DNA of 34,139 bases from an uncultured Ruminococcus sp. (GTDB lineage Bacteria > Bacillota > Clostridia > Oscillospirales > Ruminococcaceae), in assembly GCF_902762735.1 (NCBI RefSeq), contig NZ_CACWPP010000028.1:1-34139 (forward strand). The letters run 5' to 3'. This document shows positions 1 to 34,139 of the stretch, one piece after another; position 1 is the stretch's first letter, and each line of letters opens with the position of its first letter. The position numbers and the translations under genes were made by a program. The notes under the pieces were generated by a model. It had not been told where the DNA came from, did not search any database, and saw only the letters and a program-made list of their open reading frames with translations.

Positions 1-111
1 TGAGAGTTGACCGATTGTTGACCAAAGTGGTTTGCCTGCCGCTTGCATACGGCGGAAACAGCGTATTTTTGTGGGGTGGGTTGCTTTTTCTTTGGAAATG
101 TGCTATTTTCA

Positions 112-205
112 GACATTTTTCAAAACCAATGCCGACATACACTGCTAAATGCCGACAATTTGCCGGTATCCAGCAGCGCAGCAGAATCAAATGTGACTTC
201 TGAAT
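112..205. repeat. Imperfect direct repeat, copy A
   Basis: This stretch aligns over about 94 bases with 5567-5661 at roughly 70 percent identity by eye. The best conserved part is TGCCGACAYAC followed about 19 bases later by a second TGCCRACA. The pair brackets the amidoligase-integrase module. It may be a protein-binding region or an old duplication. The identity is too low for a fresh attachment-site pair. I see no convincing gene in positions 1-205. Confidence 0.5.
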
Positions 206-214
206 ATGTATTAT

Positions 215-249
215 AATTCCGATAAGCCCCAAAAGGACTTATCGGAATT
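215..249 (+). terminator. Leader hairpin 1 (CCGATAAG stem)
   Basis: A 12-bp perfect stem, AATTCCGATAAG at 215-226 paired with CTTATCGGAATT at 238-249, is followed by a T-run and then by the ribosome binding site CAGGAGG of the next gene. It has the form of an intrinsic terminator, but it lies just before a gene. The same stem sequence recurs at 573-607 and 9678-9710. It could be a terminator, an attenuator or a processing site. Confidence 0.6.
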
Positions 250-272
250 TTTTTATCAGGAGGATAAAGCAT

Positions 273-539
273 ATGGACCTATTAGAATCCCTGTACCGTG
301 GAAAAACACAGACATTTTCAGAAATGCATCACTGGGATCCGCAGTCTGCCAAGCTGGTGAATCAGCTTGTGGAGGTCGAAAAGCAGCTGAACAACATTTC
401 TCCAGAGGCGGAGGCGCTGTTGAGCCGTTACCAGGATCTTCAGGGAGAGCTCGACAGCCTGATGATGTACCAGGAGTTCTCCGTTGGGTTTCGTGTTGGT
501 GCGCAGCTTATGGCGGAAATGCTGCATCCGCTAGAGTGA
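273..539 (+). CDS. DUF6809 family protein
   Basis: An 88-residue acidic helical protein. Its layout, an N-terminal LLESLYRGK, a central predicted coiled segment and a C-terminal FxVGFRVGAQLMAEML, matches what I remember of DUF6809, a small family common in mobile DNA of Clostridia, of unknown function. The ATG at 273 follows AGGAGG with good spacing. It sits between two copies of the CCGATAAG hairpin and upstream of the amidoligase gene, so it may be the first gene of the cassette or separately transcribed. A second family member lies at 20585-20815. No catalytic motif is visible. Family assignment is from memory of the motif pattern. Confidence 0.75.
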   Translation: MDLLESLYRGKTQTFSEMHHWDPQSAKLVNQLVEVEKQLNNISPEAEALLSRYQDLQGELDSLMMYQEFSVGFRVGAQLMAEMLHPLE

Positions 540-572
540 TCGTATCAAGCATCAAAGCGAAATATGTATTAT

Positions 573-607
573 TATCCCGATAAGGCCCTTCCAGCCTTAT
601 CGGGATA
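573..607 (+). terminator. Leader hairpin 2 (CCGATAAGG stem)
   Basis: A 14-bp perfect stem, TATCCCGATAAGGC at 573-586 paired with GCCTTATCGGGATA at 594-607, with a 7-base loop CCTTCCA and a following T-rich stretch. It lies between the DUF6809 stop and the amidoligase ribosome binding site AGGAGG. It may end the DUF6809 transcript or act as a leader element for the amidoligase operon. The loop and right arm are nearly identical to the copy at 9678-9710. Confidence 0.65.
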
Positions 608-631
608 TTTTGTTTTAGGAGGTAAATTGAA

Positions 632-1723
632 ATGGAAGAAAACGCAAGATTCTGCGACATATGCGGATACGAGCTTGAAAACGGCGACGGCACCTGGGTG
701 GGCGATCAGCTTCTCTGCGAGAGCTGCGTGGAGGAGCACTGCACCGCCTGTGACCACTGCGGGGAGACGATCTGGGCGAACGATGCGGTCGAGGACGACA
801 ACATCACCCTCTGTCAGACCTGCTTCGATGACCATTATCACCGCTGCGACTGCTGCGGAAGCATCATCCACGACAACAACACCAACTGGCGGGACAGCAT
901 GCCTTACTGCGACGACTGCAATGATGACTTCAATGACGAGATCGAGGAGTACAGCTACAAGCCCGAGCCTGTGTTCTACGGTGACGGCAAGCGCTATCTT
1001 GGTGTTGAGCTGGAGGTGGACTGCGGCGGCAAGGACGATGAGAATGCAAGCACCCTGAAAGAGATCGGGAACAACGGTCACGAGCACATCTACATCAAGA
1101 ACGACGGCAGTCTGGACGACGGTTTTGAGATCGTGAGCCATCCGATGACGCTCGACTACCACATGAATGAGATGGTCTGGGAGGCGATCCTGCATGAGGC
1201 GATCCAGAAGGGGTACCGATCCCATCAGACCAGCACCTGCGGTCTGCACATCCATGTCAACAGGAACGCATTCGGTAACAACCAGGCAGAGCAGGAAGAG
1301 GTCATCGGCAAGATCCTGTTTCTGATCGAAAAGCACTGGAACGAGGTCTTCTGCTTCTCCCGAAGGAGCCAGCATAACATGGACCGCTGGTCAGCACGGT
1401 ACGGCTACGAGAAGACTGGCAGGGAGATCCTCAAAAAGGCGAAGGACAGCAGTCACGGCAGATACAGCGCCGTCAACCTTCAAAACTACAGCACCATCGA
1501 ATTCCGCCTGTTTAGAGGGACACTAAAGTATAACACATTCATCGCCACATTGCAGTTCGTTGACATGATCTGCGATGTGGCGTTTTCTATGTCCCAGACC
1601 GAATTGGAAGACCTGTCATGGTCTGCGCTCATGAAGTCGATCGAGCACCCGGAGCTGATCCAGTACCTGAAGGAGCGGCGTCTGTATGTCAACGATGAAG
1701 TGGCCGTAGAGGAGGATATGTGA
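632..1723 (+). CDS. Zinc-ribbon amidoligase (Amidoligase_2-like)
   Basis: A 363-residue protein. Residues 8-96 hold three tandem Cys units, C8xxC11/C29xxC32, C40xxC43/C61xxC64 and C72xxC75/C93xxC96, with an exact 32-residue period, so each should bind one zinc. From about residue 121 the sequence carries amidoligase hallmarks: GVELEVD, KNDGSLDDGFEIVSHP, CGLHIHVNR and, near the C-terminus, STIEFRLFRGTL. These fit the ATP-dependent COOH-NH2 ligase family related to glutamine synthetase, which joins an amine to a carboxylate. The zinc ribbons may bind the substrate or nucleic acid. The ATG follows AGGAGG. The stop is one base from the DUF4314 start, and a class II amidotransferase follows, so the three are likely one operon. 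The substrate is not known. A partial second copy lies at 33945-34139. Confidence 0.85.
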   Translation: MEENARFCDICGYELENGDGTWVGDQLLCESCVEEHCTACDHCGETIWANDAVEDDNITLCQTCFDDHYHRCDCCGSIIHDNNTNWRDSMPYCDDCNDDFNDEIEEYSYKPEPVFYGDGKRYLGVELEVDCGGKDDENASTLKEIGNNGHEHIYIKNDGSLDDGFEIVSHPMTLDYHMNEMVWEAILHEAIQKGYRSHQTSTCGLHIHVNRNAFGNNQAEQEEVIGKILFLIEKHWNEVFCFSRRSQHNMDRWSARYGYEKTGREILKKAKDSSHGRYSAVNLQNYSTIEFRLFRGTLKYNTFIATLQFVDMICDVAFSMSQTELEDLSWSALMKSIEHPELIQYLKERRLYVNDEVAVEEDM

Positions 1724-1724
1724 G

Positions 1725-1943
1725 ATGAATAACGCTGAGTATTACAAGAGAGCTTACCCTGTCGGCACCAGGATCCGCCTGCTGCATATGGATGATCCTT
1801 ACTCCCCTGTACCTGACGGCATGACGGGAACGGTTACATTTGTGGACGACACGGGAACGCTGCACATGATGTGGGACAATGGCAGGATCCTCGGCATCTG
1901 TCCCGATGCAGATCGCTTCGAGGTCATCAAGGAGGGTGAGTGA
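1725..1943 (+). CDS. DUF4314 domain protein
   Basis: A 72-residue protein with the DUF4314 pattern: GTRIRLLHMDDPYSPVP, then GMTGTVTFVDDTGTLHMMWDNG, then a C-terminal FEVIKE. The family is a small SH3-like beta-barrel of unknown function, common beside conjugative or mobile elements. It starts one base after the amidoligase stop and ends one base before the amidotransferase start, so the three genes should be translationally linked. The second cassette at the right end of the window lacks this gene: its amidoligase runs straight into the amidotransferase. Confidence 0.8.
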   Translation: MNNAEYYKRAYPVGTRIRLLHMDDPYSPVPDGMTGTVTFVDDTGTLHMMWDNGRILGICPDADRFEVIKEGE

Positions 1944-1944
1944 G

Positions 1945-2898
1945 ATGTGTGCGATCTTTGGCTTTTTGGACTACGGCAAGAAGGTCTCGGCCAACACGCG
2001 AAAGCGACTTATCAGGGCGCTGTCGGTCGCCGCAGAGAGCAGAGGCACCGACGCGACCGGTATCAGCTATGTCAAGAGTGGGAACATCGTGACCTTCAAG
2101 AAGGCAAAGCCCGCCCACAAGGTCAAGCTGTACTTCCCGAGGAACACGACTGCAGTCATCGGCCACACCCGCTTTACCACGCAGGGCAGCGAGAAGCACA
2201 ACTACAACAACCATCCGTTCAATGGGACGACGACCGACCACACGTTTGCCCTCGCTCATAATGGTGTGCTGTACAATGACAGAGAACTGCGATGGGGAAA
2301 GCATCTGCCTGATACGGCGATCGAGACCGACAGCTACATCGCGGTCCAGCTGATCGAGCGTGAGAACATCGTTGACGGCAACAGCATCAAAGCGATGGCG
2401 GAGGCGGTGCAGGGCAGTTTTGTCTTTACGATCCTGCGGGATGACAACACGCTTTTCCTCGTTAAGGGCGACAATCCCATCACGCTGCTGCATTACCCTG
2501 AGCTTGGCTTGTACATCTACGCTTCAACCACGGCTATCCTCACCGCCGCATTGAAAGCTGTAAAGCTTGCTGGGAAGCGTGTGGAAGTGCCGGTCTATGA
2601 CGGGGACATCATCTGCATCGACAGCGACGGCAAGCTTTCTGTCAGCACCTTTGAGCAGAGGTATCAGGATATCCATTACCGCAATTGGTACAGCTGGTAT
2701 GACTATGAGCTTGATGCCGGTGACGAGGGATATGCCAATGACCTCTTGCTGATCTGCGGCTGCTACGGTGTTGCCAGAGAGGATGTCGAGCTGCTGTTGG
2801 AGCTAGGCTATACAGCTGATGAGATCGAAGAGCTGCTGCTGGATCATGATCTGTTCGAGCAGACCGTAAACGAGGAAAAAACGCGGTATCATCGTTAA
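1945..2898 (+). CDS. Class II glutamine amidotransferase
   Basis: A 317-residue Ntn-hydrolase of the GlmS/PurF glutaminase type. The start at 1945 is chosen because it gives MCAIFGF, placing the catalytic Cys at position 2 for exposure after Met removal. Further family motifs are SRGTDATG, GHTRFTTQGS, AHNGVLYND and ETDSYIAVQL. It should hydrolyse glutamine and supply ammonia, or use the same fold as an amidohydrolase. The C-terminal third (after about residue 240) is acidic and ends in a helical region, EDVELLLELGYTADEIEELL, also present in the second copy at 33092-34036. No synthetase domain is fused, so the amidoligase next door is the natural partner. Confidence 0.88.
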   Translation: MCAIFGFLDYGKKVSANTRKRLIRALSVAAESRGTDATGISYVKSGNIVTFKKAKPAHKVKLYFPRNTTAVIGHTRFTTQGSEKHNYNNHPFNGTTTDHTFALAHNGVLYNDRELRWGKHLPDTAIETDSYIAVQLIERENIVDGNSIKAMAEAVQGSFVFTILRDDNTLFLVKGDNPITLLHYPELGLYIYASTTAILTAALKAVKLAGKRVEVPVYDGDIICIDSDGKLSVSTFEQRYQDIHYRNWYSWYDYELDAGDEGYANDLLLICGCYGVAREDVELLLELGYTADEIEELLLDHDLFEQTVNEEKTRYHR

Positions 2899-2912
2899 AA
2901 GGGGGTGATCAC

Positions 2913-3011
2913 ATGAAAGGATTCTTTGCAGGGATGGCGTTCGCGCTGATCCTGGAGGGCGTGGCGGTCGTCTCGTATGCTGCCTACAAGATCACAAAGG
3001 AGGTGGAGTGA
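2913..3011 (+). CDS. Small single-pass membrane protein
   Basis: A 32-residue ORF starting MKGFFAGMAFALILEGVAVV, almost entirely one hydrophobic helix followed by a short basic and acidic tail. The start follows GGGGGTGATC, a good ribosome binding site, 15 bases after the amidotransferase stop. Its TGA overlaps the ATG of the next small ORF. I do not recognise a family. The position suggests it is part of the cassette. Confidence 0.55.
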   Translation: MKGFFAGMAFALILEGVAVVSYAAYKITKEVE

Positions 3012-3091
3012 TGGAAACGGCATTCAAGATCATTGCCAAGGGTGTGTCCTGCATTCTGGACATCATCATCATTCTCAGGAAGAAAAAGTAA
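3011..3091 (+). CDS. Small hydrophobic basic peptide
   Basis: A 26-residue ORF with a hydrophobic stretch, CILDIIIIL, and a basic end, RKKK. Its start overlaps the stop of the preceding small ORF (TGATG), and GGAGG lies just upstream, which argues for real translational coupling. Function unknown. It could be a membrane peptide or a leader. Confidence 0.45.
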   Translation: METAFKIIAKGVSCILDIIIILRKKK

Positions 3092-3141
3092 ACAACATGG
3101 GGCGGGATCATTTCTCTGCCCCGGACAGAACGGAGGCTTTG

Positions 3142-3441
3142 ATGCGAAAAATCACAACACTGGATGGAATACAGACGATTCCCAGTGCAGCGCTTCGTGA
3201 GCATCTCTTGGATCAGACCACGAAAATGCTGGCAGGATATGGGGTCGATCCACTTGAAGAGATCGGCGCCATCGTGCTTCTGGATGCCGATGAAAGGGAG
3301 CGATTCCTTGATGAGGAGATGGAGTTTGTGGAGCGTGTAGTGTTGGAGGATGCCGAATATCTGCACGGTGTCCGCATCCTCGGCGACTGCTATGGGGAGG
3401 ATGTCTATCTGATGGTAAAGGAGGTGGAGGATCATGTTTGA
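3142..3441 (+). CDS. Hypothetical acidic protein
   Basis: A 99-residue acidic protein with no motif I recognise. The start at 3142 is preferred because CGGAGG sits 6 bases upstream; upstream in-frame ATG codons lack such a site. The sequence is mostly helical in character, with a run of Glu and Asp residues near the middle. Its end overlaps the DUF960 start by 8 bases, so the two are coupled. Confidence 0.65.
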   Translation: MRKITTLDGIQTIPSAALREHLLDQTTKMLAGYGVDPLEEIGAIVLLDADERERFLDEEMEFVERVVLEDAEYLHGVRILGDCYGEDVYLMVKEVEDHV

Positions 3442-3727
3442 GGGTAACAAGCCCAGATATTTGACTCGTGGCGTGGATGCAGAAATACCGCCGGAGATCC
3501 AGGTGTTCTTATGGGCTGCGATCGACAAAATGCTGGGACCCAAGGACTATTTGCAGGTGTTCAAGCTGTCGGCGGTGAACGGCTTGCAGGTCATCGACCA
3601 TACTTCGGAGCAGCCAGCATTCCATATGACTTACCTGCTTGCGGCGGTGGAAGATCCCGTAACTGCGAAGGTCTACGTCATGGATTCGGAGGAATACTGT
3701 ACGATGCTATTAGCAAGCGAATACTAA
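3434..3727 (+). CDS. DUF960 family protein
   Basis: A 97-residue protein with the DUF960 pattern: FEGNKPRYLTRGVDAEIPPE near the start, DYLQVFKLS in the middle and CTMLLASEY at the end. The family is small, widespread in Firmicute plasmids, phages and conjugative elements, and of unknown function. It is the last gene before a strong terminator at 3735-3769, so it closes the cassette. Confidence 0.85.
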   Translation: MFEGNKPRYLTRGVDAEIPPEIQVFLWAAIDKMLGPKDYLQVFKLSAVNGLQVIDHTSEQPAFHMTYLLAAVEDPVTAKVYVMDSEEYCTMLLASEY

Positions 3728-3734
3728 AAAACGC

Positions 3735-3769
3735 AAGTGGGGGCATCCTGTTTTGTCCCCACTTTTTTT
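3735..3769 (+). terminator. Intrinsic terminator after DUF960
   Basis: The stem AAGTGGGG at 3735-3742 pairs with CCCCACTT at 3757-3764, followed by a run of T. It ends the amidoligase cassette just before the integrase gene. Confidence 0.85.
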
Positions 3770-3820
3770 GAAAAAGCATGACGAACAATTCGTTATATTT
3801 TTACGAAAGGGGCAATGCTT

Positions 3821-4963
3821 ATGCCATTTACAGGTCATGTCAGAAAACGTGCAACTAAGTCCGGTATTACTACCTACCAAATTATTGTTGAGGAGGAAAG
3901 TGATGCCGCTACCGGCAAGCGTAAGCGTTTTTACAAAACCATCAAAGGCAGCAAAAAGGATGCAGAGCGTGCCATGCGCAGCTTTATTTCCGAGATCGAG
4001 AGCCGGACATTTACGAAGGACAGCAAGATCAAGGTCAAGGATTTCATGCACCAGTGGCTTGATCTTTATGTGAAAGGGCAGCTTTCTCCCACGACGGTGC
4101 AGCATTATATCGACCAGACGGAGAAGTATATCATCCCGGAATTTGGTGATCTGTACTTGCAGCAATTGAGAAATATCGACATCCAGAAATGGGTATTTTC
4201 CTTGCAGAAGCAGTCACCACTGACGGGAAAGCCGCTGTCTCCCAAGACCATAAAAAACATTGTGCTGAACCTCTCTGCTGCCATGAAGAAAGCGGTCATG
4301 CTGGAGCTCATCCCAAAGAACCCTTGCGATAATCTGACGCTGCCGAAGCTGCAACGATTTGAACCGGATGTGTACAGCATGGAGGAGGTGGAGCAGCTTT
4401 TGAACTGCGCAAAGGGTACTGATCTCTATCTGCCGATGATGATCGAGATCTGTCTTGGACTGCGCCGGGGCGAATTGCTGGCACTTCGTTGGCATCATGT
4501 CGATTTTGAAGAGGGCGTGCTGTCGGTCGAAGAGAATCTGGTGACGGTCGTCAACGAGATGATCACCAAGACGCCTAAGACGAAAAGCGGCAAAAGAAGT
4601 ATCCAGATCCCGAACACGCTGTTGCAGCTTTTGAAGAATACTTATGGGGAGCGCCACGCACGGGAGAATGATTATATCATCTGCCAGCCGGACGGGACAC
4701 CCTATAAGAGCGATTCATTTTCTCTAAAATTCAGGCGCTTTTTGAAAGCGAACGGCCTCAAGCATATTCGTCTGCACGACCTGCGGCACATCAATGCGAC
4801 CATTATGTTGACTTCTGGTATTTCTCCCAAAGTTGCACAGGAGCGTTTAGGTCATGCAAACTATCAGATCACGATGGACATTTATAGCCATGTGCTGCAG
4901 AAGGTCGAGAAGGAGGCGGCGAGCAAGATCGATGCGGCGCTGTTTGACAAGACGGTTGGTTAA
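3821..4963 (+). CDS. Tyrosine recombinase / integrase
   Basis: A 380-residue phage-type integrase. The N-terminal part has an arm-binding domain, followed by a SAM-like core-binding domain (about residues 60-170) and a catalytic domain. The catalytic set is present: Arg215 in GLRRGEL, H319-x-x-R322 in HDLRH, the GHA motif and Tyr355 in DIYSHV. The start at 3821 is preferred over the ATG at 3815, because AAAGGGG at 3806-3812 is only 2 bases from 3815 but 8 from 3821. It should excise and integrate the surrounding element. No excisionase gene is seen next to it. An attachment site for it cannot be assigned with certainty (see the finding on the displaced tRNA-fMet fragment). Confidence 0.92.
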   Translation: MPFTGHVRKRATKSGITTYQIIVEEESDAATGKRKRFYKTIKGSKKDAERAMRSFISEIESRTFTKDSKIKVKDFMHQWLDLYVKGQLSPTTVQHYIDQTEKYIIPEFGDLYLQQLRNIDIQKWVFSLQKQSPLTGKPLSPKTIKNIVLNLSAAMKKAVMLELIPKNPCDNLTLPKLQRFEPDVYSMEEVEQLLNCAKGTDLYLPMMIEICLGLRRGELLALRWHHVDFEEGVLSVEENLVTVVNEMITKTPKTKSGKRSIQIPNTLLQLLKNTYGERHARENDYIICQPDGTPYKSDSFSLKFRRFLKANGLKHIRLHDLRHINATIMLTSGISPKVAQERLGHANYQITMDIYSHVLQKVEKEAASKIDAALFDKTVG

Positions 4964-4972
4964 CAAATTGAG

Positions 4973-4998
4973 CCGGAGTCCTCAGATGGGGATTCCGG
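4973..4998 (+). terminator. Hairpin after the integrase
   Basis: An 11-bp stem with two G-T pairs, CCGGAGTCCTC at 4973-4983 paired with GGGGATTCCGG at 4988-4998, loop AGAT. There is no strong T-run directly after it, so it may be a weak terminator. It resembles the hairpin at 5411-5442. Confidence 0.55.
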
Positions 4999-5058
4999 TT
5001 CCGATGTAAGAATATTTTTTTGCTAGATCCAGCGGATCGCTGGTAGAAAGGGACTATT

Positions 5059-5412
5059 ATGATCAACAAAATTACCAAGAATGGAACTAGGAAGAATGCT
5101 GTTAATGCAAGTGCATCTCCAGTGCCTAAGAGACACTATCGGCTGCATATCTATAAAGAGAATGAGGCGCCGTTTGACGCTGTTTTGAACGCAGTTGATC
5201 TGGGCTTTCTTCAGATGGTGGAAGGCAAAAAGTACACGCTGAAGCAGATCGTCGAGCTTGGCGCTCCAGGTTTATGGGATACCATGAATCATTATACCAG
5301 ACGATGCATGGGCGCGTCATTTGCCGCAAAATACTATAAGGATACGATCCATACTGTGAGGATGATCGATGTGAATCGATCACCGATCAGATATCTGAGC
5401 GATCAAGAATGA
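5059..5412 (+). CDS. Hypothetical protein
   Basis: A 117-residue basic protein of no recognised family, preceded by AAAGGGAC. The N-terminal 25 residues are basic and likely disordered (KNGTRKNAVNAS). The middle, LKQIVELGAPGLWDTMNHYTR, looks helical. It lies between two similar hairpins downstream of the integrase, so it probably belongs to the same element. It could be a small DNA-binding protein, but I see no HTH signature that would prove it. Confidence 0.55.
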   Translation: MINKITKNGTRKNAVNASASPVPKRHYRLHIYKENEAPFDAVLNAVDLGFLQMVEGKKYTLKQIVELGAPGLWDTMNHYTRRCMGASFAAKYYKDTIHTVRMIDVNRSPIRYLSDQE

Positions 5413-5442
5413 TCCGGAATCTCCGATGGGGGATTCCGGATC
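5411..5442 (+). terminator. Strong hairpin after the 117-residue gene
   Basis: A 14-bp stem, GATCCGGAATCTCC at 5411-5424 paired with GGGGATTCCGGATC at 5429-5442, loop GATG, followed by TTTGA. It begins in the stop codon region of the preceding gene and is likely its terminator. Confidence 0.7.
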
Positions 5443-5466
5443 TTTGATAAGGCATGACATCTTCCA

Positions 5467-5550
5467 ACGGCATTGACGGCATTTTTTCGCAATGAATACT
5501 GGTGATATTATTCTCTTTTCTAAAAGGAAAAAGAATGCCGTCAATGCCGT
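5467..5550. repeat. Inverted repeat with internal direct repeats
   Basis: ACGGCATTGACGGCAT at 5467-5482 is the exact inverse complement of ATGCCGTCAATGCCGT at 5535-5550. Each arm itself holds two ATGCCGT units. The arms are 52 bases apart. It may be an operator or iteron-like site, and the direct repeat copy B begins 16 bases beyond it. No gene is seen in 5443-5744. Confidence 0.75.
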
Positions 5551-5566
5551 CAAACGTCTATTTTCT

Positions 5567-5661
5567 GACGTTTTTTCAAAGCTACTGCCGACACACGCTG
5601 TCGAATGCCAACAGTAGGTGAGTATCCCATAGTGCAGCGGGATCATATGCGTCTACTGAAT
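5567..5661. repeat. Imperfect direct repeat, copy B
   Basis: This is the counterpart of 112-205, with the shared core TGCCGACACACGCTG and a second ATGCCAACA. The downstream bases (about 5676-5770) could encode KVEKKTAVER and then DYEKKPYRYVRLD, which looks like a gene tail, but I cannot assign it. Confidence 0.5.
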
Positions 5662-5744
5662 GGGCTGTAAAAGGTCGAGAAGAAGACAGCGGTAGAGAGA
5701 TGCTATAGCAGGGAGCTTGCTGTCGTGGACTATGAGAAGAAGCC

Positions 5745-5834
5745 TTACAGGTACGTTAGACTTGATTGATGAATGGATGCGGAAAAGCACACCCGAAGCA
5801 GCATCCCGATGATGGTCTTCTTGCCCTCACTCAT
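5745..5834 (-). pseudogene. Truncated start of a second gene
   Basis: A 29-residue ORF beginning MSEGKKTIIGMLLRVCF. Its ATG overlaps the end of the upstream gene (ATGAGTGA), a classical coupling, so it is the true start of a gene that was cut off by rearrangement soon after. The original function cannot be read. Confidence 0.5.
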
Positions 5835-6677
5835 AGGTAGAGAGCAACCCCGCCAGTCCGAACGCCAAAAGTACATAGACTGCATTTCCTGTCAGATAAG
5901 GCTGCGCCTCCGCCAAAAGCTGTGTGCAGCTCTTATCCGTGAACGGCAATGTCTTGTGCAGATAATTCGGGGATAGGTAGGGTACCACCGCCTCGTCCTC
6001 CTCCCCATCGCTGCACACATAGTCAATGTCCTTGATCACACCATCCTCTGCTTGAAGGTACAGCCCTGGAAACTCTGGATAATAGGACATCGTCAGGCCG
6101 CCGCCGTTCAGGATCTGCATCATCATCCAGTAAAGGAACTCATTGGCGAGTGCCTTGCTGCATCTTCTCTGAAACACCTTGAAATACGGCAGCAAAAGTC
6201 CCTTCACGATCTGCTCCGCCGGGATGACCGCTGTATCCTGAAGCCCCAAACCACAGCAATAGCGCACCTTGATAAACCGTCTCTCCTGTCCTCCTGTCAC
6301 CGTGGTGAAAGCCTCTGCCTGCTCCAGCTTCATCGTGCCGATCTCCTTGCGGCGATCGCTGGACTCGATGCTGTAGCTCACGCCGCTTGGCTGCATATCA
6401 AAGCAGCGGGGATTCTCCCGCTTCTCAGCCGTTGCTTTGGCAACCTGTGCCTGGAGCTGAATGATCTGATGACACATTGCGTTCTTCTCATAATTCGCTT
6501 GTACCAACAAATCGTGATTCACCTGGTTCTGATAGGATAGCTGATGAATCTGATCAATCAGAACATCTGTTATTGAAAGAGAAAAGGCAGTAGCTTGCAA
6601 GCGGTAAGATTCGGCGTACTCAGGCAGATACGTTGCTTCTCGAAAGTCCGCTTTTCCTGAAAAGGCAAAAGCTTTTC
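5827..6677 (-). pseudogene. 5'-truncated hypothetical gene
   Basis: The open frame runs from a stop at 6678 down to 5827 without a proper start. Coding character continues upstream of the first usable TTG (6600), with residues such as YLPEYAESYRLQ, so the start has been lost near 6660. What remains is about 280 residues: a helical N-terminal stretch rich in Gln, then a domain containing RRFIKVRYCCGLGLQDTAVI and NEFLYWMMMQILNGGG. I do not recognise it. Downstream it overlaps the start of another truncated gene, so the pair is the relic of an operon on this strand. Confidence 0.55.
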
Positions 6678-6683
6678 ACCGGA

Positions 6684-7310
6684 ATGAGCCAATATGTTTC
6701 GTTACAATCCCGCATCAACACTGAACTGGGAGTCTTTGGAAGTCAACAGTACAAGCATGGCTCTCGATTTCCTCAACCTGTTAAGAATTACAGACAGCTC
6801 ATCTGTGCTATGCTTTCTTTCCTGTTTAAGGGGAATGATGCAAAAATTGGAATACAGGAAGAAATAGCTCACCTATATAATATTGTTGCCGGGAAAATCA
6901 GTCTACAATATCTTCGAGCTGTCTATCTGCAAATGAAGCCTGATAACATAGATTATTGGAAATTGCACAACTATTTTTCGGTGCTTGATAAAGCCGAAAC
7001 ATTTGACGGTCATATCCTGATGACACATGAGCGTTTCCTATATTTAAGCTCCAAATCTCGGTTATTAGAAGACCGAAAAGTAATTATTGACGAGGATATT
7101 CTCGGCACTGCGTTTGCTACAGTGAGTGTAGACATAGCTGATATGAAACGTGCTTTGAAAATGGACTGTTTTGATAAGGACGAAAAGGAACGTATGTCGG
7201 AAATTCTAAATGGTGGGACTTATCAAAGATACCATACTCGTGCTGGAGTATACTCGATGGAGGCTGGTATTCCAGACCAGCTTGAAGAAATACAGACTAA
7301 TATCCTTGAC
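6684..7310 (+). pseudogene. Gene fragment with Walker B-like motif
   Basis: About 209 residues in an open frame that then runs, out of context, into methyltransferase sequence. The piece contains LEDRKVIIDEDILG, which resembles the DExx stretch of a P-loop ATPase or helicase, and a helical N-terminal half. No Walker A is seen, so it is an internal fragment. Bases are more AT-rich than the following methyltransferase part. The joint at about 7310 is a recombination scar. Confidence 0.45.
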
Positions 7311-7967
7311 CTACCTCATGGAAGCGGACGGCGTTCCGATGAAGATGCCGCATGTCTGGGACGGCATCAAGCCGAAGGACATGATCGGCATCCCGTGGAT
7401 GCTGGCGTTTGCCCTTCGTGCGGCGGCTGGTATCTGCGCAGCGACATCATCTGGAACAAGATCAACTGCCTGCCGGAGAGCGTCCGTGACCGTCCGACCA
7501 AGTCCTACGAACACATCTTTCTGTTGTCGAGGTCGCCCCGCTACTTCTTTGATGCGGATGCGATCAAGGAGCCGATCACGGAGGAGAGCCGGAAACGGTA
7601 TCAGCGTGGTCGCAGCGAGGGAAGCAAGTACGGTGTCTTTTCCGGCGACCAGAGCATCAACGGAAGCGACTACGGAGAAAGGATGCGTGGGCAGAAGCTC
7701 CGCAATAAGCGGGACACCTGGCATATCAGCACGAACAGCTACCGGATGGACGGGCATTTCGCCATGTTTCCGGAGAAGCTGGTCGAGCCGTGTATCCTTG
7801 CGGGATCGCAGGAGGGTGGCATCGTCCTCGATCCGTTCTTCGGCAGCGGCACAACCAGCGCTGTCGCCAAGCGGCTCGGTCGCCGTTTCATCGGCATCGA
7901 CCTCAATCCAGACTACTGCCGGATGGCGCAGCAGCGGATCGACGCCGTTTCAGATACACGAAAGTGA
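7311..7967 (+). pseudogene. Frameshifted DNA methyltransferase fragment
   Basis: The C-terminal part of a beta-class DNA N4/N6 methyltransferase. Motifs are KPKDMIGIPWMLAFALRAA in one frame, and then GWYLRSDIIWNK, RDRPTKSYEHIFLLS, DPFFGSGTT and FIGIDLNPDYC in the next. The frame changes at about 7424, where one base appears missing from a run of G and C. The N-terminal part with the DPPY-like catalytic motif is absent. The gene is therefore doubly broken. A nuclease fragment follows at 8009, so this looks like the wreck of a restriction-modification locus. Confidence 0.8.
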
Positions 7968-8008
7968 ACGCACTATGCAACCACTCTGCATGACAAGAAC
8001 CTCGAAAA

Positions 8009-8350
8009 ATGCCGAATCTGCGTGAGTGCATCCGCACAGAAATATACTATGATGATATTCGCGCTGAGGAATGGACGCCGTCCTATGCAGGCAGTTCACT
8101 AAGGATTGACTTTCTGATTCCGGAAATCAAAGCCGTAATCGAGGTCAAGAAAACACGTCCGTCCATGACAGATAAATCGCTCAGCGAGGAGCTGATCATT
8201 GATATTGAGAAGTATCAGGTGCATCCGACCTGCAAGAAAATCTATTGTTTTGTATACGATCCTGATATGATCTTGCGCAATCCTGCGGCAATTAAGAATG
8301 ATGTTGAGAAAATGCATGAGGGACTTGTGATAGCGTTTATTAAAGCATGA
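8009..8350 (+). CDS. PD-(D/E)XK nuclease, probably truncated
   Basis: A 113-residue protein with the restriction-like nuclease core: Asp34 in RIDFL, then Glu45-x-Lys47 in VIEVKKTR, and later IIDIEKYQVHP and YCFVYDP. This matches the C-terminal domain of DpnII/MboI-like nuclease proteins, which are normally much longer, so this is probably a surviving domain. It follows the methyltransferase wreck by 41 bases. The start lacks a good ribosome binding site, and an in-frame stop lies at 7991, so expression is doubtful. Confidence 0.65.
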   Translation: MPNLRECIRTEIYYDDIRAEEWTPSYAGSSLRIDFLIPEIKAVIEVKKTRPSMTDKSLSEELIIDIEKYQVHPTCKKIYCFVYDPDMILRNPAAIKNDVEKMHEGLVIAFIKA

Positions 8351-8536
8351 GCGCTTATATCTAGAAAAGTATACTGCTGGGGTACATGATACTTTGCGGG
8401 GAACGCAGAGCTGCTGAATGCGGAAAGATGAACAAGAAACGAAAGAGAGAGTTTGTGCATACTCAAATTGAGTTTATGCAAGCTCAAAATCAATGAGCGA
8501 AAGCGGACGGATTTCGAAAAATATCTTGCAAATCCA

Positions 8537-8565
8537 TTGACAAAAGCTGCATGACGTGATATAAT
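8537..8565 (+). promoter_or_regulatory. Consensus sigma-A promoter
   Basis: TTGACA at 8537-8542 and TATAAT at 8560-8565 with a 17-base spacer, a perfect consensus promoter 25 bases upstream of the gene at 8591. The stretch 8351-8536 shows no gene. Confidence 0.9.
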
Positions 8566-8590
8566 GATATACGTGAAGGAGGCGATACTG

Positions 8591-8974
8591 ATGTTTGACT
8601 TTTCAGGATTCAAGGAATTTGACTTTAACGAAGGAACTCCGTACATCTCTGTAACGAAAAATGGCGTCACATTTAACAAGGGCGTTGTTCTGAAACTTGG
8701 CTGTCCTGAGTATGTCGTTCTGATGATAAATGAAGAGGGTAAGCAAGTTGCAATCAAATGCTGTACAGCGGAGACACCGCGCAGCAATGCGTTCTATAAG
8801 CCGAATGGTCGGGGCGTATTGTCAGTACGTTGGAATAGTAGGGATCTCCTTAGCACGATCAAATCACTCACAGGATGGGATCTTGAAAAAGAATCCTACC
8901 GGGTTGAAGGAAAGCTCTTGAAAGAAGAAAATGCGATGTTGTTTGATTTGAACAGAGCTGAAGCGCTTTCATAA
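8591..8974 (+). CDS. Hypothetical protein
   Basis: A 127-residue protein of unrecognised family. It starts MFDFSGFKEFDFNEGTPY, continues with a beta-rich stretch (ISVTKNGVTFNKGVVLKLG, then EYVVLMINEEGKQVAIKC), and ends with a helical, charged tail. The start follows GAAGGAGG and a consensus promoter, so it is very likely expressed on its own. It is bounded downstream by the hairpin at 9008-9039. Confidence 0.75.
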   Translation: MFDFSGFKEFDFNEGTPYISVTKNGVTFNKGVVLKLGCPEYVVLMINEEGKQVAIKCCTAETPRSNAFYKPNGRGVLSVRWNSRDLLSTIKSLTGWDLEKESYRVEGKLLKEENAMLFDLNRAEALS

Positions 8975-9007
8975 GGTTCTTACGACAATTGTCGTTTGAA
9001 TAAAAAA

Positions 9008-9039
9008 GCCACATCGAAGGGCTCAAGCTTCGATGTGGC
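9008..9039 (-). terminator. Hairpin terminator, minus orientation
   Basis: A 12-bp stem, GCCACATCGAAG at 9008-9019 paired with CTTCGATGTGGC at 9028-9039. On the minus strand it is followed by a run of T, on the plus strand it is not. It can still shield the gene at 8591-8974 from its neighbour. Confidence 0.7.
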
Positions 9040-9167
9040 AGATGAGAATGGCAGACAAGTAAACCGCCTGCTATACCCAAACCAAAATAATTATAGCATA
9101 TTTATTTGCCTTTTTCAAGATTATTTCAGATTCGTCTGAAAAAAATCTTTGAAGAGGGGGTGATTGC

Positions 9168-9293
9168 ATGACTGAACATGCTCCGGATGGTTATCATTTC
9201 ATCTATGTCGCGTTTGTTACGCTTCGAAATGGTAAGCGCATCTACGCCAGAAGCTATGGGAAGCGTGCGTTTCGCATCCTGGTAAAGGATTGA
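9168..9293 (+). CDS. Small hypothetical protein
   Basis: A 41-residue protein, MTEHAPDGYHFIYVAF followed by TLRNGKRIYARSYGKRAF, preceded by GAGGGGG at good spacing. It is basic, with a beta-hairpin-like middle. I do not recognise a named family. It ends just before a hairpin at 9301-9329. Confidence 0.6.
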   Translation: MTEHAPDGYHFIYVAFVTLRNGKRIYARSYGKRAFRILVKD

Positions 9294-9300
9294 CGAACAT

Positions 9301-9329
9301 AAAAGGATGTTTGGCGGTTTCATCCTTTT
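9301..9329 (+). terminator. Intrinsic terminator
   Basis: AAAAGGATG at 9301-9309 pairs with CATCCTTTT at 9321-9329, loop of 11 bases. It lies 7 bases after the stop of the 41-residue gene. Confidence 0.65.
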
Positions 9330-9353
9330 CTATTAAGGAAAGGATTGATAAGT

Positions 9354-9578
9354 ATGGGAAAGAATCAACACGTTACACGTCGTCCTGATGGTAATTGGCA
9401 GGTTAAGGGCGAAGGTAACAAGCGAGCTACTGCTGTCACAAGTACGCAGAAGGAGTCAATCTCCATTGCTACAGGTATAGCTCGCAATCAGCAGTCTGAG
9501 CTTGTGATCCATGGAAAAGACGGTAAGATTCGCGAAAAGAATTCTTACGGGCATGATCCGTATCCTCCAAAAGGCTGA
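9354..9578 (+). CDS. DUF2188 domain protein
   Basis: A 74-residue protein with the full DUF2188 pattern: MGKNQHVTRRPDGNWQVKGE at the start, then IATGIARNQQSELVIHGKDG and KNSYGHDPYPPKG at the end. The family is small and widespread; its function is not established. AAGGAAAGG lies 10 bases upstream of the ATG at 9354. Confidence 0.88.
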   Translation: MGKNQHVTRRPDGNWQVKGEGNKRATAVTSTQKESISIATGIARNQQSELVIHGKDGKIREKNSYGHDPYPPKG

Positions 9579-9677
9579 TTTCGTAGCATTAAAAAGAACC
9601 TCTAAGTTGAAATGAAGCGAAAAAACAGTTCTCCGCAGTTATATCGTATCGAACAATAAAACTGAATCTGTCTTATT

Positions 9678-9710
9678 AATCCGATAAGGTTATTCCAGCC
9701 TTATCGGATT
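9678..9710 (+). repeat. Leader hairpin 3 (CCGATAAGG stem)
   Basis: A 12-bp perfect stem, AATCCGATAAGG at 9678-9689 paired with CCTTATCGGATT at 9699-9710. The right side, TTCCAGCCTTATCGG, is identical to that in the leader of the amidoligase at 573-607. Confidence 0.65.
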
Positions 9711-9736
9711 CTTAATTTATAGGAGTTTCTTGAAAA

Positions 9737-9802
9737 ATGCAAGAAAATGAAAGAGGATGCAGCTATTGCAGATGTGAGGTCGGCTTAGGCGAATGCTACT
9801 AG
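9737..9802 (+). pseudogene. Decayed amidoligase N-terminus
   Basis: A 21-residue ORF, MQENERGCSYCRCEVGLGEC and one more residue, begins at the same place after the hairpin as the amidoligase start MEENARFCDICGYEL does at 632. It keeps the first CxxC pair but stops at once. I read it as the remnant of a third amidoligase gene. Confidence 0.5.
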
Positions 9803-9872
9803 TTGCAGCGAATTTCTATGTGAAGGTGCGTTGTGTATCATCGAAGCTAGTAGTGAATCAGGTTTATCTTCT

Positions 9873-9941
9873 GAACAATTGACTTCCGCCGATGTGAACG
9901 GCGATGGTGGCAATGATGCTATGCCCCTCATCTTACTATAA
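9873..9941 (+). pseudogene. Dockerin-like scrap
   Basis: An open stretch ending EQLTSADVNGDGGNDAMPLI before a stop. The DVNGDGxxxAMPLIL pattern matches the first calcium-binding half of a type I dockerin (normally DVNGDGxVNAxDLxLL). It has no start and only one repeat, so it is a remnant, or a chance match. The rest of 9579-10148 shows no gene. Confidence 0.4.
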
Positions 9942-10148
9942 ATATATAGTAGCAGTTGGGTTGACAAAACTGACGTAAACTCTCTGACATTGGCTATTAA
10001 CCGGTTTCTTCGATGTGATTGTCAAATGTTTCCATAGTAAACGTAAACGATTTATGCGTATAATAGAGTTTAAGTTAGTTCATAGATTAAAGTACTGATA
10101 TTCATTCTATGGAGTAAGCAGGTATATAATGACCAGGAGGAGCGTTCT

Positions 10149-10205
10149 ATGGAACAAACAACAAAAGCCATAGTTGTTAAGTGGAGAGCGCAGTTTCGTG
10201 AATAG
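10149..10205 (+). CDS. Very short ORF with a strong RBS
   Basis: An 18-residue ORF, MEQTTKAIVVKWRAQFRE, with AGGAGG upstream. It may be the stub of a lost gene or a leader peptide. No family is evident. Confidence 0.25.
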   Translation: MEQTTKAIVVKWRAQFRE

Positions 10206-10318
10206 AGGGGGGATTTCAGCACAGCAGGCAAGCGGAAAAGGCGGCTCAAAAATGCAGTGCTGAGAATATATTAAAAACATGGTTTTGCAAAAAATATGCA
10301 AAATGGTGAAGAATCGTA

Positions 10319-10347
10319 TTGACATTTACTTGAAAAAGTGGTATAAT
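10319..10347 (+). promoter_or_regulatory. Consensus sigma-A promoter
   Basis: TTGACA at 10319-10324 and TATAAT at 10342-10347 with a 17-base spacer, 27 bases before the ATPase gene. It drives the ATPase-RloB pair. Confidence 0.9.
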
Positions 10348-10373
10348 ACTATCGAGAGAAATGAGGTGAGAAT

Positions 10374-11735
10374 ATGCTGCTTGATTTCAGGTTTAAGAAT
10401 TTTAAGTCCTTTAAGGATGAAGCTGATTTTTTTATGACAGCTGCGCCCAAGCAGCAGGGCTTAAATTATAGTGTTACTGAAATTGTTCCAAAAGTTAGAG
10501 GTAGAAAAAAAACAATTAAAGCATTATGCTCATCTGTAATATATGGTGCAAATGCCGCAGGTAAAACTAATATTATATCCGCAATGGATGTTTTTCGTTC
10601 TATCTTTTTGCGCGGAAATATTCGCAACATGGAAGAATTATCTCCAATTAATATTGCATCCTCCCGACTTGATCTCGTTCCAAATAAAAATGAAGCAGCT
10701 AGCGTTCCGGTTGAATTCTATATTAAGTTTTATGAAAATGACCTTTTGATAGAGTATGCTCTCCATATTGCGCTAGGCGCTTTTCTTGGAAAGGAATCAG
10801 AACGATACGTTTCTTATGAGAAACTATGTGTTAATCAAATCTGTATTTTTGAAAGAACAGGGCAGGGCAATTCAAAGGACACCATAGTATCTATTGGAGA
10901 ATTGGATGTTATAGGTGCTTATATTCCAAAAGACGATAATGGAGAAAAATTAGAAACAAGCATAGGGTTTATCAATGCTACACTTGATGAAGAAGAGCTG
11001 TTTATTTGTAACGGATTTAAAAATCAAGTATCTAAGGAATTCTATTCTCTTGTATATAGATGGTTTAGTACAAAGTTTATTGTAATTCTTCGTGCGGATT
11101 CTATGACATATACTCCACGTTTCTTGGATCTCGAGAAGAAGGGTGGTGCGATTGACTATACTTTGAATGAGGCTGCAAAGTTGTTTGGTATCAATTCGAA
11201 TGATTTGATTTATGAAATTGATAAAGATAATGGACACTCTATTCTTTGTTCCGTTGTAGAAGGAAAGCATCTGAAAAGCCCTGTACTCATTCCATCGGAA
11301 TTTTTTGAGTCTTATGGTACCATTCGGTTTGTAAATATTTTCCCGATTATTCTGACATGTCTAATGTCGGGTGGAACACTTGTGGTGGATGAGTTCGATG
11401 CGTCGTTGCATCCAATGGCATTAATGAACATTGTGAATTTGTTCCATAATGATGACGTTAACATATGCCATGCACAGTTGATTTTTGATACCCATAACCC
11501 TATCTTCCTAAACTCTAATCTTTTTAGAAGAGACGAGATTAAATTTGTTGAACGCGATGATGAAACTCACAATAGTACTCTATATTCCCTTGCTGATTTT
11601 AAGACAGCAGATCATACTCGCACACGGCTTCACTCTGATTATATGAAAAATTATTTTATTAATCAATATGGAGCCATTAATGATATTGATTTTACACCTG
11701 TAGTCGAAAATATTATGAAAAACTTTAGATCATAA
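10374..11735 (+). CDS. AAA family ATPase (AbiLi/RloA-like)
   Basis: A 453-residue ABC/SMC-type ATPase of the kind found in defence systems. Seen: an N-terminal FRFKNFKSFKDEADF, Walker A GANAAGKT at residues 58-65, Walker B LVVDEFDASLHP near residues 336-347, and a switch-like IFDTHNPIFL. There is no fused nuclease domain. The following gene encodes an RloB-family protein, so the pair matches the composition of AbiL (AbiLi plus AbiLii) and RloAB-like pairs. In that family the ATPase is thought to sense infection and the partner to act as a TOPRIM-like effector. The pair is visibly AT-richer than its surroundings, a sign of recent transfer. It has its own consensus promoter. Confidence 0.85.
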   Translation: MLLDFRFKNFKSFKDEADFFMTAAPKQQGLNYSVTEIVPKVRGRKKTIKALCSSVIYGANAAGKTNIISAMDVFRSIFLRGNIRNMEELSPINIASSRLDLVPNKNEAASVPVEFYIKFYENDLLIEYALHIALGAFLGKESERYVSYEKLCVNQICIFERTGQGNSKDTIVSIGELDVIGAYIPKDDNGEKLETSIGFINATLDEEELFICNGFKNQVSKEFYSLVYRWFSTKFIVILRADSMTYTPRFLDLEKKGGAIDYTLNEAAKLFGINSNDLIYEIDKDNGHSILCSVVEGKHLKSPVLIPSEFFESYGTIRFVNIFPIILTCLMSGGTLVVDEFDASLHPMALMNIVNLFHNDDVNICHAQLIFDTHNPIFLNSNLFRRDEIKFVERDDETHNSTLYSLADFKTADHTRTRLHSDYMKNYFINQYGAINDIDFTPVVENIMKNFRS

Positions 11736-11759
11736 GAGGCTACAGAGGCAGTATGGGGG

Positions 11760-12437
11760 ATGATAATTCGGATGCGAAAAACAAATAAACAATACTTCTT
11801 TAGTGTGGAAGGCGAAACAGAGCGAATGTATCTTGAATGGCTTCAAAAACAGATTAATTCTCATTCGTCTTCCAAACACAAAGTCGACATAAAAGTTAAA
11901 GTGGCTAAAGATCCAATGCGCTTTGTGAAGTCACTTCAAATCTTAGGCAAAACGGAAGTTTGGCATTTGTTTGATTATGAGGGAAGTATGGCTTCAAATC
12001 AGGATGCTCAACATTTGTTTGAATCCACTTTGGAAAAAATGAAAAAAGCGGAGAAGCAAAAGAATATTAGTTATAAATTGGGGTATTGCAATCTTTCATT
12101 TGAACTTTGGATGATTTTGCATAAGAAGGATTGTAGTAGGAGTTTTAATAGGGTTGATCAGTATCTTCCCATAATGAATAGTACTTATCAATTGAGCTGC
12201 ACACGGTTAAGTGATTACAAAGAGAAAGATGTATTTCAAAAGTGTTTGGGACAGTTATCTTTGAACGATGTAAATGATGCAATTAAACGTGCAGATAGAA
12301 TGATTTGTATTCTGGAAGAAAATAGTGTGAAATTGTCGAAATATAATGGATATCAGTTTTATACCAAAAATCCATCACTTTCTATTCACGAGCCAATGAA
12401 AAAAATATTGAGCGACTGCGGATTGCGAAAAATTTGA
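11760..12437 (+). CDS. RloB family protein (AbiLii-like)
   Basis: A 225-residue protein with RloB features: an N-terminal SVEGETERMYLEWLQ, the TOPRIM-like acidic motif, then VWHLFDYEGS and a C-terminal LSFELWMILH stretch. RloB proteins are partners of AAA ATPases in restriction-linked or abortive loci and are thought to cut nucleic acid. The start may be 11760 or the ATG at 11772; neither has an ideal ribosome binding site (GGGGG at 11755 favours the second). It lies 24 bases after the ATPase stop and shares its AT-rich base use. Residual function is likely, since both genes are full length. Confidence 0.8.
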   Translation: MIIRMRKTNKQYFFSVEGETERMYLEWLQKQINSHSSSKHKVDIKVKVAKDPMRFVKSLQILGKTEVWHLFDYEGSMASNQDAQHLFESTLEKMKKAEKQKNISYKLGYCNLSFELWMILHKKDCSRSFNRVDQYLPIMNSTYQLSCTRLSDYKEKDVFQKCLGQLSLNDVNDAIKRADRMICILEENSVKLSKYNGYQFYTKNPSLSIHEPMKKILSDCGLRKI

Positions 12438-12605
12438 ACACTTGAGGACATTAAGTGTACGAAGTTCCTTTCGTAGACTGAAGCTGAAATGGTTGAGTAA
12501 TATTTTAAGGGATGTTTTGACACCGTCGTCACCACGTCGGCGGATAGGGTTGCAGAGTAGCGTTTTAGGTCTATATTCCTAAGAAAATGAGAATTCGTTT
12601 GAGTT

Positions 12606-12644
12606 GCTCATAACCCGAAGGTCGTAGACCCATCCTTGCGAAAC
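12606..12644 (+). other. attL-like site: tRNA-fMet piece plus phage-type arm
   Basis: Positions 12606-12625, GCTCATAACCCGAAGGTCGT, equal the anticodon loop, 3' anticodon stem and variable loop of initiator tRNA-fMet. The bases before 12606 do not match the tRNA, so this is only an internal piece. After GGTCGT the sequence leaves the tRNA, and CGAAAC follows at 12639-12644. The inverse, GTTTCG, occurs at the matching distance at 20203. Read together with 20203-20252 it looks like the left junction of the serine-recombinase element. The rest of 12438-12927 shows no gene, only terminators. Confidence 0.75.
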
Positions 12645-12699
12645 AACGTAAGCGAAAGATAACGAAACATTGACCGGGCGGTACAGCTGAAAACGACAG

Positions 12700-12744
12700 C
12701 ACAGCCTGCCTTACAGGGGAACTTGTAAGGCAGGCTGTGTTTTT
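12700..12744 (+). terminator. Strong intrinsic terminator
   Basis: A 15-bp perfect stem, CACAGCCTGCCTTAC at 12700-12714 paired with GTAAGGCAGGCTGTG at 12725-12739, followed by TTTTT. Confidence 0.85.
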
Positions 12745-12828
12745 GTCAAAAGGGATCTGTTCTCTTTCTGTGTCACACCGGGCATGATGCCGGAAATGTG
12801 CCATTTGGATCAGAAGCCGAAAGCAACA

Positions 12829-12860
12829 AGCCCTCCGCAAGATCGCTCTTGCGGAGGGCT
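12829..12860 (-). terminator. Terminator after the mannanase
   Basis: A 13-bp perfect stem, AGCCCTCCGCAAG at 12829-12841 paired with CTTGCGGAGGGCT at 12848-12860. It lies downstream of the minus-strand mannanase gene and is most likely its terminator. Confidence 0.75.
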
Positions 12861-12927
12861 TTGATCTACCCCACCGTTATGATGGATACACCTCATCAAT
12901 TACGCTCTGGATATGCGGATAGTGAGC

Positions 12928-14595
12928 TCAGGCATTTATCAGCTTACGCTTCATCATGCAGAGGTCGAATACATCGAGTCTGTCATCCTGATACAGGTCA
13001 GCCGCCTTCCAGTCCGCCAGATGTGTATCCGGTACGGCAAGGAGCCATTTTTGCAGCAGTACGATGTCAGAAACATCGAAAACGCCGTCTTTATTTACAT
13101 CACCGGCAACGGTCTCCGGCGTATATGCAGCTTTCAGGCTTTCCCAGTCGGGCAGCTCGTCCAGCGTGATGACGTACTCGCTCAGATAGTCCTTTTTCAG
13201 GATCTCAGCCTCGGTATGTTCATCTGAGAACCGACCGTTCGCTGTAATGAAACCGCCGTTCCAGGTGGTGAAGCAAGCCCATTTTGCCCCGGAAGCCATG
13301 ACGTTGTCAATGTCAAAAATAGTGCCGTTCTCGGTCAGCGCAATGATCTTCTTCCCGCCGGAATAGTCCAGTATTTCAGAAAATTTCGCTGCATGAGCGG
13401 TATAGGAATGCTTGTCGACGTAAATATCCTCGCCGATGATGTCAACGTACTCATCACCAGGATACCAGTCAGCAGACTGACCGTTCCACACCCATATCAG
13501 GTTGTGGCAGCCATAGACATTTGTGAGCTGATCGTAGAGATATTTGTAGAGTGCCTTGTACGGCTCAGCGCCCTTTGCGCCCCACCAGAACCAGCCGCCG
13601 GATGCCTCGTGGAGCGGCCTCCAGAGGATCGGCACGCCCGCCTCCTGCAAGCGGAGGAGCTGCTGTGCGATGCCGGCAATATCCGCATCAATGAGCGCCT
13701 TCCCCTCCGGATCGCTGCCGTCCATGACCTTTGCGATGTCAAAGTCGGTATTCCGTGTGTAGAAACCGCCCCACCACCGTGGAGAGCCGTTTTCCTCGGT
13801 ACCCTCTTTCAGGTAAGCGGTCGGGGCGTTCCAGTGCCAGCAGAAAGTCACGATCCCGCCGGCATTGTGGAACTCGATCGCACGCTCGACAGCGTCAGAG
13901 CCGGTACCCAGTGCCACACGGGAGGGCGTAAGATCCATCATGTCAAGGCCAAGGATGGCAGGTGTTTTCCCGGTCACATCCTTGATCGCACGGAATTCAT
14001 CACTGTCCAGTCCCCGGTCTGCGAATTGTCCCGCAAGCACCTGCTCGCCGTATCTGTCGCAGAGGTAGGAAAACAGCACTCTTGTCTCGACATTCGCATC
14101 CGGGTCGATCAGGGTATCGTCCACCGCATAGGCTGACTGTGGTATCGCCTCTGCCGCCTCGATCTTGATGCAGTCGACTGCGATCCACCCCCATGACTTT
14201 GTGATCGCGACCTGATGTGTCCCGGCAGTCAGCAGAACGCTTCGCATCAGTGAATCGGAATAAGTATCGGCGGTGCTGTCGAAGGTCCCAGCAAAGTCAC
14301 CGTCGATCACGATGTTGTTGGTCTTGACGCCGCCGAACCCCTTGGAGTTGATGACGATGTCATAGGTCCCATCCGTCGGGATATCCACCGTAAACGTCAG
14401 CGAATCTGTGTCCTCCGCAAAGTTGCCTGCGGCTTTTCCGCCGGACCGCCCTGCTTCCTCGATGATGCTCATGGTGCCCGACATTGCGGCATCCTCCGCT
14501 TCATATACGCCGATCGTTTCCGCAGAGCCGGTGACAGGTACACATTGTAACGCCATGCTGACCGCCGCCGCGGCTGCAATGATCTGTTGCTTCAT
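12928..14595 (-). CDS. Secreted GH26 beta-mannanase with CBM35 and dockerin
   Basis: A 555-residue exported enzyme. A signal peptide covers about residues 1-25, a CBM35-like domain (VYEAEDAAMSG, then WIAVDCIKIE) residues 28-150, the GH26 barrel about 170-470 and a type I dockerin the last 65. The predicted acid/base is Glu330 in RPLHEASGGW and the nucleophile Glu422 in ALTENGTI. The dockerin has two calcium repeats, DVNKDGVFDVSD and then LYQDDRLDVFDL. It should hydrolyse beta-mannan on the cell-surface cellulosome, bound through a cohesin. AAGGAGG precedes the ATG. The divergent AraC gene is 127 bases away and the promoters overlap, so the two are probably co-regulated. It may be cargo of the mobile element described here. 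Confidence 0.92.
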   Translation of the reverse strand: MKQQIIAAAAAVSMALQCVPVTGSAETIGVYEAEDAAMSGTMSIIEEAGRSGGKAAGNFAEDTDSLTFTVDIPTDGTYDIVINSKGFGGVKTNNIVIDGDFAGTFDSTADTYSDSLMRSVLLTAGTHQVAITKSWGWIAVDCIKIEAAEAIPQSAYAVDDTLIDPDANVETRVLFSYLCDRYGEQVLAGQFADRGLDSDEFRAIKDVTGKTPAILGLDMMDLTPSRVALGTGSDAVERAIEFHNAGGIVTFCWHWNAPTAYLKEGTEENGSPRWWGGFYTRNTDFDIAKVMDGSDPEGKALIDADIAGIAQQLLRLQEAGVPILWRPLHEASGGWFWWGAKGAEPYKALYKYLYDQLTNVYGCHNLIWVWNGQSADWYPGDEYVDIIGEDIYVDKHSYTAHAAKFSEILDYSGGKKIIALTENGTIFDIDNVMASGAKWACFTTWNGGFITANGRFSDEHTEAEILKKDYLSEYVITLDELPDWESLKAAYTPETVAGDVNKDGVFDVSDIVLLQKWLLAVPDTHLADWKAADLYQDDRLDVFDLCMMKRKLINA

Positions 14596-14616
14596 ACGCT
14601 TCCTCCTTTTTGACAG

Positions 14617-14645
14617 TTGACATTTGGACTGCTCTGTGCTATTAT
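14617..14645 (+). promoter_or_regulatory. AraC gene promoter
   Basis: TTGACA at 14617-14622 and TATTAT at 14640-14645, 17-base spacer, leading to the AraC start at 14723. A second TTGACA lies at 14610-14615. Its -10 shares 2 bases with the -10 of the opposing mannanase promoter. Confidence 0.7.
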
Positions 14646-14672
14646 TATACTATCAAATACTACTTTTTACAA
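14644..14672 (-). promoter_or_regulatory. Mannanase promoter
   Basis: On the minus strand, TTGTAA (complement of 14667-14672) and TATAAT (complement of 14644-14649) are separated by 17 bases. It leads toward the mannanase start at 14595. Its -35 overlaps the first 13-bp repeat, where a regulator would act directly. Confidence 0.75.
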
Positions 14673-14711
14673 GTATATTTCTATCTGAATCTGGTACGAT
14701 ACTACTTTTTA
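14657..14711. promoter_or_regulatory. Pair of 13-bp direct repeats, candidate operator
   Basis: ATACTACTTTTTA occurs at 14657-14669 and again at 14699-14711, 42 bases apart, which is four helical turns. AraC proteins bind directly repeated half-sites, so this is the natural operator for the adjacent regulator. One copy overlaps the mannanase -35, the other the ribosome binding site of the AraC gene. Confidence 0.65.
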
Positions 14712-14722
14712 GGAGGGCGTCA

Positions 14723-15973
14723 ATGTCTCACAAAGCGTTCCGTGAACAGAAGCAGCACAGCACACTGCTCGTTCCCTATAGCTTCCTTTATGGTGTGATG
14801 CCGGAATACTATCCCTCGATCGGGATCCACTGTCACCCCGAATTTGAGCTGTACGTTTTTGCAGAAGGACAGTGCCGATTCCAGACGGGCGACCGCACTT
14901 TTACAGCAAAAGCAGGTGACCTGGTCTTGGTGCAGCCGGATGTGCTCCATGGCGCCGAAACGATCCATGACGAGCGGGTCGCCTACCACATCGCGCTGTT
15001 CGACCCTCGTCTCGTGACAGGCGGCATCGAAGACCGGGCGTATCAGGAGATATGGCTGCCGCTCATCTCCGGGAAGATGGTGCTCGATCCGCTCATCACA
15101 CCGGCGCATCCCTATTATGAGGAGCTGAAACGATGTGCAGACCATGTGATCTCCTGTGTGCAGTTCCCCACCTTGCAGAATGAGCTTTTGCTTCGTGCTT
15201 CACTGATGGAGCTGTTCTATCTGCTCCTTGACAGCGGCAGCATCCACGAAAAAGGCAGGCATAGCGCCGATGCAGAGGGGATTCTTGCGCCGGCCATCGA
15301 CTATATCCAGGAGCATTATACGCAACCGCTCACCGTCGAGATGCTCGCACAGACCGTCCATCTGAGCAAAAGCTATTTCATGTGTGTGTTCCGCAAGACC
15401 TTCGGGATGCCGGCGCTTGCGTATGTGCATCATGTCCGGATCGAGGCGGTCTGTGAACTGCTGCAGCACAGCACGGAAAGCATCACTGAGATCGCTGTGA
15501 GATGTGGTTACCCAAGTCTTGCCAATTTCAACAGACATTTTCAGAAAGAAGTGGGGATGACACCCGGCGAATACCGAAGATCCACAGGCAGTGCTGCCGG
15601 GAGCAGCGGTGAGCGTGTTTCTCAAAAGGACAGCATCTACGACATTTCCCTGCATAAAGCCTATCATGAGCTGGTAGAGAAGGCCTTGCGCCGCGGCCAT
15701 ACCCGACAGGAGGTGGATGCCGTCATCTGCTGGTTCACCGGATACACACCGGAGCAGATCGCGCAGCAGCTTGCGGCTGCGGTCACCTATCAGGCGTTTC
15801 TGGAACATGCGCCGCAGATCCATCCGGATGCGGCGAGCATCACAGGAATCATTCACGGTATGCGTGTCGAGAAGATCGAGGAACCCCTCATGCAGACCAT
15901 CTGCCGGCTCGAGAAGTTGGTCGATGATATGGTGAGGGGGAAGTCTCACGATAGGGAGGGGGAGCAAACGTGA
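14723..15973 (+). CDS. AraC family regulator fused to DUF2200
   Basis: A 416-residue transcription regulator. The N-terminal half is a cupin sensor (HCHPEFELYVFAEG, later GDLVLVQPDVLHGAE). Two helix-turn-helix units follow in the middle (about residues 190-290, ending FNRHFQKEVGMTPGEYRR). The C-terminal 105 residues match DUF2200: KAYHELVEKALRRGHTRQEV, VICWFTGYTPEQIAQQL and EEPLMQTICRLEKLVDDM. DUF2200 normally stands alone, so this is a fusion. AGGAGGG precedes the ATG at 14723. Divergent to the mannanase gene, it likely controls it in response to a sugar. Confidence 0.88.
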   Translation: MSHKAFREQKQHSTLLVPYSFLYGVMPEYYPSIGIHCHPEFELYVFAEGQCRFQTGDRTFTAKAGDLVLVQPDVLHGAETIHDERVAYHIALFDPRLVTGGIEDRAYQEIWLPLISGKMVLDPLITPAHPYYEELKRCADHVISCVQFPTLQNELLLRASLMELFYLLLDSGSIHEKGRHSADAEGILAPAIDYIQEHYTQPLTVEMLAQTVHLSKSYFMCVFRKTFGMPALAYVHHVRIEAVCELLQHSTESITEIAVRCGYPSLANFNRHFQKEVGMTPGEYRRSTGSAAGSSGERVSQKDSIYDISLHKAYHELVEKALRRGHTRQEVDAVICWFTGYTPEQIAQQLAAAVTYQAFLEHAPQIHPDAASITGIIHGMRVEKIEEPLMQTICRLEKLVDDMVRGKSHDREGEQT

Positions 15974-16011
15974 TCCCCGCAATAGAGAGGATCGCATAGC
16001 GAATGACCGCA

Positions 16012-16052
16012 AGCCCTCAGAAATGCTCTGTCAGCGTTTCTGAGGGCTTTTT
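16012..16052 (+). terminator. Intrinsic terminator after the AraC gene
   Basis: AGCCCTCAGAAATGC at 16012-16026 pairs with GCGTTTCTGAGGGCT at 16034-16048, then TTTTCTTTT. Confidence 0.85.
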
Positions 16053-16330
16053 CTTTTCAGTAGTTCATTTTTGGCACGGAGCCCCTGTGCCATTTTTTGT
16101 TTTTTCAGAGGAAAAGAGCACTACGCCAAGCAGTTTGGCAAACTGTACAAATTATCCGCTTGATTTTTGTGCATTCCGATGCTGTCGACACGCATTGCGA
16201 AAAAGCGCCGATATATCAACGTTTTATCGACATTCACCGAAAATGAACAGGAAAAGGTACCATTCTCAAAAATCTAATCAAAAACACACTATTATCATGA
16301 AGGGGGTCAGAAGGCTCCACTGGAAGGGGT

Positions 16331-16399
16331 CAAGGGGATGTGCCCCTTGCCCGCGGAGCGCGAACTGCCTACCGTGTAGGCTAGTGAGATACACCTACA
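16331..16399 (+). other. Predicted origin of transfer (oriT)
   Basis: The region just before the MobV relaxase gene holds a 7-bp hairpin, CAAGGGG at 16331-16337 paired with CCCCTTG at 16343-16349. It also has an inverted repeat TGTAGG at 16375-16380 with CCTACA at 16394-16399, around CTAGTGAGATACA. MobV nick sites usually follow such a repeat and carry TAGTG, so the nick is probably near 16382-16386. The rest of 16053-16445 shows no gene. Confidence 0.6.
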
Positions 16400-16445
16400 A
16401 AGGTGCCGCCCCCTCGAGAACCATCGACAGAAAGGAGATGAGCAA

Positions 16446-17990
16446 ATGAGTACGCAGGTAGTCCGCGTCGAGAAGTTTAGCAGAGGGTCGCTGCAGAACA
16501 TCGGGAACGAGCTGGAACGTACCCCCGGGATCGATCTGCGGAATCCTGACATTGACAGCAGCCTGACACACCTGAACCCGGATATGCACAAACCCACTGA
16601 CGATCCGAACTGGTTTACACGGTTCAGTAATATTCTGGAAGCAACCGGAGCAACATTCAATAATAAGAAAGGTGTTTGCGCATTTGAGGGTATGATCATC
16701 ACGTCTGACACAGCATTTTTTGAGGGGCTTGGCTGGAAGCGAGGAGAACCTGCGCCGGAGGCGGTGGAGCAGTTTTTTGCGGATGCCTACAAATGGGCGA
16801 TCGAAAAGATCGGTTACAAGGGGACAGATGTCAATATTCTCGGAGCAAAGGTGCATTACGATGAGAAAACGCCGCACTTGCAGATCGACTATGTTCCCAT
16901 TGTGGAGACTGTTAAAGTTAAAGTGTACGAAAAGGATGAAAATGGAAAAGTCAAGAGGAATGAGAACGGCAGCCCCATTCAGGCGCGGGATGATCATGGC
17001 AAGATCATTTACGAAACCAAGAAACAGCCGACGGTCAACCGAACAGAATTCTGGCAGCAGCGTGGGGGCAAAAACAGCTATTCTTTGATGCAGGATGATT
17101 TCCACGCGAAAATTGGTGTAAAGTACGACCTTGGGCGCGGAGAAAAGGGCAGTAAAGCCAAGCACAAGACCAATCACCAGAAACGTGCCGAGGATGAACA
17201 ACTGATGAAAGAAAACGAATCAAAACTGAAACAGCAGAATATAGAGATCGAAGAAAAGAATAGGTTGATCACAGAATCTGAGAGACAAGCGGAAGCACTC
17301 GCCGCAGAGATCGCGGAGCAGACAACTGCGCAGGAGAAGCTTGCAGGCTCCGTACAGGCTTTGCAGGAGCAGCATGACGATCTGACACGGAACATTGAGA
17401 ACGACACCAGGAACGCTGAGAAAGCCCGCAGAGAATGTGCCAGGGCAGAAGCAGAACGGGATGCCCGTGTCAGCACAATTGCTGCTGAAAACATTCCGCC
17501 CCGTCCCGCATTGCCGGAAAAGAAGGATCTTGCTTCGTGGTCATATTATCATCCGTTATCAGATTACAAGCGCGGCTTTAGCAGCGGCAGGAAGGAGCAG
17601 CAAGAAGCATATCATGCGGAAGTGGTCGTTCCCTACGAAGATGCAGTACGGGCACAGAAAGTATGGGACGAGCAATATGCACCTATTGTTGCACAAGCAA
17701 AAGAGATAGCGAATTTGAGGGAAGAATTGAAAGAGAATCGGCTTTTGCTGAATACAAAAGATACATATATCGATCATGCAAATGCTAAAATTCATGGATT
17801 GAAAATCGAGAATGGTTATCTGATACACGAATTGACAGGGGATATCCCCGAAGAAGAAAACCCCATGAATGAAACAATGCAGAATATGATGCTCGGTCTG
17901 GATGCAGAGACACAGGAACGGCGTGACAGAATTGTAGAAGAGATCGAGAAAACAGAAAGGGAAGGGATATATTATGGATATGAGATTTAA
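16446..17990 (+). CDS. MobV/Pre family relaxase
   Basis: A 514-residue relaxase. It should nick oriT and lead the strand during mobilization by a helper conjugation system. The N-terminal domain (about 1-200) holds the metal motif H137-x-D139-E140-x-x-P-H144. Family members usually have HxDExTPHxH, but here the last His is Gln146. Residues 250-380 form a long coiled coil rich in Glu, Gln and Lys. AGAAAGGAG precedes the ATG. The next gene overlaps its end by 17 bases. The layout, relaxase followed by a large serine recombinase, matches Tn4451-type mobilizable elements (TnpZ, TnpX). Confidence 0.88.
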   Translation: MSTQVVRVEKFSRGSLQNIGNELERTPGIDLRNPDIDSSLTHLNPDMHKPTDDPNWFTRFSNILEATGATFNNKKGVCAFEGMIITSDTAFFEGLGWKRGEPAPEAVEQFFADAYKWAIEKIGYKGTDVNILGAKVHYDEKTPHLQIDYVPIVETVKVKVYEKDENGKVKRNENGSPIQARDDHGKIIYETKKQPTVNRTEFWQQRGGKNSYSLMQDDFHAKIGVKYDLGRGEKGSKAKHKTNHQKRAEDEQLMKENESKLKQQNIEIEEKNRLITESERQAEALAAEIAEQTTAQEKLAGSVQALQEQHDDLTRNIENDTRNAEKARRECARAEAERDARVSTIAAENIPPRPALPEKKDLASWSYYHPLSDYKRGFSSGRKEQQEAYHAEVVVPYEDAVRAQKVWDEQYAPIVAQAKEIANLREELKENRLLLNTKDTYIDHANAKIHGLKIENGYLIHELTGDIPEEENPMNETMQNMMLGLDAETQERRDRIVEEIEKTEREGIYYGYEI

Positions 17991-18312
17991 GGGCTCCACT
18001 TGCGTACTGGCTGCAGTGACAGAGCAGGAAAAGCGAAGAGAGAATGACATTCAGCTGACCGCTGAATTGTCTCTTGACAACTGGGATCTGCAGTCTGTTA
18101 CAGATGAGATCTATGCATGGTATGATGTGATCCTTGCGGAGGATGCTGTACTGGCAAGCACGATCAAACGCTTTGAACCTCTGGAAACAGTGTGCAAAGG
18201 TGTTGTCAAGTGGTCGGTCAGAATCACACTTCGTGCGGCAAAGTCTGGTGCCGGAAGATATGGCATGTCCGCAGCAGAGGCATATAGGAGCCTTAGAAGT
18301 ATGATGGAATAA
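17974..18312 (+). CDS. Hypothetical protein of the mobilization module
   Basis: A 112-residue protein of unrecognised family, overlapping the relaxase end by 17 bases. It starts MDMRFKGSTCVLAAVTEQEK and ends AAEAYRSLRSMME, with a helical middle, DEIYAWYDVILAEDAV. The tight coupling suggests an accessory role for mobilization. Confidence 0.6.
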   Translation: MDMRFKGSTCVLAAVTEQEKRRENDIQLTAELSLDNWDLQSVTDEIYAWYDVILAEDAVLASTIKRFEPLETVCKGVVKWSVRITLRAAKSGAGRYGMSAAEAYRSLRSMME

Positions 18313-18333
18313 GGCAGAGAGGAGCAGACAGCT

Positions 18334-18510
18334 ATGAAGGAAACAAACCTTGAAATTACATATATCAGTGAATCGCAGACAAAAATTTGTATAGGAGATA
18401 TCTGCTTCATGGTGGAATCTGCATTCGGTGAGATCCCGATGGACGAGATCATGACAGACTATGTTGCAGAACAGATCAAGGAACACGATACAGCTGACCA
18501 CGCCGCATAA
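18334..18510 (+). CDS. Small acidic hypothetical protein
   Basis: A 58-residue acidic protein starting MKETNLEITYISESQTKICI, with AGAGAGGAG upstream. It lies 21 bases after the previous gene. The family is unknown. Confidence 0.6.
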   Translation: MKETNLEITYISESQTKICIGDICFMVESAFGEIPMDEIMTDYVAEQIKEHDTADHAA

Positions 18511-18527
18511 AAACCGATCCAACTGCA

Positions 18528-18556
18528 TTGACAATACAGAAGGATCATGCTATAAT
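18528..18556 (+). promoter_or_regulatory. Consensus promoter of the serine recombinase
   Basis: TTGACA at 18528-18533, TATAAT at 18551-18556, 17-base spacer. It is 40 bases before the recombinase start. Confidence 0.9.
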
Positions 18557-18596
18557 AAAAATGTAGTCAGCTGTACTGCTCAGAAAGGACGAAACT

Positions 18597-20216
18597 ATGA
18601 GCTTTGAGCAGAACAGATACATGGCTGGTCTATATTGCAGACTGAGCCGGGATGATGACCGCAGCGGGGAGAGCGTTTCCATCGAGACACAGAAGAAGAT
18701 CCTCTCGGACTATTGCACGGCGCATGGATATGGCATCTACGACTTCTATTGCGACGACGGCTGGAGCGGCACGAATTATGACCGCCCGGAGTTCAAACGC
18801 ATGATGGCGGACATGAAAAGTGGTACCATTAACATGATCGTGGTAAAAGATCTGAGCAGGCTGGGCAGAAACTACATCGAGACGGGGAATCTGATCGAGA
18901 AGGTGTTCCCGGAGACCGGCATCCGCTTCATCGCCATCGGGGATGATGTGGATACGGACAAAGAGAACATGGACTTGGATCTGATGCTCCCGATGAAGAA
19001 TCTGTTCAATGACTTCTTCCCCTTGGATGTGTCCCGCAAGACCCGTCAGGCGTTCAAGACCAAGGCGGAGCACGGGGAGTTCATCGGCACATTTGCCCCG
19101 TATGGCTATCGGAGATCGGCGGCGGACAAGCATGTCCTCGAACCCGATCCGGAGACTGCGCCGATCGTTTTGGAGATCTTTGAGATGGCTGCCTATCAGG
19201 GATACGGCTACAACAAGATGGCGAAGGAGCTGTGCAGGAGAAAGGTCCTCACGCCCTCTGCCTACCGTGCCGGACTTGAAGGAAAGCCATACGAAAAAGA
19301 CCCATACGACTGGAATTTGCTGTCAGTACGGGTCATTCTGGAGAATCAGGTCTACCTCGGTCACATGGTCAACGGCAAACGCAGAACGGTGTCCATCAAG
19401 AGCAAGCGCGTGATCCGCGTTCCCGAAGAAAAGTGGATCGTTGTGAAGCATACGCACGAACCGCTTGTCAGCGAACAGCTCTGGGAGGATGCCCATGCAC
19501 GGCTTGGCGCACGCAAGAGAACCGGCAAAACAGGACAGGTGAATATGTTCGCAGGGCTTGTCAAATGCGACTGCTGCGGCAAGGCGCTGACACTTGCAAA
19601 TTCCAGCGGACACAAGAATTATTTCGCCTGCAACACCTACAAGAGAAAAGGCAAGGAAGCCTGCACATTCCACTACCTCCGCTACGATCTTCTGTACCAG
19701 GTCGTGCTGGCAGATCTCCGGTCGAAGCTGAAGACTGTGCATCGTGACGAGGACGCATTTGTGAGAAAGGTCATGAAAAAGCTGGGAACAGTGGACGACC
19801 GGAAACAGATGCAGATGCGCCGGGAGATGGACGATGTCAGCAAGCGGTTGAGCAAGCTGGATGCGAAGTTCGACAAGCTGTATGATGACCGTCTGGAGGG
19901 CATCATTTCGGACAAAAAGTTCCGGGAAATGGCGGAAAAGTGCGAGACAGAGCAGAATCAGCTGGAGGCGAGATCCGCTCAGCTGCAGCAACAGCTCGGT
20001 GAGCAGTCGGAGGCGGAGCAGAATGTCTCCCGGTTTCTGGAGACCATCCGGGAATATGCGGAGATCCGTGAGCTGGATGCGGAGCTTTTGAACCGGATGA
20101 TCGACAAGATCGTGGTGAGCGACCGCGTCCCGGACGAAAACGGCGGCTTTTCTCAGAAGATCAAGATCTATTACCGCTTTATTGGTGACTTTGGTGAGGA
20201 TCGTTTCGTTAAGTGA
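18597..20216 (+). CDS. Large serine recombinase (TnpX-like)
   Basis: A 539-residue site-specific recombinase. The N-terminal resolvase domain holds the nucleophile Ser17 (YCRLSRDD) and the VVKDLSRLGRN motif near residues 82-92. A recombinase domain follows. A zinc ribbon (CDCCGKALTLANSSGHK to CNTYKRKGKEAC) lies around residues 323-360. A long coiled coil and a C-terminal DUF4368-like end complete it. AGAAAGGAC precedes the ATG. Its 3' end overlaps a presumed attachment arm: GTTTCG at 20203-20208 lies in the gene, and the tRNA-fMet piece begins 8 bases after the stop. It should integrate and excise the element and is the likely actor at 12606-12644 and 20203-20252. Confidence 0.92.
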   Translation: MSFEQNRYMAGLYCRLSRDDDRSGESVSIETQKKILSDYCTAHGYGIYDFYCDDGWSGTNYDRPEFKRMMADMKSGTINMIVVKDLSRLGRNYIETGNLIEKVFPETGIRFIAIGDDVDTDKENMDLDLMLPMKNLFNDFFPLDVSRKTRQAFKTKAEHGEFIGTFAPYGYRRSAADKHVLEPDPETAPIVLEIFEMAAYQGYGYNKMAKELCRRKVLTPSAYRAGLEGKPYEKDPYDWNLLSVRVILENQVYLGHMVNGKRRTVSIKSKRVIRVPEEKWIVVKHTHEPLVSEQLWEDAHARLGARKRTGKTGQVNMFAGLVKCDCCGKALTLANSSGHKNYFACNTYKRKGKEACTFHYLRYDLLYQVVLADLRSKLKTVHRDEDAFVRKVMKKLGTVDDRKQMQMRREMDDVSKRLSKLDAKFDKLYDDRLEGIISDKKFREMAEKCETEQNQLEARSAQLQQQLGEQSEAEQNVSRFLETIREYAEIRELDAELLNRMIDKIVVSDRVPDENGGFSQKIKIYYRFIGDFGEDRFVK

Positions 20217-20252
20217 AGTTTAGGGTCGTCGGTTCAAATCCGGCTCCCGCAA
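20203..20252 (+). other. attR-like site: phage-type arm plus tRNA-fMet 3' end
   Basis: GGTCGT at 20224-20229 followed by the T-arm and acceptor end (through CCGGCTCCCGCAA at 20252) equals the 3' end of initiator tRNA-fMet. The 5' half is absent. GTTTCG at 20203-20208 lies 15 bases before the core; its inverse lies 13 bases after the other core, at 12639. The pseudo-symmetry centres on the GT in GGTCGT, as expected for a serine recombinase. Confidence 0.78.
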
Positions 20253-20262
20253 TCCTGAATTA

Positions 20263-20295
20263 AGCCCATGTTTAGCGATAAACATGGGCTTTGAT
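20263..20295 (+). terminator. Intrinsic terminator downstream of the tRNA piece
   Basis: AGCCCATGTTTA at 20263-20274 pairs with TAAACATGGGCT at 20279-20290. It is probably the old tRNA terminator. The rest of 20296-20584 shows no gene, only a weak hairpin near 20366-20385. Confidence 0.75.
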
Positions 20296-20584
20296 TTTTG
20301 CCGTGCAACTTGAAAATAAACCGGCATACCCTTACTGTACCCTTATTGGATTCTGAAGTGACGCAGCTTCGGGGGTTGCGAAGGCTTTTTTATGTGATCT
20401 TGTGTGATTTTATTGTTGCACGAAGTAACGGACAGCGATTCGAACGTAAACCGTGTAATTGGGTGAATTGAAACATCGCAGCATATTGTACAAGGTTGTG
20501 CCGTAGGCAACACCTTAGCAACGACTATTTGGGTTATGTTTGGACGGTTGGTTTTACACTATAAAACCGAAAGGACAGATACAA

Positions 20585-20815
20585 ATGATCGATGCGATGT
20601 TGGGTTACAGACAGGGCGAGATACACTCCGCCGAGTTCTTTGACGAGTGGGGCAAGCTCTGTATCCCCTTTGAAGATTCGCTGAGTGAGGAGCAGATCGT
20701 TGTTTATCGCAGGATACTGGACTGCGTGAGCGAGACTGCCTCTGCTGAGATGAGAGCTACCTACAAGGTCGGCTTCAAGGACGGGGCTAATATGATGCAG
20801 GAGGTTCAGGACTGA
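20585..20815 (+). CDS. DUF6809-like protein
   Basis: A 76-residue acidic helical protein, MIDAMLGYRQGEIHSAEFF at the start and YKVGFKDGANMMQEV at the end. It shares the layout of the DUF6809 protein at 273-539, in particular the C-terminal VGFxxGAxxM stretch. AAAGGACAG lies upstream of the ATG at 20585. An intrinsic terminator follows. Function unknown. Confidence 0.7.
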   Translation: MIDAMLGYRQGEIHSAEFFDEWGKLCIPFEDSLSEEQIVVYRRILDCVSETASAEMRATYKVGFKDGANMMQEVQD

Positions 20816-20835
20816 TATGATCACAGCATAAGGAA

Positions 20836-20884
20836 AGGGCTATGTCCTCCGTGACCGTATACGGAAGGCATAGCCCTGTTTTTT
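20836..20884 (+). terminator. Intrinsic terminator
   Basis: AGGGCTATG at 20836-20844 pairs with CATAGCCCT at 20869-20877, with an extra inner stem CTCCGT...ACGGAAG, followed by a long T-run. Confidence 0.85.
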
Positions 20885-20951
20885 TCTTTTCAGATGCCTA
20901 TTCAGTTTTCTTCTGCGAAGCTTTATTTTTACGATCCTGCCGATAGATCCC

Positions 20952-20980
20952 TTGAAAAACGAGGTGCGGTATGGTATAAT
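20952..20980 (+). promoter_or_regulatory. Promoter of the two-component operon
   Basis: TTGAAA at 20952-20957 and TATAAT at 20975-20980 with a 17-base spacer, 32 bases before the start at 21013. Confidence 0.8.
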
Positions 20981-21012
20981 ATGTAATAGCATCAGAAAAG
21001 AGGTCGATACCT

Positions 21013-21333
21013 ATGGATAACGGAATTATAAAAGCGGAGAGCAATTCGGAAGAGATCTATACTTCCATACGTTCTTTTGTTATAACAGCGCAGAACAGAG
21101 TGTATACTGCTGTAAATTCGGCAATTGGTATCGTGCTGTGTGCGGAGAAGAATGATGCTGTTGTAAAATATACCTTGCCGGAGGGCAACGACCAGATATT
21201 CGCTTCAAAGTATTTCACATACCTCCCGACAGAAGAAGAATTGAAGCGCGAACTCAGAATAGATGAGTTTCATAAACTTGATGAAGAATCAATAATAGTG
21301 CAAGCAGATGTTTCGGACAGGAGGCAGATATGA
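21013..21333 (+). CDS. Internally deleted DUF1016 (YhcG-like) protein
   Basis: A 106-residue protein made of two ends of a larger family. Residues 1-37 (EEIYTSIRSFVITAQNRVY) match the N-terminal DUF1016 helix. From about residue 38, IGIVLCAEKNDAVVKYTLP and FTYLPTEEELKRE match the extreme C-terminus of the same family. The roughly 200 residues between, including the PD-(D/E)XK nuclease core, are missing. The gene now leads the response-regulator operon and overlaps its start. A nuclease function is therefore lost; it may be a passenger or act as a small adaptor. Confidence 0.7.
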   Translation: MDNGIIKAESNSEEIYTSIRSFVITAQNRVYTAVNSAIGIVLCAEKNDAVVKYTLPEGNDQIFASKYFTYLPTEEELKRELRIDEFHKLDEESIIVQADVSDRRQI

Positions 21334-22094
21334 ACGACACAGAATACAAAGTTTTAATGATAGACGATGATGAACTGATCGCACGCTCGACAGCGGAATA
21401 TTTCAATATCTTAGGCTTGAAAACCGCCTATGTCACAAGCTATGATGCGGCGATGGAGTTCCTTGATGCACATGAGATATCACTTCTGCTGCTCGACATC
21501 AATCTCGGTGACAGGTCGGGCTTTGACCTGTGCAGGCAAATTCGTGAAAGCTATGATATGCCCATACTTTTCATCAGCGCTCGCACAAGCGATGATGATG
21601 TGATAATAGCGCTCAATATCGGCGGCGATGATTACATCAAAAAGCCCTATACGCTTGGCGTTCTCTTTGCAAAGGTCAAGGCGATACTTGGCAGATACGA
21701 AAAGGCAAAGGAAGCGGCACAGCTTGCGGCGGCAGGTACGCAGGGAAAGACGGTTCAGACAGATGAGGGCAGGATCTATTTCCGTGAGGGTGTCTATCTT
21801 GATACCTCCATGCACAAGCTGATCATTAACGACAGACAGGAAGAATTCAGGGCTATGGAATACAAGCTCCTCACCTACTTGCTTGAAAACGCAGGCAGGG
21901 TCGTGACAAAGGAAGAACTGCTCAAAAACGTGTGGGAGGACGAATACACGGGTGACGGAACGATCTCCGTGCATATCCGTCATATCCGGGAAAAGATCGA
22001 GCCTGATGTGAAAAATCCCACGATTATCAAGACAGTGTGGGGCGTGGGCTATGTTGTGGAGCAGGACGCTATCATGTGCGGTGACAGCACATGA
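21330..22094 (+). CDS. OmpR-family response regulator
   Basis: A 254-residue regulator. The receiver domain holds the acidic pair D12/D13, the phospho-acceptor Asp56 (LLLLDINLG), and a conserved Lys in DDYIKKPYTL. The winged-helix DNA-binding domain ends with GTISVHIRHIREKIE and TVWGVGYVVE. It starts 4 bases inside the previous gene, and the sensor kinase starts inside its end (ATGA overlap), so the two are co-translated. It most likely regulates the ABC operon next door; direct repeats at 23432-23449 are the natural target. Confidence 0.9.
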   Translation: MNDTEYKVLMIDDDELIARSTAEYFNILGLKTAYVTSYDAAMEFLDAHEISLLLLDINLGDRSGFDLCRQIRESYDMPILFISARTSDDDVIIALNIGGDDYIKKPYTLGVLFAKVKAILGRYEKAKEAAQLAAAGTQGKTVQTDEGRIYFREGVYLDTSMHKLIINDRQEEFRAMEYKLLTYLLENAGRVVTKEELLKNVWEDEYTGDGTISVHIRHIREKIEPDVKNPTIIKTVWGVGYVVEQDAIMCGDST

Positions 22095-23416
22095 AAAGCT
22101 ATATCAGGATCACTGTTCTGACGGCGGTGATATTTCTTGTTAGCATCATTCTGTTTGCTGTTCTGACTTCAAAAACTGTCACGCAGGATACCTCACGGCA
22201 GACGATAACTGCACTCAATGATATTGCAAGGACTGCCGAAACACATCGGACAGAGCTTGATACGCTCGGCAATATGGGATATGACGGCAGCTTTGTCATT
22301 TTGGATATGACCGACAATGTGCTGTATTCCAATGCTCCCGTGAATGATAAGCTGACGGTGGAAACAGCGATACAAAAACGCTACCCATATCAATATCTGA
22401 AAGATGACAGCGGTATATGGGGCTGTGTCATTATGATAGATGACGGACTTGACGGATACAGAATGCTCCGCCTGCGTTTTATTGCAGGAATGAGCATCGG
22501 CAGTCTGTTGATTCTTCTCGGAATGATAGGCTTCGGGATATACCTGAATGGAAACATTATCACACCGTTCCGGAAAATGCAGGACTTCGCAGGCAAAGTT
22601 GCAGAGGGCAGGTTCGACGAGCCGCTTGCAATGGACAGGGACAACCTGTTCGGCGCATTCTCCGAGAGCTTTGACATCATGCGTGAGGAGCTGTCCGCAT
22701 CAAAACAGCGTGAACTGGAATTGCAGAAGAAAGAGCGTGAGCTTGTGGCATCGCTGAGCCATGACCTGAAAACTCCCGTCACGGGGATAAAGCTGGCAGC
22801 GGAGCTTTTGCAGATGCGGTTCTCTGTCAAGGCTGAAAATGCCGATATGGACATTGTTTTCAGCAGGGACGAGATCAACAGCATGAACGAGGGCGTGGAC
22901 GGTATTCTACAAAGATCGGAGCAGATCAACGCACTGGTGAGCGATCTGTTTACTTCGACACTTGATGATCTCGGCGAGTTCAAGGTAAACTGCCGTGACG
23001 AAAATTCGGGCGTGCTTGCCGAGATCGTGAAAAGTTGCGATGATAAGCATTATGCAGTCATAGGTGAACTGCCGCAGGTCATTGTCAGCATCGACAGAAA
23101 ACGTATGGCGCAGGTCATCGGGAATATCATCTCAAATTCTTACAAGTATGCCGATACCCCGATAAACATAGTCTTTTCGCTGTCTGACGGATTCCTTGAA
23201 ATGCGTATACAGGATCACGGGCAGGGCGTTCCGTCCGATGAGATAGAGCTTATCACAAACAAATTCTATCGCGGCAAAGCGTGGGCTGACAGCGGCACGG
23301 ACGGCAATGGTCTGGGGCTGTATATCGCCAAAATGCTCATGAAAAAGATGAACGGCGACCTGACTGCTGAAAGCGACGGCGGACTTGCGATCACGCTGAT
23401 CATACCCCTTAGCTGA
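22091..23416 (+). CDS. Membrane sensor histidine kinase
   Basis: A 441-residue kinase. TM1 lies near residues 6-27 (VLTAVIFLVSIILFAVLT), then an extracytoplasmic loop of about 100 residues, TM2 near 135-158, a HAMP linker, the H-box with His224 (SLSHDLKTPV), and an ATPase domain with NxxxNSYKYA, DHGQGVP and DGNGLGLYI. It should phosphorylate the adjacent response regulator in response to an envelope signal. The start overlaps the regulator stop by 4 bases. Confidence 0.92.
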   Translation: MKSYIRITVLTAVIFLVSIILFAVLTSKTVTQDTSRQTITALNDIARTAETHRTELDTLGNMGYDGSFVILDMTDNVLYSNAPVNDKLTVETAIQKRYPYQYLKDDSGIWGCVIMIDDGLDGYRMLRLRFIAGMSIGSLLILLGMIGFGIYLNGNIITPFRKMQDFAGKVAEGRFDEPLAMDRDNLFGAFSESFDIMREELSASKQRELELQKKERELVASLSHDLKTPVTGIKLAAELLQMRFSVKAENADMDIVFSRDEINSMNEGVDGILQRSEQINALVSDLFTSTLDDLGEFKVNCRDENSGVLAEIVKSCDDKHYAVIGELPQVIVSIDRKRMAQVIGNIISNSYKYADTPINIVFSLSDGFLEMRIQDHGQGVPSDEIELITNKFYRGKAWADSGTDGNGLGLYIAKMLMKKMNGDLTAESDGGLAITLIIPLS

Positions 23417-23431
23417 CCCATTTAAGAAAAA

Positions 23432-23486
23432 TACAAGATTTTTACAAGAAAGATCTATGGAAGATCTTTTGGAAGTCATGTATAAT
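23432..23486 (+). promoter_or_regulatory. Promoter and direct repeats before the ABC operon
   Basis: TACAAGA occurs at 23432-23438 and 23443-23449, spaced 11 bases, the usual spacing for OmpR-type regulators. An extended -10, TGTATAAT ending at 23486, lies downstream; the -35 is weak (TGGAAG at 23458). A weak -35 with upstream direct repeats is typical of an activated promoter. Confidence 0.6.
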
Positions 23487-23529
23487 ATCCTTAGAACAGC
23501 AGAAAAGACTGCAAGAAAGGATGTTATAT

Positions 23530-24291
23530 ATGGCTTCTTCTATTTTAAGAACAGAAAAACTCTGTAAAACATTTTCCAACGGCGGCACACAGCAGCACGT
23601 TATCAAAAATCTTGACCTTGACATTACCGAGGGTGACTTCACGGTCATCATGGGTTCGTCGGGTTCGGGAAAATCAACGCTTCTGTATGCGCTGTCGGGA
23701 ATGGACAAGCCTACACTCGGCAAGGTCTATTTCGGGGACACGCAGATCCAAGACTACTCCAACGATCAGCTTGCACAGTTTCGCCGGGGCAACTGCGGGT
23801 TTGTTTTTCAGAGCGTGTATCTGCTTGATGACCAGACGGTGCTTGACAATGTGCTGACAGGGGCGCTCATCGTGCAGAAGAATACTCCCGAACTTGTGAA
23901 TAAGGCTAAAACCTTGCTGAAAAAAGTCGGGCTGAATGAGGAGGACTGGAAGAAGTACCCAAATCAGCTCTCGGGCGGCGAGGCGCAGCGTGTGGGCATC
24001 GTGAGAGCGATCATCAACGATCCGAAGATACTCTTTGCCGACGAGCCGACTGGTGCGCTCAACTCCGCATCTTCCCGTGATGTGCTGGACATCTTCACGG
24101 AAATTCACATAAACGGTCAGAGCATCGTCATGGTGACCCATGATCTCAAAACCGCTCTGCGTGGCACAAGAGTGCTGTATCTGCGTGACGGCGGTGTTGT
24201 GGGTGACTACCACATGAAGCCCTACGGCGAGGACGACAAAACAGAGCGCCGTGCCGGACTGACAGCGTTCCTTGAAGAAATGGGCTGGTAA
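23530..24291 (+). CDS. ABC transporter ATPase
   Basis: A 253-residue ATPase of the MacB/LolD type. Walker A is GSSGSGKST near residues 42-50, the signature LSGGEAQRVG (Glu replacing the usual Gln) and Walker B ILFADEPTGAL. It powers the FtsX-like permease of the next gene. The start at 23530 is used, since AAGAAAGG abuts the alternative ATG at 23521. Typical partners are antimicrobial peptide exporters of the BceAB class. Confidence 0.92.
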   Translation: MASSILRTEKLCKTFSNGGTQQHVIKNLDLDITEGDFTVIMGSSGSGKSTLLYALSGMDKPTLGKVYFGDTQIQDYSNDQLAQFRRGNCGFVFQSVYLLDDQTVLDNVLTGALIVQKNTPELVNKAKTLLKKVGLNEEDWKKYPNQLSGGEAQRVGIVRAIINDPKILFADEPTGALNSASSRDVLDIFTEIHINGQSIVMVTHDLKTALRGTRVLYLRDGGVVGDYHMKPYGEDDKTERRAGLTAFLEEMGW

Positions 24292-24302
24292 GGGGTGATG
24301 AT

Positions 24303-26819
24303 ATGAATATCCTTCGTTTATCGCTTTTCAAGCTGAAAAAGAACAAAAAGGAAGCGGCCGCCATCGTCTTTCTCACGATGATGACCGCCCTCATGCTCAG
24401 TGTATTTGCGGCGAACATCTCAAAGGCGAACAAGGCTTATGATGACAGCTTCGCACAGGCAGGCTCAAAGGACACCTGCGTTATGATAAGAAAGGATAAA
24501 TTCCGTGACGAGTACCGCGATCTTCTTGAAGATGACTATGGTATTACCGACATCACGGAAGCGGAAGCAATATACGTTTCGGCGCTTGATCACAAAAAGA
24601 ATGACGGCGAAGACCGCACCTATGAGTCTTATTTCGTGACCGAGAAAAACGAGCGGAGGATCGAGGACTTTGTAAAGACCGATAAACTCACAGATGAAGA
24701 GGTAGAAGAGCTCGAACACCCGATCTGGCTTCCCATGTATTTCTCGATCGGCGAAGGGGTCCAGGCTGGCGATACACTGACAGTCTGCAAAAATGGCAGA
24801 GACTATCCGTTCACCATTGCCGGCTTTTACAAGACAGGACTTTATAACGATTCGGGCATCGGCTATAAAATGGTCATATCCGATAACGACTATGAGCTTT
24901 TCAAGCTGATACTTGACGACGGTGTTTACGGGGCTTATACTACCCTGTGGTTCAACTCCGCAAATACAGGATTTCATGAAGATATTTTTATCGAAAGCTG
25001 CGAGAAACTCAGCGGCGAGGATCTGAATCCTTATTCTACATATAATAGCACACGAAATGAAAAGTCAAACTCCTTGCAGTTCATCAATATGTTCATGTAT
25101 TTCCTTGCGTTTTTCTCAGCGATCACCATGCTTTCGGCGGTGCTGATGATCATGCACCGCATCACAAACGACATCGAAGATCAGATGCAGCAGATCGGCG
25201 TTCTCGAAGCACTGGGCTACCGTTCCCGTGAAATTTCCCTTTCCTATGTATATGAATATGTGATGACCAGCGGTATCGGTGCTGTTCTCGGCACTATCGG
25301 GACATTTGTCGTAAGCCCTCTGATGAACATTGGTATTCAGAAGCTGATCGGCAGACCCGTGACCGTGAAAACAGAGGGCGGTATGATACTTCTTTCCGGC
25401 TTTATCGTGGTGGTGCTTGTTACTGTGTTTGCGCTTTTAAAGGCAGCAAAAGTCAAGAAATATCCGCCTGTTGTGGCATTCAGAAAGGGCATACGCACAC
25501 ATCACTTCGGCAGGAACATCCTGCCGCTGGAAAAGGCGAAGGGAAATATCAATGTCACACTTGCGATGAAGAGCTTTCTCGGCGATATGAAGTCTGCGGT
25601 CGGGACAGCGGTCTGCATCATCGCGGCAGGCACGGCGATTCTTTTCTGCGTGACAGGTGCGGAGTTCTTCGGGCACGGCACAGGCGGGCTCATGTCAATG
25701 ACAGGCTGTGACATTGTGACAGAGGTCGAGCTGCTGAACGGCGTTGACCCTTATGCGGTCAGAAACGAGATAGCCGAAATGCCCGAAGTAAGAAAAGCTC
25801 TTGTGAACTATCAGCAAAAGTGGCTTTCCGTCAGAGATTCGGAATATCCGGGCGCTACAGTTGTATTCGATCATTATCATGACGCTGAAAACATAAAACT
25901 CATAGACGGCAGATATCCCGAACATGAAAATGAGATCATGATAACGACCCGGAGAAAAGAATATGAGGGCACCGATATTGGTGACAGTATCGTTATCAAG
26001 GGCAATGGAACAGAAACAAAGTTTATTGTAACGGGTATGACTACATCACTGATGAACAGCGGAACAATGCTGTATATGACCTCAGAAGGCTACCAACGTG
26101 TCTGCCCCGATGTGCGCCCGAATATCATTTCGGTATATCTTCAGGACGGCGTGACGATGGAACAGTTTGAGGAAAAGCTGAACGAAAAGTTCGGCACTTC
26201 TGCAAAGGACAGCATGAATGCAGGTGATGCAGACGGCTCGCTTGAAGAGCGTATTCGAGCGGTGGCAGATGAAAAGCTGGCTCTGCTGACCTCACAGTAC
26301 GGCGTGACGAATATCGACTATGCGGTAGTTGTTGACGGACAGGTCATCACAGGAAACAGCAGGCATCTTATCGTCAAGGACGTTTCCTCGCTCATGACAC
26401 TGGCGGAACAGGAATTGACGAATGTTTCTGCGGTGTCGGAATACGGCACTATCGGTGCAATGATCGTGCTTTCCGCAGTTGTAGCCGTCATCCTGGGACT
26501 GATCGCATCATCGAACGTGAAGCGGCAGCGCAAAAAACTTGGTATCATGAAGGGTATGGGCTATACCTCGAAAGACCTGATGAAACAGATCGCACTGAAA
26601 ACCATGCCCGTAACGATCGTTTCCGTGATCATAGCGTCATTTGCGGCAAAGTACGTTTACAGTGCGTTCTGGCTCATGGCATTTGGTGTTGTGGGTGAGC
26701 TGAACATACCGCTGACGATCATCGCAGATGTGATACTGGTGGCGTTCTGCTATGCGGTGACTTACATCAGCGCAGGCAAGATCAAGGCGATCTCCGTAAC
26801 AGAGCTTATGACCGAATAA
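24303..26819 (+). CDS. FtsX-family ABC permease
   Basis: An 838-residue permease. A first TM segment lies near residues 17-37, a large extracytoplasmic loop follows, then a cluster of TM segments near 255-385, a middle TM near 440-460, a second extracytoplasmic part and a final TM cluster (about 715-825). Two FtsX domains are visible (QIGVLEALGYRSREI and KLGIMKGMGYTSKDL). It pairs with the ATPase 12 bases upstream. It should move or sense peptides or lipids in the envelope; the two-component system fits a detoxification role. Confidence 0.88.
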   Translation: MNILRLSLFKLKKNKKEAAAIVFLTMMTALMLSVFAANISKANKAYDDSFAQAGSKDTCVMIRKDKFRDEYRDLLEDDYGITDITEAEAIYVSALDHKKNDGEDRTYESYFVTEKNERRIEDFVKTDKLTDEEVEELEHPIWLPMYFSIGEGVQAGDTLTVCKNGRDYPFTIAGFYKTGLYNDSGIGYKMVISDNDYELFKLILDDGVYGAYTTLWFNSANTGFHEDIFIESCEKLSGEDLNPYSTYNSTRNEKSNSLQFINMFMYFLAFFSAITMLSAVLMIMHRITNDIEDQMQQIGVLEALGYRSREISLSYVYEYVMTSGIGAVLGTIGTFVVSPLMNIGIQKLIGRPVTVKTEGGMILLSGFIVVVLVTVFALLKAAKVKKYPPVVAFRKGIRTHHFGRNILPLEKAKGNINVTLAMKSFLGDMKSAVGTAVCIIAAGTAILFCVTGAEFFGHGTGGLMSMTGCDIVTEVELLNGVDPYAVRNEIAEMPEVRKALVNYQQKWLSVRDSEYPGATVVFDHYHDAENIKLIDGRYPEHENEIMITTRRKEYEGTDIGDSIVIKGNGTETKFIVTGMTTSLMNSGTMLYMTSEGYQRVCPDVRPNIISVYLQDGVTMEQFEEKLNEKFGTSAKDSMNAGDADGSLEERIRAVADEKLALLTSQYGVTNIDYAVVVDGQVITGNSRHLIVKDVSSLMTLAEQELTNVSAVSEYGTIGAMIVLSAVVAVILGLIASSNVKRQRKKLGIMKGMGYTSKDLMKQIALKTMPVTIVSVIIASFAAKYVYSAFWLMAFGVVGELNIPLTIIADVILVAFCYAVTYISAGKIKAISVTELMTE

Positions 26820-26832
26820 GAGGGGGGAGCTT

Positions 26833-28857
26833 ATGAAACATATAAAGAATATCGCTGCATTAACGGCATTCCTCATGCTGACAGGTTGCGGAAGTACAGC
26901 GGCGGATAAACCTTTAAAAACAGACAATACAGATACAGCAGTTAAGACTGTATCTGCGGAAAATAACACAGATGACGGCGAGTATATCTACTGTGTCGGT
27001 TCTGTCAGCAAGATATACTCCACTGCGGCAGTCATGCAGCTTGTGGACGAGGGAAAGGTAGGACTTGATACGCCTATCACCGAATATATCCCCAACTTCA
27101 CAATGGCAGACGAAAGATATAAGGATATTACCGTGCGTATGCTCATGGATCACACCTCGGGGATCATGGGTTCGACAAGGGTCAACAGCGATCTGTATGA
27201 CGACAATGATACTTATGATCACGACCATCTGCTTGAAAACCTTGCTTCTCAGCGCCTGAAAGCCGACCCCGGAAAATATGCGGCGTACTGCAATGACGGT
27301 TTTGATCTGCTGGAACTGATCGTCGAGAACGTAACAGGCATGACTTACACCGACTATGTAAGGGAGAATATATCGGATAAGATCGGCGTGACCGACACGG
27401 GAACTCCCATAGATATGTACCGCAATGATAAGCTCGTGCCGTCATTCTCGGCAGGCGGTCTGCCGCTTGATACAAGCTATTGTGTGACGATCGGTGACGG
27501 CGGCATCTATGCAACGGCTTCCGATACGGCAAAGTTCGGTGCGGCTTTCTTCACAGGCGATGAAACGCTGATCTCCGACAATGCCAAATCAGAAATGGCG
27601 ACACGCCACAACGATAACGAATACAGCGATGATAACGGTCTTGGCTGGGACTATGCCGAAATGCTCCGCTACAAGCAAAACGGCGTCAAGGTAGTCGGCA
27701 AGGGCGGCGATGTGACGATGGATCACGCTTTTCTCCTGACAGCACCCGATGAAAAGGTAAGCGTTGCGGTGCTTTCAAACGGCGGCAGCAGTACCTATAA
27801 TGGTCTTGTAGCACAGGCACTCATGGACGTTTGCTTGCAGGAAAAGGGTATCAGCGTTGCAGAGGAAGAATTGCCCAAATGTACGATACTTGACGAAATA
27901 CCCGACGAATACAAGGACTATGAGGGTATGTATATCATGAATAGCATGGGGCAGGGCGATATGCTTTGCAAAGTGACATTTCCCGAAAACAAGTATCTCC
28001 ACATGGAAAAGATATCCTCACGCAAGACCACATACACCGACTACATCTATACCGCAGACGGCGATCTTGCGGAGCTTGCCTATGAGGTGGAGGAAACCGC
28101 TACAGGTATGTCCGGAGGCTTTGACAAGCGCCTGCAGGCGGGCGGGAGCAGCCGTCTGTCCTTTGAAAAGAACGCTGACGGAACATTTATGAAAATATCG
28201 GGCGGACTGTACTATCCCGAACTTGGTTCATTTGATGTTAAGACCTATGGGGGACAGATGATAGAGGAGAACAATGTCGGAGAGGACGTTCTGAACAGCA
28301 TTAAGGCACTTGACGGGAAGAAGTTCCTCCTTGTGGGAGATAAGTATTCATCGAGCAATTACGAGGGTGCCGCTATCGCACGGTTTCGTGTTGTGGACGA
28401 AATGAAAGGGTATGCTTTTCTGAATGGCAATGGCGCTGATCGCCTGCTGAAAATATCCGACAGCAAACATCTTGTCTCGCCGAAGAATATCCCCTCCTCA
28501 TCGAGCAGAGATCTTCTTGATATCACGCTTGATACAGATGAAAACGGCAGGGTGACGATAAAAACTTCTTTCGGGACGGAATATATCTTAGCGGAGGATA
28601 TACCCATGTTTGATGCATCTGTTAAGTCGGTGGAGCTTACAGACAATGCGGCGTGGTACAATGTTTCCGACAGCATCGCCAACACTCCCGTTACCGTTAC
28701 AAGACCCGAAAATAGTGCTGTTATCGTGTTCAACAAATTCGATGAGCCGATATATACTTCCCACGTCAAGGACGCAGGCAATGTGATACCCATGCCAAAG
28801 GGCGGCAAGGTGCTTTTTCTTGGTGAGCCGGGCAGCAAGTTTAGTGTTACTGCGTGA
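26833..28857 (+). CDS. Lipoprotein serine hydrolase (beta-lactamase family)
   Basis: A 674-residue surface lipoprotein. A lipobox LMLTGC puts the acylated Cys at 19. The penicillin-binding-protein type active site has S57-V-S-K60, Y152-x-N154 and a KGGD motif near residue 293, all as in class C beta-lactamase-like peptidases. Only about 38 residues separate the lipid Cys from the catalytic Ser, so the N-terminal strands that usually precede it are missing. The C-terminal 300 residues are a beta-rich extension of unknown role. It lies 13 bases after the permease, in the same operon. It may cut peptidoglycan stem or a peptide antibiotic. Confidence 0.8.
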   Translation: MKHIKNIAALTAFLMLTGCGSTAADKPLKTDNTDTAVKTVSAENNTDDGEYIYCVGSVSKIYSTAAVMQLVDEGKVGLDTPITEYIPNFTMADERYKDITVRMLMDHTSGIMGSTRVNSDLYDDNDTYDHDHLLENLASQRLKADPGKYAAYCNDGFDLLELIVENVTGMTYTDYVRENISDKIGVTDTGTPIDMYRNDKLVPSFSAGGLPLDTSYCVTIGDGGIYATASDTAKFGAAFFTGDETLISDNAKSEMATRHNDNEYSDDNGLGWDYAEMLRYKQNGVKVVGKGGDVTMDHAFLLTAPDEKVSVAVLSNGGSSTYNGLVAQALMDVCLQEKGISVAEEELPKCTILDEIPDEYKDYEGMYIMNSMGQGDMLCKVTFPENKYLHMEKISSRKTTYTDYIYTADGDLAELAYEVEETATGMSGGFDKRLQAGGSSRLSFEKNADGTFMKISGGLYYPELGSFDVKTYGGQMIEENNVGEDVLNSIKALDGKKFLLVGDKYSSSNYEGAAIARFRVVDEMKGYAFLNGNGADRLLKISDSKHLVSPKNIPSSSSRDLLDITLDTDENGRVTIKTSFGTEYILAEDIPMFDASVKSVELTDNAAWYNVSDSIANTPVTVTRPENSAVIVFNKFDEPIYTSHVKDAGNVIPMPKGGKVLFLGEPGSKFSVTA

Positions 28858-29007
28858 TCATACTGTATTCCTAAGATAGTGGTCTGTGATATTACCATAA
28901 GACTGTAGTCTATTGGAACACCTGTGATCCGTTCCATACAAGTCTATATCGGAATTATGGCGCGCGCCACAATGACGGCATAACCTTTTGGAACTGAATA
29001 ACTCACA

Positions 29008-29051
29008 AAGACCTGAGATCTGCTCACACAAGCACTTCTCAGGTCTTTTCT
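29008..29051 (+). terminator. Intrinsic terminator of the ABC operon
   Basis: AAGACCTGAGA at 29008-29018 pairs with TCTCAGGTCTT at 29037-29047, followed by TTCTTTTC. No gene is seen between 28858 and 29124. Confidence 0.8.
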
Positions 29052-29124
29052 TTTCAGGCGGTTAGTTTCCGCTCCGCAAGCTCGGACGGCTCTGAGGGGT
29101 ATTTCCGTTCGTCTGAGGGGGCTG

Positions 29125-29556
29125 TCAAGCAGAGGTAGGCTCGGCAATGCCGTGAGTGGCTTCATATTCCCTGACACGGCGGTAAAATGTATTAGCTGAC
29201 AAGCCCATTCTCCGCATAAAGTCCCTGCCTGTGATGTTCTTCGCTTTCCATTCCCCATAGAGCTGCCCGAACCTCGTCCAGTCGATCTCGATAGGCTTCC
29301 GCTCCGTATACTTGCCCTGAGCCTTAGCGATCTCAATTGCCGGCACGACCGTGAGCATTGGAATCAATAGCAAGGCTCTTGTGATCGTCGCCGTTTTCTG
29401 AATCTTTTCTTTGGTTGTCGATCCAAGCTCCACGACTCTGTCCTGTACGTCCTGCTCGTAGAAAACAACCAGACCGACAGGACCGTTTGCAATGCCGACC
29501 ACGCAGATGAGCAGCAGCCAAAATGCCATCACCAGTCCTTCTAAAAGTAGCGTCAT
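29125..29556 (-). CDS. Membrane segment fused to a resolvase tail
   Basis: A 143-residue protein with two unlike halves. Residues 1-73 have two hydrophobic segments (AFWLLLICVVGIANGPVGLV and ALLLIPMLTVVP) joined by VQDRVVELGSTTKEKI, the start of a membrane protein. Residues 74-143 match the C-terminal end of a serine resolvase: IAKAQGKYTERKPIEIDW and then an HTH ending TFYRRVREYE. No catalytic Ser domain is present. AAAGGAG precedes the ATG. It is either a recombination chimera or a membrane-tethered DNA-binding protein. Confidence 0.7.
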   Translation of the reverse strand: MTLLLEGLVMAFWLLLICVVGIANGPVGLVVFYEQDVQDRVVELGSTTKEKIQKTATITRALLLIPMLTVVPAIEIAKAQGKYTERKPIEIDWTRFGQLYGEWKAKNITGRDFMRRMGLSANTFYRRVREYEATHGIAEPTSA

Positions 29557-29622
29557 GGGGATACTCCTTTCGGTTTGTTTGTTGGATAGACAATGTCAGC
29601 GCATCAAACCTTATGCTTGGTG

Positions 29623-31023
29623 TCAATCATCGTAATCATCGAATTCCTCATCATCGTCGTAATCATCAAAATCATCATAGTCATCATCGTATGCAGGGAA
29701 ACAGGGCTTAAAAGGACGATGTGGTTTCTTGTGCTGATAGGATGCGTTCGGGTGCTCATCAAGCTTTGAATAGGCGCTGTAATAGCTCCGCTTTTCTTTG
29801 TAATTGGGATTCGCGGCGGAGTCATCTGCACAATATTGCCGAAGAATACTGGTAACGGAATTTACATCCGATTCAGACAGAATGTCCGGCGTATTTTCAA
29901 AGATATCATGTACCACATCCCGGAGTGCGTAGCGGTTGAATACAAACACATCTTGTTTGTGAATGTCGATGTACTCCAGATCACAACGTTCTGAGAACGC
30001 CACCAATGAAAAGAACCTCGGCACACGAACAATTTTGGATAATGTCTGGATATGTGCTTGATTCTGAGAAATTGGATTGTAAAAATGGTAATCTTTTCTC
30101 TTTGTGCGTAAGGTCCATTTATTCTGATACTCTGCGCCGGAAATACTACCGGAGTAATTTTTGCTTTCAATGACAAAAATACCCTTTTGTGTCATGAAAA
30201 GCACATCGATCTGAATGGTTCTGTTTCCCGCTTCTATTTCCAGATTATGCAGGATCGTCCCCTTGAATCCGGCGAATGTGCATAGTTCCAGCTCAAATAC
30301 CGTCAACTTTTCACCATACAGTCCATCTAAAGCCGGAGAGACACCGCGCCCCTCTGCCGGTGAGCATTCCATATCGATCCGCTTATTCAGGTAAAGCTCG
30401 CGGAAAATGATTTGAATTGCTTTTTCTTTTCCTTCGGGTGTGGAGCAGTCGATGTTACGGAGCTGCTGACGGGCGCGATCACTAAACGAACCGGGAAACA
30501 TGAGGACTTTCGGCGACAATATAGCTGAAAAGATGGATGCCGCATTGGAACGATCTTCTTCGGGTTTTCGTGGTGGAATCGGCTCTATAGGCTTATGAAA
30601 TACCATCTTATGGGGCTTAGGCGTTGGTCTGAATTCCATTTTCTTGGGATAAGCCATATGAAAAGGAATCCCAGCAGCTTCATGCTGCTGCTTGGATTGC
30701 TCATATGCTGCCACCGATTGCGTGTAGCTTTGTTCAAGCAGTCGTTTTCGGAGTTCTTCATTCTCTTCCCATGCTTTTACTCGCTTAGGGTACTCTACTT
30801 CTTCCCTTGCAATGTTATCCTCATACGTTTTCAATGCCTGCTCATAGTAAGCTAACTGTCGCTGATATGCTTGAAGTGAACCCTGGTACTGTTTTTCCTG
30901 AATATTCTGAAATGATGCCAAACGTTCCGCTTTTCTGTTTTGGGCTTCCATCAACTGCTGCTCGGATTTTTCGAGCATTTCCGCACAAAGTTGATTGATT
31001 TCGCTTTCAGTCAGTATTCTCAT
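29623..31023 (-). CDS. NERD-domain protein with coiled coil and Asp tail
   Basis: A 466-residue protein. Residues 1-120 form a coiled coil rich in Glu, Gln and Lys. A linker rich in Pro and Lys follows. The NERD (nuclease-related) domain lies around residues 225-350, with Asp273, Glu286 and Lys288 in IQIDVLFMTQKGIFVIESKN, the D...ExK signature. The last 25 residues are nearly all Asp and Tyr (DDDYDDFDDYDDD). The start at 31023 is used since GAGG lies 8 bases upstream; a TTG at 31029 is less likely. NERD domains are thought to process DNA. The acidic tail could mimic DNA or bind a partner. It is transcribed from the promoter at 31084-31112. Confidence 0.82.
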   Translation of the reverse strand: MRILTESEINQLCAEMLEKSEQQLMEAQNRKAERLASFQNIQEKQYQGSLQAYQRQLAYYEQALKTYEDNIAREEVEYPKRVKAWEENEELRKRLLEQSYTQSVAAYEQSKQQHEAAGIPFHMAYPKKMEFRPTPKPHKMVFHKPIEPIPPRKPEEDRSNAASIFSAILSPKVLMFPGSFSDRARQQLRNIDCSTPEGKEKAIQIIFRELYLNKRIDMECSPAEGRGVSPALDGLYGEKLTVFELELCTFAGFKGTILHNLEIEAGNRTIQIDVLFMTQKGIFVIESKNYSGSISGAEYQNKWTLRTKRKDYHFYNPISQNQAHIQTLSKIVRVPRFFSLVAFSERCDLEYIDIHKQDVFVFNRYALRDVVHDIFENTPDILSESDVNSVTSILRQYCADDSAANPNYKEKRSYYSAYSKLDEHPNASYQHKKPHRPFKPCFPAYDDDYDDFDDYDDDEEFDDYDD

Positions 31024-31083
31024 ATACAAAACCTCAAATCACAAATGCTCCGGAAAATTGCTTTCAACGAAATAACTATCATT

Positions 31084-31112
31084 ATTATATCACAAAACGC
31101 TCCCTATTTCAA
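31084..31112 (-). promoter_or_regulatory. Promoter of the NERD gene
   Basis: On the minus strand, TTGAAA (complement of 31107-31112) and TATAAT (complement of 31084-31089) are spaced by 17 bases, 61 bases upstream of the NERD gene start. The rest of 31113-31314 shows no gene. Confidence 0.8.
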
Positions 31113-31314
31113 GCTGTATCTTACAATACAGAGTGATATTGTGATTTATGCATGGAAACAAGCATGCTGAACCATTTTGAGAAATCACATAAAATCCGAC
31201 GCAATCCAATTCAACAAGAAAAATCTCGATTCCAGACTAATACCAAATGAAAAGCAGACAACAGAGCGTCAGCTAACACGTTAAAAATCGCAATGATCCA
31301 AATGATTTCAAATA

Positions 31315-31360
31315 CGCCCTCCTTTCTGGCAACATTCTCATAGATCCAGAAAGGAGGCGC
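31315..31360 (+). promoter_or_regulatory. Hairpin sequestering the ribosome binding site
   Basis: CGCCCTCCTTTCTGG at 31315-31329 pairs with CCAGAAAGGAGGCG at 31347-31360, 14 base pairs with one bulge. The right arm contains AAAGGAGG, the ribosome binding site of the HTH gene at 31366. In this fold translation would be shut until another factor opens the hairpin. Confidence 0.7.
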
Positions 31361-31365
31361 TTACA

Positions 31366-31545
31366 ATGGATGAAAAGCAGGAGATCCTCACCCGTGAGGA
31401 GGTCATGGACATTCTGAAGATCGGCAGGAGTACGTTCTACAAGCTGATGCAGGAAGGGAAGCTCAAGGGCTACAAGGACGGAAACCGCTACAAGGTCCCG
31501 GTGTATTCCGTTGAGGAGTATATCAAACATCGCATGGATTCGTAA
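31366..31545 (+). CDS. HTH_17 excisionase-like protein
   Basis: A 59-residue helix-turn-helix protein of the MerR-like excisionase type: LTREEVMDILKIGRSTFYKL, then GKLKGYKDGNRYKVPVYSV. It should bind DNA next to an attachment site or promoter. Its ribosome binding site lies inside a hairpin. It points toward the integrase end at 31589 with a shared terminator. Confidence 0.8.
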   Translation: MDEKQEILTREEVMDILKIGRSTFYKLMQEGKLKGYKDGNRYKVPVYSVEEYIKHRMDS

Positions 31546-31556
31546 AAAAATAAGAT

Positions 31557-31584
31557 CGGAGCTGGCAGTCAGCTCCGCATTTTT
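31557..31584. terminator. Bidirectional terminator
   Basis: CGGAGCTG at 31557-31564 pairs with CAGCTCCG at 31570-31577, followed by CATTTTTG on the plus side, with an A-run before it that gives a T-run on the minus strand. It separates the HTH gene and the integrase. Confidence 0.75.
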
Positions 31585-31588
31585 GCTG

Positions 31589-32782
31589 TTAAAACATCCC
31601 CATCAGAGCATTCATACTATCACGCATATGGTCGATCGAGCTGTGACAATACAAGTCCATCGTGATCTGTACCTGAGAATGTCCCAGAATATCGCTGAGC
31701 GTTTTGACCGGGATGCCAGCTTCGATCGCCCGTGTCGCAAAGGTATGACGCAGGCTGTGGAAATTGGCGTGTTCAATTCCGGCGGCTGCAAGGAGATGAT
31801 TCAGGGCATCCCGCATGGTACTCGGCTCGACACAAGTCCCGAACGGCATGGCAAACACATAGCCGTCTGGCAGAATAGGGATTCCGAGCGTCTGGTATTC
31901 CTGCTGCTGTGCCTGTTGATGCAGCATCAGCTCCGTCCAGATCTTGTCGGGAATGGGAATCTCACGGAATCCGCTGCTAGTCTTGACATCGCCCTCGACC
32001 ACCATCGTCATGCTCTCCGATCCGTCCAATTCTTCACGTTCCAGCTGATCGGTCTTGATGCGCTGTAAGGTGCGAGAAACCTTGATCGTCTTGCGCTGGT
32101 AATTGAGATCCGTCCATTTCAAGGCACAAAGCTCACCGATGCACGATCCGGTCGCAAGGTCAAGCTTGATGGCAAAGCCTGATCTGTGCAGATGCGTTAC
32201 ACTCAATGATCGGAGCTGCTCCTCCACAGAAAGGACACGCATCTCCTTCTTTGGGGATCTTGGCAGGATGACATTTTCAGTTGGATCCTGCATGATGAGC
32301 CCGTTGTTTTTTGCCTGCTCCATCGCCTGATGAAACATATTGTGCATATTGTGGAGCGTTTTACTGCTCAGACCGCCTTTACCATCAGTGCGACCGTTCA
32401 GATATCTGTCATTGTAGAAATTCTGCACCAGCGGCGGCGTCAGCTTCTGGATCGGCAGATCGCCAATGCAGGGAATGATGTGGTTATAAATATAGCCCTC
32501 GTAGCTGATGTAGGTGGACGGTCTGACCGTAATATGGGCATAATTATGCAGCCAGTCGATCAGCCAGTCCTTCACCAGGACCTTTGTCGGCGTGACGTAA
32601 ATGCCCTGCTGTTTCTGGTAAAAGATCGTGTGAAGCTTGTCAGCGACCTCCTGTCTGGTCTTACCATAGACAGAACGCTGGATCTGTTTCCCATCGGCAT
32701 TGACACCGTCGGAGTAGCGCCCCTCCCAGGTACCATTGGCACGCTTGCGGATAGAGCCCTCGTTGTTTGCTTTCCTTGACAT
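31589..32782 (-). CDS. Tyrosine integrase with altered catalytic Arg
   Basis: A 397-residue phage-type integrase with N-terminal AP2-like arm-binding and core-binding domains and a C-terminal catalytic domain. HSLRHTF, ILGHSQ and the final Tyr in MDLYCHSS are present. The first catalytic Arg, normally TGLRIGEL, reads TGSCIGEL, so residue 214 is Cys. Arg I is needed for catalysis in this family, so the enzyme is probably inactive, unless another residue replaces it. It lies 15 bases downstream of the HTH gene, in the same orientation, and near the second amidotransferase. It is probably the former integrase of that cassette. Confidence 0.85.
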   Translation of the reverse strand: MSRKANNEGSIRKRANGTWEGRYSDGVNADGKQIQRSVYGKTRQEVADKLHTIFYQKQQGIYVTPTKVLVKDWLIDWLHNYAHITVRPSTYISYEGYIYNHIIPCIGDLPIQKLTPPLVQNFYNDRYLNGRTDGKGGLSSKTLHNMHNMFHQAMEQAKNNGLIMQDPTENVILPRSPKKEMRVLSVEEQLRSLSVTHLHRSGFAIKLDLATGSCIGELCALKWTDLNYQRKTIKVSRTLQRIKTDQLEREELDGSESMTMVVEGDVKTSSGFREIPIPDKIWTELMLHQQAQQQEYQTLGIPILPDGYVFAMPFGTCVEPSTMRDALNHLLAAAGIEHANFHSLRHTFATRAIEAGIPVKTLSDILGHSQVQITMDLYCHSSIDHMRDSMNALMGMF

Positions 32783-32797
32783 GATACACCTCCAAAA

Positions 32798-33016
32798 TTA
32801 AATGATCTCGCCATTTGCGGATCGCAGCCATTCGAGAAATTTCTCCTTCGTCACGATCAGACGTTTTCCGATCTTAATGACCGGGAATTTGTTGGAATTC
32901 ATGACCTGATACGCACAGGAGAGCGAGATATGGAGATACCCCGCAACATCCCGTGCATTCATCGTCAGCGGCAGTTCGTCATTGTTCTGAAATGTCGGCA
33001 AATTTTCGGTTTTCAT
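32798..33016 (-). CDS. Excisionase-like HTH protein
   Basis: A 72-residue HTH_17 protein, NARDVAGYLHISLSCAYQVM and then FPVIKIGKRLIVTKEKFLEW. It sits 15 bases upstream of the integrase and is its probable excisionase. AAAGGTGGTGATC precedes the ATG. Confidence 0.85.
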   Translation of the reverse strand: MKTENLPTFQNNDELPLTMNARDVAGYLHISLSCAYQVMNSNKFPVIKIGKRLIVTKEKFLEWLRSANGEII

Positions 33017-33091
33017 GGGATCACCACCTTTCTATTATTTATAGAATAGTTAGGTGATTTGTAAAATTTTACGTCCAAAGACAGAGACTTT

Positions 33092-34036
33092 TTAGATCTC
33101 TCCGTTCAACAGAGCAGTTTCGTATGCACCGGGTACCATCAGAAATTCCTCGATCTCATCATAGGAATAGCCCATTTCCCGCATATAACGCACCTCATCC
33201 TCCGTGATGCCAAAATATCCAGCCATGTTCACAAGCAGCGCAAAGCTGTCATCGTCCTCCGCAGCATCCTCCAGCCCATAAATATCCTCCAGTGACCATC
33301 TGAGCCGGGGTATATCGTACGACGGGCGGAACGTACTGCGTTCAATGGTGCCATCCGGATCAATGTGCATCAGCTCGCCTTCGTCGATGGCAATGACCTC
33401 ATGTGGTACGTTCATAAACACCATATTACAGAGCGCAGTGCGCATGATGTCCTCAGTGGATGTATAGATGTACAGTCCTAATTCGGGGAAATGCAGGATA
33501 TACAGCGGATCATCGCCCTTCACGAACCAAAGGCGATCATCTGCATCCAGCAGCGTGAACACGAAGTTTCCTGACACATCCTCCGCCATATTCCGGAGCG
33601 AGTCAAAGTCCAGCTTGCCGTGTTGTTCAAGGAGTTGAACAGCAACATAGGAATCTGTTTCGATTCTGGTTTCAGGCAGATGCTTTTCCCAGCGCAGACT
33701 GCGGTCATTGTAGAGAACACCGTTATGCGCAAGGGCGAATGCCGTTCCTGCGGTGCCGCGGAAGGGGTGGTTATTGTAATTCTGCTTTTCACTTCCCTGC
33801 GTGGTAAAGCGGTTGTGCCCCATCACGGCGCTTGTCCCCTTCGGGATGCGCAGATGCAGCTTGTGTGCAGGCTTCGGGCGCTTATAGATGGTGAGCTGAT
33901 TCCCCTGATTGTAGGCGATGCCGCAGGCGTGGCTGCCACGAACCTCAGATGCATTGGCAAGGAGCTGCACCAGCTTTTGCAGCACACGCCACGGGATCTT
34001 GTGACCATAGTCGAGATAGCCGAATAATGCGCACAT
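33092..34036 (-). CDS. Class II glutamine amidotransferase, second copy
   Basis: A 314-residue Ntn-hydrolase, paralogous to 1945-2898. The start at 34036 gives MCALFGYLDYGH with the catalytic Cys at position 2. Shared motifs: RGSHACGIAY, GHNRFTTQGSEKQNYNNHPF, ALAHNGVLYND and ETDSYVAVQL. The C-terminal helical tail, EDEVRYMREMGYSYDEIEEF, is conserved. Identity to the first copy is roughly half by eye, so this is not a recent duplicate. It is preceded by, and overlaps, the end of a second amidoligase. Confidence 0.88.
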   Translation of the reverse strand: MCALFGYLDYGHKIPWRVLQKLVQLLANASEVRGSHACGIAYNQGNQLTIYKRPKPAHKLHLRIPKGTSAVMGHNRFTTQGSEKQNYNNHPFRGTAGTAFALAHNGVLYNDRSLRWEKHLPETRIETDSYVAVQLLEQHGKLDFDSLRNMAEDVSGNFVFTLLDADDRLWFVKGDDPLYILHFPELGLYIYTSTEDIMRTALCNMVFMNVPHEVIAIDEGELMHIDPDGTIERSTFRPSYDIPRLRWSLEDIYGLEDAAEDDDSFALLVNMAGYFGITEDEVRYMREMGYSYDEIEEFLMVPGAYETALLNGEI

Positions 34037-34139
34037 ATTGCATTTCCTCCTCATTGATGATAGCTTCGTTGACATAGAGCCGCCGTTCCTTCAGGTACTG
34101 GATCAGCTCAGGTTCCTTGATGCCGCTGACGAATTCTGA
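33945..34139 (-). CDS. Second amidoligase, C-terminal end only
   Basis: The window edge cuts this gene. The visible part contains EPELIQYLKERRLYVNE, almost identical to the first copy (HPELIQYLKERRLYVND), so it is the amidoligase C-terminus. The frame then runs to a stop at 33945, overlapping the amidotransferase start by 92 bases, whereas the first copy stops before DUF4314. The DUF4314 gene is therefore lost here. The rest lies outside the window. Confidence 0.8.
   Translation of the reverse strand, partial: SEFVSGIKEPELIQYLKERRLYVNEAIINEEEMQYVRIIRLSRLWSQDPVACAAKAGAAPCQCI

Follow-up and report, generated by a model that had tools for sequence, protein, structure and literature searches.

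The window, which is the whole stretch of DNA analysed here and a complete contig (C28) of 34,139 bases, contains two parts of one tRNA sequence on either side of genes for a mannanase and a serine recombinase, among others. This arrangement raises the question of whether the tRNA parts mark the ends of a mobile element and, if so, what kind of DNA the element entered. An earlier note had proposed a 7.6-kb serine-recombinase element within a split tRNA-fMet gene. We consider it likely that a Tn4451/TndX-like integrative mobilizable element is inserted here, with a GH26-AraC cargo, and that its target was a leftover 3′ fragment of a tRNA-fMet gene.

The split tRNA sequence and the borders

The left piece, GCTCATAACCCGAAGGTCGT, is located at 12606-12625 and the right piece, GGTCGTCGGTTCAAATCCGGCTCCCGCAA, at 20224-20252, where the earlier note had placed them. 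Fused at GGTC, they give 43 nt (GCTCATAACCCGAAGGTCGTCGGTTCAAATCCGGCTCCCGCAA) that are found letter for letter and uninterrupted in the viral contig L178, within a gene that ARAGORN calls tRNA-Met(cat). The ARAGORN call extends to tRNA-Met(cat) only; we take such genes and pieces to be initiator (“fMet”) sequences. Presence of the pieces at many loci, a check that the earlier note had named, is not seen: in the 4.06-Mb genome (G000; 242 contigs, 97% complete, 3% contaminated) an 18-nt part of the left piece (12607-12624) occurs once with no mismatch allowed, and the whole right piece occurs once with up to 3 mismatches. A chance origin of the two pieces is excluded.

The features of the locus are as follows, with the strand where one applies. 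The junctions, arms and genes are observed directly.

3815-4963, plus strand: tyrosine integrase (Pfam), candidate maker of an older fMet scar
12524-12605, plus strand: left flank, with a diverged copy on contig C83 of the same genome (sequence comparison); possibly the end of an older element
12606-12623, plus strand: left piece of the split 3′ fragment of tRNA-fMet, from anticodon loop to variable loop, ending in the core GGTC at 12620-12623 (43-mer match; start region as in displaced fMet fragments of relatives)
12624-20227: proposed integrative mobilizable element, 7,604 bp with the shared GGTC counted once (split tRNA piece and arms; same geometry at the two ends of the G016 element and behind the G281 recombinase)
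12624-12644, plus strand: left arm P′ of the element, 15 nt and then CGAAAC, with a near-identical arm on C83 (arm comparison)
12928-14595, minus strand: GH26 (mannanase family) with CBM35 and dockerin type I (Pfam)
14624-15973, plus strand: AraC-type regulator with DUF2200 (Pfam), probable cargo
16011-16049: terminator-like hairpin of a type repeated in the genus (sequence comparison)
16070-16445, plus strand: stretch before the relaxase gene, candidate oriT region (inverted repeat at 16328-16352)
16446-17990, plus strand: MobV/Mob_Pre relaxase (Pfam Mob_Pre, E 5e-16, above the cut-off)
17974-18312, plus strand: 112-aa ORF without a family in Pfam or NCBIfam
18334-18510, plus strand: 58-aa ORF upstream of the recombinase gene, without a family match in Pfam or NCBIfam
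18597-20216, plus strand: large serine recombinase with Resolvase, Recombinase, zinc ribbon and DUF4368 domains (Pfam)
20203-20223, plus strand: right arm P of the element, GTTTCG and then 15 nt, overlapping the end of the recombinase gene (arm comparison)
20224-20252, plus strand: core GGTC (20224-20227) and tRNA-fMet 3′ part with T arm and acceptor strand (sequence, 43-mer match)
20262-20291, plus strand: hairpin and T run just 3′ of the tRNA fragment, resembling the hairpins after fMet genes of relatives (self-complementary match)

The predicted attP-like geometry is present. GTTTCG (20203-20208) and CGAAAC (12639-12644) form inverted arms that are each 15 nt from GGTC, and the recombinase gene ends at this site, as had been claimed, overlapping the right arm. 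The symmetry of the arms is modest, with 14 of 30 symmetric positions matching and a longest run of 6; a symmetric run of at least 6 is found in 74 of 11,556 random GGTC-site pairs of the window (0.6%). Compared with the reversed right arm, the left arm matches at 12 of 22 positions, which is outside the six best places in the window. The sites attL and attR are deduced from the split tRNA piece and the arms. Crossover would take place at the GT within GGTC, and excision would release the element as a circle. The 7.6-kb serine-recombinase element with borders at 12624 and 20227 is supported.

We did not find an empty site among genomes taken at one per species. A search with 12440-12640 in 29 genus genomes, considering the 10 best candidates per genome, matched only the window's own genome and its C83 copy, and 20257-20483 had no match in the genus search. 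The operon to the right of the element is colinear with contig C64 of the same genome and contig C44 of the relative G024 up to 20918-20924, outside the element; ARAGORN found no tRNA in the examined stretches of either contig. Among viral contigs, no stretch had the recombinase peptide patterns and none had the left-flank pattern; one contig (L180) had a 21-mer match, sharing no more than those 21 nt at the limit used. Searches of phage and plasmid DNA gave no match or one short match in R. albus.

Gene content, cargo and the left border

The recombinase has the domains of the TnpX/TndX type (Resolvase, Recombinase, zinc ribbon and DUF4368). Its best solved relative by sequence is TnpX (2mhc, E 5.2e-30), and an annotated TndX shares 38.6% identity with it over 97%. 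The relaxase, recognized by Pfam, scores 87.2 bits against the NCBIfam MobV model, under that model's cut-off of 100. No conjugation genes were found by Pfam or NCBIfam among the seven scanned ORFs between the borders. On these scans, the element has its own recombinase and a MobV-like relaxase with no conjugation machinery, the combination by which integrative mobilizable elements are defined.

The contents suggested by the earlier note, i.e., mannanase, AraC gene, relaxase and recombinase, all lie inside the borders according to Pfam. The oriT that it also listed is reduced to a candidate, a 10-nt inverted repeat at 16328-16352 upstream of the relaxase gene. An ORF over this stretch (16003-16449) has no family match in Pfam or NCBIfam. 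Neither Pfam nor NCBIfam supports an identification of the 58-aa ORF as TnpW, which we had considered.

Because of the joined 43-mer, the arms and the recurrence described below in G281 and G016, the stretch 12624-20227 can most likely be assigned to the integrative mobilizable elements of TnpX/TndX type, with the GH26 mannanase and the AraC gene as cargo. That the mannanase moves is suggested by the borders only. GH26 relatives are frequent among the loci of the genus. The nearest, in G023, has 64% amino acid identity, and no relatives of the AraC, relaxase or recombinase genes were found in the 20 kb around it. The AraC gene has only short, weak DNA matches in 29 genus genomes (10 best candidates per genome). 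The distribution of the two genes in the genus neither contradicts nor proves their status as cargo.

The mobile part might instead run only from the relaxase to the recombinase, with the GH26 and AraC genes in the flank and the left tRNA piece belonging to an unrelated, repeated noncoding unit (12524-12873 and its C83 copy). The occurrence of GH26 homologues in the genus, the nearest of them without the other genes nearby, is in keeping with this idea, as is the genus-type terminator between the AraC and relaxase genes. The left unit also has an uninterrupted paralogue: C83:9561-9912 is 85% identical to window positions 12524-12873. Since this copy spans the junction, the left region and C83 may represent a single unit duplicated long ago, in which case the left border would be less secure.

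The identity between the window and C83 is uneven, at 71 of 96 positions left of the core versus 136 of 141 from the core to 12760. The best change point is 12613, 12631 is nearly equal to it, and the near-optimal range is 12607-12636. This pattern is as would be expected if the ends of related elements lay in two copies of one target that have diverged. A recombinase remnant is present on C83, 2-3 kb from the copied unit, which argues against the shorter mobile part. Moreover, that reading needs a coincidence, in which an unrelated unit contributes a piece of the same tRNA, an identical core and an arm precisely at the mirrored spacing, and both ends are unambiguous in G016. We regard it as rather improbable.

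A reading of the left unit as an RNA was rejected, given that none of its 7 Rfam matches (E up to 5) reached the gathering score. The folding z is −2.15 for 12524-12640 and −0.97 for the C83 copy, and a pairing across the core was dropped because its register differs between the two copies. The stretch 12630-12760 folds strongly (z −6.39), chiefly via a terminator-like hairpin.

Other tRNA sequences behind related recombinases

We searched for proteins related to the recombinase, scoring the best few candidates per genome, so that the counts are lower bounds. Among 297 genomes of the family, at least 4 matched at E 1e-150, including the window's own and thus at least 3 other relatives. At E 1e-145, the window's own genome was alone among 394 genomes in the search of the order.

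One other locus shows the architecture of the window at both ends, and a second shows it on the recombinase side. The latter is in G281, whose recombinase is the closest among the matches scored (59% identical). Just after the end of its gene come GTTTCG-N15-GGTC and a tRNA 3′ half, which we take to be from tRNA-Asn. The pattern GTTTCG-N15-GGTC-N3-GGTTC has 2 matches in 396 family genomes, namely the window and G281, both right behind the recombinase; a backwards-read control of the pattern has 1 match. No left end was recognized in G281 by a search for arm matches, and TGTTAANC-N2-6-GGTC, a pattern designed for tRNA-Asn, has 0 matches in that genome.

The other locus, in G016, has a 42% identical recombinase (L208, 8089-9726) that closes a 12.65-kb element between the halves of a gene that is presumably for tRNA-Thr; ARAGORN finds an intact tRNA-Thr(cgt) gene adjoining. 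At the right end, GTCGCT-N15-GGTC is followed by the tRNA 3′ half, with the GGTC at C2:481796 (L208 9796), 70 nt past the end of the recombinase ORF. The left end has GGTC-N15-AGCGAC at C2:469143. Hence, a different recombinase has the same spacing with a different hexamer. Between the two arms, 20 of 30 symmetric positions agree, 11 of them consecutively, and the left arm, exactly behind GGTC, matches the reversed right arm at 18 of 22 positions, the best place on both strands of 96 kb other than that arm itself. The tRNA 5′ half is 12.8 kb upstream (start 468991), and its acceptor strand GCTGATA is complementary to the right-hand TATCAGC. Some 108 nt separate the recognizable end of the 5′ half from the core piece. 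Both ends of this element are unambiguous.

At nine recombinase loci, we looked for a T-arm pattern on the same strand as the gene, covering 1.5 kb from a position set near the stop codon onward. A tRNA 3′ half that starts at GGTC occurs in three of them (the window, G281 and one of the G016 loci). A further locus, L117, has two tRNA pieces behind the recombinase, presumably of tRNA-Asn; the first begins in the anticodon loop and not at GGTC, and is perhaps a tyrosine-integrase scar. The pattern is missing within 1.5 kb at the remaining five, although for a second G016 locus the stretch began inside the gene and reached about 0.84 kb beyond its end. It is also missing in all four plasmid-borne recombinase relatives, over 288-300 nt.

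In a tree of 13 recombinases, the window's enzyme is near the pair formed by G281 and L117, without strong support. The G016 enzyme groups with that of G013, whose locus has no T-arm pattern within 1.5 kb. We make no claim, from this tree, of a single clade of tRNA-associated recombinases. A scan of viral contigs with GTTTCG-N15-GGTC-N3-GGTTCNA returned 18 stretches, which lend no support because several, judged by eye, are tRNAs whose own anticodon arm fits the pattern.

A fragment or a whole gene as the target

Only the 3′ part of the tRNA-fMet, from the anticodon loop onward, is split by the element. ARAGORN calls no tRNA, whether in the window or across the joined flanks, and no tRNA 5′ half is recognizable left of 12606. 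The target proposed in the earlier note is accordingly kept as tRNA-fMet for the 3′ part and given up as a whole gene.

Fragments of this kind occur in the genus. We found fMet 3′ fragments without a 5′ half, each beginning at CTCATAACC, in G008, G013, G017, G021 and G010, i.e., in at least 5 of 24 relatives, a count that covers those of the places in these genomes that were read. A tyrosine integrase gene is present in the stretches around the fragments of G008, G017 and G010. In G008, it lies between an intact fMet gene and the fragment, which are about 12.4 kb apart. The corresponding distance in G010 is about 27.7 kb and includes a tyrosine integrase and a serine recombinase that is 35.6% identical to that of the window; because of the latter, this scar was not surely made by the tyrosine enzyme. 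The window's left piece starts at the CTCATAACC position of the relatives' fragments, plus one matching G. Given this shared start, we favour entry of the serine element into such a scar, the target having been a leftover tRNA-fMet 3′ fragment of the tyrosine-integrase kind. The scar would have been made by an older element, for which one of the two tyrosine integrases in the contig is the candidate listed above.

The fragment could instead be what is left of a whole second tRNA-fMet gene whose 5′ half has decayed since the insertion. Without gaps, 16 of the 24 positions of 12538-12561 agree with the fMet 5′ end, a match that 1 of 500 dinucleotide shuffles equalled; in three other versions of the test (with the other allele or with 31 nt) 2, 1 and 14 of 500 did. 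By contrast, the C83 copy has no significant match (134 to 339 of 500 shuffles), and 125 of 1000 simple shuffles reach the score of a gapped local alignment. An upstream 5′ half does exist in G016, albeit about 108 nt from the core. The window fragment has no encoded CCA and neither does the genome's intact fMet gene, so the fragment may be a native second copy. That gene, at C1:1829-1904, is the only intact fMet found in the loci, with their surroundings, that were made from 30 of the genome's 45 tRNA places, and the window pieces differ from it in the matching part. A further intact copy may be unread or absent from the assembly. With the window piece beginning where the displaced fragments of relatives begin, we judge a whole-gene target unlikely.

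It is very improbable that the tRNA fragments are merely borders of a tyrosine-integrase element, with the serine recombinase as a passenger. The two tyrosine integrases in the contig and the recurrence of fMet scars in the genus would fit such an origin, and the first tRNA piece of L117 resembles such a scar. However, the scars that were read run unbroken from the anticodon loop to the 3′ end, whereas the break in the window lies at GGTC, immediately after the recombinase gene, as in G281 and G016.

We therefore retain insertion of the serine element into an fMet scar as the preferred explanation. Of the earlier interpretation, the element, its borders and geometry, the relaxase and the mannanase and AraC genes inside the borders are supported; the whole-gene target and the oriT are not supported in the form given there. 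In the proposed mechanism, the large serine recombinase would join a GGTC-centred attP to the junction of variable loop and T arm in tRNA-derived DNA, here a 3′ fragment such as tyrosine integrases leave, and insertion would split the fragment. With the aid of the MobV-like relaxase, the circle might after excision be transferred by a conjugative helper, and the GH26-CBM35-dockerin mannanase and the neighbouring AraC gene would travel as cargo.

A broader proposal, which we hold to be possible rather than probable, is that GGTC-N3-GGTTC is a general attB of this TnpX/TndX-like group in several tRNA genes (presumably fMet, Asn and Thr). The elements might persist mainly in tyrosine-integrase scars or broken tRNA genes, because they do not restore the gene. 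Elements of the serine type would then, in effect, live on the waste of those of the tyrosine type.

Known systems and implications

Elements of the Tn4451, Tn4453 and Tn5397 type are small, with the recombinase at one end. Their enzymes (TnpX and TndX, in clostridia) belong to the same large serine recombinase family as that of the window, and a dockerin-bearing mannanase distinguishes the window's cargo from theirs. Tn4451 shares the MobV relaxase; its integration is described as having low specificity (PMC5704250), unlike the tRNA-derived DNA cut at GGTC here.

Classically, tRNA genes serve as target sites for tyrosine integrases. In a 2014 paper, only these enzymes are said to be known to target them (PMC4383910). 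We recognized no report of serine recombinases in tRNA genes in a literature search whose coverage lay mostly outside subscription journals; Integrase-On-Demand (PMC12884075) belongs to the literature compared. As in the window, a tRNA fragment marks the end of the tyrosine-integrase islands found by Islander, but these restore the tRNA gene (PMC4383910). The window has no intact or restored tRNA, and the recombinase encoded between the borders belongs to the serine class.

The nearest precedent found is the CcrB-like recombinase DsiB of the Dehalococcoides ssrA islands. These putative mobilizable islands likewise have a serine recombinase, are inserted where a tRNA-like RNA gene encodes the T loop and have a recombinase gene that overlaps the border (PMC3146451). 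They differ in their position at the tmRNA 3′ end, a 20-bp direct repeat, tandem islands and a second small recombinase, DsiA. The window has a target split at the variable-loop/T-stem junction of a tRNA, a short shared core and one recombinase found. Its target sequence, identical to part of a tRNA-Met gene in L178, is not ssrA.

IME_Rho_tet elements of gut bacteria resemble the window in having a relaxase, a serine recombinase, inverted repeats at both ends and gene-interrupting insertion. Their matched sites are often small MAFF2 ORFs (116 of 256), as opposed to tRNA-derived DNA, and the word tRNA is absent from the main text of the paper (PMC12904643).

A widely shared T-arm block, if read by serine recombinases, would explain why related enzymes hit several tRNAs. 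Such enzymes would be added candidate integrases for genome engineering, and split tRNA pieces would serve as a search signal for serine-recombinase elements. For gut bacteria, the locus suggests a possible route by which a dockerin-bearing mannanase may spread.

Surroundings of the proposed element in the window

Next to the proposed serine-recombinase element lie an AAA ATPase gene and an RloB-like gene, whose top PADLOC matches are AbiLi and AbiLii. A methylase and a DpnII-MboI-like nuclease are encoded close to this pair, and together these genes (6633-8350 and 10374-12437) probably form a defence cluster adjoining the element.

On the other side, downstream of the tRNA fragment, two direct repeats occur at 20327-20345 (TACCCTTA-CTG-TACCCTTA), which we take to resemble the arm sites of tyrosine integrases. 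They are followed by a DUF6809 gene (20498-20911) with a conserved leader of ~120 nt. This gene and its leader have many copies in the same genome and in the genus, with leader identity of up to 95%.

Repeats and contig ends

A ~450-nt repeat at 28901-29347 is present in many genomes of the genus, and it lies close to copies of the terminator-like hairpin known from 16011-16049. Both contig ends (1879-4963 and 31589-34075) carry a glutamine-amidotransferase-like gene and a tyrosine integrase, and the two sets are oppositely oriented. Identity between the two ends is 49% for the amidotransferases and 25% for the integrases. The left end also has an amidoligase-like gene.

Related recombinases near tRNA sequences

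In the genus relative G010 (G010:C24, L203 2226-5019), an intact tRNA-fMet gene and an fMet fragment enclose a stretch with a further serine recombinase, 35.6% identical to that of the element. It is separated from the intact gene by ~1.1 kb. Downstream of the related recombinase at locus L117 are two tRNA 3′ ends, at about 4124 and 4458. These ends are alike and ~330 nt apart, and they suggest repeated insertion at one tRNA.

The serine element of the genome G016 contains an intact tRNA-Thr(cgt) 63 nt inward from its left end (L213 17210-17285, corresponding to G016:C2:469210-469285). The tRNA that this element splits is a different one. The element may carry a replacement tRNA.
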